The notes below the pieces were generated by a model. That model ran no database searches and was not told where the DNA came from. It was given only the letters and a program-made list of their open reading frames with translations. A stretch of 64,000 nucleotides of DNA from Pelagimonas varians. Its GTDB lineage: Bacteria > Pseudomonadota > Alphaproteobacteria > Rhodobacterales > Rhodobacteraceae. Location: assembly GCF_003208435.1 (NCBI RefSeq), contig NZ_QKMF01000005.1, positions 1 through 64,000 of the forward strand, in the 5' to 3' direction. Below, piece after piece: positions 1-64,000 of this stretch. The translations under genes were made by a program, and so were the position numbers. How positions within the stretch are numbered: the first letter of the stretch is position 1; each line of letters opens with the position of its first letter.

Positions 1-123
1 ACCATCGAAGCGATGAAAATGGAAACCGGCATCCACGCCGAAAAAGACGCCGTCATCAAAGCCCTGCACGTCTCTCCAGGCGCACAAATCGACGCTAAAG
101 ACCTCCTCATCGAACTCGGGTAG
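1..123 (+). CDS. pyc: Pyruvate carboxylase, C-terminal biotin carrier end (partial)
   Basis: The frame is open from the first base and encodes the last 40 residues of a biotinyl carrier domain. The biotin attachment motif EAMKMET is visible, with the modified lysine between the two methionines, followed by the usual second half of the barrel ending ...DLLIELG. Pyruvate carboxylase makes oxaloacetate from pyruvate. The motif is shared with acetyl-CoA and propionyl-CoA carboxylases; the wording around it and the position at the very C-terminus favour Pyc, but most of the gene lies outside the window. A terminator hairpin follows within 15 bases. Confidence 0.75.
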   Translation, partial: TIEAMKMETGIHAEKDAVIKALHVSPGAQIDAKDLLIELG

Positions 124-135
124 GGGTAAATCACA

Positions 136-174
136 GGTAAGAGGCAGCGCTTGGCCGCCTCTTACCGTTATTTT
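136..174. terminator. Terminator hairpin between pyc and the aldehyde dehydrogenase
   Basis: A perfect 10-bp stem (136-145 with 157-166, arms GGTAAGAGGC / GCCTCTTACC) has an 11-base loop and is followed on the plus strand by a T-rich run at 168-174. It sits between two convergent genes, so it may serve both; the T-run favours the plus-strand pyc transcript. Confidence 0.75.
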
Positions 175-1678
175 ATGTCAGGTCAGCAGGCAAAATGCCT
201 TCGGGGATGTTTTGATAGCTGACAGGGCGCAAAAAGCGGCGAATGGCCAAGGTCCCAACCGAAGTTGCGCCAAAGTTGGTGGACGCAGGGTAGGGGCCGC
301 CATGAACCATAGCATCGCAAACTTCGACACCAGTCGGAAAACCGTTGGCCAGTACTCGACCCGCTTTGCGTTCCAAGATCGGCATCAGGGCACGAGCAGC
401 GTCTGTGTCGCCATCATCCATGAACAAAGTGCAGGTCAGTTGTCCTTCGAGTGATTTTGCCACTGCAATACGCTCCACATCATCTGCGACCACCACGACC
501 ATGCCGAGCGGGCCGAATACTTCTTCGGACAGCTCATGGTTTGCCAACCAGTCGGCACCAGTGGTTGCGAACAGGTAAGGCGTGGCCCCGCGCAAATCGC
601 ATGTCGAAGTCATCACTGCACGGACGCCCGCGCTTTGGGAAATGCGGTCACGTCCGGAATGATAGGCGTTTGCTATGCCGGAGGTGAGCATGGTTTGCGC
701 ACCAATCGGTTCCAAAGCGGCCCCCGCAGCGGCGACAAAGGCATCCGCCTGCGCACCGGCGGTTACAATTGCGATACCGGGGTTGGTACAAAACTGGCCC
801 GCACCCATTGTCAACGAACCGGCCCAACCAGCTGCAATCTGATCGCCGCGCGCGGCTAAGGCTTCGTCCAGAATGAACATCGGATTGACCGAGCCGAGCT
901 CTCCGAAGAACGGGATTGGTTCAGGGCGGGCTGCACAAATATCGAACAACGCACGACCGCCGCGCAAGCTGCCGGTAAAGCCAACTGCCTTGATCAGGGG
1001 ATGCTGTGCCAATGCTTGGCCAACTGGAATGCCGCCGTCTTGGACAAGGCCAAAGACACCGGGGTGGACGCCGCATGATTTGATAGCCGCATCAATAGCT
1101 TGGGCAACAAGTTCCGCCGTTCCGGGGTGTGCAGGGTGTCCTTTGACCACAACGGGGCAGCCTGCGGCCAATGCAGCAGCGGTATCGCCACCAGCCGTTG
1201 AAAACGCGAGCGGGAAATTAGATGCGCCAAAGACGGCAACCGGCCCGATAGGGCGTTGAACCATGCGAATTTCGGGGCGTGGCAGTGGGGCGCGATCTGG
1301 CAAAGCCACATCATGGCGGCGATCAAGGTAATTTCCGGCTTCGATGTGGTCCGCGAAAAGGCGCAGCTGGCCGGTGGTGCGGCCGCGTTCACCGATCAAA
1401 CGGGCCTCTGGCAGGCCGGTTTCCTTGCAGCCCATTTCGGTGATGGCGTCGCCAAGGTTGTCAATTTCAGTCGCTATCGCACGCAGCAAGGCGGCGCGGC
1501 TCTCGCGGCTTGAATAGCCAAAGGTCCAGAATGCATCTTCGGCAGCTTGGCAGGCTTGATCAACCAGTTCCGGTGTTCCCGCACAAAAGCTGTCCGCATC
1601 GCCACTGACCGGTTCGTTGGTGAATGTCGAAGTGCTGCTGACCCATTTGCCTGCAATTAAATGTGTGCCTTTCAGCAT
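173..1678 (-). CDS. 2,5-dioxovalerate (alpha-ketoglutarate semialdehyde) dehydrogenase
   Basis: This 501-residue NAD(P)-dependent aldehyde dehydrogenase carries the family signatures: the FGASNFPLAFS nucleotide-binding stretch near residue 150, a catalytic-glutamate region (FFGELGSVNP) near 260 and the nucleophile cysteine in GAGQFCTNPG near 300. The FGASNFP/FFGELGS wording is typical of the alpha-ketoglutarate semialdehyde dehydrogenase branch, which oxidises 2,5-dioxopentanoate to 2-oxoglutarate. It lies 15 bases downstream of a fumarylacetoacetate-hydrolase-fold gene, which matches the two final steps of the Weimberg-type route for pentoses or the related hexarate route. An AAGGA ribosome site precedes the ATG. 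A less specific ALDH cannot be excluded. Confidence 0.8.
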   Translation of the reverse strand: MLKGTHLIAGKWVSSTSTFTNEPVSGDADSFCAGTPELVDQACQAAEDAFWTFGYSSRESRAALLRAIATEIDNLGDAITEMGCKETGLPEARLIGERGRTTGQLRLFADHIEAGNYLDRRHDVALPDRAPLPRPEIRMVQRPIGPVAVFGASNFPLAFSTAGGDTAAALAAGCPVVVKGHPAHPGTAELVAQAIDAAIKSCGVHPGVFGLVQDGGIPVGQALAQHPLIKAVGFTGSLRGGRALFDICAARPEPIPFFGELGSVNPMFILDEALAARGDQIAAGWAGSLTMGAGQFCTNPGIAIVTAGAQADAFVAAAGAALEPIGAQTMLTSGIANAYHSGRDRISQSAGVRAVMTSTCDLRGATPYLFATTGADWLANHELSEEVFGPLGMVVVVADDVERIAVAKSLEGQLTCTLFMDDGDTDAARALMPILERKAGRVLANGFPTGVEVCDAMVHGGPYPASTNFGATSVGTLAIRRFLRPVSYQNIPEGILPADLT

Positions 1679-1693
1679 GATAATATCCTTGGT

Positions 1694-2830
1694 TTAGAGA
1701 AGTCCGCGTGCGGCGAGGTTTCGCATAAGGTGGCTTACACCAAAGGCCCATTCGGGGCAGGTGGTGGACAATTGCACTGTATTGGAAAGCGTCCCAAGTT
1801 CCGGCGATGAAATTTCGACATGATCGCCTAGTTTGTGAGTAAAGCCGCCGCCGACCGTATCACGATCTTGTGTTGGCGCAAACAGTGTTCCGAGATAGAG
1901 CATAAAGCCGTCAGGATACTGGTGATGCCTGCCCAAAGTTTGTCGGGTCAAATCCTGTGGGTCACGGCTGATCTGTGACATGGAAGAATGCCCTTTTAGC
2001 GAAAAGCCATCGGTTCCGGTGACTGTCAATGTCAGCTCTGCGGCGCGTACGGTGTCCAGCGTGAAACCATCATCAAACAGCCGGATCATTGGCCCGATAG
2101 ATGCAGAGGCATTGTTGTCTTTGGCTTTGGACAGCAGCAAAGCTGACCGGCCTTCGACGTCGCGTAGATTGACATCGTTACCCAAAGTGGCCCCGACAAT
2201 GCGGCCTGTGCTTGAAACGGTTAGCACAATTTCAGGTTCGGGATTGTTCCATGTCGACATTGGGTGCAATCCGACCAAAGCCCCTGACCCTACCGCGGAT
2301 AGGGTTTGCGCCTTTGAGAACACTTCGGCATCAGGGCCGATGCCGACTTCAAGATACTGGCTCCACAATCCTTCCTCGATCAAGGCGGATTTAACTGTTT
2401 CGGCTTCGGGTGAGCCGGGGGTGATATTGGTCAGGCTATCGCCGATCCGGGCACCGATCCTTGCGCGAATGTTTTGGGCTTTGTCCGGATCACCAGCCGC
2501 TTGTTCCTCGATAACCCGTTCAACCATCGATCCGGCGAAAGTGACTCCGCAGGCTTTGACCGCTTGTAGATCGCACGGTGCCAAAAGGTGCAAATGGCCT
2601 GTGTCGGTTGCATTTGCGGCGATTGTTTCTGCGGGGCCAAGGTCAAGTCCGGGCGCTGAAGCTACATATCCGACAGGATCGTCCATTTCGCATATATCGC
2701 GGACCAAAGGGGCATTCGCACTGGTAATGTCCCAAAGATGACCGCCGCGCAGTGTCACAACGACGGGGCCGGAAATGTCGGGATTCCAGACGCGGCCCAG
2801 CAATGTGCCCGAAGATGGAAATAGAGTCAT
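1694..2830 (-). CDS. Fumarylacetoacetate hydrolase family protein, probable 2-keto-3-deoxypentonate dehydratase
   Basis: This 378-residue protein resembles the AraD1-like branch of the FAH superfamily (COG3970), whose members dehydrate 2-keto-3-deoxypentonates to alpha-ketoglutarate semialdehyde. Typical C-terminal FAH-fold text is present (PDGFMLYLGTLFAPTQDRD, then a GGGFTHKLGDHVEISSPELG stretch). The frame extends 30 residues further upstream, but a GGGAG site 6-8 bases before the ATG at 2830 decides the start. It is the first gene of an operon with the semialdehyde dehydrogenase that would consume its product. No sugar dehydrogenase, lactonase or transporter is adjacent, so the upstream steps must be elsewhere. 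Substrate stereochemistry cannot be read from the sequence. Confidence 0.65.
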   Translation of the reverse strand: MTLFPSSGTLLGRVWNPDISGPVVVTLRGGHLWDITSANAPLVRDICEMDDPVGYVASAPGLDLGPAETIAANATDTGHLHLLAPCDLQAVKACGVTFAGSMVERVIEEQAAGDPDKAQNIRARIGARIGDSLTNITPGSPEAETVKSALIEEGLWSQYLEVGIGPDAEVFSKAQTLSAVGSGALVGLHPMSTWNNPEPEIVLTVSSTGRIVGATLGNDVNLRDVEGRSALLLSKAKDNNASASIGPMIRLFDDGFTLDTVRAAELTLTVTGTDGFSLKGHSSMSQISRDPQDLTRQTLGRHHQYPDGFMLYLGTLFAPTQDRDTVGGGFTHKLGDHVEISSPELGTLSNTVQLSTTCPEWAFGVSHLMRNLAARGLL

Positions 2831-2953
2831 GTGAGGCTCCCTGCCAAAGGTCATGTTAGCGCATAACGTTTGGCAAGGACCGGCGACTGTCAATGCCGGA
2901 GCGACGGATTCCCCCAGCAACAGATCAAAGCGTGGACAGGAATTCCGGTTTTC

Positions 2954-5900
2954 CTAGTAGTCGCGTTCAAAGAAAATCCCGATCGAGGAATCTCCATCAT
3001 TGTCGGCACTGCCCCGCACGGTCAAATTGGGTGTTACATCCAGGTTCAGACTAACTTCGTTAGTGCCGTCGCTGTTAACCGTCAGATCGGTATAGATGCT
3101 TTCGGAAATATATTTTCCGACTTTTGCTTCGGCGTTGCCGTCTGCATCCAGCCCGATATCCAGCTCATCAACGTTCAGCGTCTGCCGCAACTGATCCGTA
3201 AGACCGACCCCACCTTGCCCCGAAAGCGTGCGGATGGCAGCAGCCAGCTGAATCGCTTGAAGGGCGGAAATGTTTGTCGGATCTTTGCCAAACAAGAAAT
3301 ATGACAAGGCTTCGTCATCGGGCATGTCAGGATCGGACGTGACCTCAAGCTCGGGCTCCGATGCGAGGCCACTGATCCGCAAGGTAATTGAAACATCTTC
3401 AACTTCTGAGGTTGCGGAAAAATCGATCACGGGGTCGAAACTACCTTCCAGTCGGGCCAGCCCTTCGTTCAGATCAAGCCGTCTGCCCAAAAGTGAAAGC
3501 CTGCCGCGCACCAGATTGAATGCGCCAATGGGCTGAATGTTGTTGGAAGAGCCTGTTATGCGTAATGACCCGTTCAGTTCGGCATCAAGGCCGCGACCGC
3601 GAATAAAAATCTGGTTGGGGGCGTTGATGGTCACGTCAAGCGGGTAATCAGCTGTTGAGGCTGGCTTTGGTGTGGGAACAGACTCAAGCCCGGCATAACG
3701 CAAGGTACGCTTTACCTTTTTGCTGGGGTGCAGATGGCGCAAACCATCAAGCGCAGAATACGAGCTGCTGAGCGGTGGCAATTGTATCTCGGCATCGGTT
3801 AGATCGATTGAACCGGTTACACCCGCCCCGCCTGCCAGTCCCCCCGTGACCCGCAAATTGCCTTGAAGAGCAACTTCAAACAAGGATGCTTCACGCAGTG
3901 TTATCTTGTCCAAAATCACCGTCAGATCGGCATTGAAGGGCGCTTCAAGAGTGATGGGGCCGGAAACCTGAACCTGCCCACCGCTGGCAACCTGGCCAGA
4001 CAAACCCAAGGTGGCGCGTCCTGCCGCCAGATCAGCCCCTCCACGGATATCGTTCAACGCCACGCCCAAAGCAGGAGACGTAAAATTGGCTTCAGATAGG
4101 GTAAACCGGCCTGAGACAGAGTTCAAAGCAGGCGGTCCGTTGACCTGCAGATCAAAGCCAACTTGCCCTGAAAGAGCCTGACCGGTGAGGTAAATATTCG
4201 CAGCTTCCAAAGGGGCAGCCCCTGAAACGGCCAAATTCATCGTTGAAACATCTTGGGCAATGTCACCACTTGCCGTCAGCCTAATACCGCCCGGCCCTTC
4301 ACCAGAGGTGTTGATCTGCCAAGTATCGCCTTGCTTGGTAGCGGTTCCAGATGCGCTAACGGCACCGGGGAAATCGGGTACAATCAAGGCCAAATTAGCC
4401 ATGTCCAATTGATAGCGAAGATCACCGGAGTCCGGGCCAATTTGGCCGGATATCTCGGCAGAAACACCAGAGGCCTTAAGGTTAAGGGTCGAAATGTCGA
4501 TGTCGTCAAGGTTGCCACTGGCGCTTAGCTTCGCGGTGGTTGCCCCACGTAGCAATGTTTCGACCTGAGGGTTGCCGAACTTGAAATTATCCAACTGAGC
4601 GTCGGCGTTCAGGTCAAACTCCGTGGTGTCGAAGTTTGCAGATCCCAGAGCCTTTAAGCTGGCGGACCCTGCCAAAGGTTGCCCCGCAAGGTCGGCATAT
4701 TTGGCAAGCTGGCCGATTCTAGCGTCGAGCGATCCGGACGCTTGCCATTTGGCGGGCTGGGTTTCGCGGAGCTCACCGGTGAAGGTTGCCCGCGCATCTC
4801 CGGGCAACGTTGTCAGAGCGGTGACGTCCCAGCCTCCGTCTACTTGAACGGCATCTGCGGTTATCGCAGCAGGCCCGCGCACCTGCGGAATTGCTTTGCC
4901 AAGGTCAACCAGACGCGCAGACAAGGTTCCGGTACTGCCGGTTTCTTTTAGCGTTCCGGAGGCAACCAAGTTGATCTGGCTGGTCTCGATCGTCAACGGT
5001 TTGACTACAAAACCGCCCGGACCACGCGTGGCATTCACGGCCAATAGACCCTGCCCCGTCAATAACGGGTCAAGCTCGGCCACACCTGTCTTTAAATCCT
5101 GCGTACTGCCAAATATGGATAGGTCGAACGCGCCGGTCAACGGGGCAACAAGGCCGGAAATTTTCAAATCCGCTGCGCCTGCCAAAGGGATTGTTGCCAG
5201 CTTCGCAAACCGGCTGAGATCACGCGCAGCCAAAGTGAAATCTGGGGTTAGGGACAGTTCATCAGGTTTGGTCGGGTCAGAAACGACCAACGAGCCGGTC
5301 AGGCCATAGTCTTCGCCGGACAGTTTTAGATTGTTCAGGGTAAAAGGCGCACCCTTGGCCCAGTCAAAGGCCAAGGCACCGTTCAAACTGTCTCCGATCG
5401 CTTCTGCCAGATCTTGCGAAGCCGGTGCCAGACCTGTGGCATCCAGCGTCAATTCGCCGTCGATGCGTTCTTCGGTTCGGTTGATCACGCCAGATGCCTC
5501 AAAGCCGACGGAGTCGAGCGCGAGCGTCTCTTGTTCGAAACCCAACAACTGGCCATTCAAGCTCCATTCTTCACCGGACGCGGAGTCGAACGACCCGCTT
5601 AGAACGGCGCTTCGGATTTCGATTTTTGGGCCAGACAGTGGCAAAATGACGGTTTCGCCGGTGGGTGGCGTAATGTTGCCATCCAACGACAATTTGGTGG
5701 GCCATCCGTCGGGGCTGATCTCTGCGGATCCATCGAGCAAAAGCGCGGCAGCGCTGACGCGCAGGGCATCAAGCGTCAGGGTGCCATCAGGTGCCTGATG
5801 CCCTGCGGCTGTAAGATCGACCTTATTGCCAAGAAATTCAGCGAATTCGGGAACAAAAACAGGGGCGATATCCCCACCCAATAAGGCAGCGAACCGGTTT

Positions 5901-6679
5901 GTCCCGTCGGATTGACTGATCAAAGTCACCACACCTGACAGGCGTTCCTGATTGTCCGTAGCCAACAAGATTGAAGCGTTGAAGTCAGAAAGCGGGTCTT
6001 CGCCTTTGACAGTCAATTCTAGTGACGGCTTGCCCGGCAGAGACAGAAGATTTGCGGCGATGCCATCTTGTGGCTCGATCAAGGCCAAGTCCAACCCCAA
6101 GACGCGAGATTCGTTGTTGAAAGCGCCCTTCAACCGCAATTCACCCTCTGCGTCAGTACGGACCATCTTCAGATCAACGTCACCTGCGCCATCTTCCAAT
6201 CGCGCCGATCCGGAAAAAGACACGCGTGCTGATTGCCCAAACAGGCTTTCGCCCAGCAACACGTCTTTGATGTCCATCTTGTCGATGTTCACCGAAACGG
6301 GCAGGCTGGGCAGCGAAAACGCCTCGCCCGACGCCGCGCTTGGCAATTCGGTTTTGCTGGGAAGGGGCTTGCGCGGCAAATCAATGCGACCGATTGAAAT
6401 TTCGTCGATCTTGATCCGGCCGCGCAGCAGTGCGGTTCTGGTCCAAACCATGGCGATGTCTTCGGCGGTGACCCAAACGCCTTGTTCATCCGTCACCGTG
6501 ATCTTTTCGATCGTGGCCCGGCTGGACAGAGCCCCGGCAAACCCGTCGATGATGACGGTGCGCCCCGGTCCGGACAAGGCGTCTTCTAGCAGGCCCTGAA
6601 TATAGCCGCGGTCATCGTCATCTTGGGCAACAGCTGACATAGGCGTCAAAAGGCACAAGCAAAGAGCTAAAAATCGCAT
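2954..6679 (-). CDS. tamB: Translocation and assembly module protein TamB (DUF490)
   Basis: This 1,241-residue protein opens with a cleavable-looking signal or anchor (MRFLALCLCLLTPMSAVAQ) and continues as low-complexity beta-strand repeats typical of the TamB/AsmA-like bridge proteins. It ends in the DUF490 domain, where SYFLFGKDP and a C-terminal ...GIFFERDY resemble family members. TamB spans the periplasm and works with TamA in outer-membrane protein insertion or lipid transfer. The ATG at 6679 overlaps the tamA stop as TGATG, so the two are translationally coupled; a TTG one codon upstream is less likely. Confidence 0.9.
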   Translation of the reverse strand: MRFLALCLCLLTPMSAVAQDDDDRGYIQGLLEDALSGPGRTVIIDGFAGALSSRATIEKITVTDEQGVWVTAEDIAMVWTRTALLRGRIKIDEISIGRIDLPRKPLPSKTELPSAASGEAFSLPSLPVSVNIDKMDIKDVLLGESLFGQSARVSFSGSARLEDGAGDVDLKMVRTDAEGELRLKGAFNNESRVLGLDLALIEPQDGIAANLLSLPGKPSLELTVKGEDPLSDFNASILLATDNQERLSGVVTLISQSDGTNRFAALLGGDIAPVFVPEFAEFLGNKVDLTAAGHQAPDGTLTLDALRVSAAALLLDGSAEISPDGWPTKLSLDGNITPPTGETVILPLSGPKIEIRSAVLSGSFDSASGEEWSLNGQLLGFEQETLALDSVGFEASGVINRTEERIDGELTLDATGLAPASQDLAEAIGDSLNGALAFDWAKGAPFTLNNLKLSGEDYGLTGSLVVSDPTKPDELSLTPDFTLAARDLSRFAKLATIPLAGAADLKISGLVAPLTGAFDLSIFGSTQDLKTGVAELDPLLTGQGLLAVNATRGPGGFVVKPLTIETSQINLVASGTLKETGSTGTLSARLVDLGKAIPQVRGPAAITADAVQVDGGWDVTALTTLPGDARATFTGELRETQPAKWQASGSLDARIGQLAKYADLAGQPLAGSASLKALGSANFDTTEFDLNADAQLDNFKFGNPQVETLLRGATTAKLSASGNLDDIDISTLNLKASGVSAEISGQIGPDSGDLRYQLDMANLALIVPDFPGAVSASGTATKQGDTWQINTSGEGPGGIRLTASGDIAQDVSTMNLAVSGAAPLEAANIYLTGQALSGQVGFDLQVNGPPALNSVSGRFTLSEANFTSPALGVALNDIRGGADLAAGRATLGLSGQVASGGQVQVSGPITLEAPFNADLTVILDKITLREASLFEVALQGNLRVTGGLAGGAGVTGSIDLTDAEIQLPPLSSSYSALDGLRHLHPSKKVKRTLRYAGLESVPTPKPASTADYPLDVTINAPNQIFIRGRGLDAELNGSLRITGSSNNIQPIGAFNLVRGRLSLLGRRLDLNEGLARLEGSFDPVIDFSATSEVEDVSITLRISGLASEPELEVTSDPDMPDDEALSYFLFGKDPTNISALQAIQLAAAIRTLSGQGGVGLTDQLRQTLNVDELDIGLDADGNAEAKVGKYISESIYTDLTVNSDGTNEVSLNLDVTPNLTVRGSADNDGDSSIGIFFERDY

Positions 6680-8484
6680 CAAAACGCCTGCCCGATCCCG
6701 ATATATAACTGCATTTTCTTACTGGTTTCTCCGGATACGGGGAACGCGGCGTCCACGCGAATTGGCCCGATTGGGGTTTTGTAGCGCATCCCAAGGCCAG
6801 CCCCTGCGTGCCACTCCCCTTCGTCAAAGCTATCTGCCCCGACAAAACCGGCATCCGCAAAGCCGACCACTCCGATGGTGTCTGTGATCGAATATCTGAC
6901 CTCGCCGGACAAAACGGCAAGGGCTTTGCCCCCCAATGAACGGCCATCTTGGTTGGCACCCAAAGATTCATATGGTTGGCCCCGGACTGTCCCCCCGCCA
7001 CCGGAGTAGAACAAATACCCCGGAGGGGCATCAACCGCATCTGGCCCCACCAAGGAACCCAGTTGCAGGCGTCCGGCTAGAACGGTCGAATCTTCTGCCC
7101 CGAAAGAGGAAAACGCCCGTGCGTCCATTTCGAACAAACCGCCGGTTTGGCTTTGATATTGCTCATAAAACGGTGTGAGTTCCGCGCTTATGAAGAACCC
7201 GTTTTGTGTGTCCAGAGTATTGTCGCGCCGGTCATAAATCAGCTTGGCGGGCAGGCTATACAAAAACAATTCACGCGTTTCGCGGGTGCCGTCGTAAATA
7301 TCGGTGATTTCGTGATAGCTGACACCGACACCCAGTTCCCCGGTCAAATATGGGCTGAATTCACGCGATGCGCCAAAAGTCAGTTCGACCATGTGATCGA
7401 TGTAATCGGGCTCATCCTCAAGCTCGAAACTCAACTGGGAAAAGAACAGCGTATCAGCCCCGTAGACCGCCGGTTTTTCGAACCGGAAGATCAAGGAGTA
7501 GTCCATGTTTTGTTTTTCGGTGCCCAGCTGTGTGACTTTCCCATCGATCGAAAACCGCTCTGCGCCACCGAACAAATTTCGGTGCAACCAGTAACCGGTC
7601 AGTGTAACCCCTTCGTCCGTTGACAATTCAGCGCCGCCGCCGATCCGGCGTGGCTTTCGGTCGATAACGGCGATACCAAGATCCAAAGAGCCGTCGGGAT
7701 CAGGTGTTTCCGCCTCTGTCACTTGCACTGACTTAAAGGTGCCAGTGCGGCGCAGCCGGTCTGCGCCCTTTTTCACAGCATCGGGATCATACACTTCACC
7801 GCGTGGAATTCCGGCAATTTGCCGAACTCGCGCAGGCTTGGTTTTGCTTTCTCCGGTCACGGTAACGTCGCCAAAAGTCAGTTTTGGACCCGGATCAATT
7901 GCGATCGTCACATTGAGACGGGAATTGGCGTGCTCGGCCGTAATGCTTTGATCAATCACCTGCGCTTTTGCATATCCGGCCGACCGCCAGTCGTTTACGG
8001 CTTTGCGTGCCGCTCCGCGCACCACGGTGGCCAAGGCGGATTGGCCGGTTTCAAATTCTTCCGGTTTGGTTGTTCCCGGGGCCAGCGGTCCGACCTGCGC
8101 GGTTCCAAACTCAAAGAGTTCGCCCGGATCGACCGAAATCTTTATTTCGTTAACTTGGGCCGGAAGATTGAAAGGATCAACTTTGGCCGCTTCCTTGCCA
8201 TCCAGAGTGATCCGGACTACCGCGGAGTAATATCCTTGCGCATAGAGCGCTTCGACGAGCCGAGAATAATCGGACTGTGCGGCGGCGACCACATCGTAAG
8301 GGGTTTTTTCATCATTGGCTAATAAACCGGACGACAAAGACGCCGACACCAGACTCGCCTCAAGGTCTTCGTCGGATGAATTGAGCAGTTTGAAGTCTAC
8401 TGTTTCAAGCGCCAAAGCTGAATTGGCTAGCTGAAACGCCATAGCGCCAGCCAAAAGCAACCGTCCCGAGGAAAGCTGGATCAT
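6679..8484 (-). CDS. tamA: Outer-membrane Omp85-family protein TamA
   Basis: The 601 residues show an N-terminal signal peptide (about 1-25, ending ...NSALA), roughly 230 residues of POTRA-like repeats, then an Omp85 beta-barrel with the family's GGGAELSTDEG and GGGGTVRGQPYESLG stretches (the latter the conserved L6/VRGY region). The C-terminus reads ...QLYIGIGQAF, ending in the aromatic residue expected for outer-membrane insertion. It is co-transcribed with tamB, the standard pairing. About 150 bases upstream are non-coding with no feature I recognise. Confidence 0.9.
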   Translation of the reverse strand: MIQLSSGRLLLAGAMAFQLANSALALETVDFKLLNSSDEDLEASLVSASLSSGLLANDEKTPYDVVAAAQSDYSRLVEALYAQGYYSAVVRITLDGKEAAKVDPFNLPAQVNEIKISVDPGELFEFGTAQVGPLAPGTTKPEEFETGQSALATVVRGAARKAVNDWRSAGYAKAQVIDQSITAEHANSRLNVTIAIDPGPKLTFGDVTVTGESKTKPARVRQIAGIPRGEVYDPDAVKKGADRLRRTGTFKSVQVTEAETPDPDGSLDLGIAVIDRKPRRIGGGAELSTDEGVTLTGYWLHRNLFGGAERFSIDGKVTQLGTEKQNMDYSLIFRFEKPAVYGADTLFFSQLSFELEDEPDYIDHMVELTFGASREFSPYLTGELGVGVSYHEITDIYDGTRETRELFLYSLPAKLIYDRRDNTLDTQNGFFISAELTPFYEQYQSQTGGLFEMDARAFSSFGAEDSTVLAGRLQLGSLVGPDAVDAPPGYLFYSGGGGTVRGQPYESLGANQDGRSLGGKALAVLSGEVRYSITDTIGVVGFADAGFVGADSFDEGEWHAGAGLGMRYKTPIGPIRVDAAFPVSGETSKKMQLYIGIGQAF

Positions 8485-8632
8485 ACTTCACACCGCCATT
8501 TTTCGTCCAGCCTATTGCACGGATCAGAGTTCGGCCATGAAAAAGTTTCAGAACAGGCGCCAATTCGCGAATCGCCGTGATGCATTCTTGTCTTGATAGA
8601 GAATGAGAGGTTTTGGGCCCTGAAAATGACCG

Positions 8633-9250
8633 CTATGGGAAATGTTCTGGCGCATTATCCGGCAGCCATTTTGGATATTTTTTCATGATGTTTTCAAATC
8701 GGTCCGAAGTTAGAAAACGGTCCAGCCAGCCTTGCAATGCAGGCCATGGCTGCGCGTCGAACCATGTTTTGTCGACAAAGGCGAATTGACGTACAAACGG
8801 CAAGATGGCGTAATCTGCCAAACTAGGGTTTTCAAAAATCCATGTGCTGATTTGGGTGTCTAAATCGCGAAGAAATTGGGCAGCTTTGGCGCGGTGGAAT
8901 TCGGGGTCTTCCTCCGGATAGCGTGTGCCGTATTTGGTGCGGTCCAACGCTTGTTTAAACGGACCATCGCATCGGGAAATCCAGTCAAACCCGACGTTTG
9001 GCATGTCTAGCCAACCTTCGGGGTCGCGTTGCCCTAAGGCCCACAACATGATGTCCAGACTTTCGTCAATCACGATGTCAGGCAAGACAAGGCAAGGCAC
9101 CGTGCCGCTGGGTGACACCTTCAAAAATGTCTGCGGCTTGTCCCGCAAAACGACTTCGCGCAACGCGACCTGTTCGCCTGCGGATGCAAGGGCCAGTCGG
9201 GCGCGCATCGCATAGGGGCAACGGCGAAAGCTGTAGAGCAGGTTTGTCAT
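8633..9250 (-). CDS. Glutathione S-transferase family protein
   Basis: This 205-residue protein starts with a thioredoxin-fold GST N-domain: YSFRRCPYAMRARLAL holds a CPYA glutaredoxin-like motif, and SGTVPCLV is the cis-proline/glutathione-binding loop near residue 50. The rest is an all-helical C-domain. The cysteine in the active-site position suggests an omega/beta-like or thiol-transferase-type member rather than a tyrosine/serine GST. Its ATG overlaps the stop of the upstream MYG1-like gene by 4 bases (ATGA). Physiological substrate is unknown. Confidence 0.8.
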   Translation of the reverse strand: MTNLLYSFRRCPYAMRARLALASAGEQVALREVVLRDKPQTFLKVSPSGTVPCLVLPDIVIDESLDIMLWALGQRDPEGWLDMPNVGFDWISRCDGPFKQALDRTKYGTRYPEEDPEFHRAKAAQFLRDLDTQISTWIFENPSLADYAILPFVRQFAFVDKTWFDAQPWPALQGWLDRFLTSDRFENIMKKYPKWLPDNAPEHFP

Positions 9251-10179
9251 GACACCAGCGTTTTTGTCGCCTCATCCACGGCGATTTTCGCCATTTTCAG
9301 GATGGCGTCACGGGTTTTGGCAGCGGCAATGAACCGGCCGTTGTGGCAAAACGTTGCTCCCGTGACGCCACTGGCGGCCTCCAGTGCCTCATTCGTCAGA
9401 CCGGCCCAAGCAGCGGGTAGGTCCGCGCGCAGCTCAAACCCCTCATCAAATTTGCGAATACCGCCAATGGACCAATCATTTCCGCGCGGGTTTACGACAA
9501 ACAGCAAGTGATCTGCACCTGCTTTTACCACTGCGGAGCGGAACGGCATGCCCATGGGCAGTTCCAAAATCAGGCCATCGCCAGCGTCTGCGATGGCCTG
9601 TTCAACCTGTGCCTTGGCACGCAGTTTGGCAGCGGATTTGGCCACCTGCGCTTCGATAAAGGCGCGGGCGATGGTGAGGGCACCGTGAAAGGCCTGCATT
9701 TCCGCCTCGGTTCCAGTGTCGTCAAACACAGGTTTAAGCGTCTCAAGCAGAGTGGGCAGTGTCAAAGACGACAAGGGGCCCGCAACGCCGGGGCTGATGG
9801 CTCCGTTGTCCAGCAGATCTATAGGCAGGACAAATTTGGAATCCAAAGAGCGGTGGATGTGCTCAATGTGGTCTTCGGGCAGATCAAAGCTGCGCAGGTA
9901 GTCCAAACCGAAGTGTGCCCAAATCAATCCGAACGAACTGTAAGGTTGGCCATCTTCGCGCAACGGGGCATCACGTTGGTGGTGATCAAAAATCCGCAGA
10001 TCGGCATCGAATGTGCCGCCAACATCATAAATGATCCTATCCTCGGCCGGGGTAATCCAGTCCTTCGCACGGGACCGGATGATTTCAGCTTCAGGGTACA
10101 GGCGGGTCAGGATGACGCTCGAGCACAGCTCATCTGCGTGGAAGCCACCTGAATGCGTGACAAGATAGAGAGGTTTCAT
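9247..10179 (-). CDS. MYG1 family protein (DHH-type nuclease/phosphoesterase fold)
   Basis: From the chosen ATG the product is 310 residues and begins LYLVTHSGGFHADELCSS, the MYG1 signature, followed by DVGGTFDADLRIFDHHQRD with the DHH metal-site motif. Eukaryotic MYG1 is a 3'-5' RNA exonuclease; bacterial members (UPF0160) are little studied. The frame reaches back to 10251, and ATGs at 10206 and 10179 are both possible; the later one places the conserved THSGGFHADE near the N-terminus as in relatives, although its ribosome site is weak. It is translationally coupled to the downstream GST. Confidence 0.8.
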   Translation of the reverse strand: MKPLYLVTHSGGFHADELCSSVILTRLYPEAEIIRSRAKDWITPAEDRIIYDVGGTFDADLRIFDHHQRDAPLREDGQPYSSFGLIWAHFGLDYLRSFDLPEDHIEHIHRSLDSKFVLPIDLLDNGAISPGVAGPLSSLTLPTLLETLKPVFDDTGTEAEMQAFHGALTIARAFIEAQVAKSAAKLRAKAQVEQAIADAGDGLILELPMGMPFRSAVVKAGADHLLFVVNPRGNDWSIGGIRKFDEGFELRADLPAAWAGLTNEALEAASGVTGATFCHNGRFIAAAKTRDAILKMAKIAVDEATKTLVS

Positions 10180-10368
10180 AGCGGCACTTTGGTAAGGACT
10201 GGTCATGACCGTGTAAAACCGCTTGGCCGGTAACATACAAGTGCAGAGCATGTTTTCGAGCGGTTACGAGGCGTAGATTGGGCGGGTGAGGGGGCCCAAA
10301 GGCCTGAAAAGCGCTATTCGCCTGAAACAATTCAACGCATAGTCCGACCAAATCGACAAGGAGTGCGT

Positions 10369-11676
10369 ATGTCAGATCCCAGTGTTTGTCCCGAAAATGA
10401 GCCGTTTTCCCGAATAAAGGGATTGCGCAATATGGCTCCGATTGCCCGTTTGGATGCCGTGGCGCAGGCTGCCGGTCTGGATGGCCCGACAGTTGACGCT
10501 CTTGCCGGATCAGGTGCGCTGCCACTGGAAATTGCGGACGGGATGATCGAAAATGTGATCGGCAGGTTTGAACTGCCGCTTGGTGTTGCCACCAATTTTC
10601 AGGTGAACGGCCAAGATTATCTGGTGCCCATGGCGGTCGAAGAACCTTCTGTGGTTGCTGCGGCGTCCTATATGGCGAAACTCGCCCGCCAAGGCGGCGG
10701 GTTTTCTGCCAGTTGCACACTGCCTATCATGCGGGCCCAAGTTCAGGTCATCGGCTTGTCCGACCCCTTTGGGGCCCGCGCCCGTTTACTGGCCGCTGAA
10801 ACGCGCCTGATTGCAAAAGCCAATTCCAAGGATACCGTGCTGATCGGGCTGGGCGGGGGCTGTCAGGGGATCGAGGTTGAGGTGTTCCAAACCTCGCCCA
10901 TTGGTCCGATGGTCGTTTTACATTTGCTCGTGGATGTTCGCGACGCGATGGGGGCAAATACAGTCAACTCGATGGCGGAAATGCTGGCACCGGATGTCGA
11001 GGAGATCACTGGTGGCACCGTGCGTCTGCGCATCTTGTCCAATCTGGCGGACCGGCGGGTTGTCACGGCATCCGTACGCCTGCCGGCAGATGTTTTGACT
11101 ACGAACACGCTTAGTGGCGAAGAGGTCGCGCAGGGGATCGTCGAAGCCTGCGCGCTGGCGTTAATCGATCCGTACCGTGCGGCCACCCACAACAAAGGGA
11201 TCATGAACGGCATTGATCCGGTTGTATTGGCCACCGGCAACGATTGGCGCGCGATTGAAGCGGGGGCGCATGCATATGCCGCGCGGTCGGGGCGTTATTC
11301 GTCCCTTACGACTTGGGAAATCGATGGTGACGGGGCGCTGGTCGGGGTGCTGGAAATGCCCATGGCGCTGGGCATCGTGGGCGGTGCAACGCGAACGCAC
11401 CCAGCCGCACAAGCTGCATTGAAACTGATGAAGATCGGCTCGGCACAGGAACTGGCCCAAGTGACGGCCTGTGTTGGCTTGGCGCAAAACCTCGCAGCCT
11501 TGCGGGCGCTTTCCACCGAAGGTATCCAGCGCGGGCACATGGCGCTACATGCGCGCAATATCGCGATCACAGCAGGGGCAACGGGCGCTGACGTGGACCG
11601 TGTGGCCAAGGCCATTGTGTCGGCAGGCGATGTCAGCGTCGAAGCTGCCAAGCAGGCGTTGGAAATCCCAGATTAA
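10369..11676 (+). CDS. Hydroxymethylglutaryl-CoA reductase, degradative (class II)
   Basis: This 435-residue enzyme interconverts HMG-CoA and mevalonate. Class II features are visible: [19 protein letters not shown] near residue 60 (catalytic glutamate in ENVIG), DAMGANTVN near 195, [20 protein letters not shown] near 275 (catalytic lysine in HNKG, aspartate region in NDWRA) and [11 protein letters not shown] near the C-terminus with the catalytic histidine. AAGGAG five bases before the ATG at 10369 sets the start; an in-frame GTG lies two codons upstream. No other mevalonate gene is adjacent, so direction (mevalonate catabolism or synthesis) is open; homology to Pseudomonas-type MvaA favours degradation. 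Confidence 0.88.
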
Positions 11677-11683
11677 ATGCGAG

Positions 11684-11707
11684 TGGGCCAGCTGCAACGC
11701 TGGCCCA
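11684..11707. terminator. Hairpin between HMG-CoA reductase and hslU
   Basis: A 9-bp perfect stem (TGGGCCAGC / GCTGGCCCA, 11684-11692 with 11699-11707) with a 6-base loop lies between the convergent stops. There is no T-tract on either side, so termination is plausible but not certain. Confidence 0.45.
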
Positions 11708-11723
11708 ATGCGTTACATCAGCA

Positions 11724-13031
11724 TTACAGAACGTAGCGGCTTAGGTCTGTGGATTGTGTCAGTGCACCCAAGTGCGTTTCGACAAATGCTTCGTCCACCG
11801 TGACCTCGGTGCCTGGTTTGTCCGGTGCCTCGAAACTCAACTCTTCGAAGACACGTTCCAGCACAGTATAAAGCCGCCGTGCGCCAATGTTCTCAACCGA
11901 CTGGTTCACATCCGCGGCGATTTTAGCCAGCGCTTTGATGCCGCCTTCGGTAAAGCTGACGGTGACCTGTTCGGTCGCCATCAACGCCGTGTATTGCAGC
12001 GTCAAGGCGTTGTCTGTTTCGGTCAGGATGCGCACAAAGTCTTCTTCCGTCAGTGCACGCAGGGTCACGCGGATCGGCAGACGTCCCTGAAGTTCGGGCA
12101 GCAGATCCGATGGCTTGGCGATATGGAATGCACCCGACGCAATGAACAAGATATGGTCGGTTTTGACGGCACCGTGCTTGGTGCTGACAGTTGTGCCTTC
12201 GATCAAGGGTAGTAGATCGCGCTGCACACCTTCGCGGGACACATCTCCGCCACGGGCTTCTTGGCGGGCGGCGACTTTGTCGATCTCGTCCAAGAATACG
12301 ATGCCGTTTTGTTCGACCTCTTCAAGCGCTTTAACCTTGATCTGCTCGTCGTCCAAAAGCTTGTCAGCTTCTTCGTTGATCAACAGCTCGTAGCTGGCCG
12401 CTACAGTCATACGCTTGCGTGTGGTGCGCCCGCCCATGGCTTTGCCGAACAGATCACCAAGGTTCATCATGCCCGCACCGCCGCCGGGCTGGCCGGGGAT
12501 GTCCATCATCGGAAAGGGTGACGTCGTGTCGGCCAATTCCAGATCAATCTCGGTATTGTCCAGCTCGCCGGCCTTCAGCTTGCGGCGGAACATTTCGCGG
12601 GTTGCGTCGCGGGCATCAGTGCCTGCGATGGCTTCGATTACGCGTTCTTCGGCGGCTTCGTGGGCGCGGGCTTTGACGTCTTCGCGCATGAATTCACGCA
12701 CTTGGATGATCGCAGCATCGACCAGATCACGGATGATTTGTTCCACATCGCGGCCGACATAGCCAACTTCGGTGAATTTGGTGGCTTCGACCTTGATAAA
12801 GGGGGCTTTGGCCAGTTTTGCCAGACGGCGGCTGATCTCGGTTTTACCGACGCCGGTGGGGCCGATCATCAAGATGTTCTTCGGGTATACCTCGTCGCGC
12901 AGATCATCGGACAGCTGCTTGCGGCGCCAACGGTTGCGCAGGGCAACGGCGACGGCGCGTTTTGCGTCAGCTTGGCCGATAATGAAACGGTCTAGTTCCG
13001 AGACGATTTCGCGGGGGGTCAAATCAGTCAT
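11724..13031 (-). CDS. hslU: ATP-dependent protease ATPase subunit HslU (ClpY)
   Basis: The 435-residue AAA+ unfoldase begins [20 protein letters not shown]. It has Walker [10 protein letters not shown] near residue 60, Walker [11 protein letters not shown] near 250 and the sensor-2 region [12 protein letters not shown] near 390; the C-terminus reads SRYVL, matching the family's hydrophobic tail that docks into HslV. The start at 13031 overlaps the preceding aldo/keto reductase stop as ATGA. HslUV is a cytoplasmic quality-control protease. The partner hslV is two genes upstream rather than adjacent. Confidence 0.97.
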
Positions 13032-14062
13032 GACAGGGCTTTCGTGTAAATCTCGTCGGTCATCATGTCGTCGAACCATTCCGGATAACGACGGTTCGGG
13101 GCGGCGGCAGCATCAATCGCGGCGATCTCTGCCGCGCTTAGGGTGATGTTTGCTGCCTCTAGTGATGCTTCAAGCTGGCTGAGTTTGCTGGCCCCAACAA
13201 TCACAGTGTGGGAGCGGCGTTTGTGCAAGATCCAAGCCAAGGCAACTTGCGCGGGCGTTGCATCATGCGTTTGGGCGCTGCTGGTCAGGGCTGCGATTGT
13301 CGCTTCTGCCTGATCGCGCGAGATTTGCAAAAAATCCCCTTCGGCCAGACGTCCATCTGAGGAGTCCAGTTTGTTCAGATCGTATTTACCGGTCAGCAAC
13401 CCGCCTGCCAGCGGGGACCAAGCCATCAGGCCAAGACCCATTTCGCCCGCCATACGCAGCACATCGGTTTCGATGTCGCGCGCCACAGCATTGTACAGAT
13501 ATTGGCCGGTGATAAATGGATCGAACCCGTTGGCACCCTGCGTCTGAACCGCTTGGGCAACTTTCCACGCAGGCCAGTTTGACACGCCGATGTGGCGCAC
13601 TTTGCCGCTGTCGATCACACGTTGCAGGGTGCCCAGTGTTTCCTCAAGCGGGGTGGTGAAATCGGTTTTATGTAGGACCAGAAGGTCGATCCAGTCGGTA
13701 TCCAGCCGCTTGAGGCAGCCCTCAACTGAAGACAGAATATGCCCGCGCGACAGGCCAGCGTCGGTCAGCCGGTCGCTTTGGCGAAAGCCGATTTTTGTGC
13801 AGATCACCGCGTCATGGCGCTTGCCCTTGAGGGTTTTGCCAAGAATGTCTTCGGCTTCGCCACTGGAATACCCATCGGCGGTGTCGAAAAAATTCACACC
13901 GCGATCCAAAGCCACATCGACCATGCGCTGCGCATCATCCATGCCGGTTTTCGCGACGCCGGGAATCCAGTCAGAGCCATGGGTAAACGTCATCGTACCC
14001 AACGCCAAACGCGATACGACAAGGCCAGAGTTGCCTAGGCGGGTGAACGTCATATCGCTCAC
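13028..14062 (-). CDS. Aldo/keto reductase
   Basis: This 344-residue TIM-barrel oxidoreductase keeps the AKR tetrad: aspartate and tyrosine in [14 protein letters not shown], lysine in ICTKIG and histidine in LVLHKTDF. The C-terminal phosphate-binding text is [13 protein letters not shown]. It is inserted between hslV and hslU with 4-base overlaps on both sides (GTGA with hslV, ATGA with hslU), so all three should be translated from one mRNA. The GTG at 14062 is the coupled start; an ATG three codons on (14053) is the alternative. Substrate is unknown. Confidence 0.9.
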
Positions 14063-14616
14063 GCCTTGATGCTTTCGACGGTAAGCTTGCCGTTGGTGTA
14101 GACGCAGATGTCGGCGGCGATTGCCATGGCTGCACGGGCGACGTCTTCGGCTGATTTGTCGGTGTCCATCATGGCGCGCGCGGCGGCGAGGGCAAAGTTT
14201 CCGCCCGAGCCGATGGCGGCAACATCATGTTCGGGTTCCAGAACATCGCCAGCCCCCGTAATCACAAGCAGGTGTGCGCCGTCGGTGACGATCAGCATCG
14301 CTTCCAGCTTTTGCAGATATTTGTCGGTGCGCCAGTCCTTGGCCAACTCGACGCTTGCACGCTGCAACTGGCCCGGTGTCGCCTCAAGCTTGGCTTCGAG
14401 CCGCTCAAGCAGGGTGAATGCGTCGGCGGTAGATCCGGCAAAGCCACAAACCACGTCGTACCCACCCGGAGACAGGCGGCGAACCTTGCGGGCCGTGCCT
14501 TTGATCACCGTCTGGCCAAGGCTCACTTGCCCGTCGCCTGCGATCACGACCTGCCCGTCTTTGCGAACGCCAACAATTGTCGTGCCGTGCCATCCGGGAA
14601 ATGCGCTGTCTGCCAT
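14059..14616 (-). CDS. hslV: ATP-dependent protease proteolytic subunit HslV (ClpQ)
   Basis: The 185-residue peptidase subunit starts [11 protein letters not shown] and is expected to be processed so that the first threonine of [10 protein letters not shown] becomes the N-terminal nucleophile. The threonine-protease core [20 protein letters not shown] follows. GAAAGGA upstream of the ATG at 14616 supports this start over an in-frame codon 9 residues earlier. It is the first gene of an hslV-aldo/keto reductase-hslU operon. Confidence 0.97.
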
Positions 14617-14710
14617 TGTGTTTTCCTTTCGTCTCACGCCCATATGGGGATCATAAAGTTCCCCGGCAAGGCGGCCTATTTGGGGATAGCGGAACGCGCG
14701 GGGAAATGGA

Positions 14711-15673
14711 ATGGATCAGCTGAGTACACAAGCGATGAAGCTGTGGCCGGAATTGGCGGCACAGATTGGCATTGCGCCCGAGGATGTGCAGGTCGCCCCG
14801 CTGGCGCGTAGGCTAGATGCACGCGTTGATATGGTGGCGCTGCGTCTTGACCGGCAGATTGGGCCAGCTTTGGTTTTGAAATTGCAGGCCAAGCCTCTGG
14901 ACCCAGAGGGGTTTTCTAATGCGATGCAGGGGCACATGTACGCTTTTGACGCCTTTCCTGACGGTGTCCCGGAACTGCTGGCGGTCGATTTCGAAACCCA
15001 AGCCTGCGTAATGGAATTTGCCGAAGGGCAGCCGTTGGCGGTTGTGTTGGACGGGGCAACGCTCGAACAGCAGGCAGACGCGATGAAGCGGGCAGGGGCG
15101 TGGCTGGGGCAGTACCACCGCGCGACCTGTGTTGAAACGCGGGTTTTTCAGCCGAAATATACGCTTGGCTATCTGCAAGATGTCATCCAGGAGGTGCGCA
15201 ACGGAACCCGCAGGATTGTGGACACTGAACGGTTTCTGGTCTGCGCGGACGCATTATGCGGGCGGCAACACCTGTTTGAAGGCCGCAGCACCAAGGCTGC
15301 GCAAACCCACGGTGATCTGCATATGCGCAATCTGTTGATGGGGCCTCAGGTCAAAGCGGTGGATTTTTCTGCCCAACGTGTCGTACCGGTTGGCCATGAT
15401 ATCGGCCGGCTTCTGTCTGACTATGCGATTTTGCGCGCGCCGCATGCTGATATCCCTCCCGGGGAAGTGCTGCCAATTCCCGTTCGGGATGCGTTTTTTG
15501 ACAGCTATGGCTTGGTCGGCCCCGAAGACCCATCCGTGCAGCTTTTGATCCGGCACCGTGTTTTGGCAGAATGGTGGGGTTTGCCGGCTGATCAGCAAGA
15601 CCGGAGTTTCGCGCAGCAGCGGCGTTGGTTGGGCATCGAATCCCTAACGGCCCGCGTGTTTCCGGGGCGTTAA
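14711..15673 (+). CDS. Aminoglycoside phosphotransferase (APH) family kinase-like protein
   Basis: This 320-residue protein has the APH/choline-kinase fold: the catalytic loop [12 protein letters not shown] near residue 200 carries the base and metal asparagine, followed by KAVDFSAQ in place of the DFG-type metal site. The N-lobe is short, with a possible ATP-binding lysine in LVLKLQAK. It is distinct from the AmgK homologue elsewhere in the window. The gene diverges from hslV across 94 bases and has only a weak ribosome site. Small-molecule substrate is unknown and nothing suggests antibiotic resistance. Confidence 0.7.
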
Positions 15674-15690
15674 GCTGGCCCTTGAAACTA

Positions 15691-15720
15691 AAAAGGCCCC
15701 GCCGAATGGCGAGGCCTGAA
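15691..15720 (-). terminator. Intrinsic terminator for trxA
   Basis: A 9-position stem with one mismatch (15695-15703 with 15708-15716) and a GAAT loop is followed on the minus strand by TTTTT (15694-15690). It lies between the convergent phosphotransferase-like gene and trxA, and the T-tract orientation assigns it mainly to trxA. Confidence 0.75.
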
Positions 15721-15736
15721 AATCTTGTCCGACAGC

Positions 15737-16057
15737 TTAGATGCTTTCGTTGATCCAGCTTTGCAAAGCAGCTTTTGGTGCCGCGCCGTTTTTGTTGGCG
15801 ATTGGTGCGCCGTCTTTGAAGATGAACAGCGCCGGAATACCGCGCACGCCCATGGCGGCAGCGGAGTTCGGATTGCTGTCGACGTCTACTTTGACGATTT
15901 TGACCTTGCCTTCATATTCGGCGGACAGCTCTTCGAGAGCGGGGCCGATCTGTTTGCATGGACCACACCATTCGGCCCAAAAGTCCACCACAACGGGGAC
16001 ATCGGAATTCTTGACTTCGGCTTCAAAGGTGGCGTCGGTGACAGCGACGGTAGCCAT
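15737..16057 (-). CDS. trxA: Thioredoxin
   Basis: This 106-residue thioredoxin has the canonical WCGPCK redox site near residue 32, the DFWAEWC strand before it and the cis-proline GIPALFIF near residue 75. It reduces protein disulfides in the cytoplasm. AAGGAGAG precedes the ATG. It is the last gene of the long minus-strand run addB-addA-trxA, about 80 bases after addA, and is followed by its own terminator. Confidence 0.97.
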
Positions 16058-16136
16058 GGTACTCTCCTTGAGTTGAGGCAGCGCAAATGTTTGCGGCCTG
16101 ACAGGTTGTGGAACCTAGAAAGCGTTGCGGCGCGCG

Positions 16137-19100
16137 TCAAGATGCCGTGGTGCGACCAAGCGCTTGTGTCACGAGATCGTGCGGCAACGGCATGTAGTGG
16201 CAATTGGCTGTCCAAAGCAGGCCTAGCTCTACCTCGTGGTTTGGAAATATTTGAGCAAGTGCAGCAGCATAAGCCCCCATTTGACGCAACAAACCTTCGG
16301 GCGTTTGGGCGGCGTTTTGAGGTACGGTGCGGTTGGATTTGAAATCCACGGCGATAATTTTTTTATCCGAGATGAGCAGGCGATCAATCACGCCGTGGAT
16401 TCGGCCGATGTCGGGAATCTCGGCCGTAACAGGCACTTCGGCCAAACTCCGGCTGTCAAAGAATTGGGAAAGCGCGGGGGTAGACAAGACGGACAAGGCC
16501 TCCGCCAGAATCTGGGAAAGCATTGGCAAAAGACCGGAGTTTTCTGCAGCTTTGCGGTGCTGTTCCAGCAGTTCGGTTCCCGCATCGGGGCGTTCCAACG
16601 GCGGGAGCGGGGCCAGATGTTCAAGCAAGCTGTGGAGCAGTGTGCCGCGCGCTTTCGCGACTTCTACTGTGTCGCCATCTGCACCGGCCAGCGCTTTGGC
16701 CCCGCCCAAATCAGATGGGGATCGGGTTTCAATTGCTGGTAGCGGTGTTGGTGCGGGTTTCGTGAACAGTTCTGGCAGGACCGTTTCAGCCAAAACGGGC
16801 TTGGACGTCCGTGTCATTTCTAAACCTGACCAATCCGGATCACCAATCTGAAGACCGGCACCGCTGCCATAAGGGCCAAAATCATAATCAACCTCTGTGG
16901 GGCCAGAGGCAACCATGCCGCGCTGAACCTGTTTGTACCAGACGTCTTCGCCATTCCCCAAATCGCCAGAGGCTGCAACAACCAGCCATTTTTCGGCGCG
17001 GGTTAGTCCAACATAAAGCAGGCGATCCCGTTCCTGCCGTTCTTTTTCCTGACGCGCTTCGACCGCGTCACGGTGACGTTCGGGTTGCAAATCGCCGGTC
17101 TGTTTCCACATTGTTCCATCCGCGTCCCCCAAAATCGCATCGCGCAAATCACGGCGAGGGGCGGCGCAATCGGGCAGAATAACAATCGGTGCCTCAAGCC
17201 CTTTCGACCCATGCACCGTCATCACCCTCAGCGTTTCACCAGCGCTGTCAGGTGCGCGTTTGATTTCCAGATTGTCCGCCTGCGCCCATTGCAAAAAACC
17301 GGTCAGCGATGGCACATCGGATTGCTCATAACTCAGCGCTTGGCCAAGGAGGGCGTTCACACCGTCCTCGGCCTCGGGGCCAAGGCGCCCGATCAACAGG
17401 CGGCGGCCAAGGTGACGTGTCAGGATGCGGTCGATCAAATCATAGGGTCGCAAGAAATCAGTCTGGCCGCGCAGGTCGTCCAAAATTGCCATGGCTTCGG
17501 GGAATTCATCGCGGCGATCCCGCAGGCTTTCCCACAGATATTTGCCACCGCGACGATGGGCGAGATCAAAGAGCTGTTGCTCGGAAAACCCGAACAGCGG
17601 GGATCGTAGGGCTGTCGCCAAAGAAAGGTCGTCTTCGGGGGTTGATAGATAGGTCAGCAAGGCGATGATATCGCGCACCGCCAGTTCGGACATCACCTTG
17701 AGCCGGTCAGAGCCCGCAATTGGCAGCCCTTCTTGTTTGCAGGCGCGAATGATTTCTTTGAACAACCGGGATCGCCCGCGCACAAGGATCAGGAAATCTC
17801 CGGCGTGCACTGGGCGCGCCTCGTAGTCACCTGAAAACCCCTTTTCGACGGGCAGGGGTGTTTCGGCCTCAATAGTGGTGCGAATGAAATAGGCGATCCG
17901 TTTGGCCAAAATCACCGTGTGATGGGTTGATCCGATGCGGTCCAACGGTTCAAACCACGCGCCATCACTGTCTTCTTTGATCTTGTCGATCAGCGGCCAC
18001 AGATCAACGCGCCCCGGCATCCGGTCCTTGAACGCGATGTGCTTTTGATCGTCGGTAAAGCCAGAGGCAATCGCCCCGTCAAAGGTATTGTCCGCCAGTC
18101 TCAGAATGGCCTCGGCCGACCGGAAGCTGTGTTCCAGCGTCATAGGAACAAGCGGGGCATCGGTGGTTTTGAGCCGTTCGTCGAACTCGGCCCGCATACG
18201 GTCGAATTCGCTGGGGTCAGCACCTTGGAAGGAATAGATCGACTGTTTTTTATCGCCCACAACAAAGATTGTTCGCCGCACATCCGCCCGCGCACCTTCA
18301 CCGCTGGTGAATTCCTGCGCCAACCGTTCGATCACCTGCCATTGCACAGGGCTGGTGTCTTGCGCCTCGTCGACCAAAATATGGTCAATTCCGCCGTCCA
18401 ATCGGTACAAGACCCAAGCTGCAACGCGTGGATCCGATAGCAAATCACGGGTTCGGCTGATCAGATCGTCAAAGTCGAGCCAGCCGCGCAGGGTTTTTTC
18501 ATGCTCGTATTTTGGCAAGAAATCCTGCGCAAATCTGTGCAAAGCAATATCGCGCTGGGCGGAGGCCAAGGCACGTTCGGCTTCGATTGAATCTGCAACA
18601 CGGGCGATCAACTGGTCAAACTCTTCGCAAAGCTCGGGTGCATTGACGCGCACAGCCTTGGCTGGAAAGTTTTTACGGATCGTGCCCTTTTGGGTGAGGC
18701 AGGCCTGTTTGAGCAGCGTCAAACCCGGCCCGTCTGCCACCGTGACCATTTTTAGAATAACAGCGGCCTTTTTGTCATTCACCCCTGAGGTTTCCAGATG
18801 GGCAGCAATCTGCGGCAAAAAGGACATTTCACTGCCAAGAAACACCTGTGCGCGCAAAGATTGCGCGGTGACATCCGCCGCCAAACCATAGGAAGCAAAG
18901 ATATCACCGGGGGTCAGGGCAATGGCAAAACCATCGCGGCGACGGCAGACTTCGGACAATAGCTTTTCGGTGTCATCCCCCGAAATAAACGGAGCGATGG
19001 CCTGAACCAGATGGGCTTTTGGCCCTTCTGACATGCGATCCAGAATTTCAGCCCGAAGCATTTGCGCTGATCGGTCTTCCATTTCCTTGAACTGGGGGCT

Positions 19101-19520
19101 GACCTGCGCCTCGAGCGGAAACCGCCGCAGGATAGACGAGCAAAAGGAATGAATGGTTTGAATGCGCAGCCCGCCGGGGGTTTCGATGGCACGAGCGAAT
19201 AGCGTGCGGGCCCCTTGCAGGAAGGGTTCGGACAAGTCAGTCTCGACCCCGAGGGTTGCCAATTCGCGGCGTAAATCCACATCTTCCAACATCGCCCAGC
19301 CGCCCAAGCGTTTGAACAGGCGATTTTGCATCTCGGTTGCTGCGGCCTTGGTGTAGGTCAGGCACAAGATGTGTTCGGGCAGCACCCCGTCCAACAACAA
19401 TCGCGCCACGCGGTCGGTTAGAACGCGGGTCTTGCCTGATCCGGCATTGGCAGCCAACCACGTTGAATTGCCGGGGCGGGCGGCATCTACCTGCCGCTGG
19501 GTGGCGAGGTCGCGGATCAT
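16137..19520 (-). CDS. addA: Double-strand break repair helicase-nuclease AddA
   Basis: This 1,127-residue UvrD-like superfamily 1 helicase with a C-terminal RecB-type nuclease shows Walker A AANAGSGKTRVL near residue 25, the helicase motif HILVDEAQDTSPVQW near 375, motif III VVGDKKQSIYSFQGADP, and the late motif VMTVHGSKGLEAPIV. The nuclease site is HGVIDRLLI...IAVDFKSN at the C-terminus. With AddB it resects double-strand breaks for RecA loading. The start at 19520 overlaps addB's stop by ATGA; the frame extends 13 codons further up but without support. Confidence 0.95.
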   Translation of the reverse strand: MIRDLATQRQVDAARPGNSTWLAANAGSGKTRVLTDRVARLLLDGVLPEHILCLTYTKAAATEMQNRLFKRLGGWAMLEDVDLRRELATLGVETDLSEPFLQGARTLFARAIETPGGLRIQTIHSFCSSILRRFPLEAQVSPQFKEMEDRSAQMLRAEILDRMSEGPKAHLVQAIAPFISGDDTEKLLSEVCRRRDGFAIALTPGDIFASYGLAADVTAQSLRAQVFLGSEMSFLPQIAAHLETSGVNDKKAAVILKMVTVADGPGLTLLKQACLTQKGTIRKNFPAKAVRVNAPELCEEFDQLIARVADSIEAERALASAQRDIALHRFAQDFLPKYEHEKTLRGWLDFDDLISRTRDLLSDPRVAAWVLYRLDGGIDHILVDEAQDTSPVQWQVIERLAQEFTSGEGARADVRRTIFVVGDKKQSIYSFQGADPSEFDRMRAEFDERLKTTDAPLVPMTLEHSFRSAEAILRLADNTFDGAIASGFTDDQKHIAFKDRMPGRVDLWPLIDKIKEDSDGAWFEPLDRIGSTHHTVILAKRIAYFIRTTIEAETPLPVEKGFSGDYEARPVHAGDFLILVRGRSRLFKEIIRACKQEGLPIAGSDRLKVMSELAVRDIIALLTYLSTPEDDLSLATALRSPLFGFSEQQLFDLAHRRGGKYLWESLRDRRDEFPEAMAILDDLRGQTDFLRPYDLIDRILTRHLGRRLLIGRLGPEAEDGVNALLGQALSYEQSDVPSLTGFLQWAQADNLEIKRAPDSAGETLRVMTVHGSKGLEAPIVILPDCAAPRRDLRDAILGDADGTMWKQTGDLQPERHRDAVEARQEKERQERDRLLYVGLTRAEKWLVVAASGDLGNGEDVWYKQVQRGMVASGPTEVDYDFGPYGSGAGLQIGDPDWSGLEMTRTSKPVLAETVLPELFTKPAPTPLPAIETRSPSDLGGAKALAGADGDTVEVAKARGTLLHSLLEHLAPLPPLERPDAGTELLEQHRKAAENSGLLPMLSQILAEALSVLSTPALSQFFDSRSLAEVPVTAEIPDIGRIHGVIDRLLISDKKIIAVDFKSNRTVPQNAAQTPEGLLRQMGAYAAALAQIFPNHEVELGLLWTANCHYMPLPHDLVTQALGRTTAS

Positions 19521-22441
19521 GTCAGCACCTCGGGGTTGGGCGTGTCCGTGACATCCCATTCGCCAAAGCGCGATAGATGGTCATAATCGGCAATATCGGT
19601 GTCCTTCATAAGCGCCCGCCGGGCGGTGAAGCCTTTTTCAGCATCCATATAGGCCGCAATCAGGCTCTCGAATTCTTGCCAGACGGTGTCGATGGGCATT
19701 TCGTCTAAAGGGGCTGCGACTTCATCCGGTTTGCTGGGTTGCAGCGAAATGAACAGCGCCCGTTCGACATGGCGCGGTGCGATGCCTTCGAAGCCCCCTT
19801 TGTCCAGCATCGCGGCCTCAAGCAGCAATTGTTTGTCGAAATACTGTTGTTCTGTTTTGGTTGGGGCCGCGCCGGTTTTGTAGTCATAGATATGCGCATT
19901 GCCGCGTTCGTCGATATCGATCCGATCAGCCGTGCCGGTCAGCGTAAACCCAAGCGCGGGCAAGCCGGCTTTACCGCGAACCTCGTATTTTGCAGGTTTG
20001 GCGATGGACTGGCGTTTTCTTTCGCCCTCGACGAACCATTCGGAAATGCGCTGCATCCGTGCCAGCCAGAGCTGTCGGATGGTTGGAAATGGCACCTCGT
20101 TTGGGTCGCCAATGATCTTTTGCGCTTGCTCAAGCAAGGCAGCGGATGTGAGCATCTCCGGCGCAGCGCTGGCCTCTTTGACAAAGTGTTCCAGAACCGA
20201 ATGTAGCAAAATGCCACGCATCAGGGCGTCCGGTGCACGCATCAGCGGATTGAGCGGCCGCAAACGTAGGCTATGTCGGGCGTAGATCGCATATGGATCG
20301 CGCACCAACCGTTTGATTTCTGTAACCGAAAGCTTGTGCGGGCGCGCATCCACTGGCGGGGCGGGCGATGGCCGCAAGGCTGGCGCTGTTTGCAAGGGGG
20401 TATCGGCGACCTGGGCCAAAGCCAGCCAATGCTCCCCGCGGCTGCGCATGTCTGCAAGGGCTTGTGGGCCTTTGCGTTGCGGCAGGCCGGTCATTAGGTT
20501 GGTCAGTCGGTTGATCCAGCGTGACGGCACTGTTTCAGCCTCATCGGACTTTTGCGACCGGGTCAGCCAGACTTCGGCACCTGCGGCGGCTTGTTGGAAG
20601 TCATGCGCAGACAGGCCAATGCGCCGTTCTGGCAAAAGTAAGCCGGCGTCAGCACGCATTTTGCGATTTAGCCAAGGATCAGCACCGGGCAATTCAGGCC
20701 AGCTGCCCTCGTTTAATCCGGCCAAAATCAACAAGTCAGCGCCCATCACACGGGCCTCAAGCGTTCCCCAGATCAAGATATGCGGGTGCGGCGCATCGCG
20801 GTCGCGCACTTCGCCCTTGGCAAGGATAGCGCCAAAAAGAGCGTTGTAGTCACGGGCGTTCATATCAGTGCCAAAACCAGCTTCGTCGCCCAACTCGGCC
20901 ACGATTTCCGCAACTTTTCGTCCGGCATTTTCCTGCCAGAGTACACCGGTGCCGTCGCTCTGCGACCCTGCAGAAATGGATTCGGCCAGTGCGATATGGC
21001 GCGCAACCCATGTTGGCAGATCCAGTGTACCGGCGGTTTCAACCTCGCAAAACAGATCCGTTAGCCAAGTGGTCCAACCGTCTTGTTCGGCTTTGGCCCC
21101 CCATTCCTTGATAAGATCGGCACGTGGGAACGGCCAACCCTTTTTGCGAATGTGCAGCTCAAGGTTACGCGTGTTTTGAAGATGCTGGCCCCGCCCGTCC
21201 CCCGTGTGGGTCAACGGATGCTTGAGCAGTGTCAACAAAGCCTCGGCGCTAAGGGGCGCTGAAAATAGCGCTGAAACATGGCGCAAAAACCGACCCGGGG
21301 GCGTAAGCTGGGCCGGAATGCCAGCACTATCGTCCGGTAAAATCCCCCAACGATCCAAAGTTGACGTCACCTGACGGGTGAGCATCCGGTCTGGCGTGAT
21401 AAGCGCGGCCGTGACACCGTCTTCGGCAGCTTGCCGCAGGCGCAGGGCAATGGTTTGCGCCTCATCGCGCAAAGACGGGGCCTCGACCAATGTAATGTCT
21501 TTGGTGGCTTCGCGCAGGTCGGGCAGGTTCGGCCCCTCGCTCATCCATTGGTGGGTGACAGGCGCGGGTCTGAGGGCCAAGGATATTAATTGATTGCGAT
21601 CTGGTGCAGGGGGCTGGGTGTGCGTCCAGCGGGCCACATCTGCGTGTCGCAGGTCCATCTGTTGCATCAGTTTGGCAAAGCGATACTGCGGATGATCTTC
21701 GCCAGAAAGCGGTTCGTCCAAACGATCCCAAACCGGCGTTGTCATGTCATAGTCAAATCCGGGCAGGATGACCGCGCCTTGAGGCAAATGTGCCACCGCG
21801 CGCATGAATTCAGCCGTTGTGCCGCGTGATCCGGTTGAACCCGCAACGATCACCGGATGCTTTGGCGGATTGTCTTGCCATGCCTGCAATCGCAACTTGA
21901 GTGCCAGTCGGTTAAAGGCTGGGCTATCAGGGGTGCTGTCGGTTTCGAAATAGTGTTGCACAATGCCCAGAAAACCAAGCGCCCGCTGCCAATGTCCCGA
22001 TTGATCGCTTACATCTAGGCCAGCGACGGTTTCTGGCAAAACCCCTTCGCCTTGCATTTCCTCCATAAGACTGGACAGGCTATCGGCCAAATCAAAAAGG
22101 GCGCTGCGAGGAGCCAAATCCGGTTGTGCATCCAGAAGTTTTGAGATCAAGCCCGTCAATTCCAACCGCCGCCGCAAAGACGGTTCAGGTTGAGGAAGCT
22201 GCGTGCGGGTCACAGGATCAGCCAGATCGGTGACCAGCCGAATGCTGGGCAATAGCGACGCCGGCCCTTGGTCAAAAATCATACGCAGCCTGCGCGCCAT
22301 GCGTTCTGTGCTGACGTAAAGTTCGGTTTGCGCCAATTCAAAGGGGGATGATGCGCGCGCCTGTAGGCCGTGGGTCAGGGCTTCGGCAAAATCGACGCCG
22401 GGGGGGAGGCCAAACAAACGTGGGCCAGATGTCTCAAACAT
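19517..22441 (-). CDS. addB: Double-strand break repair protein AddB
   Basis: The 974-residue partner of AddA has a degenerate helicase half and a C-terminal RecB-family nuclease domain with GTADRIDI...HIYDYKTGAAP as catalytic residues (D, then DYK). I see no iron-sulfur cysteine set around the nuclease like that of the Bacillus protein, consistent with the alphaproteobacterial form (TIGR02786-type). It overlaps murU by 8 bases upstream and addA by 4 bases downstream, so the group is tightly coupled. Confidence 0.93.
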   Translation of the reverse strand: MFETSGPRLFGLPPGVDFAEALTHGLQARASSPFELAQTELYVSTERMARRLRMIFDQGPASLLPSIRLVTDLADPVTRTQLPQPEPSLRRRLELTGLISKLLDAQPDLAPRSALFDLADSLSSLMEEMQGEGVLPETVAGLDVSDQSGHWQRALGFLGIVQHYFETDSTPDSPAFNRLALKLRLQAWQDNPPKHPVIVAGSTGSRGTTAEFMRAVAHLPQGAVILPGFDYDMTTPVWDRLDEPLSGEDHPQYRFAKLMQQMDLRHADVARWTHTQPPAPDRNQLISLALRPAPVTHQWMSEGPNLPDLREATKDITLVEAPSLRDEAQTIALRLRQAAEDGVTAALITPDRMLTRQVTSTLDRWGILPDDSAGIPAQLTPPGRFLRHVSALFSAPLSAEALLTLLKHPLTHTGDGRGQHLQNTRNLELHIRKKGWPFPRADLIKEWGAKAEQDGWTTWLTDLFCEVETAGTLDLPTWVARHIALAESISAGSQSDGTGVLWQENAGRKVAEIVAELGDEAGFGTDMNARDYNALFGAILAKGEVRDRDAPHPHILIWGTLEARVMGADLLILAGLNEGSWPELPGADPWLNRKMRADAGLLLPERRIGLSAHDFQQAAAGAEVWLTRSQKSDEAETVPSRWINRLTNLMTGLPQRKGPQALADMRSRGEHWLALAQVADTPLQTAPALRPSPAPPVDARPHKLSVTEIKRLVRDPYAIYARHSLRLRPLNPLMRAPDALMRGILLHSVLEHFVKEASAAPEMLTSAALLEQAQKIIGDPNEVPFPTIRQLWLARMQRISEWFVEGERKRQSIAKPAKYEVRGKAGLPALGFTLTGTADRIDIDERGNAHIYDYKTGAAPTKTEQQYFDKQLLLEAAMLDKGGFEGIAPRHVERALFISLQPSKPDEVAAPLDEMPIDTVWQEFESLIAAYMDAEKGFTARRALMKDTDIADYDHLSRFGEWDVTDTPNPEVLT

Positions 22442-23105
22442 AAGCGAGCATGTCCTGTGCCATTTGGATGCCGGCGGGGTGCCCGACGTCGCACCATTTT
22501 CCCGAATAGGTCAGGCCGTGCAGGCGGTTTTGCTTGGCCATCCGGTTCCAGAGCACATTGAGTGAAAACGCCGTTTCAGGGATATCTGCCAGCAAATCGG
22601 TTTTGACGATTTGTGCGCCTGTATAAACCAGATCGCCTTTGCGGATCAGGGTGCCTTGGGCCGTTAAATCGAAGTCGCCGCCGCCTTTGCGCCCCACGGC
22701 ATTGCCGAGTGGAACACAAAGCAAAAGCGCATCCATTATCTCTGGATTCCACCCCGCCTCAAGCAGTTCGAGCGGGTTAGGACCGGCCCAAACCGCATCG
22801 GTGTTCAAAGTGAAAACGGGATCAGTTCCCAGAAAAGGCAAGGCTGCCCGCAGGCCTCCTCCGGTGTCCAAAACCTCTGGCATCTCAACCGAGATTTGCA
22901 CATCAATTGGCTTAAGATGTGCTTTGATTTGATCCGCGTGATAGTGGGCATTCACAACGCGGGTCGAAATAGTCGTGGTCAGGTCTAATGCGTGGTCTAG
23001 CAAGGGCTTTCCGGCCACTTGGATCAACGGTTTGGGCGTGTCTTTGGTCAAAGCCCCCATGCGGGTGCCAAACCCGGCGGCAAACAGCATTATGGCGTCG
23101 GGCAT
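22434..23105 (-). CDS. murU: N-acetylmuramate-1-phosphate uridylyltransferase MurU-like
   Basis: This 223-residue nucleotidyltransferase begins with the sugar-phosphate NTP-transferase signature LFAAGFGTRMGALTKDTPKPL, followed by GKPLLDH and the metal-binding FTLNTDAVW near residue 105. It is directly coupled to an AmgK-type sugar kinase, the partner that makes MurNAc-1-phosphate, as in the Pseudomonas recycling route that bypasses de novo UDP-MurNAc synthesis. Without that neighbour a generic mannose-1-phosphate guanylyltransferase would be an alternative. It overlaps amgK by 16 bases. Confidence 0.85.
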   Translation of the reverse strand: MPDAIMLFAAGFGTRMGALTKDTPKPLIQVAGKPLLDHALDLTTTISTRVVNAHYHADQIKAHLKPIDVQISVEMPEVLDTGGGLRAALPFLGTDPVFTLNTDAVWAGPNPLELLEAGWNPEIMDALLLCVPLGNAVGRKGGGDFDLTAQGTLIRKGDLVYTGAQIVKTDLLADIPETAFSLNVLWNRMAKQNRLHGLTYSGKWCDVGHPAGIQMAQDMLAYV

Positions 23106-24061
23106 GGATTTTTTAACCTTTGCAAAATTGCGGGCGTGGGCTCGGGAAGCGATTGGCTGAGAATGGCCGCGACCGGAGCCAGAGCGGGATGGGTCAAATC
23201 ATGTTTCAAATGGGCCCAAACCCGCGGAATTAAATCGATATAATGCGGCTTGCCACGTGTTGCCGCGAGACGGGCAAAAACCCCCAGTATTCGAAGGTTA
23301 CGCTGCGCACCCAGAACTGCCAGCGCTGTGCGAAACGCAGTCTCTGGCAACCCCGATTGCGCCAAATAATGTGCGATGCAGGCCTTGGCGGTGTGGGGGC
23401 TTACATCGCGGCGGGCGTCTTCGATCAGGGAAATCAGATCATAGGCGCGGTGGCCCTGCAATGCGTCTTGAAAATCCAAAAGGCCAGCACGCTTCGCGCC
23501 CTGACGATCCGCGAGCCAAAGGATATTTTCGGCGTGGTAATCGCGCAAAACCATGACACCTTCCGGGGCCGCATAGTTTTGCAAAATGGGTTCAAACGCA
23601 GTAATCACAGCATCACGGGCTGCGGGGTTCGGAAGCTCTGCTCCGACGGCATAGCAGTCAAAGGCAACGTCGGTCATAGCTGCCAAAACCTTGGGCGTGG
23701 CGACAGGCAATGACGCGGGGGCGGGATGTTTGTGCAGCTCTAGCAATGCATCGACAGCGACCAAATACAGCGCTGTTTCGCGAACAGTATCTTGTGCAAG
23801 CTGGGCAATCAGGCCATCGCCAAGGTCTTCGATCAGCAGCAATCCCGGTGCTTGAGCCATAATGGATGGTGCGCTTAGGTTTAGGGCGGACAAATGCCGG
23901 GCAAGGCGCGCGAACAGGTCAACATCGCCATCTGGATCTAGCATCAAAATCGCGGTGTCTGGCCCTCTTGTCAGGCGGACATAGCTCCGAGAAGATGCAT
24001 CCCCTGCCAAGGGGGTTTGCGCGGCATCGGCCCAACCTGCAGCTTCCAAAAACGGTGTCAT
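23090..24061 (-). CDS. amgK: N-acetylmuramate/N-acetylglucosamine kinase AmgK-like
   Basis: This 323-residue APH-fold kinase has LLIEDLGDGLIA near residue 90, the catalytic loop VLRDYHAENILW near 185 and the metal motif LLDFQDALQGHRAYDL near 210, all characteristic of AmgK, an anomeric kinase that phosphorylates MurNAc and GlcNAc at C1. It lies between tsaE and murU, the order common in Proteobacteria. The start at 24061 overlaps the tsaE stop as ATGA; the frame continues 10 codons upstream inside tsaE. Confidence 0.88.
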   Translation of the reverse strand: MTPFLEAAGWADAAQTPLAGDASSRSYVRLTRGPDTAILMLDPDGDVDLFARLARHLSALNLSAPSIMAQAPGLLLIEDLGDGLIAQLAQDTVRETALYLVAVDALLELHKHPAPASLPVATPKVLAAMTDVAFDCYAVGAELPNPAARDAVITAFEPILQNYAAPEGVMVLRDYHAENILWLADRQGAKRAGLLDFQDALQGHRAYDLISLIEDARRDVSPHTAKACIAHYLAQSGLPETAFRTALAVLGAQRNLRILGVFARLAATRGKPHYIDLIPRVWAHLKHDLTHPALAPVAAILSQSLPEPTPAILQRLKNPCPTP

Positions 24062-24531
24062 GTCCTCAGGCCCGCAACAACATCGGTCCAACGGTTGGCG
24101 GCCCAGCTAAAGACGACGTCGCGGCTGTCGTTCTGTGCAGCATCAATTAAATGCAGGTGCAAAGCAGTTTCCGGGGACAAATCCTCAAGGCGGTCAGGCC
24201 ATTCGATCAAACAAATTGCGGTTTCAAAGGCATCGGCCAGGCCCAATTCCACACATTCATCCGGCGACCCCAAACGATACAGATCAGCGTGCCACAGCTC
24301 TCCCGCGTTTGTGTCATAGACCTGCACAAGGGTGAAGGTTGGCGACGGCACATCTTCTGGTTGGTCTTGCAAAGACTGGATCAAGCTGCGGGCAAAATGG
24401 GTTTTACCCGCCCCAATCCCGCCCTGCATCAAAATGACGTCGCCGGGTTGCAGGCATTGACCCAGTTTTTGGGCCAAACGTGTGGTTTCCTCGGGGGAGG
24501 AAACGGAAAGACGGGCATGCTGAGTTGTCAT
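24058..24531 (-). CDS. tsaE: tRNA threonylcarbamoyladenosine biosynthesis ATPase TsaE
   Basis: The 157-residue P-loop protein has Walker A GGIGAGKTHFARSL near residue 40, switch text SPTFTLVQVYD, then LWHADLYRLG and the conserved IEWPDRL near 120. It powers the TsaBDE complex that forms t6A37 in ANN-decoding tRNAs; tsaD lies 13 kb away in this window. It leads a coupled string tsaE-amgK-murU-addB-addA. Confidence 0.95.
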   Translation of the reverse strand: MTTQHARLSVSSPEETTRLAQKLGQCLQPGDVILMQGGIGAGKTHFARSLIQSLQDQPEDVPSPTFTLVQVYDTNAGELWHADLYRLGSPDECVELGLADAFETAICLIEWPDRLEDLSPETALHLHLIDAAQNDSRDVVFSWAANRWTDVVAGLRT

Positions 24532-24571
24532 GGTGCAAAGATACTCTTTGCAGATTTCGCTGCAAGCGAGA

Positions 24572-26086
24572 TCAGACGGCTGTAGTTTGGGAAATATCCC
24601 GCGCTACAGGTTTCGCAATCCGATTTGAAAAGCGCACCATTGTGGCACCGGCTGCGACGGGCTCAATGTAGCATGTCAGGGTTTCGCCGTCCTTTAGCCT
24701 TAGGTCCGCGCTCCAGGCGCTACGATCGCGCATCGTAAGCACATAATCACGCAGATCTGGCCAAATCGGGCAGGGATGGCAGGCGTCCTGCCAATCTTTG
24801 GTTGCGTCAACGATGGTGATTTCCGCAAAGGCGCTATCAGGGTCGCACTTCCATTGTTCGCGATATGTTGTGTTGCTGAAGGTCAGCACACCCAATCGCG
24901 AAAAAACGGCAACGGAATCTCCAAAGCAGTCGATAACGGATTGGGTCAGCTCCAATTCGGAACGGAATCGGCGGGTTAGTGATATTTCGGCACTGATGTC
25001 TTCGATCAAAAAGGCCACAGCCCCATCAGGGTGCGGTCTGCCGGTGATTTTGTAGGTCAAACCAGACGGCAAAGTCCACGTTTCGCAATATCGATCCTCG
25101 CGTGCGGCCGAGATGACATTTGACAATTTTTCGCGCCAAGTCGGATAGTTCTTAGGTTCGGGCATCATACGGTTTTCGCGCATATGATCGAAAAAGCTGA
25201 GTAGGTTGGGCTTGGAGCTGAGAAAATCCACCGGCAGATGCGTTAGATCCACCAGTGCAGGGTTGAACAAAACCAGTTGTCGTTCGCGGTCAAAAACCGC
25301 CAATCCAATGGGGAGGTGGGCAAATGTTTTGGTCAAGGTCTGTACAAAATTGCGCTGGGCCATTTCGGCCTCGACCAGATTGTCGATGCTGCAGGCAAAA
25401 TGCATCCAGCCGTAGTTATAAGGTTTGGAACTGACTTCATACCATCTCCGGCTGCCATCTTTGCACGGCAAGCTAACGCGTGATGACGTCGGTACATTGG
25501 TGGTTGGAGGAGCCAGTTCAAACGGACAATCTGCTCCCAGCTTATTGCCAGTGTCCGCGCAAATCCGTTCATAAGCCGGATTTTGCCAAATCACGGCTCC
25601 GTGCCCATCCATTTCCCAAATCGGGTTGGGCGAGGTCTCGATCGCGGCTTGCAGGCGCTGATTACGCGATTGCTGTCTGCGATACTCAAACGCTTGGTTC
25701 GCTGTGATGGGCTGACATTTGATTTCCAACCGCATCGTGGTGTCGTTCACCCTCAGCGTCAAAGTGGTATCGGGATCGTTTTCGGCATTGAAACAAGAAG
25801 ACCCGCTTTGGGTTTTTTCCGGAATATCAGGAAATTGAACCAGCAATTCGGACCTGATCTCAGCCCAGCTTGCCCCGTTCAGGATCGGCCTTTCCAACAC
25901 GCTAGAAGCCGCGCTGGTGCTGTCGATGACGATTTGGTCTTTGAACAAAATAGCGATTGGCGACAAAGCGGGCCTTGAGGGGGCGATTTTGTTTGGTTTG
26001 AAGACATACCACGACAAAATGGCTGCGCCGGCCAAGACGGCCAATCCCGCACCTATACCAACCCCAATTGCCACAATTTCGTTCAC
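24572..26086 (-). CDS. Membrane-anchored PAS-domain protein without kinase output
   Basis: This 504-residue protein has one N-terminal transmembrane helix (about residues 5-28), a linker, then at least three PAS-like segments: one around AAIETSPNPIWEMDGHGAVI (about 145), one around HLPIGLAVFDRERQLVLFNP (about 255) and one around DCFGDSVAVFSRLGVLTFSN (about 385). No H-box, HATPase, GGDEF, EAL or cyclase domain follows. It sits 103 bases downstream of regB in the same direction, so it may be co-expressed and serve as a sensory or scaffold partner; this is inference. DivL-like pseudokinases are related in part, but no kinase core remains here. Confidence 0.75.
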   Translation of the reverse strand: MNEIVAIGVGIGAGLAVLAGAAILSWYVFKPNKIAPSRPALSPIAILFKDQIVIDSTSAASSVLERPILNGASWAEIRSELLVQFPDIPEKTQSGSSCFNAENDPDTTLTLRVNDTTMRLEIKCQPITANQAFEYRRQQSRNQRLQAAIETSPNPIWEMDGHGAVIWQNPAYERICADTGNKLGADCPFELAPPTTNVPTSSRVSLPCKDGSRRWYEVSSKPYNYGWMHFACSIDNLVEAEMAQRNFVQTLTKTFAHLPIGLAVFDRERQLVLFNPALVDLTHLPVDFLSSKPNLLSFFDHMRENRMMPEPKNYPTWREKLSNVISAAREDRYCETWTLPSGLTYKITGRPHPDGAVAFLIEDISAEISLTRRFRSELELTQSVIDCFGDSVAVFSRLGVLTFSNTTYREQWKCDPDSAFAEITIVDATKDWQDACHPCPIWPDLRDYVLTMRDRSAWSADLRLKDGETLTCYIEPVAAGATMVRFSNRIAKPVARDISQTTAV

Positions 26087-26189
26087 GGGTTCCAGCCTTT
26101 CGAGACAGGTTAGCCTTATGTATTATGTCAACACTAGTTAACAGCTAGTTAAGCAAGAGTTAATCCGTGAAATGCAATTTTAACGATAG

Positions 26190-27587
26190 TCAAACTTCGA
26201 ACCGTTGATTTTCTCCCAACAGTTCGCCCGGTTCCAACTGGACTGGGACGATCATGGCGGTAGACCACACTACCTCAACGATGGCACCTTTGCGTTCACC
26301 TTGATTGTTTTCTGTTTGGTAGGGGTCGGAAGCATTTGCAAAGCTCAATTCAGCGCCCGTTCGTTCCAGCAAAGTTTTGGCGATAAACAAGCCAAGCCCC
26401 ATTCCTTCGTACTCCGGCCGGGTCTTTTTGTCCGATTCACTGCGTCTGCGGCGCATAAGCGGATCGCCGATGCGGCCAATCAAGTGCGGTGGAAATCCCC
26501 GGCCATCATCGACGATCCGAATTGAGATCATGTCCTCTGTCCATAGTGCCTCGACCCAAACGCTTGTGCTGGCAAAATCGACGGCGTTTTGAATGAGGTT
26601 ACGCAGCCCGTGGATGATTTCAGGGCGTCGCAGAATTTGCGGTTGGGCGTTGAATGCGCCCGGTCCGGGGCCGTCTTCGATTAAAATTTCCTTACCACGA
26701 TCTTGATGTGGCTCTGCGGCCTCGCGGATCACTTCGATCAATGGTGCCTGGCGCATGTGTAGATCGTCTTTGCCCGCGCGCCCCATGGACCGCAAAATAT
26801 CGCGGCACCGGTCCGCCTGTTCGCGGATCAACTGGGCGTCCTCACGCAGTTCTGGCATATCGTCCAATTCATCGACAAGTTCAGATGAAGTCAGTTTGAT
26901 TGTCGCCAAAGGTGTTCCCAATTCATGGGCCGCGGCTGCGACTACGCCGCCCAGATCATTGAGCTTTTGCGCGCGTGCCAGTGCCATTTGTGTGGCGGCC
27001 AATGCTTCTGACATGGAATGCATTTCGCGGGTAATGCGCCGTGAATAAACGGAAATAAACAGCAATGCGATGCAGATCGCAATCCATTGACCAAAAACAA
27101 AGATGTCCGGGATGCGAAGAATAAAGCCTTCTTCGGTGCGCAGCGGCAAGTGAAAATTGACCATCAAGGTCACCATAATCAGGGCCGTCGACCCCAAAAT
27201 CAAAGTGGACCTCAGTGTCAGAACAGACGCTGATACAGTGACGGGCCCCAAAACCAACAATGAAAAAGGATTGTGCAAACCACCGGTCAAATACAGCAAG
27301 AAACACAGTTGCAGCAGGTCAAACATAACCATCAGAAAATTCTCGGTTTCGCTGAGGCGTTTGTTTTCTGGAAAAACAAAGATTGCGATCAAGTTGCCGA
27401 CAATGGAAACACCAACCGCCAGATAACACAGCCCCAACTCCAGCTGCAGATCATACATGCGTTGCGCAACAGTAATTGCCGTGACCTGGCCGACAATCGC
27501 CACCCACCGCAGCAAAATCATGGTCCGTAACCGGATCCAGTTGCTGCGTTGATCTACGCCGATCACCCCGAGTTCACTTTGTATCAT
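26190..27587 (-). CDS. regB: Redox sensor histidine kinase RegB/PrrB/ActS
   Basis: This 465-residue kinase has about six N-terminal membrane helices (residues 25-190) containing GGLHNPF, the quinone-binding signature. The H-box AAAAHELGTPLATI follows, then REQADRCRDILRSMG with the redox-active cysteine of RegB, and HATPase boxes with IVDDGRGFPP and GMGLGLFIAKTLLERTGA. It phosphorylates RegA in response to quinone redox state. AAAGGG precedes the ATG. It is divergent from senC-regA, the classical layout in Rhodobacter relatives. Confidence 0.95.
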   Translation of the reverse strand: MIQSELGVIGVDQRSNWIRLRTMILLRWVAIVGQVTAITVAQRMYDLQLELGLCYLAVGVSIVGNLIAIFVFPENKRLSETENFLMVMFDLLQLCFLLYLTGGLHNPFSLLVLGPVTVSASVLTLRSTLILGSTALIMVTLMVNFHLPLRTEEGFILRIPDIFVFGQWIAICIALLFISVYSRRITREMHSMSEALAATQMALARAQKLNDLGGVVAAAAHELGTPLATIKLTSSELVDELDDMPELREDAQLIREQADRCRDILRSMGRAGKDDLHMRQAPLIEVIREAAEPHQDRGKEILIEDGPGPGAFNAQPQILRRPEIIHGLRNLIQNAVDFASTSVWVEALWTEDMISIRIVDDGRGFPPHLIGRIGDPLMRRRRSESDKKTRPEYEGMGLGLFIAKTLLERTGAELSFANASDPYQTENNQGERKGAIVEVVWSTAMIVPVQLEPGELLGENQRFEV

Positions 27588-27662
27588 GTGCGCCCTTTCA
27601 CCCCTTGCGTGGGGTTTCTCAAGTGATACCTGTGCCTGAGAATGAATAAAAGGGAGAGTGCT

Positions 27663-28286
27663 ATGTTGCGTCTGGCTGCTATTTCCGCGTCGGTTGCTGT
27701 TGTCGCTTTGTTGGGGGTTACGGCCTACGTAACGATGACTGCAGGGTCCGATGATCCGTTTGAGCAGTGCCGCACTGGCGCTGTTGCTGGCGGCGCTACA
27801 ATTGGCGGCCCGTTCACATTGGTTAACTCTCTCGGGGAAACGGTGACAGACGCCGATGTGATCACCGAGCCAAGCCTGATTTACTTTGGCTATACTTTTT
27901 GCCCGGATATTTGCCCCTTTGACAGCGCCCGGAACTCCGAAGCTGTTGATTTGCTAGCCGAGCGCGGGATTAGCACGACCCCAGTGTTTATTACCATCGA
28001 TCCTGAACGCGACACACCTGAAATTGTGGGTGAATTTGCCTACAACAATCATGAGAAAATGATTGGTCTGACGGGATCTCCCGAACAAATCAAAGCAGCA
28101 TCGCAGGCGTATCGAACATATTACAAGGCACAGCCCGCAGAAGATGAATACTATCTGGTCGACCACTCGACCTTTACCTATCTGGTGATGCCTGAAACCG
28201 GTTTTGCAGAGTTTTTCCGACGCGAAATGACACCGGAACAGATGGCAGAAAGTGTCGCTTGTTTTGCGAAAGCCGCAACAAAATAA
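27663..28286 (+). CDS. senC: SCO1/SenC/PrrC family copper chaperone
   Basis: The 207-residue membrane-anchored thioredoxin-fold protein has an N-terminal helix (about 4-26), the copper/redox motif FCPDICP (CxxxC) near residue 85 and the distal histidine in LVDHSTFTYL near 170. Such proteins deliver copper to cytochrome c oxidase CuA or CuB and influence RegB/RegA signalling. GGGAGAG five bases before the ATG at 27663 is preferred over an ATG seven codons upstream with no ribosome site. It is followed by regA after 79 bases. Confidence 0.9.
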   Translation: MLRLAAISASVAVVALLGVTAYVTMTAGSDDPFEQCRTGAVAGGATIGGPFTLVNSLGETVTDADVITEPSLIYFGYTFCPDICPFDSARNSEAVDLLAERGISTTPVFITIDPERDTPEIVGEFAYNNHEKMIGLTGSPEQIKAASQAYRTYYKAQPAEDEYYLVDHSTFTYLVMPETGFAEFFRREMTPEQMAESVACFAKAATK

Positions 28287-28365
28287 CAAAGCGTGTTTGA
28301 CCCTTTGACTTTGCAGCGATAAAGCTTTGTTCTACCATTGGGGATCACACCCGGGAGGAATGAAT

Positions 28366-28920
28366 TTGGCAGACCGCAATATCGAGGACATCGGCGAAGA
28401 CAAGACCTTGTTATTGGTCGATGATGACGAACCTTTTTTGCGGCGATTGGCAAAAGCCATGGAAAAACGCGGTTTCGAAGTCGAAATGGCCGGATCTGTT
28501 GCAGCGGGAACCGCCGTCGCAACCGCGCGGCCCCCTGCCTACGCCGTGGTCGATTTAAGGCTTGAGGACGGCAATGGCCTTGATGTGGTCGAAGTCCTGC
28601 GGGAAAAGCGACCTGACAGCCGTATTGTTGTTCTGACAGGATATGGTGCCATCGCTACAGCCGTTGCAGCAGTGAAGATTGGCGCAACGGATTATTTGTC
28701 GAAACCGGCTGATGCGACCGATATCACCAATGCCTTGCTGGCGAAGGGCGACGATCTGCCACCACCGCCGGAGAACCCAATGAGTGCGGATCGCGTACGC
28801 TGGGAGCATATTCAGCGGGTTTATGAGCTGTGTGATCGCAACGTGTCGGAAACCGCTCGCCGGTTGAACATGCATCGCCGGACGTTGCAACGCATTTTGG
28901 CCAAGCGCAGCCCACGCTAG
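28366..28920 (+). CDS. regA: Response regulator RegA/PrrA/ActR
   Basis: This global redox regulator has a receiver domain (LLVDDDEPF, phospho-aspartate in VVDLRLEDGNGLD, lysine in YLSKPAD), a proline hinge LPPPPENP and a Fis-type HTH, NVSETARRLNMHRRTLQRIL, nearly identical to Rhodobacter PrrA. The start is best read as TTG at 28366: GGGAGG lies 7 bases upstream and gives 184 residues, the family length. The ATG at 28360 directly abuts that site. RegA controls respiration, carbon and nitrogen fixation and hydrogen or formate metabolism in relatives. Confidence 0.93.
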   Translation: MADRNIEDIGEDKTLLLVDDDEPFLRRLAKAMEKRGFEVEMAGSVAAGTAVATARPPAYAVVDLRLEDGNGLDVVEVLREKRPDSRIVVLTGYGAIATAVAAVKIGATDYLSKPADATDITNALLAKGDDLPPPPENPMSADRVRWEHIQRVYELCDRNVSETARRLNMHRRTLQRILAKRSPR

Positions 28921-28966
28921 GGGGGGGGCGCGATGTTGCACCAGGTGCTGCATTGTTCAAATTGCT

Positions 28967-29018
28967 AAAACAAAAACGCTGGCACATGTTTCAAACATGG
29001 TCGGCGTTTTTTGTTTTA
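28967..29018. terminator. Long bidirectional terminator after regA
   Basis: An A-rich arm AAAACAAAAACGC and a T-rich arm GCGTTTTTTGTTTT frame an inner perfect hairpin CATGTTT / AAACATG. The structure sits between convergent regA and the lipoprotein gene, and the A/T arms give a U-tract in either direction. Confidence 0.8.
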
Positions 29019-29050
29019 AGGGTGCTTGGCGAGATCGAGGGCCAGAAAAC

Positions 29051-29764
29051 CTACAGCAAGGACAGTTTGGCGCGGGCAGAGACAGAGTCTTGCTCAAGTT
29101 TCTCGGTCGCGCTGATGTACCATTCAACACCAGTTTGACCTTGGTCTTGGGCATTTTGCAGGGCAAGGTTTGCCTGTTTGGCTTGGGATACGCTCAGTGA
29201 AAGCGCTTGTGCCAGTTCAGACCGAACCAAACGAATGTCTGACAAGCGCGTTTCATAGGTTTCTTGTGAGAGTTGACCGGCTTCAACTTGCTGTTTCAAC
29301 GCGAAGATTTCTGCATCTTGTTCAGCGATTAGTGTGTCAACGCCGCTGGCCACAACGCCAAGCTGGTTGGTTGTTGTGCGCAAACTGGGCAAAACGCGAC
29401 TGAGTTCAACAATTTCAACCCGTTTTGCGACCCGAGCTTTGCCTTTAGCATGGCCTGTAACAGCGCCAACTGCTCCGCCAACCAAGGCAGCCTGAATGCA
29501 TTGATTTTTGGAGCCACCAACAACGGCCAGTCCGCAGCCCGCCAAAGCACCGATTGCGGCCCCGTTTAGAGTCGTTTTGCGCACCAGATCCGTGGACATT
29601 TTGTTCAAAGCGTCGGCTTGTTCAGCCAGAACGAGTTCCTGCTGGGATTGTGCCGCAGGCACGGCTTGGTGGCTCATAGAGGACGCGAAAGGTGTTTTGG
29701 TCTGTGCACAGCCAGCGACAGCCAACACAAGAACGGATGCCAAAGTGGTTTTTAAGCGAAACAC
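29051..29764 (-). CDS. Glycine-zipper lipoprotein with coiled-coil C-terminal half
   Basis: I read a GTG start at 29764, preceded by GGAG seven bases upstream, giving 237 residues that begin with a lipoprotein signal (FRLKTTLASVLVLAVAGC, lipobox AVAGC). Residues about 70-110 are a glycine-zipper segment (GAAIGALAGCGLAVVGG, then GGAVGAVTGHAKGKAR) of the kind found in 17-kDa/OmpA-like envelope proteins. The rest is helical and Q/E-rich, likely coiled coil. The 72 codons' length upstream of the GTG lacks coding character. Function is unknown; location is probably the outer membrane. Confidence 0.75.
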   Translation of the reverse strand: MFRLKTTLASVLVLAVAGCAQTKTPFASSMSHQAVPAAQSQQELVLAEQADALNKMSTDLVRKTTLNGAAIGALAGCGLAVVGGSKNQCIQAALVGGAVGAVTGHAKGKARVAKRVEIVELSRVLPSLRTTTNQLGVVASGVDTLIAEQDAEIFALKQQVEAGQLSQETYETRLSDIRLVRSELAQALSLSVSQAKQANLALQNAQDQGQTGVEWYISATEKLEQDSVSARAKLSLL

Positions 29765-29879
29765 AATATGTCTCCAAAATACGGACAGACTGGGATAAAC
29801 CCCGTTGGTTAGTTCTATCCCGGTGAATTGGGGCATTTTTATGGACGATTTGTTTTAAAGCGACGGAAAGTGACGGCGG

Positions 29880-30365
29880 TTAGAGATTGTAACGCTTTAG
29901 ACACTTGTCGACGGTCAGGCCAGATCCCAAGGAAACGGCAGGCTTTTTGCCATAATCCTCAAAGCCGCGGCTTTGATAGTAGGCCAGTCCGCCAAAATTG
30001 TCTGCGCGGATATTGGCATTTATCCAACTGTAACCAAGCTGCCGGGCTGCGGTTTCGGTGGCTTCAAACAAAGCTGACCCGATGCCCATTTGTACTTTGC
30101 CGACCTTGGCAAAAGTTGCAATTTCAACGGCGTCATCGGGTAGGTAGTCCGCTGGTTCGATAAACTGAAACCCTAGAATTGCACCACTATCGTCTTCGGC
30201 CAGAGACCATGCAGATTGTTCAGGGTATCGTGTCATCCACGCCGTGATTTCGGGTACACTGATTGGGTTGGTTAAGGCCGTTGTGCCGCCAAGTGCGATA
30301 ATCTCGTTCAAAAGGTCTGCCAAAGGTCGGGCGTCCAGCACTCCGGCGCGGCGCACCGAGATCAT
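29880..30365 (-). CDS. GNAT family N-acetyltransferase
   Basis: This 161-residue protein shows the GNAT core: KVGKVQMGIGSALFEATETAA is the acetyl-CoA pyrophosphate loop (Q/RxxGxG/A) near residue 92, then NANIRADNFGGLAYYQSRGF with the conserved asparagine and the YxxxGF end. The substrate is not predictable. Its start overlaps the stop of the HD-domain gene upstream by 4 bases, so the two are co-translated. Confidence 0.9.
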   Translation of the reverse strand: MISVRRAGVLDARPLADLLNEIIALGGTTALTNPISVPEITAWMTRYPEQSAWSLAEDDSGAILGFQFIEPADYLPDDAVEIATFAKVGKVQMGIGSALFEATETAARQLGYSWINANIRADNFGGLAYYQSRGFEDYGKKPAVSLGSGLTVDKCLKRYNL

Positions 30366-30961
30366 GGCATTTGCGCCAAAAGCTCGGTGTGGCGCGCGGT
30401 CAAATCGTGGCGGGCCTCAACAGGGGGGCGCAGTTCGATTGCCAAACCTGCAATCATGTCAGGGTTCGGGGCCCCAAACAGCTTGTTGGCCTCATCTTTG
30501 GTAAAGCCGGCGATCTCGGTTGCTTCCATCCACGCGCTAATCTGATCCGCCTTTTTAATCTGCTTCTTCAACCGGACAGGCGTCACAGAAGGCAGTCCAA
30601 ATCGAATGTGGATGGCGGCGGTCAGCCGTTTGTCAAGGTCACCATAATCCGGGCCGACGGCCGCCTTGACTGGGGAAATCATATCCCCAATCACGTATTC
30701 AGGCGCGTCATGCAGCAAAGCGGTCAACCGGTCAGCCGCACTTGCAGTGGGGCATAACCGGCCAAAAAGCGTTTCAACCAAGAGCGAATGTTCAGCAACT
30801 GAATAGGCAAAATCGCCGTGGGTTTGGCCATTCCAACGCGCCACAAAAGCCAATCCGTGCGCAATGTCCTCGATCTCGATATCCACGGCGGTGGGGTCCA
30901 ACAGATCCAGCCTGCGTCCTGACAGCATGCGTTGCCATGCCCGGGGTTGCTTTGGTGCCAT
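30362..30961 (-). CDS. HD-domain phosphohydrolase (YfbR-like)
   Basis: This 199-residue metal phosphohydrolase has the HD ligands in YSVAEHSLLV (histidine), LLHDAPEYVIGD (HD pair) and KKADQI (aspartate), matching 5'-deoxynucleotidase/YfbR-type proteins of COG1896. A role in nucleotide-pool cleaning is likely but not shown. ATG at 30961 is chosen; a GTG two codons upstream is possible. It is coupled to the downstream GNAT gene. Confidence 0.85.
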   Translation of the reverse strand: MAPKQPRAWQRMLSGRRLDLLDPTAVDIEIEDIAHGLAFVARWNGQTHGDFAYSVAEHSLLVETLFGRLCPTASAADRLTALLHDAPEYVIGDMISPVKAAVGPDYGDLDKRLTAAIHIRFGLPSVTPVRLKKQIKKADQISAWMEATEIAGFTKDEANKLFGAPNPDMIAGLAIELRPPVEARHDLTARHTELLAQMP

Positions 30962-31174
30962 ATTCACGTCTCACTTTGACCCAAAAATCATCCGTGCCTG
31001 TCTAGCATGACGGGCGGCCTATTTGGCAAGGTCCGTGCGCACTGCTTTGTATGTCAAAACGTGGTTAACAAACCGATCAGGCAATCACTTGCTTTGCATT
31101 TTAATCCGCGTTGCCCGTGCATGCGTGTGGTGATAGGTCCGGCGGCAACCGATCAATCAACCGGAGGCAGGCAA

Positions 31175-32566
31175 ATGGCCGCAGATTATATCGTAAAAGA
31201 CATTTCGCTGGCCGAGTTCGGCCGCAAGGAACTGAACATTGCTGAAACCGAAATGCCGGGCCTGATGGCACTGCGTGACGAATTCGGAGCCAGCCAGCCG
31301 TTGAAAGGGTCGCGCATCGTAGGATCGTTGCATATGACCATTCAAACGGCGGTTCTGATTGAAACGCTGGTGGCGCTTGGTGCTGATGTGCGTTGGGCTT
31401 CTTGCAACATTTTCTCGACTCAGGATCACGCTGCGGCTGCGATCGCCGAAGCAGGCGTTCCGGTCTTCGCAATCAAGGGCCAGACGCTGGTTGAGCATTG
31501 GGATTACTTGGATAAATCCTTTATGTTCCCCGAAGGTGCAAACCTGATTTTGGACGATGGCGGCGACGCGACACTTTATGTTTTGCTGGGCGCACGCGTC
31601 GAAGCAGGCGAAACCGATCTGATCGAAGTGCCTACATCGGAAGAAGAACAGGCGATTTTTGCCCAGATCAAAAAGCGGATGGCAGAGACACCGGGCTGGT
31701 TCACAAAAACCCGCGAAGCGATCCTTGGTGTGTCCGAAGAAACCACCACAGGCGTGCATCGTTTGTATGAACTGGCGAAGAACAATCAGCTGCCGTTCCC
31801 TGCGATCAACGTCAATGACAGCGTGACCAAGTCGAAGTTCGACAACAAATACGGCTGTAAAGAATCACTTGTGGACGGGATTCGCCGCGCCACAGATACG
31901 ATGATGGCTGGCAAGGTTGCCGTTGTTTGCGGGTATGGCGATGTTGGCAAAGGCTCTGCCGCGTCTTTGGCCGGTGCGGGTGCACGTGTCAAAGTGACAG
32001 AAGCCGATCCTATTTGCGCGCTTCAAGCGGCGATGGACGGCTTCGAAGTTGTGCTGCTTGAGGATGTCATCGACAGCGCCGATGTCTTCATCACCACAAC
32101 CGGCAACAAGGATGTGATCCGCATTGAGCATATGCGCGGAATGAAGAACATGGCCATCGTTGGCAATATCGGCCACTTTGACAATGAAATTCAGGTTGCA
32201 GCCCTAAAGAACCACAAATGGACCAACATCAAAGACCAAGTGGACATGATCGAAATGCCTTCTGGCAATAAGATCATTTTGTTGTCCGAGGGCCGTTTGT
32301 TGAACCTTGGGAACGCCACAGGCCACCCGTCTTTCGTTATGTCCGCCAGCTTTACCAATCAGGTTTTGGCGCAGTTGGAACTGTGGACCAACGGCGCAGC
32401 CTATTCGCCCGGCGTCTTCATCCTGCCCAAGCATCTGGATGAAAAAGTTGCGCGTCTCCATTTGGGCCGCATTGGTGTGAAGCTGACTGAACTTTCAGCC
32501 GAGCAAGCGGCCTACATCGGTGTGAAACCAGAAGGTCCGTTCAAGCCCGAGCATTACCGTTACTAA
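31175..32566 (+). CDS. ahcY: S-adenosylhomocysteine hydrolase
   Basis: The 463-residue NAD-dependent enzyme splits S-adenosylhomocysteine into adenosine and homocysteine, relieving product inhibition of methyltransferases. Visible are [19 protein letters not shown] near residue 60, the NAD loop [13 protein letters not shown] near 250 and the conserved C-terminal KPEHYRY. GGAGG seven bases before ATG 31175 fixes the start, although the frame is open for 56 more codons upstream. About 210 bases lie before it; I see no SAH or SAM riboswitch consensus there. Confidence 0.98.
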
Positions 32567-32570
32567 TAGA

Positions 32571-32600
32571 AAAGGCGGGGTTTTGGCCCCGCCTTTTGCC
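32571..32600. terminator. Bidirectional terminator between ahcY and trpB-like gene
   Basis: A perfect 10-bp stem AAAGGCGGGG / CCCCGCCTTT (32571-32580 with 32587-32596) with a six-base loop ends in TTTT on both strands, as expected between convergent genes. Confidence 0.9.
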
Positions 32601-32624
32601 TATGTGTACAAAGGGTCAGACCGA

Positions 32625-33830
32625 TTACAGGTCTTCGCCAAATCCAAAGGTTTCAGTGACATAATCGATGTCTTTGTCTCCGCGACCTGACAGATTGATC
32701 AAGATCGACTTGCCGGGATTTTTAGGCGCTTCGCGGGTTGCAAACGCCACAGCATGGGCGCTTTCTAACGCTGGAATGATACCCTCGTGGCGGCTGAGAT
32801 CAAAAAACGCCTTCAGCGCTTCTTTGTCATTGGCCGAGGTATAGTTGGCTTTGCCCGTGCGGTACAAATGCGCGTGCTCCGGCCCGACACCGGGGTAATC
32901 AAGGCCTGACGCCACCGTATGAACGGGTGCCGGGTCACCGTTTTCGTCCTTCAGCACCATCGTCCGGAAACCGTGGATATCGCCATCCTCGCCAAAGCTG
33001 ATGGTGGCCGCATGTTCGCCCAGCTTGGACGAGGTGCCCATCGGTTCTACGCCATAAAGCGCGACATCATCTTCGATAAATCCCGCAAACAGCCCCATTG
33101 CATTTGATCCACCGCCGACGCAGGCCGCAACGATGTCTGGCAGCTCGCCGGTCATATCCAAAAACTGTTCGCGCGCCTCGATCCCGACAATGTGTTGGAA
33201 ATTGCGAACCATCATCGGGAAAGGGTGTGGCCCCACAACAGATCCGATGGCAAATAAAGCGTGGTCGGCTTGCGGCACATAGGCTTGGAACGCGCTATCG
33301 ACGGCCTCTTTGAGAGACCGACCGCCAAAGCCGACAGGCACAACAGTCGCGCCAAGCAATTTCATGCGGGTGACGTTCGGGGCCTCTTTGGCGATGTCGA
33401 TCTCGCCCATATGGATTTCGCATTCCATACCAAAATAGGCCGCAGCGGTTGCCAATGCGACGCCGTGTTGACCCGCACCAGTTTCGGCCATCAGTTTGGT
33501 TTTGCCCATATGCTTGGCCAGCAATGCTTCGGCCATGCAATGGTTCAGCTTGTGTGCGCCGGTGTGGTTCAGGTCTTCGCGTTTGGCATAGATCTGCGCG
33601 CCGCCAGCAAGATCTGACAAGTTCTTCAGGTGAGAGACCGGCGTTGGGCGGCCCTGAAAATGCTTGCGGATGTAGCGCAGATCGCGGATGAATTCCGCTG
33701 ATTTCGATATTTTATCATAAGCCTCGCGGATTTCCTTGAAGTGAGGAACCAGCGGCGGCGGCAGCATTGCGCCGCCATAGTCACCAAAGTACCCGTCCGC
33801 GTTGGGTGTGTCTTTCAAATAGGTTGTCAT
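32625..33830 (-). CDS. Stand-alone tryptophan synthase beta chain (TrpB-like)
   Basis: This 401-residue fold-type II PLP enzyme has the Schiff-base lysine in HTGAHKLNH near residue 90, the catalytic glutamate in [10 protein letters not shown] near 115, the phosphate loop [10 protein letters not shown] near 237 and the C-terminal serine site NLSGRGDKD. It makes tryptophan from indole and serine in its relatives. No trpA, trpF or other trp gene is adjacent, and wording such as [10 protein letters not shown] and [13 protein letters not shown] differs from what I recall of trpFBA-encoded alphaproteobacterial TrpB. It may be a second, TrpA-independent paralogue or an enzyme acting on another indole or amino acid. 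Confidence 0.8.
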
Positions 33831-33906
33831 TTTTACCTCCCAGAAAATGAACTAATTTGGCTGAGCGCAGCGTAAACTGCTGAGCAAAATAGGGAATTGA
33901 TACAGA

Positions 33907-34509
33907 TCACGCTGAGAGTGAAGACACAAATCCTTCGCGAACATTCTCTGGATCATAAGCCTTTCGCGCAAAAACTTGACGGACTTTGGGCTCAAAGTGT
34001 TCGAGCGGGAGCATGTCATAGTCAGGGTCAAACGAGCTTTGATCCCAGCGTTCGCAAAAGGTTGCACAGCTGTCAAAGCAAGGGTGGTCCTTGAATTGAT
34101 CACGGGCGTTTTCATCCCAGCTGTAGTGATGCGCATAATAAAGCATTTGGAAAATCCCGTGATGCTCAACAACCCACGCAACATCCCAGCGTACAAAGGG
34201 GCGGATTACCTCGGCGCTGAAACGGTCGTGGTTTTGCGGCGCAAGCCCATCGCCGATGTCATGCAGCAGGGCCCCAACGACCCAGTCGATGTCCGCGCCG
34301 TCCCGTTCGGCGCGCGTGGCCGCCTGCAACCCGTGCTGAAGCCGGTTGATCTTGTAGCCTTCAAGCGATGCGTCGCCTTGTCTGCGCAGTTCATCCAAAA
34401 TCCGATCCGCAGTCAGGGCGATATAGGGTTTCTCAAGCTCCTGTAGCAAAAGGTATTCTTCTTTGGTTCCGTCTTTCATTTGGGTAAAGGAGACTTGGTC
34501 ATCCTGCAT
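33907..34509 (-). CDS. HD-domain protein of the PhnZ/MIOX-like diiron oxygenase type
   Basis: The 200-residue product carries INRLQHGLQAATRAERDGAD, then GALLHDIGDGLAP, WVVEHHGIFQ and a late RWDQSSFDPDYDM. This spacing resembles PhnZ-type mixed-valence diiron oxygenases (histidine in QLEHSLQ, HD pair, two further histidines, late aspartate) more than nucleotide phosphohydrolases. Known relatives cleave organophosphonates or oxidise inositol. The ATG at 34509 follows AAGGCGA; a longer 5' extension lacks coding character. No phosphonate gene is next to it, so substrate is open. Confidence 0.65.
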   Translation of the reverse strand: MQDDQVSFTQMKDGTKEEYLLLQELEKPYIALTADRILDELRRQGDASLEGYKINRLQHGLQAATRAERDGADIDWVVGALLHDIGDGLAPQNHDRFSAEVIRPFVRWDVAWVVEHHGIFQMLYYAHHYSWDENARDQFKDHPCFDSCATFCERWDQSSFDPDYDMLPLEHFEPKVRQVFARKAYDPENVREGFVSSLSA

Positions 34510-34736
34510 GGGGCATCGCCTTGATTGTGTTTCGTTGTGTTTCAATCTGAACGAACTGTAGCAAACTGTCTGCTTCGCGCACGACCCTGAAATGCCGCAG
34601 GTTGGACATGGGAAATCGCCCACGTTTTTATCATTGCCAGACAGGCAATAACCATTAACGTTGCGCAAGACGGCTCAAAAGCCATCGAATATAAATTCAG
34701 ACGGGGTTTGGGGCCCCGAAAAAGAGGGAGTTACCA

Positions 34737-35078
34737 ATGGGCAAGCGCGACGAACTGATTGCGAAATACGCCGAAGATCTGAAAAACAAATGCGGCATGA
34801 CGCCGGATATGGACCTGCTGACCAAAGTTACGATCGGCTGTGGCCCAGCGATCTATAACGACGACGCATCGACAGTTGCGGGATCACAAGCGTCCGAGCT
34901 TGAGACCGTCAAAAACAATTTCCTGATCAAGAAGCTGGGTCTGGCCGACGGGCCTGAACTGATGGAAGCGATCAACAAGACCATCGAAACCTATGGCAAA
35001 TCTGAGCGCAACAAATACCGCGCGGTTTTCTATTACATTTTGGTCAAGCATTTCGGCAAAGAAGCCGTATACAGCTAA
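34737..35078 (+). CDS. DUF2853 family protein
   Basis: The 113-residue, charged, helical protein (begins MGKRDELIAKYAEDLKNKCG, ends KHFGKEAVYS) matches the DUF2853 family, for which no function is known. GAGGGAG precedes the ATG. It stands alone between divergent and convergent neighbours and has its own terminator, so it is probably monocistronic. Upstream, an inverted repeat ATTGCC-N5-GGCAAT (34633-34649) could be an operator. Confidence 0.85.
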   Translation: MGKRDELIAKYAEDLKNKCGMTPDMDLLTKVTIGCGPAIYNDDASTVAGSQASELETVKNNFLIKKLGLADGPELMEAINKTIETYGKSERNKYRAVFYYILVKHFGKEAVYS

Positions 35079-35098
35079 AGCTGATAAACATCAGCCCC

Positions 35099-35134
35099 AA
35101 AGGCCTCCGACTTCGGGGGCCTTCTTTCTTTTTG
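35099..35134 (+). terminator. Intrinsic terminator of the DUF2853 gene
   Basis: A stem of about 10 pairs, AAGGCCTCCG with CGGGGGCCTT (one G-U), and an ACTT loop are followed by a T-rich run TCTTTCTTTTT on the plus strand, 20 bases after the stop codon. Confidence 0.85.
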
Positions 35135-35214
35135 AACTACAATCACTTCGATGCACAATTGCACGAAATTGCATCTATTCGGAGTTTGCCCGAATCCTGC
35201 ATGTCAGGTAGATA

Positions 35215-35323
35215 GATAGACACCGGCCAGAAGGCTGGAACCAGATTTCAGTTTCACGTGTGGTGTGTAGGGAGCACGTGGGGTGGACGGAGGGTTCCGG
35301 TATGTCCGGACCCCTCCGTTTTT
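35215..35323 (+). ncRNA. Candidate small RNA with three stem-loops
   Basis: Between the DUF2853 terminator and the convergent DUF1761 gene lie about 110 bases with three successive hairpins and no reading frame. They are CCGGCC-AGAA-GGCTGG (35223-35238), CACGTG...CACGTG (35255-35280), and a strong GC-rich hairpin ending in TTTTT. Because the upstream gene already has its own terminator, a separate short plus-strand transcript is the simplest reason for a second one. A weak promoter-like pair (TTTGCC near 35186 and TAGATA near 35209) is only suggestive; the 5' end is a guess. It does not match SRP RNA, 6S or tmRNA as I know them. Confidence 0.4.
35287..35323 (+). terminator. Free-standing intrinsic terminator
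   Basis: Outer stem ACGGAGGG / CCCTCCGT and inner stem TCCGG / CCGGA with a TATG-containing loop are followed by TTTTT on the plus strand only. No plus-strand gene ends nearby apart from one already terminated 160 bases earlier. Confidence 0.8.
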
Positions 35324-35346
35324 ATGCTTGGGTGGACAGTTTCGAT

Positions 35347-35745
35347 TTAGAAAATCGTCAGAACCAGCCCCATAATCGCGCAAGCGATGGTGGCATAGCC
35401 GCCATCGATCAGCGTTAGTTTCTTTGGGCGATCCACATAGGCGTTGTTGATGGCAATCCAGGGGGTGATAAAGAACAGCCCGATCCCGATGCCAGAAATC
35501 AGCCCTTTGGCCAATGTATCTATATTTGCCAGTTCAAAAACGTGGCGCATCATTCCGCTAACGATCAGCTGCATCACAAAAGTATAGGCATAGAGCATTG
35601 GGTTTTGCCCGTTTGCGGGTTGTCCGTCGTCACCGCGGGCGACGCCAGATGCCTCCATCCACGGTTCGGCCAGCTTCATATAGTACACAGCGCCAGCGGC
35701 AAAAGCCGCCACTGCGGCCACCACAACATTGATAATTTCGAGCAT
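35347..35745 (-). CDS. DUF1761 family integral membrane protein
   Basis: This 132-residue protein has four predicted membrane helices (about residues 4-24, 52-72, 82-102 and 112-131) and the DUF1761 layout, with a conserved YYMKLAEPWMEA stretch after the first helix. AGGAGGG before ATG 35745 decides the start against a longer frame. No function is known for the family. Confidence 0.85.
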   Translation of the reverse strand: MLEIINVVVAAVAAFAAGAVYYMKLAEPWMEASGVARGDDGQPANGQNPMLYAYTFVMQLIVSGMMRHVFELANIDTLAKGLISGIGIGLFFITPWIAINNAYVDRPKKLTLIDGGYATIACAIMGLVLTIF

Positions 35746-35810
35746 TCTACCCTCCTGTTCGTCACTTGACGGATCGCTTGGGATAGTTTGCCGCAGGATT
35801 GGTGGTTCGC

Positions 35811-36230
35811 CTAGGGGGCAATGCCGGCCAGTCCACAGATCACTTGCCACTCGGCTTCGGTCACGGGTTGGACAGACAGACGTGAACTTTTGACCAGAGC
35901 CATCTCGGTCAATTCCGGATGCGCTTTGACCTGCTCCAGCGTGACAGGCGTTTGCACAGGTCCAACGGCGCGAATATCGACGCAGTCCCAGCGATCATCG
36001 TCTGACGTACTGTCGGGATGGGCCGTGGCGCAGATTTCAACCACGCCCACGACCGCTTTTTCTTTTTGGGAATGGTAGAAAAACCCGCGATCCCCTAACG
36101 CCATTTCGCGCATGAAATTGCGGGCTTGATAGTTTCGGACGCCGTCCCATTCTTCGCCCGCGGCGCCCTTGGCGACTTGCATGTCCCAAGACCAAGTTGA
36201 GGGTTCTGATTTGAACAGCCAGTAGCGCAT
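35811..36230 (-). CDS. EVE-domain protein
   Basis: The 139-residue product begins MRYWLFKSEPSTWSWD, the hallmark of EVE (PUA-like) domains, and continues WDGVRNYQARNFMREM and GDRGFFYHS. EVE domains bind modified bases in nucleic acids; bacterial stand-alone members are thought to act in RNA modification or restriction contexts. The start overlaps the yciI-like stop as ATGA, so it is the distal gene of a tsaD-gpsA-yciI-EVE string. Confidence 0.92.
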   Translation of the reverse strand: MRYWLFKSEPSTWSWDMQVAKGAAGEEWDGVRNYQARNFMREMALGDRGFFYHSQKEKAVVGVVEICATAHPDSTSDDDRWDCVDIRAVGPVQTPVTLEQVKAHPELTEMALVKSSRLSVQPVTEAEWQVICGLAGIAP

Positions 36231-36496
36231 CAGATGACCTTGTTCCACGCAATCAGTTCCGTGGATTCAAACAGACCGGCCTTGTTATAAGGGTCGTGGG
36301 CAACCCAATCTTGGGCGGCGGCCATATCATGTAAATCCAGGATAACCAGTGACCCACACATTTCGCCATTGTCGTCGAGCAGGGGCCCGGCTTGGGCGAC
36401 ATTGGTGGCTTTTAGATACTCAACATGCGCAGGACGGTTTTCCTGACGGATCGGTAGCGCACCGGGTTTGTCTTTTGCGATCAGGGCGATAAGCAT
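36230..36496 (-). CDS. YciI family protein
   Basis: This 88-residue ferredoxin-like-fold protein has the family elements RPAHVEYL (the HxxYL histidine), GPLLDDNGEMCGSLVILD and AHDPYNKAGLFES. YciI members are small dimeric proteins with a conserved His-Asp pair and unclear enzymatic role. GAAGGAAG before ATG 36496 sets the start. It lies 2 bases after gpsA and overlaps the EVE gene. Confidence 0.9.
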   Translation of the reverse strand: MLIALIAKDKPGALPIRQENRPAHVEYLKATNVAQAGPLLDDNGEMCGSLVILDLHDMAAAQDWVAHDPYNKAGLFESTELIAWNKVI

Positions 36497-36498
36497 GA

Positions 36499-37449
36499 TT
36501 ATTCTTCCTTCAATGGGCGGGAAAGCAGTTGCGCCATCACGTCGTCTACGGTGACGCGCCCTTGGGTCAAGGCGGCGACGGCATGACATATTGGCAAGGA
36601 CAGGCCGGTATCAATTGCGATCCGGTCCATGGCCTGAGCGGTTGCGGCCCCTTCGACAGTTACCGAGGGATCAAAGATCTCTTTTCGGCCAAGCGCAAGC
36701 CCAAGTTGATAGTTGCGTGACAGATCGGATGTGCAGGTCAGCGCCAAATCACCAAGACCGGAAAGACCGGCCATTGTTTCAGGGCGGGCCCCTTGCGCAG
36801 CAGCAAAGCGGGTCATTTCGGCAAACCCGCGAGTCATCAATGCGGCGCGAGCACTATCGCCCAAACCAGCCCCAATGGCAGCCCCGCAGGCAATGGCCAT
36901 CACGTTTTTCAACGCCCCGCCCAGCTCTGCTCCGACGACATCAGTGCTGCGATACAGGCGTAAGGATGGCGTCGATAGCTGGTGCTGCACCCGTTTGCCC
37001 ACAGCGTCGACTGCACAAGCCAAGGTCAAGGCGGTGGGAAGGCCGCGCGCAATGTCTGCCGCAAAACTGGGCCCTGTCAGAATGGCAACACTTGCGTCTG
37101 GTTTGGCTGCCTGCAAAATCCCAGTCGGGCCCAAGCCGGTTCGCAGATCAACACCCTTGCAGCAGGCCACCAGGGTTTTGTCCGCCAGCGGGGTGTCGAT
37201 GCGGTCCATCAGTCCTGACAACCGCTGCATGGGGATGGATAGCAAAATTGTATCGGCCTCAAGCGCGACGTCCAAGTCGGACACAATGTGAACCGCATCG
37301 GGAATTTTCAGGCCGGGCAGGCGCGGGCTTTCACGGGTTTCTAGCATCGCGGATACGTCGCGGGCCCACAGGGTGACTGGCCCGTTTTGTGCCAGTGAAA
37401 TCGCCAAAGCGGTTCCAAATGCTCCGGCTCCGAGTATCGAGATGCTCAT
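36499..37449 (-). CDS. gpsA: Glycerol-3-phosphate dehydrogenase [NAD(P)+]
   Basis: The 316-residue enzyme reduces dihydroxyacetone phosphate to sn-glycerol-3-phosphate for phospholipid synthesis. The dinucleotide loop [12 protein letters not shown] is at the N-terminus, the catalytic-lysine region [15 protein letters not shown] near residue 190 and the substrate loop [20 protein letters not shown] near 240. Its ATG overlaps the tsaD stop (ATGA), a common coupling in alphaproteobacteria. Confidence 0.96.
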
Positions 37450-38525
37450 CCTTTTGCCCCTTTTTTTCCTGACCCGATGAGGGGGACGGCGGTCTTGTCC
37501 AGCGGCCACCGGGGGCGGGCGGACAGCGTCATGTCATCGGTAATCCCAGCGGCAAACAGCTCGGATCCTGCGTAGGCAATCATGGCCGCGTTATCTGTGC
37601 ATAGCTTTAAGGGCGGCGCGGTAAAACGTATACTGCTGTCGGCACAAACAGACTCTAACACAGTGCGCAGGGCCATATTTGCCGCAACACCGCCAGCAAC
37701 CGCCAAGGCAGGTTCGGCCGGCGATTCCGCCAAGTAAAGAGCAATGGCGCGGCGGGTTTTTTCTGCCAGAACATCCCGCACGGCCGCTTGAAACCCGGCA
37801 CACATGTCATTGCGGTCTTGCTCTGTCAGCCCTGATTTTTCGGCAATCAGTTGGTCGCGCTGTCGCAACAATGCAGTCTTAAGTCCGGAAAAAGACAGAT
37901 CGCAACCCGCGCGGTCCAGCAAAGGTCGGGGAAACCGGAACCGTTTTTCATCGCCGTTGCGGGCGACGTGTTCCACCGACGGGCCACCCGGTTGCGGCAA
38001 CCCCAACAGCCGCGCGGTTTTGTCAAAAGCTTCGCCCGGGGCGTCGTCGATTGTTCCGCCAAGCCGGGTAAAGTCTTGGGCGCTGCGTACGACCAAAAAC
38101 TGGCAATGCCCGCCAGAGACAAGCAGCATCAAATAGGGGTAGGTCAGGCTGTCTGTCAGGCGTGGGGTCAATGCGTGGCCTGCCAAATGATTCACCCCGA
38201 TCAATGGTTTTCCCAGGCCGGTTGACAGCCCCTTGGCCATCATCACACCCGACAAGACACCACCGATCAAGCCCGGTCCAGCGGTCACTGCGATCGCGTC
38301 AATGTCTGGCAAAGTCACCTTGGCCTCGTCTAAAGCTTGTTCAATTGCACCATCAAGGCGCTCAGCATGCGCGCGCGCGGCAATCTCCGGAACCACACCG
38401 CCGAATTCGGCGTGCAGCTGCGTTTGCCCAAGCACCACCGATGCCAACACGTCACGTCCACGCAAAAGCGCTGCCGCGGTGTCGTCACAGCTGCTTTCCA
38501 GCCCAAGTATAAGGGGAGATGTCAT
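37446..38525 (-). CDS. tsaD: tRNA N6-adenosine threonylcarbamoyltransferase TsaD
   Basis: The 359-residue ASKHA-fold enzyme starts [17 protein letters not shown] and has the metal-binding NHLAGHALT near residue 115, [11 protein letters not shown] and the C-terminal [12 protein letters not shown]. It transfers the threonylcarbamoyl group to A37 of ANN-decoding tRNAs together with TsaB and TsaE. GGGAAG before ATG 38525 supports the start; 80 upstream codons of open frame overlap the divergent hemD start region and are spurious. Confidence 0.97.
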
Positions 38526-38598
38526 ACGGTCTTCCCGTTGCGTTGCCTGAGGCACCGGAGTACCACCCACTAAAGCGCGCGACAATCCCGGAGCGACG

Positions 38599-39303
38599 AT
38601 GCCGCAGACTAAGCCCATTCTACTGATGACACGCCCTGATGCGGCGTCTCGTAGATTCGTGGCTAAATTGACTGGTAGCTTCACGCCGCTATTCTCGCCT
38701 TTGATCGGAATTTCCTTTTCGGGGAACTTGCCAAAGATGGCTGATTTTCGCGGATTGGTGTTCACATCGGCCCATGGGGTCGAGGCCTATGTCAAAGCAG
38801 GTGGCCCTGTGTTGCCTGCGTTCACGGTTGGAAATGCGACGGCCATGGCCGCAGCAAATGCCGGGTTTCCAGCCCAAAGTGCAAACGGCAATGCGGATGA
38901 TTTGGTGAAATGGATTGCCGATCAACCGGGGATTGGACCTCTTTTGCATGTGCGGGGCACTTTTGCGCAGGGGGATGTGGCGGCGCGTTTGACGTCGCAA
39001 GGAATCACCACAGATGAATCTGTGCTGTATGATCAGCCTGAATTGCCGCCAAGCATTGATGCGCATCGTGCTCTTATGGGCGATACACCCGTGGTGGCCC
39101 CGGTTTTTTCGCCTAGAACAGCGGCTTTGTTGGCGAAAAACAGCATCAAAGCGCCGCTTCTTGTCGCGGCTATGAGTGAAGCTGTGGTCAAGCCGCTCGT
39201 CGGGCTGCATAAAACGGAATTGAAAGTTGCAGCACGGCCTGAGTCGTCGGCAATGGTTACTTTAGTGACCGAATTGCTGGAAAGAGCTTGTGCAAAGGAC
39301 TAA
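38599..39303 (+). CDS. hemD: Uroporphyrinogen-III synthase
   Basis: The 234-residue product has the weakly conserved HemD pattern: [13 protein letters not shown] at the start, [11 protein letters not shown] near residue 55, [15 protein letters not shown] near 75 and [10 protein letters not shown] near 170. It cyclises hydroxymethylbilane in tetrapyrrole synthesis. GGAG precedes the ATG. It is followed by mic60-like and hemY genes, the standard alphaproteobacterial order; hemC is not in the window. Confidence 0.9.
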
Positions 39304-39345
39304 GGACTCGATCTATATATCGGGTGTGTTGAAAGGGTGGCGAAC

Positions 39346-40749
39346 GTGGCAAAATCCAGAAGAGGCAGGACTGGCAAGGATCAGTCAAAAGCCGAAGAGA
39401 TTGTCGAAACGGTAGAAACCGAAGCAAAAGCGGTAGAAACTGAAATCGAAGCTGTGGTCGAAGAGGCTACAGATGCGGCAGCCGAAGTTGAAGCGTCTGT
39501 CGATGACGTTGTGTCAGAGGCTGTTGAGGCCGATGTCGCCGAAGACGCGCCTGATGCGACGATTGAAGACGCTTCCGAACCTGTCGAAGACGTACTGCTT
39601 GAAGAGGCGAAGGCCTCGGATGATGCTGACGTGCCGCTAGAAGCCGAAGCTGTGGACGAAACGGTTGAGACCTCTTTTAAAGACAGTCCATCGGAAACGC
39701 CCGAACCGCAGGTCATTCGCGAAACCGTTGTTGAGAAAAAAAGTGGCTTCATGTCCACCGCAGTTGGCGGAGCCGTTGCCGCGATTTTGGGGTTCGGTGC
39801 CGCGCAGTTCGTTGGCACGCCGCTGCCGTTCTTTCCCCAACCCGCGCCCAATCCCTTTGAGGAGGAAGCCCGCGGCGCGCTAAAATCGCAGTCTGACCAG
39901 ATTGAAACGTTGGTGGCGCAATCAGCTGACACGCAAAAAGCGGTTGAGATTATCGACCTTGCCCCGGTTGTTGCCTCTGTTGCGGGTCTTGAGGATCAGA
40001 TCAATGGATCCGAAGCGATTTTGAAAGCGATGGGGGATGAACTGGCCAGTTTTGACAGCCGTTTGACAGCCATCGAAAAGGCCCCGATGGCCGATGCCGT
40101 TTCGCCAGAATCCATCGCGGCCTATGAGCGTGAGCTGGACGCATTGCGCAAGTCGATCACCGATCAACAAGCGGCGCTAGAAGTGCAGCGGGTCGAAATT
40201 CAAGCCATGGCAGCCGAGGCTATTCAAGCTGAATCCAATGCCGAAGGTCACGCGACTCTGGCCGCAAGCCGTGCTGCGCTCGCCGAAATCACTGCAATGC
40301 TGCAAACCGGTAAATCCTTTGCGCAGCCTTTGGCGGTTCTGACGGACAACGGCGTTGCTGTTCCCGCAGCGTTGAGTTCGGTCGCGGCAGACGGTGTGCC
40401 GACACTGACCGCGCTTGCCGGTGAATTTCCAGAACTTGCCCGCAATGCTTTGAATGCGGCCCGTAAGGCTGGCGGCGAGGCAGAGGCAGACGGGGGAGGA
40501 TTGGCCAGTTTCTTCCAAAAACAACTGGGTGCGCGATCCGTAACTCCGCGCGAAGGGGATGATCCGGACGCCGTTCTTTCACGCGCCGAAGCGGCTGTGA
40601 AATCAGGTGATCTGGACACAGCACTAACCGAAATAGATGCGCTCCCGGATGCCGCCAAAGCCGAACTGGATGGCTGGTTGGTACAAGCTGGAATGCAACG
40701 GGATGCGCTGGCGGCTGCTGCCGCTCTGTCCCAGGAATTGAACAAATAG
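39346..40749 (+). CDS. Mitofilin/Mic60-like membrane protein (COG4223)
   Basis: This 467-residue protein has a highly acidic, Val/Glu/Ala-rich N-terminal region (about 15-130), one transmembrane helix (about 140-160, TAVGGAVAAILGFGAAQF) and a long coiled-coil/helical domain, ending in the mitofilin-signature region. Alphaproteobacterial Mic60 deforms the inner membrane, and the gene is regularly found between hemD and hemY. The GTG at 39346, eight bases after AAAGGG, gives MAKSRRGRTGK; a GTG three codons earlier is the alternative. Confidence 0.85.
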   Translation: MAKSRRGRTGKDQSKAEEIVETVETEAKAVETEIEAVVEEATDAAAEVEASVDDVVSEAVEADVAEDAPDATIEDASEPVEDVLLEEAKASDDADVPLEAEAVDETVETSFKDSPSETPEPQVIRETVVEKKSGFMSTAVGGAVAAILGFGAAQFVGTPLPFFPQPAPNPFEEEARGALKSQSDQIETLVAQSADTQKAVEIIDLAPVVASVAGLEDQINGSEAILKAMGDELASFDSRLTAIEKAPMADAVSPESIAAYERELDALRKSITDQQAALEVQRVEIQAMAAEAIQAESNAEGHATLAASRAALAEITAMLQTGKSFAQPLAVLTDNGVAVPAALSSVAADGVPTLTALAGEFPELARNALNAARKAGGEAEADGGGLASFFQKQLGARSVTPREGDDPDAVLSRAEAAVKSGDLDTALTEIDALPDAAKAELDGWLVQAGMQRDALAAAAALSQELNK

Positions 40750-40764
40750 TAAGGGTCACGAATT

Positions 40765-42315
40765 ATGCTTTGGTCACTTATCAAGATTATCGTGTTCGTC
40801 GCTCTGGTTGCGGCGCTGACCCTCGGGGCAGGTTTTCTAATCGAAAGCGACGGCTCCGGTCTGGCCGAGGCCAGATTTATCCTGTTTGGCATGGAATACA
40901 CGCTTGGGCCGCTCAAACTTGTGATGCTGCTGATCTTGATGATCGGTGTGCTGTATGTGTTGTTCAAAGTCGCCAGCTTTCTGGTGGCGCTGTTGCGGTG
41001 GATCAACGGGGATGAAACCGCGATTAGCCGCTATTTTGATCGCAACCGCGAACGCAAAGGCTATCAGGCGCTGTCCGAAGGTATGATGGCCCTCGCTTCT
41101 GGCGAAGGACGCTTGGCGATTGCCAAGGCCAACAAGGCGCAAAAATACCTGCACAAGCCAGAGCTGACGGATCTGATAACCGCTCAGGCAGCTGAAATGG
41201 TTGGCGATACCAAAAAGGCCGAAGAAGTTTACAAGCGTCTTTTGAAGACCGAAACCACCCGATTTGTCGGTGTGCGCGGATTGATGAAGCAAAAGCTTGA
41301 GGCTGGTGACACAGATACAGCGCTAAAGCTTGCGGAACGTGCCTTTGCGATCAAGCCTAAACATGGCGAAGTCGGCGATACGCTTCTGCGCTTGCAGGCC
41401 GAATCCAAAGATTGGGCCGGGGCACGCCAGACCCTGTCCGCCAAGCTGAAGACCGGCACAATGCCGCGCGATGTGTACAAGCGTCGTGATGCAGTTTTGG
41501 CCTTGTCGAACGCGATCGAAATCAAGGACGGTGAGCAAAGCGCCGCAGCGGCTGAGGCAGCTATTGCCGCCAACAAGGCGTCGCCTGATCTGGTTCCCGC
41601 GGCGGCAATGGCTGCGCGCAGCTTGATTGCGCAGGACCGCAAGCGGGTTGCGATCAAAGTTCTCAAAAAAGCATGGACCACACATCCACACCCGGATTTG
41701 GCCGCAGCTTTTGCAGCGATTGAACCAAATGAAACACCAGAAGCCCGCCTGAAGCGGTTTGATCCGCTGTTGCGTTTGGTTCCCGACCACCGCGAAACCA
41801 AATTGTTGACTGCGGAACTAAACCTTGCTGCCGAAGATTTCCCGGCAGCGCGGCGTGCAATTGGCAACCTCGTTGATACCGACGCAGACGCCCGCGTTTT
41901 GGCGATCATGGCTGCTATTGAACGCGGCGAAGGTTCGCCAGATACGGTTGTTCGCGGCTGGCTGGCCAAGGCGGTGACTGCGCCGCGCGGTCCTCAGTGG
42001 GTTTGCGAAAACTGTAACACGATCCACGCCGAGTGGGCTCCGCTTTGCACCAACTGTAGTGCTTTCGATACGCTGAGCTGGACCAATCCGCCTCAGTCCG
42101 AAGTTGTGCTGCCAGCTGGTGCCAATATGCTGCCACTGATTATCGGTGCACTTGAGGATAAGTCGGACGAGGATCTTGTCGACATCGTTGTCGCAAATCC
42201 CGAGGCTGATGCGCCTTCGGACACAGACGCAACGGCCAAGGATGTTACGCCGGACGCTGAGGTGATCGAAGAGGCTGAAACCATCACCGAGCCCGAGGGC
42301 GAGGCAAAGAAGTAA
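40765..42315 (+). CDS. hemY: HemY-like TPR membrane protein with C-terminal zinc ribbon
   Basis: The 516-residue protein has two N-terminal transmembrane helices (about 5-27 and 45-68), the HemY_N domain, and TPR-like helical repeats to about residue 400. Near residue 413 follows a CxxC...CxxC element (CENCNTIHAEWAPLCTNC) that looks like a zinc ribbon, then an acidic tail. HemY's exact role in tetrapyrrole metabolism is unsettled; it is not protoporphyrinogen oxidase. The gene lies 15 bases after mic60 and ends in a strong terminator. Confidence 0.88.
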   Translation: MLWSLIKIIVFVALVAALTLGAGFLIESDGSGLAEARFILFGMEYTLGPLKLVMLLILMIGVLYVLFKVASFLVALLRWINGDETAISRYFDRNRERKGYQALSEGMMALASGEGRLAIAKANKAQKYLHKPELTDLITAQAAEMVGDTKKAEEVYKRLLKTETTRFVGVRGLMKQKLEAGDTDTALKLAERAFAIKPKHGEVGDTLLRLQAESKDWAGARQTLSAKLKTGTMPRDVYKRRDAVLALSNAIEIKDGEQSAAAAEAAIAANKASPDLVPAAAMAARSLIAQDRKRVAIKVLKKAWTTHPHPDLAAAFAAIEPNETPEARLKRFDPLLRLVPDHRETKLLTAELNLAAEDFPAARRAIGNLVDTDADARVLAIMAAIERGEGSPDTVVRGWLAKAVTAPRGPQWVCENCNTIHAEWAPLCTNCSAFDTLSWTNPPQSEVVLPAGANMLPLIIGALEDKSDEDLVDIVVANPEADAPSDTDATAKDVTPDAEVIEEAETITEPEGEAKK

Positions 42316-42325
42316 CGGATAGCCA

Positions 42326-42358
42326 AGGCGGGCCGAGCGACTTCGGCCCGCCTCTTTT
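42326..42358 (+). terminator. Intrinsic terminator after hemY
   Basis: An 11-bp perfect stem, AGGCGGGCCGA / TCGGCCCGCCT (42326-42336 with 42343-42353), has a 6-base loop and is followed by CTTTT. It separates the heme operon from the tungstate transporter operon; the next 200 bases are non-coding with no riboswitch I recognise. Confidence 0.9.
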
Positions 42359-42563
42359 GATCTGACCGGCTCTTTTCAAACTTTATGGTCCTCGGTCGTT
42401 TTTTCCACACTCTTGTCTGCTGCGTCGCACCTGCCGGACTTTTTGTCCAAGGGACTGCGTCATTGCGCAAAAAAACATCTCCTATGTAAAAAATCATGGC
42501 GTCTGGCCCTGTATCCACCGGGCTAGGGTTGCAATAGTGCGGCCGAAGTTGGGGAGAGCAGAC

Positions 42564-43268
42564 ATGGTTGATCTGTGGGATGGTATGTCCCGCGCATTCT
42601 GGCTTGTGGTGACATTGGACGCAGAGCTGGTCGAGATCGCTTTGCGGTCCTTGCAAGTCACCCTGATCGCCTTGGTTGTTGCTTCGGCAATTGCACTGCC
42701 AATGGCCGCGTTGCTAACGGTGCGCAGGTTCAAAGCGCGCCGTACAGTCATCGCAGTGTTGAATGCTTTGATGGGGTTGCCGCCGGTTGTGGTTGGCCTT
42801 GTCGTTTATGTTTTATTGTCGCGTTCTGGCCCCTTTGGTGTGTTGGGATTGCTGTTCACACCAACGGCAATGGTGATAGCTCAGGTCATCATCATTGTTC
42901 CGCTCATCGCCAGCATTGCACATCAATCGTTGCGCGATCTCTGGGCTGAATACCACGATCTGCTGATTTCGATGAATGTCACCCAGTTTCAAAAGATTTC
43001 GACGCTTTTGTGGGATGCGCGCCGTGCTTTGTTGACGGCCTCGCTGGCAGGGTTCGGCCGCGCCATCGGCGAGGTTGGGGCGATCATGATTGTCGGCGGC
43101 AACATTGACCATTCTACGCGTGTTTTGACCACGGCCATTGCGCTTGAAACAGGCAAAGGTGATTTTGCCTTGGCGCTGGGGCTTGGCTTTGTGTTGATCG
43201 CCTTGGCAATTGTTGTCAACTTGGCGATCCATTGGCTGGGCCGGACCGAACGGGAGGGGCGTTGGTGA
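42564..43268 (+). CDS. tupB: Tungstate-type ABC transporter permease TupB
   Basis: The 234-residue permease has about five to six membrane helices and the ABC-contact EAA-like loop around FGRAIGEVGAIMIVGGNI near residue 175. PPVVVGLVVYVLLSRSGPFG near 75 is typical of Tup/Wtp/Mod-family permeases. GGGGAGAG seven bases before ATG 42564 fixes the start. It heads tupB-tupC-tupA with 4-base overlaps; the neighbouring formate dehydrogenase explains a need for W or Mo. Confidence 0.85.
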   Translation: MVDLWDGMSRAFWLVVTLDAELVEIALRSLQVTLIALVVASAIALPMAALLTVRRFKARRTVIAVLNALMGLPPVVVGLVVYVLLSRSGPFGVLGLLFTPTAMVIAQVIIIVPLIASIAHQSLRDLWAEYHDLLISMNVTQFQKISTLLWDARRALLTASLAGFGRAIGEVGAIMIVGGNIDHSTRVLTTAIALETGKGDFALALGLGFVLIALAIVVNLAIHWLGRTEREGRW

Positions 43269-43978
43269 GCACTCTGTTTCCATTGGTGGCAAAAGGGGCC
43301 ATAACATCGCGGCGCGGCAAGGTTTTGGTGGGCCCGGTCGATTTGACCTTGGACGGGCGGGGGACATGTGTCGTGATCGGGCCAAATGGCGCGGGCAAAA
43401 CAACTTTGCTGCGCCTGCTGCACGGGGCCGCGCGTTTGACCAAAGGCTCAATCACTTGGGCTTGTCCAACCGAGCAGGCCCGCCACAATCAGGCCTTCGT
43501 GTTTCAACGGCCAGTGATGTTGCGCCGGTCGGTCGAGGAAAATCTGATTTATCCTTTGCGCGCCCACGGCATGCCCAAAGCCGAAGCGCGCGATTTGGCG
43601 CAAAACTGGGCCGAGCGTGTTGGTTTGCAAGAGATGCTACGCCGTCCTGCACCTGTTCTGTCAGGTGGCGAGCAGCAAAAACTGGCCCTTGCGAGGGCAT
43701 TGATCATTAACCCCAAGCTGGTTTTTCTGGATGAACCTTGCGCATCATTGGATGGTCGTGCAATGCGAGAGATCGAAGCGATTTTGCATGAGGCCAGCAG
43801 CAATGGAACCCGTCTTGTTTTGTCCACACATGATATGGGTCAAGCACGCAGGTTGGCTGATACTGTAGTGTTTTTGCTCAATGGGCAGGTGCATGAACAA
43901 GCGCCGTCGTCCAAGTTTTTTACTGCGCCTGAAACACCTCAGGCCGCTGCATTCCTCAAGGGAGATATCGTGGAATGA
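43265..43978 (+). CDS. tupC: Tungstate-type ABC transporter ATP-binding protein TupC
   Basis: The 237-residue ATPase has Walker A GPNGAGKTTLL near residue 42, Q-loop FVFQRPVMLRRSV, signature VLSGGEQQKLALARAL near 140, Walker B LVFLDEPCASLD and the H-loop STHDMGQAR. The GTG start at 43265 overlaps the tupB stop as GTGA and follows GGAGGGG. It lacks a C-terminal TOBE-type regulatory domain, as expected for the short Tup-class ATPases. Confidence 0.9.
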   Translation: MSTLFPLVAKGAITSRRGKVLVGPVDLTLDGRGTCVVIGPNGAGKTTLLRLLHGAARLTKGSITWACPTEQARHNQAFVFQRPVMLRRSVEENLIYPLRAHGMPKAEARDLAQNWAERVGLQEMLRRPAPVLSGGEQQKLALARALIINPKLVFLDEPCASLDGRAMREIEAILHEASSNGTRLVLSTHDMGQARRLADTVVFLLNGQVHEQAPSSKFFTAPETPQAAAFLKGDIVE

Positions 43979-44775
43979 AACTGATAGTTGCTAGCCTGTT
44001 TGCCGCTGTTATTGGCACCGTATCTTATGCGGGGGATGCTATGAAAATGGCGGTGACCACGTCTTTTAATAATTCGGGATTGGCAGATGTTTTGCTGCCG
44101 GAAATCGAAAAAGATTTGGATCTTGAGGTTCAGTTGCTGGTGGTTGGTACGGGGCAAGCGCTCACACTTGGCCGCGCAGGAGATGTGGATGCGATTTTGG
44201 TACACAGCCGTCAGGCCGAAGAAAAGTTTCTGGCCGACGGCTTTGGCACCAATCGCCGCGAAATCATGTATAATGATTTTGTCTTTATCGGCCCCAAAGA
44301 CGATCCCGCTGCCATCGACGGAGTGCCAACTGCGGTCAGCGCGTTGCAAAACATTGCCAGTAGCAGTTCCCGTTTTGTGAGCCGCGGCGATGACAGTGGC
44401 ACCCACAAAAAAGAGCTGAGTCTGTGGGGGTCCGCCAATTTGGATCCAGAAACATTTGGCGATTGGTATCGCGCCGTCGGATCAGGCATGGGGGCGGCTT
44501 TGAACACGGCATCCGGAATGAACGCTTATATCATGTCCGATCGTGCAAGTTGGCTGAACTTTGGCAACAAAGGCGACCTTGCGCTGCTGTATGCGGGCGA
44601 TCCTGTGCTGTTCAACCAATATGCGTTTTTGCCGGTCAATCCCGAATTGCATCCACATGTCAAAACGGATCTGACCAAAAAACTGGAGGGGTGGTTGGTG
44701 TCTGATCGCGCCAAAGAACTGATTGATACCTACAAGATCAATGGCGAAACTTTGTTTGTGTTCAACGCCGAATAG
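43975..44775 (+). CDS. tupA: Tungstate ABC transporter substrate-binding protein TupA
   Basis: The 266-residue periplasmic protein has a signal peptide ending SYA (about residue 19) and two oxyanion-contact motifs of TupA: TTSFNNSGL near 28 in place of TTTSTxxSG, and SRGDDSGTHKKEL near 136. VGTGQALTLGRAGDVDAIL near 57 is also characteristic. TupA binds tungstate very tightly and prefers it to molybdate in characterised cases; selectivity here is inferred. ATGA overlap with tupC. Confidence 0.9.
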   Translation: MKLIVASLFAAVIGTVSYAGDAMKMAVTTSFNNSGLADVLLPEIEKDLDLEVQLLVVGTGQALTLGRAGDVDAILVHSRQAEEKFLADGFGTNRREIMYNDFVFIGPKDDPAAIDGVPTAVSALQNIASSSSRFVSRGDDSGTHKKELSLWGSANLDPETFGDWYRAVGSGMGAALNTASGMNAYIMSDRASWLNFGNKGDLALLYAGDPVLFNQYAFLPVNPELHPHVKTDLTKKLEGWLVSDRAKELIDTYKINGETLFVFNAE

Positions 44776-44798
44776 GCGTGTTCCAGCCGTTGAATACG

Positions 44799-44830
44799 AA
44801 CCCCCGCCCCTAAACAGGCGGGGGTTTGCG
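44799..44830. terminator. Bidirectional terminator between tupA and DUF6505 gene
   Basis: A perfect 10-bp stem, AACCCCCGCC / GGCGGGGGTT (44799-44808 with 44817-44826), with an 8-base loop lies between convergent genes; T-rich sequence follows on the plus strand. Confidence 0.85.
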
Positions 44831-44831
44831 T

Positions 44832-45314
44832 TTAATACTCGTCTACAGACCCGTGGATCGCCAACTGGTCCAGCCCCGCATCTTGCGGCTCGATGACGCG
44901 AAAGGCTTCGCGCACCCCCGAGGGGGTCAATTCACGTGACACCGTCAGCAAAGTATTCGCGGTGTGATCGTCGCATAAATCGACCATGTGAGTCAGCTCG
45001 TCGCTGGCAACCGGGCGCGCGGCCTCAACCGATGGTGCGCCGTAATAGGTGACAAAATGCTGTGCCAGAAGGTCGATCAGCACAGCCAGTTCTGCCTCAG
45101 TGATGTCGGTCACCGCGACGAATGTCACACGGCCTGACGTTTCGAGCCCGAACCAGCCATTTGCAAAGGCCTGTCTGGCTTTGCCGCTAAGATCGGCTTC
45201 GGACCAGTTGGAAAATTCGAACCCGCCTGACACGCACCATTCGCCTGTTTGGGCGGGGGAATGGAAAACACGTTGGTCGGATTCGTCAAAATGGATCGCG
45301 CGGGCGAGTTTCAT
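44832..45314 (-). CDS. DUF6505 family protein, formate dehydrogenase locus
   Basis: This 160-residue soluble protein begins MKLARAIHFDESDQRVFHSP and contains CVSGGFEFSNW and QAFANGWFGLETSG; I recognise it as DUF6505, seen beside the same ligase-like and Mrp genes in Rhodobacterales. No catalytic motif is evident. Its ATG overlaps the upstream stop as TGATG. It is the last gene of the minus-strand set DUF6494-mrp-ligase-DUF6505; context suggests a role in maturing or supporting the dehydrogenase. Confidence 0.7.
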   Translation of the reverse strand: MKLARAIHFDESDQRVFHSPAQTGEWCVSGGFEFSNWSEADLSGKARQAFANGWFGLETSGRVTFVAVTDITEAELAVLIDLLAQHFVTYYGAPSVEAARPVASDELTHMVDLCDDHTANTLLTVSRELTPSGVREAFRVIEPQDAGLDQLAIHGSVDEY

Positions 45315-46018
45315 CAGCTGTTCTCCAACAATGAGGTGAGAGGGATCAAATGGGTGTCGGTGTCATCCCGCAAAAGCATGCCGAAATCCTCGTCGACTCC
45401 CAAGAATGTGCCGGTCAATGCACCTTGGGTGACAGGTTCGCCAACGCCATGCGCCAAGCCGCGCCATTCGGCGTGCAAGGGGCGGGTGCCTTCGCCTTCC
45501 CACTTGTTGATCCAGTTCAAGGAGTGACGGGACCATGCTTCAAGCAAAGCCGGGGCCTGCACATCGGCGCACCCTTCGGAATATAGCGCGGTTTGGTCGG
45601 GCCTGTCTCCGGGGCGATCATCCTCGGGCCATAGGGGCAGGGTGAAACCGATCACCAGCCAATCCGGCACGGCCTGCGGGTTCGTATCCGAAGCCATTGC
45701 CCGAAAGCCCCCGCAGGATGCGCCATTGACCAAGATCCCTCCTGACCATTCCAAATGCACAGCGACTTCGGGCGGGGCCAAAGCCCCCAGAGCATTCTGG
45801 AAGCTGATCCCGCACAAAGGCAGCATAGCCATGGCTTCGCGTAGCGGCACTTCTGGGGCGAAAACCAACGCGCCTTCCAGCGCGCTGGCCCCTAGGTGAT
45901 AGCATACAAGCCCTGCCTCGCAGCCCATGATCGCGCGCTGGCAGGCCGTTTCAAAGGCACTGCCTTCGCAGGCTTCGCCCGACATCAACGGAGGGAACTG
46001 CAGGTCTGGCGTGCTCAT
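45314..46018 (-). CDS. Biotin/lipoate-ligase fold protein with DUF4444 tail, catalytically degenerate
   Basis: The 234-residue protein resembles the BirA/LplA fold with a C-terminal SH3-like domain (about 180-234, DUF4444). Where BirA has KWPND and, ten residues after the tryptophan, the catalytic lysine of its KLAG segment, this protein reads EWSGG and NGASCGG (residues 90-104), with serine 101 at the lysine position. I also find no GRGRRGR-type loop. It is therefore unlikely to activate biotin or lipoate. It overlaps mrp (ATGA) and DUF6505 (TGATG) in the formate dehydrogenase locus, suggesting a binding or chaperone role. Start at 46018 follows the coupling. Confidence 0.7.
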   Translation of the reverse strand: MSTPDLQFPPLMSGEACEGSAFETACQRAIMGCEAGLVCYHLGASALEGALVFAPEVPLREAMAMLPLCGISFQNALGALAPPEVAVHLEWSGGILVNGASCGGFRAMASDTNPQAVPDWLVIGFTLPLWPEDDRPGDRPDQTALYSEGCADVQAPALLEAWSRHSLNWINKWEGEGTRPLHAEWRGLAHGVGEPVTQGALTGTFLGVDEDFGMLLRDDTDTHLIPLTSLLENS

Positions 46019-47076
46019 GCTTTGCCCCATGCCACCAGTGCGTTGGCAATGTCATGAAAGGCCCGTGCTTGTGGGCCGTCCGGTGCGCTGACAGTGATGG
46101 GTGCGCCGCCGTCTGCAGCCAATCGAATGTCGAGGTGCAAAGGTACTTCGGCAAGCAAGGGAACACCCAGTTTCGCGGCCTCAGCGGCAACGCCGCCATG
46201 CCCGAAAAGATGCTCCTCGTGCCCGCATTTAGAACATACGTGAGTCGACATGTTTTCGATCATGCCCAAAATGGGCACGTTCAACTGATTGAACATATCG
46301 ATCCCCTTGCGGGCGTCGATCAATGCAACGTCTTGGGGGGTGGAAACAATAATGGCACCGTCGATAAGGGCTTTTTGGGCCAGAGTCATCTGGACGTCAC
46401 CGGTGCCGGGCGGCAGGTCAACGATCAGAACGTCTAATGCGCCCCACTGAACCTGCGTCAGCATTTGCTGCAACGCGCCCATCAGCATCGGACCGCGCCA
46501 AACGACAGCCTGGTCATCATTTGTCATCAGGCCAAGCGACATCATCGTGACACCGTGATTACGCATGGGCAGGATTGTTTTGCCATCCGGTGAAGAGGGC
46601 CGGCCGCTGACGCCAAGCATCCTTGGTTGGCTGGGCCCGTAAACATCGGCGTCCAGCAGTCCAACTTTGCGGCCCTGCGCGGCCAAGGCGCAGGCGAGGT
46701 TCGCCGACACTGTGGATTTGCCGACACCGCCCTTGCCCGATGCAACGGCGATGATATGCGCGATGCCGGGGATGCGTTGTGGGCCTTTGGGTTCGGCGGG
46801 TTTCGATGGTTTCAGATCCGGCGGCGCGGCGTTGGAATGTCCGGTCAGAACAACCGAGACGCTGTTGACGCCGTCAATTGCCTTGACCCGTGTTTCTGCT
46901 TCGTCGCGGACCGGTTCGAACAGTTTGGCATGTTCGGGTGCGATTTCGATCACAAAGCGCACGGTGCCGTCGCCGACATTCAATGCACGCATGGCCCCGC
47001 TGGCAACAATGTCGCCGCCGGCAACTGGGTCGGTGATGGTTTTTAGAACCTCAAGAACGGCTTCTCTGTTTGCCAC
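46015..47076 (-). CDS. Mrp/NBP35-family iron-sulfur carrier ATPase (ApbC-like)
   Basis: The 353-residue protein has an N-terminal MIP18/DUF59-like domain (about 1-80), a deviant Walker A SGKGGVGKSTVSANLA near residue 113, DLPPGTGDVQMTL near 215 and the cluster-binding CSKCG near 280. Such proteins bind and transfer [4Fe-4S] clusters. The start is GTG at 47076 after AGGA. In this locus it could supply clusters to FdhA, FdhB or the large ferredoxin-like protein, although it may equally be the general ApbC of the cell. Confidence 0.93.
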   Translation of the reverse strand: MANREAVLEVLKTITDPVAGGDIVASGAMRALNVGDGTVRFVIEIAPEHAKLFEPVRDEAETRVKAIDGVNSVSVVLTGHSNAAPPDLKPSKPAEPKGPQRIPGIAHIIAVASGKGGVGKSTVSANLACALAAQGRKVGLLDADVYGPSQPRMLGVSGRPSSPDGKTILPMRNHGVTMMSLGLMTNDDQAVVWRGPMLMGALQQMLTQVQWGALDVLIVDLPPGTGDVQMTLAQKALIDGAIIVSTPQDVALIDARKGIDMFNQLNVPILGMIENMSTHVCSKCGHEEHLFGHGGVAAEAAKLGVPLLAEVPLHLDIRLAADGGAPITVSAPDGPQARAFHDIANALVAWGKA

Positions 47077-47079
47077 GGA

Positions 47080-47271
47080 TCAATCCTGCCCTTTGATTTC
47101 GCCAGTGACTTCATGCGTCATGTCCAGCTCTTCGATGGTGATCACGGCTTTGACTGCAAAGGTCTTTCCGTCTGCCTTTGCATCCCGCATCGCGTCCTCA
47201 ATTGCTTGTTGGGATGTAACACCAACCTGTTTGAGAAACTTGCGCATGGACATGTTGAAATCGTCGCTCAT
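47080..47271 (-). CDS. DUF6494 family small protein
   Basis: The 63-residue product (MSDDFNMSMRKFLKQVGVTS..., ending GEIKGQD) matches DUF6494, a small soluble family found directly upstream of mrp in Rhodobacterales. It has no cysteine and no membrane segment. GGAG eight bases before the ATG gives a clear start. Only 57 bases separate it from the divergent TupA-like cytochrome gene, so the two share a promoter region. Function is unknown. Confidence 0.75.
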   Translation of the reverse strand: MSDDFNMSMRKFLKQVGVTSQQAIEDAMRDAKADGKTFAVKAVITIEELDMTHEVTGEIKGQD

Positions 47272-47328
47272 CGTCTACTCCTATCGGACCCGTTGACGGA
47301 TCGACCCATCGACGCCTACCCTAAGGGT

Positions 47329-48069
47329 ATGCGTATAGGCCTTTTCATTACTTTGTTGCTTTTGCTGCCGCTGACTGCGGTTGCAGAAGATCGCTTGGTT
47401 CGGTTGTATGTTCCGCAGGGATTGGCGGAAACCGGATTGTTGAAACACATCTTGCCGCGTTTTTCTCTGAAAACCCAGATCAAGGTTGAGCTGGTCAGTG
47501 ATCCGGCACAGGCGGACATTGCGCTGGGTGCGGATGGTCGACCGTTGTTTCAGGGTGGGCAAACAGTTTGGCACGTGAAACGCCAGCGTGAAGGACATGC
47601 CGGTACGGACCGATTTGCCAAATGGCTGCGTTCTGAAGTTGGCATGCGCACGATCACCGGCTTTGCACCACAAGGGACCGCGTTGTTTACACCACCCCCC
47701 GAAACCGTGGCGGAGGCCGAGGATATGACTCTTGAGGGCAATAGCGTTTTGGGCCACACCACGTCGAAAACCAAGTGCGCCCGATGCCACGTTGTGGACG
47801 AAGCGACGCGGCTGACCAGCATTGGATCGACCCCTAGTTTTTTCGTGTTGCGCAGCCTGTCCGACTGGCAAGAACGGTTCGCGACGTTTTATGATTTGAA
47901 CCCCCACCCGTCTTTTACCCAAGTGGCGGATTTGACGGACCCGTTCCCCCTCGATCGACCACCACCTATCGTGCCCGTCGAAATGACGCTGGACGAAATT
48001 TCGGCGATCTTGGCCTATGTGTCGGGGCTGCAAGCCGCCGATCTGGGGAAACCGTTGGTGCATCAATAA
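47329..48069 (+). CDS. Short TupA-like domain fused to a c-type cytochrome segment
   Basis: The 246-residue exported protein has a signal peptide (1-19, ...LTAVA). Residues 22-122 echo the two ends of a TupA/ModA-type binding protein: ETGLLKHILPRFSLKTQIKV resembles the SGLADVLLPEIEKDLDLEV of the neighbouring TupA, and FAKWLRSEVG...FAPQGTALF resembles its C-terminal LEGWLVSDRA...YKINGETLF. The middle is missing. Then CARCH (150-154) is a c-heme site, with MTLDEISAILAYVSGL near the end as in class I cytochromes. An AAGGG lies very close to the ATG; the frame continues upstream only antisense to DUF6494. Likely a periplasmic electron carrier or sensor of the formate dehydrogenase system. Confidence 0.7.
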   Translation: MRIGLFITLLLLLPLTAVAEDRLVRLYVPQGLAETGLLKHILPRFSLKTQIKVELVSDPAQADIALGADGRPLFQGGQTVWHVKRQREGHAGTDRFAKWLRSEVGMRTITGFAPQGTALFTPPPETVAEAEDMTLEGNSVLGHTTSKTKCARCHVVDEATRLTSIGSTPSFFVLRSLSDWQERFATFYDLNPHPSFTQVADLTDPFPLDRPPPIVPVEMTLDEISAILAYVSGLQAADLGKPLVHQ

Positions 48070-48074
48070 CAGCC

Positions 48075-50021
48075 CTAGTGATCGCGCCGTTTTGACAGGT
48101 AATCTTCGGTGGTGCGGACTTTTGGGCGTTCCTTGCCTTCGAACGGATTATTTTGCGCATGGAACTGCGCATCGACGCGGCAGTTGTCACACATCTGGAT
48201 CATCTTAAGCGCATCGGGGCGCTGGAACATGCTATGCGATTCCAGTTTTTCCGTTATTTTTTCGATGGTTGATTTCACCCCGAACAGCGATCCGCACTGG
48301 ATGCAGGCAAAGGGCTCTTCTTCGTTTACAACCCGCTGCGATAGCGCGGCGTCGGTCAAATCCAGTTGCGGTTTGTACGTGATTGCGTCTTCCGGGCAGA
48401 CATGGGCGCACAGGCCACACTGAAGGCAGGCGTCTTCCTGAAACCGGAGCTGCGGCAGGTCAGGATTGTCGCCAAGCGCCCCTGACGGGCAGAGCGACAC
48501 GCATGACAGGCACAAGGTACAACTGTCGGTATTGATCTCAACCGCGCCATAGGGGGCATTGTCCGGAAGCTGTAGGATATCTGCGTCGGGGTTGAGCGCA
48601 CGGGCGGCTTGGCGGGTGATTTGGCGGCGTGTGCCCATGGGCCGAATTGGGGAGGCGACAGGGGCAGGGGCGGCTTCGGCGTAGAGCGTATCGGACATCG
48701 CGTCTGGGTCGGTTGTGTCCAAAAGCGTAACGCTGCCAGCGCCGCCGATGGCCGCTGCTAGGGCAATTTGGGTCGCCAGCGCTTGGCGGTCGGTCGCCGG
48801 TCCGGGCAGCAATGTGACAGAAGCAAATCCGGCGGCAAGGGCGGCAACGGCTTCGGCATGTCCGAACAAGTTCAGGGCCGGGACTTCCATCGGGATGACA
48901 TCCGCGGGCAAGCCGCGTCCGTGACGTGCGGACAGGCGCACCATTTCGGCACCATGGGCGTCACTGACCATCAAACGCGGCGCGGTGCCACCTGCATCCA
49001 GAAAGGCCTTGGCCAATGTTTGAACGCGGCGCATCGTTAGATCGACAGGCGGTGCATCATAGCTGATGGCTCCCGACGGGCATGCCGCCGAACAGGCCCC
49101 GCACCCTGCGCAGGCCATTGGATCGATGCTGACATGGTCGCCTGCCGGGGAAATCGCGCCGGTGGGACATAGATCAAGGCAGTTGGTACAGCCGGTTTGT
49201 TCCGCCCGCGAATGGGCGCACAGCAAGGGTTCGGCCCGCACATAAAGTGGCTTTTCGAATGTGCCAACCATATGCGATGCGGCTAAAATGGCCGCCGAGA
49301 TCGATGGTGGATGCGCCGGATCTGCACGCAGATATCCTTCGCGTTTTTCGGGCGCCGGGAAAAGCGGTGTGCCGCCTGTTAGGTCTAGCAAAATGTCACA
49401 CATGGACTTCCCGCCATCGCGCGGGTCGGACAGGCTGGGGCCACGGCCACCTGGGTTTGGCATTTGCAGGGCGTCGATGGCCACTTCGAACTGGCCCAAG
49501 GCACCGGAGGCCCTGCGCAGACGGCCAACAACAACGTCAAATTTGGCTGTATCCGGGACATCCTTGGCGTGGTCCAAAAGAACAGTAACGCTCAGATAGT
49601 CTTGCAACTGCTCTGCCACGGCCAGCGTTGTTTCAGCTGGCCCTGTGATCAGGCACAGCCCTTCGGAAATAACATCACGCGTCTTAGCGGGAGAGGCGGG
49701 CAATAGGGCCTCGGCGGCAAGGGCGGACATTTTGGGCAGTTTCGAGGCGGTATCTTCGCTCCATCCGGCCCGATCACGCAGGTCCAAAAGGGGGGCATCG
49801 GGCTGCCCGATTTCCTCGGCCAGAGCTTCGAACACCTGAGACTGTTGGGTGCAACAAATAATTGCATCACCTTCCTCAAGCGCCTTCACGGCTCGGTCAA
49901 TTTGGGTGGTGCACAGGGTCTGGCAGGGTTTTGAGACCTCTAGTCCGGTGGATTGCTTGAGCCCCTCAGTATCCAATTGCATTGACCCCATACAATCACA
50001 CGTAATCAGAGACTTAGGCAT
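48075..50021 (-). CDS. Large multi-cluster 4Fe-4S ferredoxin-like protein of the formate dehydrogenase locus
   Basis: This 648-residue cytoplasmic protein has four CxxCxxC-type clusters: around residues 278-285, 304-314, 501-511 and 532-542, in two ferredoxin pairs separated by about 190 residues. A CxxC (573-576) and second CxxC (611-614) near the C-terminus could bind zinc or iron, and further cysteines lie at 8, 10, 33, 37, 56 and 57. The N-terminal 270 residues have no recognised domain. It is divergent from the DUF3305-fdh operon over a 344-base gap. Similar genes accompany alphaproteobacterial FDH; it may be an electron donor or a maturation factor. Confidence 0.75.
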   Translation of the reverse strand: MPKSLITCDCMGSMQLDTEGLKQSTGLEVSKPCQTLCTTQIDRAVKALEEGDAIICCTQQSQVFEALAEEIGQPDAPLLDLRDRAGWSEDTASKLPKMSALAAEALLPASPAKTRDVISEGLCLITGPAETTLAVAEQLQDYLSVTVLLDHAKDVPDTAKFDVVVGRLRRASGALGQFEVAIDALQMPNPGGRGPSLSDPRDGGKSMCDILLDLTGGTPLFPAPEKREGYLRADPAHPPSISAAILAASHMVGTFEKPLYVRAEPLLCAHSRAEQTGCTNCLDLCPTGAISPAGDHVSIDPMACAGCGACSAACPSGAISYDAPPVDLTMRRVQTLAKAFLDAGGTAPRLMVSDAHGAEMVRLSARHGRGLPADVIPMEVPALNLFGHAEAVAALAAGFASVTLLPGPATDRQALATQIALAAAIGGAGSVTLLDTTDPDAMSDTLYAEAAPAPVASPIRPMGTRRQITRQAARALNPDADILQLPDNAPYGAVEINTDSCTLCLSCVSLCPSGALGDNPDLPQLRFQEDACLQCGLCAHVCPEDAITYKPQLDLTDAALSQRVVNEEEPFACIQCGSLFGVKSTIEKITEKLESHSMFQRPDALKMIQMCDNCRVDAQFHAQNNPFEGKERPKVRTTEDYLSKRRDH

Positions 50022-50365
50022 ATTTTCCCCACTTTAATTCTGGCCAGAACCGGCCTGAAATTTTCCCCATTCGGTGCAAAGCGTAGACTTGATTCGCTGT
50101 CGGCGACAACCGGTTTTATTTTGCCAAAGGCAAACGCGCGGGCTGAAGTTGAAGGTGATTCGCACCGATGATTCGCCGGAGTGACGTCACGGAATAAAGC
50201 CTATAGTTTTGGTCAGATTAGACAATTCGTCCAACATGGACCTTTGCCAACGCGCGGCTTGCCCAAATTGTCCCAGAATACCAAAGAATACCGTTTGGCT
50301 TCAATCAAGGCTTTGAACGGGCGGGCGCTTGCCGCAAGGTTAGATCAATTGGGAGGACATCCGGG
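50022..50365. promoter_or_regulatory. Divergent control region between ferredoxin-like gene and DUF3305-fdh operon
   Basis: No gene is evident in this 344-base gap. Visible elements are an inverted repeat TTTGCC-AAA-GGCAAA (50120-50134), a perfect 10-base palindrome GTGACGTCAC (50181-50190) and a good -10 hexamer TATAGT (50202-50207). The palindrome sits where a -35 box would be, and there is no matching TTGACA, so activator-dependent initiation is plausible. The implied leader to the TTG start at 50366 is about 150 bases. No clear -24/-12 sigma-54 promoter was found. Confidence 0.4.
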
Positions 50366-50932
50366 TTGATCCACAATCCTAAAATGTATGAGGCAATGCC
50401 GCTGGGCGTTGTTCTTCGAAAGACGCCGGGCGTAACGCGCTGGGTGCCTTGGGTGTGGAAAGCTGTCGCCGTTCTCCCGGGGGCAGGCCCTGCGGAATTC
50501 CGCGAGATGCGCCGCGAAGGTGAAGCAATTGAATACCACGCAGCCACCCTAACGCTAGAACTGCACGGAGCCGAGACCGAAGCGTATTTACACGGGCTAA
50601 CAGCCAAGGTTCCCAGCATTTATGTCGTGATGCGCGAAGGCGAAGGCGATTGCCCTCTAGATATGTTGCTAGTCACAGCTTCGCCCTACGAGGCACAAGA
50701 CTACACAGACAGTGGCGAAGAGCTGGTTGAAAAGGTTCCAATGCCTATCGGTCTGATGGCTTGGGTGCGCGCTTTTGTAGAGGAATTCCACGAAGACGAA
50801 GTTTTCGTGAAGCGCCGCCGCGACAAGAAACGGACGGATATGGTTGAGGACGGTATTGGAGATGCGCGTATTGCGCAGACAGCCGATGTCTACCGGTCCC
50901 CCACCGGCCGTAAAAAAGCGAGGTTGCAGTGA
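50366..50932 (+). CDS. DUF3305 family protein
   Basis: The 188-residue soluble protein matches DUF3305 (MPLGVVLRKTPGVTRWVPWVW near the start; ASPYEAQDYTDSGEELVEKV near 110; basic C-terminus), a family almost confined to formate dehydrogenase operons. TTG at 50366 with GGGAGG nine bases upstream is taken as start; ATGs at 50384 and 50396 are alternatives. It is followed by DUF3306 with a TGATG overlap. The role is presumed to be enzyme maturation; no biochemical function is known to me. Confidence 0.8.
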   Translation: MIHNPKMYEAMPLGVVLRKTPGVTRWVPWVWKAVAVLPGAGPAEFREMRREGEAIEYHAATLTLELHGAETEAYLHGLTAKVPSIYVVMREGEGDCPLDMLLVTASPYEAQDYTDSGEELVEKVPMPIGLMAWVRAFVEEFHEDEVFVKRRRDKKRTDMVEDGIGDARIAQTADVYRSPTGRKKARLQ

Positions 50933-51573
50933 TGGATCTTTGGTCGCGCCGCAAAGCCGCTGTAGAAGCAGAAGCCATCGCCGAGGTGAAAGCCGAAGAG
51001 GCGATCGTTAAAGCCGACGTTGAGGCGGTTCAAGCCGAACAGACAGACGAAGAGCTGTTGGAGCAGCTGGGTCTGCCTGATCCGGACAGCTTGGGCGAAG
51101 GGGCTGATTTTAAACAATTCATGGGTGATGCGATTCCTGCGCGGCTTAAGACCCGTGCGCTCCGGCGTTTGTGGTCTGTGAACCCGTTATTGGCCAATAT
51201 TGATGGATTGGTCGACTATGGTGAAGATTTTACCGATGCCGCGATGTGCGTCGAGAACATGCAAAGCGCCTATCAGGTCGGCAAAGGCATGATGGCCCAC
51301 GTCGAGGAGTTGGCGCGTCAGGCCGAAGAAGAGGCTGCCGCGGAAGACGCTGATGCAGAGTCAGAGCAAGACATTGAAGAACCGGCAATTGATCCGGTTC
51401 GCCCGCCCCAACCCCAAGACAAAGAAGCTGTGCTGGCTTTTGCTGCGCAATCCGCCCAAGATGAGGAACCGTTCCAGCCAGAATGGGACGACGCCCCCGA
51501 GGACGCAGCCACAGCCCCTATGCCGGGCTCGCGCCGCATGACATTCACATTTGACGACCAGAGGACAGGATGA
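50932..51573 (+). CDS. DUF3306 family protein
   Basis: The 213-residue acidic protein begins MDLWSRRKAAVEAEA, has a charged alanine/glutamate-rich N-terminus, and a central block ALRRLWSVNPLLANIDGLVDYGEDFTD that is the DUF3306 signature. The C-terminal third is low-complexity and acidic. It is translationally coupled to DUF3305 before (TGATG) and to the TorD-type chaperone after (ATGA). Like DUF3305 it tracks with formate dehydrogenases; function unknown. Confidence 0.82.
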   Translation: MDLWSRRKAAVEAEAIAEVKAEEAIVKADVEAVQAEQTDEELLEQLGLPDPDSLGEGADFKQFMGDAIPARLKTRALRRLWSVNPLLANIDGLVDYGEDFTDAAMCVENMQSAYQVGKGMMAHVEELARQAEEEAAAEDADAESEQDIEEPAIDPVRPPQPQDKEAVLAFAAQSAQDEEPFQPEWDDAPEDAATAPMPGSRRMTFTFDDQRTG

Positions 51574-52190
51574 CCGCAGCAGTGGACACCACTCAGACCG
51601 CCCCCCAAATCGCCCAAGAGGATCGGCTGCGTGCTGACCTTTACAACTTCGTTGGCTTGATCCTTGCGGGTCCGCCGGATGAACTCTTGCTTGCCCAAAC
51701 CGCCAGTCTAAGCGGGGATGACAGTGAACTGGGCAAGGCGATCAGCACCCTTGCCAAAGTGGCAAAGATCACCAAACCGAAGGCTGTCGAAAGCGAATAT
51801 AACAAGCTTTTCATCGGACTGGGGCGTGGTGAATTGCTGCCCTATGCATCCTATTACCTGACCGGATTTCTGAACGAAAAGCCGCTTGCTCAGCTGCGCC
51901 GCGATATGGTCGCGCGCGGGTTGGAGAGGGCGAAGAACGTTTTTGAACCCGAAGACAATATCGCCAGCCTGATGGAAATGATGGGTGCGTTGGTTGTGGG
52001 CCGTTTCGGAAACCCGGCAACGCTGGACGAACAAAAGACCTTCTTTAATCGGCACATCGGCCCTTGGGCTTCGCATTTCTTTGCTGACCTAGAGGGGGCA
52101 AAGAATTCGATTTTCTACGCGTCGGTCGGCACTGTTGGCCGCGCCTTTATGGAAATCGAAACCGAAGCCTTTCGGTTGAGTGGTGAATGA
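51570..52190 (+). CDS. TorD/DmsD-family molybdoenzyme chaperone
   Basis: The 206-residue all-helical protein has the family landmarks EYNKLFIGLGRGELLPYASYYL near residue 75 (the E-x3-LF-x-G...PY core) and FFNRHIGPWASHFFADLE near 155. Such chaperones hold the Tat signal and apo-form of a molybdo/tungsto-enzyme until cofactor is inserted. It lies directly ahead of the Tat-signal peptide gene and fdhA, its likely client. Confidence 0.9.
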   Translation: MTAAVDTTQTAPQIAQEDRLRADLYNFVGLILAGPPDELLLAQTASLSGDDSELGKAISTLAKVAKITKPKAVESEYNKLFIGLGRGELLPYASYYLTGFLNEKPLAQLRRDMVARGLERAKNVFEPEDNIASLMEMMGALVVGRFGNPATLDEQKTFFNRHIGPWASHFFADLEGAKNSIFYASVGTVGRAFMEIETEAFRLSGE

Positions 52191-52260
52191 TCCTGCCTTG
52201 TTCTCAGGGCATTTCGAGTGGCGGGAAACCGTCAGAACACATCAAGGGGAGTTTCCCAAG

Positions 52261-52446
52261 ATGACAAAAGAAACCAAGGCATCCCGCCGCGATTTCTTGA
52301 AAATGGCTGGAACCACAGCGCCCGTAGCGGCACTGGCGATTGCGGCCGGCACAGGTGAGGCAGAAGCCGCCGCGCCTGATCTGGCATCTGACAAGATGCA
52401 AGATACCGCGCACACCCGCGCCTATTTCGATTCCGCCCGGTTCTGA
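52261..52446 (+). CDS. Small Tat-signal protein of formate dehydrogenase operons
   Basis: The 61-residue product is almost entirely a twin-arginine signal: ASRRDFLKMAG at residues 7-17, a hydrophobic stretch, then AEAAAP and a 25-residue tail ending YFDSARF. It matches the TIGR02811-type 'formate dehydrogenase region TAT target' family. GGGGAG nine bases upstream of ATG 52261 supports the start. It may be a small periplasmic or membrane subunit; function is unproven. An inverted repeat CTTTCGG...CCGAAAG follows in the 121-base gap to fdhA. Confidence 0.85.
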   Translation: MTKETKASRRDFLKMAGTTAPVAALAIAAGTGEAEAAAPDLASDKMQDTAHTRAYFDSARF

Positions 52447-52567
52447 ACCGGACGTGATCATACCCGCCTTTCGGCAACTGGTTGCGTGACGCCCGACTGC
52501 CCGAAAGATCTTACGCAATACCAAGCAAGCTGGGGTTTAAACCCATGCACGCAAGGGAGAGAGAAAC

Positions 52568-55465
52568 ATGCTTAGGAAAAAGACCAACGGGGTTGCGCGA
52601 CGCCCCCAGCGGACCAGTATCCTGTCTGAAGCTGCGAACGCTTCAGTAGACCGCCGCGCCTTTTTGCGCGGATCAGGTCTGGCGATTGGCGGCCTGGCCG
52701 CGATTGCTGCCACTGGCGGTACGGTTCAGCAGGCTTCGGCCGCGACAGCCGCATCCAGCACGGTGGAGACCAAGAAATCCATCTGCACGCATTGCTCGGT
52801 CGGTTGTACCGTCGTGGCAGAAGTGCAGAACGGTGTTTGGGTTGGGCAAGAGCCCGGCTGGGACAGCCCGTTCAACCTTGGTGCACATTGCGCCAAAGGG
52901 GCCGCTGTTCGCGAACACGCGCACGGTGAACGCCGTCTGAAATACCCTATGAAAAAAGAGGGTGGAGAATGGAAGCGCATCAGCTGGGAACAGGCGATCA
53001 ACGAGATCGGCGACGGCATGATGAATATCCGGGAAGAAAGTGGCCCGGATAGCGTTTATTGGCTGGGTTCGGCCAAACATTCCAACGAACAAGCCTATCT
53101 GTTCCGCAAATTTGCTGCCTATTGGGGCACAAACAACGTGGACCATCAGGCGCGTATTTGTCACTCAACCACAGTTGCCGGTGTTGCGAACACCTGGGGC
53201 TACGGTGCGATGACAAACTCGTACAACGACATCCACAATTCCAAAGCGATCTTTATCATTGGTGGTAACCCTGCCGAAGCGCACCCCGTTTCGCTGCTCC
53301 ACGTTTTGAAGGCGAAAGAGCAAAACAACGCTCCGCTGATCGTTTGTGACCCACGCTTTACCCGTACTGCGGCCCATGCGGACGAATATGTTCGTTTCCG
53401 TCCCGGTACAGACGTTGCGTTGATCTGGGGTATCTTGTGGCACATGTTCGAAAACGGTTGGGAGGACAAAGAGTTCATCCGCACCCGTGTTTGGGGCATG
53501 GATCAGATCCGTGAAGAAGTCGCCAAGTGGACACCTGAAGAAGTCGAGCGTGTCACTGGTACGCCCGGTTCTCAGCTGCGCCGCGTTGCCCGCACAATGG
53601 CGAACAACCGTCCCGGCACCGTAATCTGGTGTATGGGTGGTACGCAGCACACCAACGGCAACAACAACACCCGCGCGTATTGCGTGCTTCAGCTGGCGCT
53701 GGGCAACATGGGCACCTCGGGTGGTGGCACAAACATCTTCCGTGGCCACGACAACGTTCAAGGTGCTACCGACCTTGGTGTTCTGTCGCACACATTGCCG
53801 GGCTACTATGGCCTGTCCAATGGTGCATGGGCTCACTGGGCGCGTGTTTGGGAAGAAGACGGCGAATGGTTGGGCAATCAGTTTGCCAAGACAACTGGTG
53901 CCGACGGCAAGGAAAAGTCGCTTCAGAACCTCACCGGTATTCCGGTGTCGCGTTGGATCGACGGCGTACTTGAAGATCCGGAAAACATGGACAACCCAGA
54001 CAAGGTCCGGGCCATGGTTCTTTGGGGTCACGCACCCAACTCGCAGACACGCGGGCCGGAAATGAAAACAGCAATGGAAAAGCTGGATATGTTGGTCGTC
54101 ATTGACCCGTTCCCAACTGTTTCCGCTGTTATGCACGACCGTACAGATGGCGTCTATTTGCTGCCTGCGGCAACACAGTTCGAGACATATGGCTCGGTCA
54201 CTGCGTCCAACCGTTCGCTTCAGTGGCGTGAACAGATCATGGACCCGCTCTTTGAATCCAAGCCAGACCAGGAAATCATTGGCCTGCTTGCGCAAAAGTT
54301 CGGCTTCCACGAACGTCTGTTCCGCAACATTGGCCTTGAAGAAGATGGCATTACGCCAAACGTCGAAGAGACGCTTCTTGAGATCAACAAAGGCATGTGG
54401 ACCATTGGTTATACGGGCCAGACACCTGACCGCCTGAAACTGCACATGGCCAACCAGCACACGTTCGACAGAACAACGCTGCAGGCTATTGGCGGCGCGG
54501 CTGATGGTGATTACTACGGTCTGCCATGGCCTTGCTGGGGCACCGCGGAAATGAACCACCCCGGTACGCCGAACCTGTACGACATGTCCAAGCCGGTTTC
54601 TGAAGGTGGTTTGACCTTCCGTGCACGCTTTGGCGTGGAACGTGACGGTGACAACCTGCTGGCCGACGGCGTCTACAGTGTGAACTCGGAAATCCAGGAC
54701 GGGTATCCGGAATTCACCATGCAGATGTTGATGGATCTGGGTTGGGATGGTGATCTGACTGACGAAGAGCGTGCCTCGATTGACGCTGTCGCCGGTCCGA
54801 AAACCAACTGGAAAACCGACCTGTCGGGCGGTATCCAGCGTGTCGCAATCAAGCACGAATGTGCGCCCTTCGGGAACGCCAAAGCCCGCGCTGTTGTGTG
54901 GACATTCCCGGATCCGGTGCCTGTGCACCGCGAACCGCTGTACACACCACGCCGCGATCTGGTTGCGGACTACCCAACCTACGAGGACCGCAAGTTCTAT
55001 CGCTTGCCAACCATGTATGCGTCGATCCAAAAGAACGACTTCTCCAAGGACTTCCCGATCATCCTGACCTCTGGTCGTTTGGTTGAATACGAAGGCGGCG
55101 GTGAAGAGACCCGTTCGAACGCTTGGCTTGCCGAGCTTCAGCAGGACATGTTCGTCGAGATCAACCCACGCGATGCCAACAACCTTGGTGTTCGTGACGG
55201 GGCGCAGGTCTGGGTCGAAGGTCCTGAAGGCGGCAAAGTCAAAGTCATGGCAATGGTTACCAATCGGGTCGGTGAAGGCGTTGCCTTTATGCCGTTCCAC
55301 TTTGGTGGTCATTTCCAAGGTGAGGATCTACGGAGCAAGTACCCTGACGGTGCTGATCCGTATGTATTGGGCGAAAGCACCAACACGGCCCAAACCTACG
55401 GTTACGACAGTGTCACCCAAATGCAGGAGACGAAATGTACTCTCTGCAAAATCTCAGCAGCATAA
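52568..55465 (+). CDS. fdhA: Formate dehydrogenase catalytic (alpha) subunit, Tat-exported, Cys type
   Basis: The 965-residue bis-MGD oxidoreductase has a Tat signal (DRRAFLRG, arginines 29-30). An N-terminal [4Fe-4S] site is formed by C73, C76, C80 and C108 (CTHCSVGC...HCAKG). The metal ligand Cys198 is followed by His199 in HQARICHST, the formate dehydrogenase Cys/Sec-His pair; here it is cysteine (not selenocysteine). The molybdopterin-dinucleotide-binding domain lies at the C-terminus (from about residue 820). It oxidises formate to CO2, facing the periplasm given the Tat signal. The adjacent Tup transporter suggests tungsten or molybdenum. GGGAGAGAG precedes the ATG. Confidence 0.95.
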   Translation: MLRKKTNGVARRPQRTSILSEAANASVDRRAFLRGSGLAIGGLAAIAATGGTVQQASAATAASSTVETKKSICTHCSVGCTVVAEVQNGVWVGQEPGWDSPFNLGAHCAKGAAVREHAHGERRLKYPMKKEGGEWKRISWEQAINEIGDGMMNIREESGPDSVYWLGSAKHSNEQAYLFRKFAAYWGTNNVDHQARICHSTTVAGVANTWGYGAMTNSYNDIHNSKAIFIIGGNPAEAHPVSLLHVLKAKEQNNAPLIVCDPRFTRTAAHADEYVRFRPGTDVALIWGILWHMFENGWEDKEFIRTRVWGMDQIREEVAKWTPEEVERVTGTPGSQLRRVARTMANNRPGTVIWCMGGTQHTNGNNNTRAYCVLQLALGNMGTSGGGTNIFRGHDNVQGATDLGVLSHTLPGYYGLSNGAWAHWARVWEEDGEWLGNQFAKTTGADGKEKSLQNLTGIPVSRWIDGVLEDPENMDNPDKVRAMVLWGHAPNSQTRGPEMKTAMEKLDMLVVIDPFPTVSAVMHDRTDGVYLLPAATQFETYGSVTASNRSLQWREQIMDPLFESKPDQEIIGLLAQKFGFHERLFRNIGLEEDGITPNVEETLLEINKGMWTIGYTGQTPDRLKLHMANQHTFDRTTLQAIGGAADGDYYGLPWPCWGTAEMNHPGTPNLYDMSKPVSEGGLTFRARFGVERDGDNLLADGVYSVNSEIQDGYPEFTMQMLMDLGWDGDLTDEERASIDAVAGPKTNWKTDLSGGIQRVAIKHECAPFGNAKARAVVWTFPDPVPVHREPLYTPRRDLVADYPTYEDRKFYRLPTMYASIQKNDFSKDFPIILTSGRLVEYEGGGEETRSNAWLAELQQDMFVEINPRDANNLGVRDGAQVWVEGPEGGKVKVMAMVTNRVGEGVAFMPFHFGGHFQGEDLRSKYPDGADPYVLGESTNTAQTYGYDSVTQMQETKCTLCKISAA

Positions 55466-55477
55466 GGAGACCGGAAT

Positions 55478-56071
55478 ATGGCACGAGCTAAGTTCCTATG
55501 TGATGCCGAACGCTGCATCGAGTGTAACGCCTGCGTCACCGCATGTAAGAACGAGCACGAAGTTCCCTGGGGGATCAACCGCCGCCGCGTGGTAACGATC
55601 CAGGACGGGAACCCCGGCGAACGTTCGATTTCGGTGGCTTGTATGCACTGTTCAGACGCGCCTTGTATGGCCGTTTGTCCAACAGATTGCTTCTACCAGA
55701 CCGAAGACGGTGTGGTTTTGCATTCCAAGGACCTGTGCATTGGGTGTGGTTATTGCTTCTATGCGTGCCCCTTCGGTGCGCCGCAGTATCCGCAGGCTGG
55801 CAACTTCGGCTCCCGTGGTAAGATGGACAAATGTACCTTCTGCGCCGGCGGACCTGAAGAAAACCACTCGAACGCAGAGTTCTCCAAATACGGTCGCAAC
55901 CGTATTGCAGAAGGCAAACTGCCGATTTGTGCGGAAATGTGTTCCACCAAGGCCTTGCTGGCCGGTGATGGCGATGTTGTGTCGGCCATCTACCGCGAGC
56001 GTGTCGTTTCCCGCGGCTTCGGCTCGGGTGCTTGGGGCTGGGGCACTGCCTACGAGCAAAAGGCAGGCTGA
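55478..56071 (+). CDS. fdhB: Formate dehydrogenase iron-sulfur (beta) subunit
   Basis: The 197-residue protein has four [4Fe-4S] cysteine sets: CIECNACVTAC near residue 13, CMHCSDAPCMAVCP near 55, CIGCGYCFYACPFG near 88 and the split set beginning CTFC near 117 with C149/C153. It relays electrons from FdhA to the cytochrome b subunit. Unlike E. coli FdnH it has no C-terminal membrane anchor, resembling Wolinella-type FdhB, and no signal of its own, so it probably rides the Tat pathway with FdhA. AAGGAG precedes the ATG, 12 bases after fdhA. Confidence 0.95.
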   Translation: MARAKFLCDAERCIECNACVTACKNEHEVPWGINRRRVVTIQDGNPGERSISVACMHCSDAPCMAVCPTDCFYQTEDGVVLHSKDLCIGCGYCFYACPFGAPQYPQAGNFGSRGKMDKCTFCAGGPEENHSNAEFSKYGRNRIAEGKLPICAEMCSTKALLAGDGDVVSAIYRERVVSRGFGSGAWGWGTAYEQKAG

Positions 56072-56080
56072 CGCTTTGGA

Positions 56081-56141
56081 TGGGCGGGTTTATTCCCGCC
56101 CAGCACCTATCATTCGGGGCGGTCTTGGGGTTCCAAGACCG
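56081..56141 (+). promoter_or_regulatory. Two tandem hairpins in the fdhB-fdhC gap
   Basis: Two perfect stems lie in the 115-base gap: TGGGCGGG / CCCGCCCA with a TTTATT loop (56081-56102) and CGGTCTTGG / CCAAGACCG with a GGTT loop (56120-56141), the second extendable by three pairs around a bulge. Neither is followed by a T-run, so they look like mRNA processing or stability elements setting subunit ratios rather than terminators. Confidence 0.5.
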
Positions 56142-56186
56142 GCCCGTTCCCTTATTCGAATTCAAATTCTCCAAGGAGGGTGACAC

Positions 56187-57407
56187 ATGCTGCGCATGGC
56201 ACTCGCACTTGTCTTATCGCTGTTGCTGACCACCACTGTCGCACAAGCTGATGAGGTGACCAGTACATCTGCACCCGATCGCTCTGCCACGGGCGGCGCG
56301 ACAACGCTTGAGGACATCATGGCCCGCCAACGGGGCGAGACCGTGGACGACAGCTATCGCCGTGACAACACCGGCGACGCCAGCGCGGATCCCGGCGCAG
56401 CGCAGCTGGGCACGCTAGGCGGCGCATCTGATCCTGAATTGTGGCGCGCGCTACGATATGGTTCGGCCGATGTTACGACTGCCGCCCGCAATAGCGGGGC
56501 AACAACGCTGGTCCAAGATGGCGGCATGTGGTGGTTAAATTTCCGTGAAGGCCCGTTGGTCACCTATGGCGGCTGGTTGTTGCTTGGCACTATCGGTGCG
56601 TTGATCCTGTTTTATCTGACACGCGGCAAGATCGCTATAGACGAGCCGATGACTGGCCGCACTGTCACACGCTTCAAGTTTATCGAACGCTTTGCACATT
56701 GGGTGTTGGGTGGTTCATTTATCCTGCTGGGATTCACGGGCCTGTTTGTTCTAATGGGCCGTTTGTTTATCGCGCCGTATCTGGGCAAAGATTTCAACTC
56801 AACGCTGCTGACTGCGTCCAAACTGATCCACAACAATGTCGCATGGGCCTTTATCCTTGGCTTGGTCATGGTGTTGGTCATGTGGGTTTGGCACAATATT
56901 CCGGACCGGACCGACATCAAATGGTTCGCCCAATTTGGTGGGATCATTGGTAAAAACCACCCCCCCGCCAAGAAGTTCAATGGCGGGCAGAAGATCATCT
57001 TTTGGTCTGTGATCGTGTTTGGCGGATCGATTGCCGTGTCTGGCGTATCGTTGTTGTTCCCATATGAATTGCCGCTGTTTGCCAAAACCTTTGCGTTTCT
57101 GAACGACATTGGCGCGCCGGGTTGGGTGGGTATGTCACCCTTGCCAATCTCGCTTTCGCCTCAAGAGGAAATGCAGTTCGCCCAGCTTTGGCATGCTATC
57201 ATGGCCTTTGTTTTGATGGCTATCGTGCTGGCGCATATCTACATCGGCTCGGTCGGGATGCAGGGCGCGTATGATGCTATGGGCACCGGCGAAGTGGATG
57301 AGGCATGGGCCCATCAACACCATTCGATCTGGCTCGACGAAGAACTGGTCAAGCGGGGTGATCCCCCACGGGATGCCAAGCCTGAAAAAGTGACGCCGGC
57401 TGAATAA
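56187..57407 (+). CDS. fdhC: Formate dehydrogenase cytochrome b (gamma) subunit
   Basis: The 406-residue membrane subunit starts with a signal peptide (about 1-22) and a 90-residue polar region. About five helices follow, beginning with one near residue 120; the four-helix cytochrome b core shows heme-ligand candidates in ERFAHWVLGG, LIHNNVAWAF, QLWHAIMAF and LAHIYIGSVG. It passes electrons from FdhB to quinone. AAGGAGGG precedes the ATG. The polar N-terminal extension is also seen in other FdoI-like proteins of this type. Its stop overlaps the next ATG as TAATG. Confidence 0.93.
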   Translation: MLRMALALVLSLLLTTTVAQADEVTSTSAPDRSATGGATTLEDIMARQRGETVDDSYRRDNTGDASADPGAAQLGTLGGASDPELWRALRYGSADVTTAARNSGATTLVQDGGMWWLNFREGPLVTYGGWLLLGTIGALILFYLTRGKIAIDEPMTGRTVTRFKFIERFAHWVLGGSFILLGFTGLFVLMGRLFIAPYLGKDFNSTLLTASKLIHNNVAWAFILGLVMVLVMWVWHNIPDRTDIKWFAQFGGIIGKNHPPAKKFNGGQKIIFWSVIVFGGSIAVSGVSLLFPYELPLFAKTFAFLNDIGAPGWVGMSPLPISLSPQEEMQFAQLWHAIMAFVLMAIVLAHIYIGSVGMQGAYDAMGTGEVDEAWAHQHHSIWLDEELVKRGDPPRDAKPEKVTPAE

Positions 57408-58702
57408 TGCGGTTGCTTGTGCTGCTCATAAGTCTGGCGCTGCCAGCTGCGGCGCAAGAGTTTTCCACGCTCAAAGGACACGGCGGCCCGATTATGGGAA
57501 TTGCCGTGTCCGACGCAGGGCAGGTGGCGACGGCCAGCTTCGACAACTCTGTTGGGCTCTGGTCTGATGGCTTACCGACTTGGCTCGAAGGGCATGAGGC
57601 GGCGGTGTCAACGTTGAACTATGCGCTGGCCCCAGTTCTTTTGACAGGTGGAGATGATTTTCGGGTGTTGCTCTGGAACACGGCTTTGGAGACGGCACAT
57701 GAGCTGACCAAGCACCTGGGTAAGGTCAGCGACATCGCGATTTCTCAGGATGGCACACGGTTGGCTTCGGCCAGTTGGGATGGAACGATACATCTTATGC
57801 AACCAAGCCACGACACGCAGGCAACGACTTTGCCGGTGGTCCTGTACGGGCATCGGTCGGGAGTAAACGCAGTTGCTTTCCACTCAAGCGGTGCTTTGTT
57901 TTCGGGCTCCTCAGACGGAACGCTTAGAATTTGGGAGGGGCAGCCGGAGAGCATGTCCTCTCGGGCTATTGTCCACCACGGTTTTGGGATCAACAAACTG
58001 ATCGTTTCCGATGATTGGCTGGCCTATGGGGCGGTTGATGGCGGCACACGCGTCATTCATCCGGTGACAGGCGATCTGATCGCTGATTTTACACTCGACC
58101 GCCGACCGATCTTGTCCTTGGCCCACCACCGCGAAACGGGGCAAATTGCTGTCGGCGATGGGCAGGGCTATATTATGATGATCGATAGCAAAACCTGGCG
58201 CATTGCCCGTGATTTTCGCGCCACACGGCGTGGGCCGGTTTGGGCGCTGGCGTTTTCAAATGATGGCCAAACCATTTGGGCGGGCGGCCTGGATGATATA
58301 GTCTATGGCTGGCCCGTGGCTTTGCTGGATGAGTTCGACCCCGCTATGGGCCAAGATCGAAGCTTTTTGCACAAGGCGGACACGATGCCAAACGGTGAAC
58401 GACAGTTCATGCGCAAGTGCTCGATTTGTCATTCTCTAGATGACGGGCCGTCGCGCAAAGCTGGTCCGACATTGCACGGCGTGTTTGGCCGTGCCGCTGG
58501 AACTGTTCCGGCGTACCGCTATTCTCAGACGCTACACGGGTCGGACATTGTCTGGACCGAAGACAGCATAGACGCCCTGTTCGACGTGGGGCCAGACCAC
58601 TACATACCGGGCTCGAAGATGCCCATGCAGGTGATCGCAAAGCCGCAAGATCGCGCTGATTTGATTGCCTTTTTGAAACAAAACACAACTCAAGGAGACT
58701 AA
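57407..58702 (+). CDS. WD40 beta-propeller fused to a c-type cytochrome, exported
   Basis: The 431-residue protein has a signal peptide (1-16, ending LPAAA), then about seven WD40-like blades (residues 20-305; for example LASASWDGTIHL, FSGSSDGTLRIWEG). A cytochrome c domain follows with CSICH at 338-342, GPTLHGVFGRAAGTVPAYRYS typical of cytochrome c2, and a Met ligand in SKMPM near 405-407. It is translationally coupled to fdhC (TAATG), so it probably belongs to the formate dehydrogenase system as a periplasmic electron acceptor, docking protein or redox sensor. Confidence 0.85.
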   Translation: MRLLVLLISLALPAAAQEFSTLKGHGGPIMGIAVSDAGQVATASFDNSVGLWSDGLPTWLEGHEAAVSTLNYALAPVLLTGGDDFRVLLWNTALETAHELTKHLGKVSDIAISQDGTRLASASWDGTIHLMQPSHDTQATTLPVVLYGHRSGVNAVAFHSSGALFSGSSDGTLRIWEGQPESMSSRAIVHHGFGINKLIVSDDWLAYGAVDGGTRVIHPVTGDLIADFTLDRRPILSLAHHRETGQIAVGDGQGYIMMIDSKTWRIARDFRATRRGPVWALAFSNDGQTIWAGGLDDIVYGWPVALLDEFDPAMGQDRSFLHKADTMPNGERQFMRKCSICHSLDDGPSRKAGPTLHGVFGRAAGTVPAYRYSQTLHGSDIVWTEDSIDALFDVGPDHYIPGSKMPMQVIAKPQDRADLIAFLKQNTTQGD

Positions 58703-58705
58703 CCC

Positions 58706-58831
58706 ATGAAAGCCATGCTGGCAGGGTTCGCCGCAACCATTGTGATCGCTATTGCAGCCAATTTCGGATTGGCAGAGATAGGCTTTTCCGCGCAAGATCG
58801 CTATTCCAGTGACAGTGTACGGCTAGACTGA
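58706..58831 (+). CDS. 41-residue membrane peptide between WD40-cytochrome and regulator
   Basis: A clear AAGGAG lies eight bases before ATG 58706. The 41-residue product has one hydrophobic helix (residues 3-25, MLAGFAATIVIAIAANFGLA) and a short polar tail ending DSVRLD, consistent with a signal-anchor or a signal peptide followed by a tiny periplasmic tail. It lies 3 bases after the WD40-cytochrome stop and 8 bases before the regulator start, so it is part of the fdh operon. I recognise no family. Confidence 0.7.
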   Translation: MKAMLAGFAATIVIAIAANFGLAEIGFSAQDRYSSDSVRLD

Positions 58832-58839
58832 GGATACCT

Positions 58840-60168
58840 GTGGCAGACGAATACGGAGCCAGCCTGAAAGGTGCATCGATCCTAGTTATTGATGACGAGC
58901 CAGGCATGCGCAATTTTCTCACCAAGATCCTTGAGCCGCGTTGCAAACGGGTCGAACAAGCTGGATCACCCGATGAAGCGACCAAGATGCTGGATCGCGC
59001 GCATTTTGATCTGCTGATTCTTGACAATATCATGCCGGGCAAAACGGGTCTGGAATGGGTGACCGAGCAGCGGCGTATGGGGCTTTTTGCCGATACAATT
59101 CTGATCACGGCCTATGCAGATCTTGAGACGGCGATCACGGCATTACGCGCCGGCGTGCAGGATTTTGTGCTAAAGCCGTTTCGGGCCAACCAGATCTTGA
59201 ATGCTGTGTCGCGTACGCTTGACCGTAAAAACTTGCGGCGCGACAACACATTGCTTCGGCATGAACTGTCATCGGACAACGTTCGTGGCAAGCTGTTGGG
59301 CACGTCCGACGCACTGGCCAATGTACGCACTATGTTGCACAAACTTGCACCGCTTCCGACGCCGGTTTTGTTCACCGGTGCCAGCGGAACCGGCAAAGAA
59401 GTTGCGGCGCGAACTTTGCACCAGATGTCTGATCGCGCCGACAAGCCCTTTGTTGCGGTGAATTGTGCGGCATTGGCACCGGATCGATTGGCGCATGAAC
59501 TATTTGGCGTGGTTGCAGATGCGTCCCACCGCAAGGCGGGTTTGTTCATGCTAGCGGATGGCGGCACGCTGTTTTTGGACGAAGTTGCGCAAATGCCGGA
59601 ATCGCTTCAGGCGGCATTGTTGCGGGTTATCGAAGATCAGCGCGTGCGTCCAGTTGGTGGCGAACGGGAAATTCCGCTCAATTTACGGCTTTGTTTTGCA
59701 ACAAACGCCAATCTGGAACGTGCGGTTGAAGAGGGCCGGTTCCGCGCGGATCTGTACCATCGTATCAACGTGGTCACGATAGACATGCCGCTTTTGAAGG
59801 ACCGGTCCGAAGATATTGTCGAATTGGCAAGTCTGTTCACGTGCCATTTTTCGACAGTCTTAGGTATGCCTGCGTTAGATTTGGACGATGAAACATTTCT
59901 CAAGTTACGTCGCTACGATTGGCCGGGGAATGTGCGGGAATTGCGCAATCTGATCGAACGGTCCGTTATCTTGGGCGAATTCCCAGATGAGTTTTCGGGC
60001 AATGGCAATGTCACGGGCATTCAGGCTGTTGAAACACTGGACTATGTGATGCAGCGCCATATCCTGCATGTGCTGGATCAATGCGATGGCAACCGTGCAG
60101 AAGCATCACGGCGCTTGGGTGTCTCGCGCAAAACAGTGGATCGCAAGTGTGCCGCATGGGGCGAATAG
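58840..60168 (+). CDS. NtrC-like response regulator lacking the GAFTGA loop
   Basis: This 442-residue regulator has a receiver domain (DDEPG, phospho-acceptor Asp62, Lys112), an AAA+ domain with Walker A GASGTGKE (180-187), Walker B TLFLDEV and arginine-finger text FRADLYHRINV, and a Fis-type HTH at the C-terminus (NRAEASRRLGVSRKTVDRK). After ELFG (220-223) the sequence runs VVADASHRKAGLF, where sigma-54 activators have GxxxGAFTGA. It should therefore not engage sigma-54 in the usual way, like Rhodobacter NtrC. GTG start at 58840 after GAGGA. It is last in the fdh operon and faces its presumed kinase. Confidence 0.88.
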   Translation: MADEYGASLKGASILVIDDEPGMRNFLTKILEPRCKRVEQAGSPDEATKMLDRAHFDLLILDNIMPGKTGLEWVTEQRRMGLFADTILITAYADLETAITALRAGVQDFVLKPFRANQILNAVSRTLDRKNLRRDNTLLRHELSSDNVRGKLLGTSDALANVRTMLHKLAPLPTPVLFTGASGTGKEVAARTLHQMSDRADKPFVAVNCAALAPDRLAHELFGVVADASHRKAGLFMLADGGTLFLDEVAQMPESLQAALLRVIEDQRVRPVGGEREIPLNLRLCFATNANLERAVEEGRFRADLYHRINVVTIDMPLLKDRSEDIVELASLFTCHFSTVLGMPALDLDDETFLKLRRYDWPGNVRELRNLIERSVILGEFPDEFSGNGNVTGIQAVETLDYVMQRHILHVLDQCDGNRAEASRRLGVSRKTVDRKCAAWGE

Positions 60169-62115
60169 TCAGGTTGCGGCTGGCAGCCATACCATAAATT
60201 CAGCCCCCGGGTCGCAGTTTCGTGCCGAAATCAATCCGCCAGATCGTTGAACAAGGGTCTGGCTGATTGACAGGCCAAGGCCAGTTCCTTCGGCTTGCTT
60301 GGTTGTGAAAAACGGGTCGAAAACAGAGGTTAGCTTATCGTCGGCAATGCCGGGGCCCGTATCACGCACCCGTAAACAGGCACCGTCCTTCCCTTCGCGG
60401 GGTTCTGTCGTCAAAGAAATCGACAGCGTGCCATGATCCCCCATGGCCTGAATGGCATTGACGATCAAATTGATCACCACTTGTTGCATTTCTCCGGGAT
60501 CAACGCGCACGGTGGGGGCTTCGTTCAGGGCCAGATCCACGCGTATGTTGCCTTTGCTCACCAGATGTTCGACCAGAACCAGACAATCGGAAACGACCGG
60601 GGCCAGAAAGGTGAGTTCATCATAGCCGGAAAACTCTCCGGGACGGGCGAATTGCAGCAGCTTTCCTACAATAGCGTCAATCCGTGACACCTGTTGATCG
60701 ACTAGATCCAATTCGGTGCGCACGTCTTCAACATGGGGCCCAAGCGTTTCCCGCATCACGTCAACATTGCCTTGGATTACAGCGACGGGGTTGTTGATTT
60801 CATGCGCAACGCCTGCCGTGATTTCCCCGATCGACGCCAGCTTTTCAGACATCACCAACTGCTTGAAAGTCTGTTCCAACTTGTCGTTGGCATCGCGCAA
60901 TTCCGATGTGCGTTTGTCGACACGCTGGTTTAACTCGTCCGCCCAGGCCCGAAGCTTTTGATCTCTGTCTTGTACTTGATTGAGCAGACTATCGAGATGG
61001 GCTCCAACTTGGCCGATTTCATCGCGGGTTCCGATATTGCCGTTGCGGGCTGACAGATCGCCCTTTTCGACCTTTTTCATCGTCTGGTTCATGCGCTCTA
61101 GCGGCGCAAAAATGCCTTTGGCAAGCCAGAGGAACACCGGAGCAGAGAGAGCGAGAACTGCGCCAAACGCAACCATCATCCAGATATAAGCGGACCGTTT
61201 TGCAGCGGCAAAGGGGGCCTCAAGGAAGCCCACATACAGCATGCCAACGCGCCGGTTAAAGCTGTCGGTGATCGGCAAATAGCCTGAGATGTACCAATCG
61301 TTAACCACAAAGGCCCGTGCAAGCCATGTGCGGCCTTGATCCAGAACCTTGCCACGCACCGCGCCAGAAACACGGGTGCCCAAGGCGCGGACGTCTTCGA
61401 ACAGGCGCACGTTGGTTGACACACGGACATCGTCAAGAAACAGTGTTGCCGTCCCTTGCCGTTCACCGCCGGTGATGGCGTTAAGGTAGACCAATGCGTT
61501 GATTGTATCGATGAACTGAAGGTTGCGGTTCAGCAAAATGCCGCCGACCAAAACGCCGTTGTGTCCGGGAATCTGCACGGGGCTTGCACTGTGAACGACC
61601 ATCCCGCGGTCTTCCACAGTGCGGTTGGAGGGGATCGCGGCTTCTGTGTCGATCAGGTCGATACGGGCTTGCTCTGCCAAGGTGTCCGACAGAGCATTCA
61701 GGTCGGCATTGCTGAAAATATCCACTTGAGTGTTGGGCATGCCATTCAACGCCGACCGAATGACCGGCCATTGACTGGCGGCGCTTTCAACTTTGTCACT
61801 GGGTAAAAAATAGAGGAAATCCAACCCCAGCGCGTTCCTTTTGGCATCGAAATAGGCGTTTCGGGCAGTGATTTGGCGATCCAGCAGCGCCGCAAATTCG
61901 GTGGACTCCGAAACGCTGAGCAGATCCCGTCCGGTTCCTGTCATAAGCCGTGCAAGGTATTGTTCTGCGATGCGCAAATCGCTTTCGACATTGGCAATCA
62001 AGACTTTGTCGTAGTCGGCAGTCCAGCGCGTCATACCCATCAAAAGCAACAAGGGCATGAGCACAATGAGCGGCAAAAGAGCGAGAATCAAAAGACGCAG
62101 TCGGACAGACGACAT
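60169..62115 (-). CDS. Cache-domain sensor histidine kinase, partner of the NtrC-like regulator
   Basis: The 648-residue kinase has a membrane helix (about 8-28), a roughly 280-residue periplasmic sensor with Cache-like features (GVLVGGILLNRNLQFIDTIN; WYISGYLPITDSFNRRVGML), a second helix (about 312-334), HAMP, coiled coil, HisKA box GEITAGVAHEINNPVAVI, and HATPase boxes NLIVNAIQAM, DTGPGIADDK and GTGLGLSISQTLV. Its stop codon abuts that of the regulator with no base between. The periplasmic sensor could perceive formate or a related small acid; this is inference. Confidence 0.9.
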   Translation of the reverse strand: MSSVRLRLLILALLPLIVLMPLLLLMGMTRWTADYDKVLIANVESDLRIAEQYLARLMTGTGRDLLSVSESTEFAALLDRQITARNAYFDAKRNALGLDFLYFLPSDKVESAASQWPVIRSALNGMPNTQVDIFSNADLNALSDTLAEQARIDLIDTEAAIPSNRTVEDRGMVVHSASPVQIPGHNGVLVGGILLNRNLQFIDTINALVYLNAITGGERQGTATLFLDDVRVSTNVRLFEDVRALGTRVSGAVRGKVLDQGRTWLARAFVVNDWYISGYLPITDSFNRRVGMLYVGFLEAPFAAAKRSAYIWMMVAFGAVLALSAPVFLWLAKGIFAPLERMNQTMKKVEKGDLSARNGNIGTRDEIGQVGAHLDSLLNQVQDRDQKLRAWADELNQRVDKRTSELRDANDKLEQTFKQLVMSEKLASIGEITAGVAHEINNPVAVIQGNVDVMRETLGPHVEDVRTELDLVDQQVSRIDAIVGKLLQFARPGEFSGYDELTFLAPVVSDCLVLVEHLVSKGNIRVDLALNEAPTVRVDPGEMQQVVINLIVNAIQAMGDHGTLSISLTTEPREGKDGACLRVRDTGPGIADDKLTSVFDPFFTTKQAEGTGLGLSISQTLVQRSGGLISARNCDPGAEFMVWLPAAT

Positions 62116-62179
62116 GGGGGCTCCGGCTATGGGTTGTCGGATACCTTATCGATCAGTCTTGGACTGCGCAAATGCGGCG

Positions 62180-63619
62180 TTATTCGTCCGTTGCAGGGGC
62201 GGCATCGTCTTCGGCTTCCGTTTGAGGTTTGCCGGTCAGCGCGCCGTTCACCCAGTCGCCATCGGCTTCTTCGCCCGTTGCATAGCGCATGGTGCCTGTG
62301 CCCTGACGTTTGCCATTTTTGAAGCTGCCAGTGTAGACGTCGCCATTGGCATAGGTTGCCGTCCCTTGACCGCTGATTTCACCGCGTTCCCAATTGCCGT
62401 CGTAGATAAATCCGCCGCCCATGGTGATGATGCCTTGGCCGTGGCGTTGGCCGTCGCGGAACTGACCTTCGTATAAGGTGCCGTCCGGATATGTTGCTTT
62501 GCCTGCGCCGTGACGCTGGCCGTCTTTCCAGTCACCCTCATAGCGGTATCCGTCCGGGTAGGTCATGATGCCAAAGCCGTTGTTGCGGGCGTTTACCCAT
62601 TCGCCGGTATAGACAAGCCCGTTTGCATATGTGGCCTCCCCGCGGCCTTGAATCACGCCGTCAACCCAGTCGCCATCAAAGGTTGACCCGTCGGGATAGG
62701 TGATTTTCCCCTTCCCATTGGCCAAATCGCCGTTGAATGCGCCTACATAGACAGACCCGTCTGGATAGGTGACTTGGCCCTGCCCTTCGATCTGGCCGGT
62801 GGCCCAGTTGCCTTCGTACCGATAGCCATCGGTGCCGGAAAAGCTGCCAAACCCGTGGCGTTGATCGTTGTTGAATTCACCTTCATAGATGTCACCATTG
62901 GCATACGTGACCTTGCCAGTGCCCTCGCGGCGACCATCAACCAATTGACCTTCGTAGATATCCCCGTTGGGCTGGGTCAATTTCCCCGCCCCATCAATCT
63001 GTCCGTCGCGCCACGTGCCTTCGTAGGTCAGCCCGTCGGGCATGATGAGCTTGCCTTGGCCTTCTCGCTCACCGTCGGCAACGCGGCCTTCGTAGGCAGA
63101 GCCATCAGGGTAGGAGATCTTGGCCTCGCCTTCCTTGACGCCATTGACCCAATCGCCGTTGTATAAATATCCATTGGGAGAGGTCATGGTGCCGCGACCG
63201 TGGTGTAGCGCATTGCGGAACGCGCCCTCATAGCGAACACCGTTAGCATAGATCGCAATGCCCTGTCCGGTGATCTTGCCATCGCGCCATGTGCCTTCGT
63301 AGGTGCCACCATCGGCAAAGGTTATTTTCCCGACCCCTTCGGGTTTGCCTTTTGCAAACTGGCCATCATAGACCGACCCATTGGGAAAACGGGCGACGCC
63401 CGCTCCTTTGATTTCACCTTCGACCCATTCGCCAGTGTATTCATATCCGTTTGGCAGCCGATAGGTGCCGGTGCCGTGCTGCAACCCGTCTAGGAACGTG
63501 CCTTCGTATTCGCCGCCATCGTCGTATTGTTTGGTCAAAACCTGATCGTCTTGCGCATGGGTCGGCGCGGCCAACAGCGATGCTGCGACGATCAGAGTGG
63601 TAATGCCTGCGGTCTTCAT
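62180..63619 (-). CDS. Exported protein with 18 tandem MORN repeats
   Basis: The 479-residue protein has a signal peptide (1-22, ending APTHA) followed by 18 contiguous 23-residue MORN repeats (residues 38-451; consensus YEGxWxxGxxxGxGxxxYxDGxx), a degenerate nineteenth and an acidic tail ending DDAAPATDE. MORN repeats form extended beta-hairpin arrays that bind lipids or proteins; an exported array suggests an envelope or periplasmic scaffold. The start at 63619 is supported by the signal peptide and a GGGAAAG site. It is divergent from nadE and 64 bases from the kinase start. Specific function is unknown. Confidence 0.85.
   Translation of the reverse strand: MKTAGITTLIVAASLLAAPTHAQDDQVLTKQYDDGGEYEGTFLDGLQHGTGTYRLPNGYEYTGEWVEGEIKGAGVARFPNGSVYDGQFAKGKPEGVGKITFADGGTYEGTWRDGKITGQGIAIYANGVRYEGAFRNALHHGRGTMTSPNGYLYNGDWVNGVKEGEAKISYPDGSAYEGRVADGEREGQGKLIMPDGLTYEGTWRDGQIDGAGKLTQPNGDIYEGQLVDGRREGTGKVTYANGDIYEGEFNNDQRHGFGSFSGTDGYRYEGNWATGQIEGQGQVTYPDGSVYVGAFNGDLANGKGKITYPDGSTFDGDWVDGVIQGRGEATYANGLVYTGEWVNARNNGFGIMTYPDGYRYEGDWKDGQRHGAGKATYPDGTLYEGQFRDGQRHGQGIITMGGGFIYDGNWERGEISGQGTATYANGDVYTGSFKNGKRQGTGTMRYATGEEADGDWVNGALTGKPQTEAEDDAAPATDE
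62267..63508 (-). repeat. Tandem 69-bp array encoding MORN repeats
   Basis: Eighteen in-phase 69-base units encode the 23-residue repeats without gaps or insertions. The DNA copies have diverged clearly from one another while the protein pattern (Y-x-G at unit start, central G-x-G, D/N-G near the end) is kept, so the array is old and under protein-level selection rather than a recent expansion. Confidence 0.85.
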
Positions 63620-63768
63620 GCGCGTCACTTTCCCGGTTCGGGTGCCTTTTGAGTTGACGAAACGTACCCAAGGCGGGCGGTATGGGCAATCTCTTTTGGT
63701 CATTGCGCTTTTCACCAGCCGCGCATCTGCTATTTCAGGTTCGAAATGCGTTAAAGAGGGCAGACCTG

Positions 63769-64000
63769 ATGACCGATCGTTTTCGTCTGACACTGGCACA
63801 GTTGAACCCCACCGTCGGGGATTTGCACGGCAATGCCGCCAAAGCGCGTGATGCGTGGCAGCAAGGTAAAGAAGCGGGCTCCGATATGGTGGCCCTGCCT
63901 GAGATGTTTATCACCGGCTACAATGCCCAGGATTTGGTGATGAAGCAGGCGTTTCATGTCGATGCGATCAAGGTGATCGAACAATTGGCTGCGGATTGTG
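63769..64000 (+). CDS. nadE: Glutamine-dependent NAD+ synthetase, N-terminal part (partial)
   Basis: The first 77 residues are present and the frame runs off the window. The start, RFRLTLAQLNPTVGDLHGNA, and VALPEMFITGYNAQDLVMK, with the nitrilase-family glutamate in LPE, match the N-terminal glutaminase (nitrilase) domain of the long NadE form. That enzyme amidates nicotinate adenine dinucleotide with glutamine-derived ammonia. GAGGG precedes the ATG. Confidence 0.9.
   Translation, partial: MTDRFRLTLAQLNPTVGDLHGNAAKARDAWQQGKEAGSDMVALPEMFITGYNAQDLVMKQAFHVDAIKVIEQLAADC

Follow-up and report, generated by a model that had tools for sequence, protein, structure and literature searches.

TupA, the binding protein of tungstate uptake, has two lobes around an anion cleft. 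In the Desulfovibrio structure, lobe A comprises residues 2–76 and 201–251, and lobe B, residues 91–200, bears R118, T124 and D170 (PMC5517513, in part). Isolated halves of another periplasmic binding protein, ribose-binding protein, fold, yet they bind no ligand (PMC10601554, in part). MtoD is a class I cytochrome with a single, bis-His heme and a proposed role as a periplasmic shuttle (PMC4412085, in part). A moeA1-mobB-tupBCA cluster in Methylorubrum extorquens is taken as a hint of joint control of tungsten uptake and formate dehydrogenase cofactor assembly (PMC13197769, in part), and DUF3305 and DUF3306 are reported next to fdhGHI operons (PMC4464133, in part).

Here we describe a protein that joins a TupA lobe to a monoheme cytochrome. 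Both parts are known; their fusion is previously unrecognised, and its function is predicted from sequence. A literature search, with most subscription journals outside it, found no paper joining TupA, formate dehydrogenase, cytochrome c and Rhodobacteraceae, and among the matches listed no title or abstract opening described this fusion. Five matching plasmid records annotate the protein as 'hypothetical protein' (four) or 'c-type cytochrome' (one). It is a natural, conserved case in which a single lobe of a periplasmic binding protein has been retained and put to use on a predicted electron carrier, and it bears on the evolution of binding-protein lobes and the possible uses of a lone lobe. 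Within one alphaproteobacterial family it is common, and there it probably serves periplasmic formate dehydrogenase as an accessory component for electron transfer.

The gene, which we call cytX, lies in a 64,000-nucleotide stretch of Pelagimonas varians DNA, hereafter the window (Table 1). Its reading frame runs from the ATG at 47329 through 246 codons to a stop codon at 48067–48069. The small DUF6494-type gene on its left is divergent from it and 57 bases away. As originally predicted, cytX sits inside a formate dehydrogenase locus that also encodes a full TupA. A gene for a multi-4Fe-4S protein on the opposite strand intervenes between cytX and the formate dehydrogenase operon, so by its position cytX is probably a transcription unit of its own, inside the locus and outside the operon. 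Within that operon, DUF3305, DUF3306, the TorD-like protein, FdhB and FdhC were named by Pfam, and FdhX and FdhA by the gene order of Sagittula stellata; a Pfam search with FdhX gave no match.

Table 1. Position of cytX, its parts and its neighbours in the window
Feature	Coordinates	Strand	Basis
cytX (label coined here), TupA-lobe/cytochrome c fusion, 246 aa	47329..48069	+	ORF and translation
Putative signal peptide of cytX, residues 1-19, MRIGLFITLLLLLPLTAVA	47329..47385	+	Judged by eye, without a predictor
Lobe segment 1, residues 20-57, similar to TupA start (22-57)	47386..47499	+	hhalign; PDB 3muq, 3lr1
PRFxLK signature, residues 43-48	47455..47472	+	R44 in 105/105, K48 in 104/105 fused proteins
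Lobe segment 2, residues 60-122, similar to TupA end (200-265)	47506..47694	+	hhalign; PDB 5my5, 3cvg
Linker, residues 123-134	47695..47730	+	Poorly conserved
Monoheme cytochrome domain, residues 135-246	47731..48066	+	Domain profile also matches lone cytochromes of other orders
CARCH heme attachment motif, residues 150-154	47776..47790	+	C, R, C and H each in 107/107
His193 (PHP motif), predicted second heme ligand	47905..47907	+	H in 107/107
Full-length TupA, used as comparison	43975..44775	+	PBP_like_2 E 2.5e-35; tung_bind_TupA E 1.6e-52, under cutoff
TupB and TupC (permease, ATPase)	42537..43978	+	NCBIfam TupB E 7.4e-50, under cutoff; second gene, many ABC ATPase families
DUF6505, biotin/lipoate ligase-like, Mrp and DUF6494 genes, conserved left neighbours	44832..47271	-	Pfam (first three); synteny
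Small DUF6494-type gene, 63 codons	47080..47271	-	Place in the annotated Sagittula locus
Multi-4Fe-4S protein, 648 aa, convergent with cytX	48075..50021	-	Pfam Fer4 families; synteny
Formate dehydrogenase operon: DUF3305, DUF3306, TorD-like, FdhX, FdhA, FdhB, FdhC	50366..57407	+	

Residues 20–122 of cytX are homologous to TupA. A family profile of residues 20–126 (105 sequences), aligned with a TupA profile by hhalign, scored 51.5 with a best local stretch of 35 columns, and a run without column trimming paired the lobe with TupA over 106 columns (probability 97.2). The controls scored far lower against TupA: at most 21.8 for 100 column shuffles, 13.8 after reversal of the profile, and no more than 15.7 for eight further gene families from the locus. 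Chance or composition is thereby excluded as the cause of the match. Taken alone, residues 20–60 aligned with TupA 22–56 (probability 91.3) and residues 60–126 with TupA 200–265 (probability 95.9), and the two segments thus map in TupA order. The TupA likeness proposed for residues 22–122 is therefore far above chance in the profile comparisons, and the profile–profile alignment points to TupA rather than to an unrelated fold.

A search of 177,635 PDB sequences (hmmsearch) with a 47-sequence family profile gave the same answer. Entries 3muq (E 1.1e-6) and 5my5 (1.2e-5) came out top, followed by 3cvg (9.7e-5), 3lr1 (4.7e-4) and 3kn3 (0.013), and lobe segment 2 matched 5my5 238–273 and 3cvg 245–282. 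Entries 5my5 and 3lr1 are TupA, 3muq and 3kn3 are classed as TupA (PMC5517513, in part), and 3cvg was deposited as a putative metal-binding protein. Profiles were needed because single-sequence searches alone would miss the match: cytX by itself found nothing in NCBIfam at E≤0.1, and phmmer against the PDB reached TupA only at E 0.63. The TupA family model NF041772 matches 10 of 20 cytX family members at E≤1 (best 0.0026). Its curated cutoff of 400 bits lies far above the score of cytX (10.8 bits) and also above that of the genuine TupA of the window, which scores just 178.5.

The lobe is also predicted to have the right shape. AlphaFold, run on the lobe alone with the window sequence and three relatives and without a template, gave a model with pLDDT 74.5 and pTM 0.61; pLDDT was at least 70 in two of five models. 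Superposition placed TupA 5my5 first among the structural matches (Z 9.8, 2.4 Å, 96 of 106 residues), then 3muq (9.5), 3kn3 (9.3), 3lr1 (8.8), ModA (8.3) and 3cvg (8.2). Foldseek likewise ranked 3muq, 3lr1 and 5my5 top, but with weak E values (0.043–0.14, none ≤0.001). The model thus predicts that residues 20–122 have the fold of one TupA lobe.

That lobe is lobe A. Both of its end segments are present in order, with the same predicted fold as in TupA (5my5, 3lr1; NF041772), whereas the TupA stretch between them, which contains lobe B, is unmatched in cytX by hhalign. The matched segments are separated by 158–163 residues in 32 of 45 TupA reading frames (108 to 190 in the remaining 13) but by 15–22 profile positions in the fusion. 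Two fusions of 279 residues (L097, L101) have extra residues between the lobe segments and a longer lobe, and are possibly less reduced forms. SRGD occurs in all 45 TupA reading frames and in none of the 105 fused proteins; TT[ST] occurs anywhere in the frame in 45/45 and 2/105, respectively, and within the first 60 residues in one fused protein. Literal TTTS, the motif named originally, is found in none of the 45 TupAs, the window TupA having VTTS.

Judged by these motifs and alignments, then, cytX retains lobe A only and has lost lobe B together with the anion-binding motifs. It differs from TupA in having no lobe B, central strand, TT[ST] or SRGD, in being fused to a cytochrome, and in falling under the family cutoffs. 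The predicted loss of the TupA middle and its anion contacts is borne out, and the idea of a truncation can be sharpened: the deletion is not arbitrary, for one structural lobe remains. Metal sensing, which the original prediction allowed for, is unlikely to work through the classic TupA clamp because the lobe carrying R118, T124 and D170 is missing. The halves of ribose-binding protein offer a parallel, as single lobes that fold without binding ligand; unlike the cytX lobe, they are engineered, belong to another binding-protein family and carry no heme (PMC10601554, in part).

What remains of the lobe is constrained. Among the 105 fused proteins, to which these counts are confined, R44 and W99 are invariant, and G36, P43, F45, K48 and G105 are each present in 104. 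The position of R44 is variable in TupA, so that its fixation in the fusions is new and fits a new binding surface. At the position equivalent to K48, one TupA subtype has K in 14 of its 22 members, and the other subtype has D in 22 of its 23. Compared with its nearest relative (protein 78% identical), the window gene has a dN of 0.197 and dS of 1.14 in the lobe (dN/dS 0.17), and 0.081 and 0.73 in the heme domain (dN/dS 0.11). Purifying selection acts on both halves of cytX, and the lobe is therefore not likely a relic.

The second half of the protein bears the expected CARCH heme motif, and the C, R, C and H of CxRCH are each invariant in 107 of 107 sequences. His193 is the only other His or Met that is invariant in this set. 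No Met column after CxxCH is conserved as a distal ligand: the best are position 162 (71/107), where the window protein has no Met, and position 219 (28/107). A Met 20 residues after CxxCH is found in 7 of 12 lone domains and 19 of the 107 sequences of the main set, and not in the window protein. Nine residues are invariant across 41 fused and lone domains, including the Cys, Cys and His of CxxCH and the P-H of PHP, and all 12 lone domains have a counterpart of His193, 39 or 40 residues past CxxCH. Since His193 is invariant and there is no conserved Met, we predict that the heme iron is ligated by His154 and His193.

An end resembling class I cytochromes was foreseen as well, but the likeness is weaker than that description suggests. 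The domain resembles class I cytochrome c (PF00034) in its CxxCH near the domain start and its C-terminal AYV stretch, and Cytochrom_C matches 15 of 20 family members at E≤1 (best 6.7e-5). However, the window protein scores 15.3 bits against a gathering score of 21.3, and the conserved distal Met is absent. MtoD is similar in its single heme, its proposed shuttle role in the periplasm and its His/His ligation, shown for MtoD and predicted for cytX; it has no added lobe and serves another pathway, and the likeness is one of description, not homology (PMC4412085, in part). The full-length AlphaFold model was poor (pLDDT 38), and the weak PDB profile matches to the heme domain were mostly limited to the heme motif.

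Homologues of cytX are present in 105 of 295 genomes of the same family, one of which (G218) is of the same genus as the window genome. Sagittula stellata E-37 carries the gene as well. In 103 genomes the protein carries the lobe, and in two (G004, G054) it is a lone cytochrome; across the aligned sequences the lobe is kept in 105 of 107. In a sample of the phylum the heme-domain profile matched 17 of 398 genomes (E≤1e-6), all within the same class, which is no proof of absence elsewhere. The viral contigs searched held no relative of cytX.

The gene is genomically linked to fdhA, as the original prediction anticipated. A close FdhA (E≤1e-200) occurs in 136 of the 295 genomes: 102 of the 105 with cytX and 34 of the 190 others. 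Wherever cytX and fdhA share a contig they are on the same strand (94/94 pairs), with fdhA 4179–6009 bases downstream; in eight pairs the two are on different contigs. Gene order across the cluster is widely conserved, running from DUF6505 through the ligase, Mrp, cytX and the 4Fe-4S protein to DUF3305 and beyond. Where Mrp and the 4Fe-4S gene could both be located in a locus without cytX, the gap between them is 62–391 bases in 18 of 19 cases, compared with at least 817 in 97 loci with cytX, and cytX is thus an optional piece of a fixed cluster. As a subunit of formate dehydrogenase cytX does not fit: it is absent from 34 of 136 dehydrogenase genomes, which makes it accessory, and it lies outside the operon.

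Nature also provides the cytochrome without the lobe. Among 385 genomes of the class, full-length fusions were found in five genomes of one family (f1) and two of another (f80), and eight further matches (E≤1.6e-22) are the heme domain alone, with weaker matches below these. Lone monoheme cytochromes of other alphaproteobacteria (L174–L183, mostly in formate dehydrogenase loci) share the heme domain, CxxCH, an SxPSF stretch and the invariant PH with cytX, and differ from it in having no TupA lobe. FdhA or other cluster genes are present in seven of these ten regions: FdhA in L174, L175, L176, L179 and L182, other cluster genes in L177 and L178, and none in L180, L181 and L183. In L174 the lone cytochrome is flanked by Mrp and the 4Fe-4S gene, just as cytX is, and in L175–L178 the region examined also contains a TupA. 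The two lone cytochromes within the same family (genomes G004 and G054; loci L107 and L108) lie on a different contig from fdhA and lack the usual neighbours: the 9.3–9.4 kb around them contains no match to the remaining 12 query genes.

The cytochrome half is a member of a family in the alphaproteobacteria with ties to formate dehydrogenase loci, and the simplest story is that a lone, dehydrogenase-linked cytochrome acquired its TupA lobe within the Rhodobacteraceae. A heme-domain tree (60 rows, 112 columns) does not order gain and loss of the lobe (four changes, few supported forks), and the lone cytochromes close to the fused ones (L107, L108, L174) may either have shed a lobe or always have been without it.

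The donor was not the TupA next door. The 45 TupAs compared fall into two subtypes, of 22 and 23 members: the first includes the TupAs beside lone cytochromes, the second those that most resemble the TupA of the window. The first subtype gives the better score with every one of the 105 lobe domains (median 29.9 versus 7.4 bits), although 14 of its 22 members (L161–L173) were gathered through similarity to the fusion, which could bias that comparison. A repeat with four TupAs chosen only by their position beside lone cytochromes agreed (median 23.5 bits). Four divergent TupAs near fused genes (L052, L101, L102, L105) scored 22.9 bits with the lobe domains, and two sets of four typical local TupAs 5.5 and 4.8 bits. 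Those four divergent TupAs are not of the window TupA's subtype but of the other, and are 44–51% identical to the window TupA. The lobe is closer to the TupAs that accompany lone cytochromes than to the window TupA, which rules out a recent duplication of the neighbouring gene as its origin. The proposal that a duplicated transporter component had been recruited thus survives in amended form: part of a TupA was recruited into a dehydrogenase-linked c-type cytochrome, and the adjacent TupA was not the source.

What might such a protein do? On balance, we lean towards a periplasmic protein that carries electrons for formate dehydrogenase in an accessory capacity, with a heme held by His154 and His193 and the TupA lobe as a docking module. 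From the domain make-up and the linkage we infer that cytX would be exported by Sec and then receive its heme, and would then, in the periplasm, pass electrons between the formate dehydrogenase system on one side and a further redox partner on the other. The lobe, no longer able to clamp an anion, would most likely be a binding surface, holding the cytochrome on a partner that could be the dehydrogenase or a membrane complex. FdhC gives formate dehydrogenase its own route to quinone. Since the locus has that route, cytX would be an accessory path next to FdhABC or a link to other partners. The presence of FdhC is itself a point against the electron-carrier role, as is the lack of a formate dehydrogenase gene in three of the ten lone-cytochrome regions. 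So are the dehydrogenase genomes that lack cytX, its position outside the operon and the two same-family lone cytochromes away from fdhA; the Met seen 20 residues after CxxCH in part of the family counts against the reading too.

A different, rather unlikely role is that of electron donor or acceptor in the maturation, repair or redox control of the exported dehydrogenase, in concert with Mrp, DUF6505, DUF6494 and the 4Fe-4S protein. It would account for the place of cytX among accessory genes, in conserved order, rather than among catalytic subunits. But none of these four partners has a signal peptide as judged by eye, so they would be cytoplasmic, whereas a c-type cytochrome is periplasmic.

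We think it improbable that cytX is a redox-responsive regulator of tungstate uptake, whose lobe docks on TupB in place of one TupA lobe while the heme state permits or blocks import. TupA (E≤1e-15) is indeed found in 103 of 105 cytX genomes, lying within 6 kb of cytX in 38 of 88 genomes among the matches listed, and the lobe is under purifying selection. Yet TupA is found in 134 of 136 dehydrogenase genomes and in 57 of 156 with neither the dehydrogenase nor cytX. In dehydrogenase genomes it is no commoner with cytX (100/102) than without (34/34), so that nothing points to a particular tie between cytX and TupA; the two that have no TupA match (G227, G290) both have cytX. The lobe, moreover, resembles a TupA subtype other than the local one, and lobe-less cytochromes occupy similar loci. 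The distribution of TupA fits tungsten use by the dehydrogenase.

We give equally little credence to a sensor, in which a heme with a labile ligand binds oxygen, NO or CO and the lobe relays the signal. The lack of a conserved distal Met speaks for it, as do the Cache-domain histidine kinase and sigma-54 response regulator downstream, but the invariant His193 suits a six-coordinate electron carrier. Slightly less credible again is the notion that formate oxidation sets a redox state which tunes tungstate import for the dehydrogenase itself, the lobe seating the heme protein on the permease or pairing with a free lobe. Least credible of all is a non-functional remnant on a working cytochrome: lobe-less relatives do occur, and one occupies the very same syntenic position, yet the lobe is kept nearly throughout, with its conserved residues, low dN/dS and newly fixed R44.

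Beyond the accessory carrier that we favour, the locus encodes a second c-type cytochrome. Right after fdhC, positions 57407–58702 encode a WD40 beta-propeller fused to a cytochrome c domain of class I (Cytochrom_C E 9.5e-10), in which a GSKMPM stretch could supply a Met ligand. Downstream of the formate dehydrogenase operon, the response regulator and histidine kinase mentioned above (58840–62115) are possibly regulators of the operon. Further on, at 62180–63799, a single protein contains many MORN repeats (Pfam MORN E 6.6e-103, 11 stretches).
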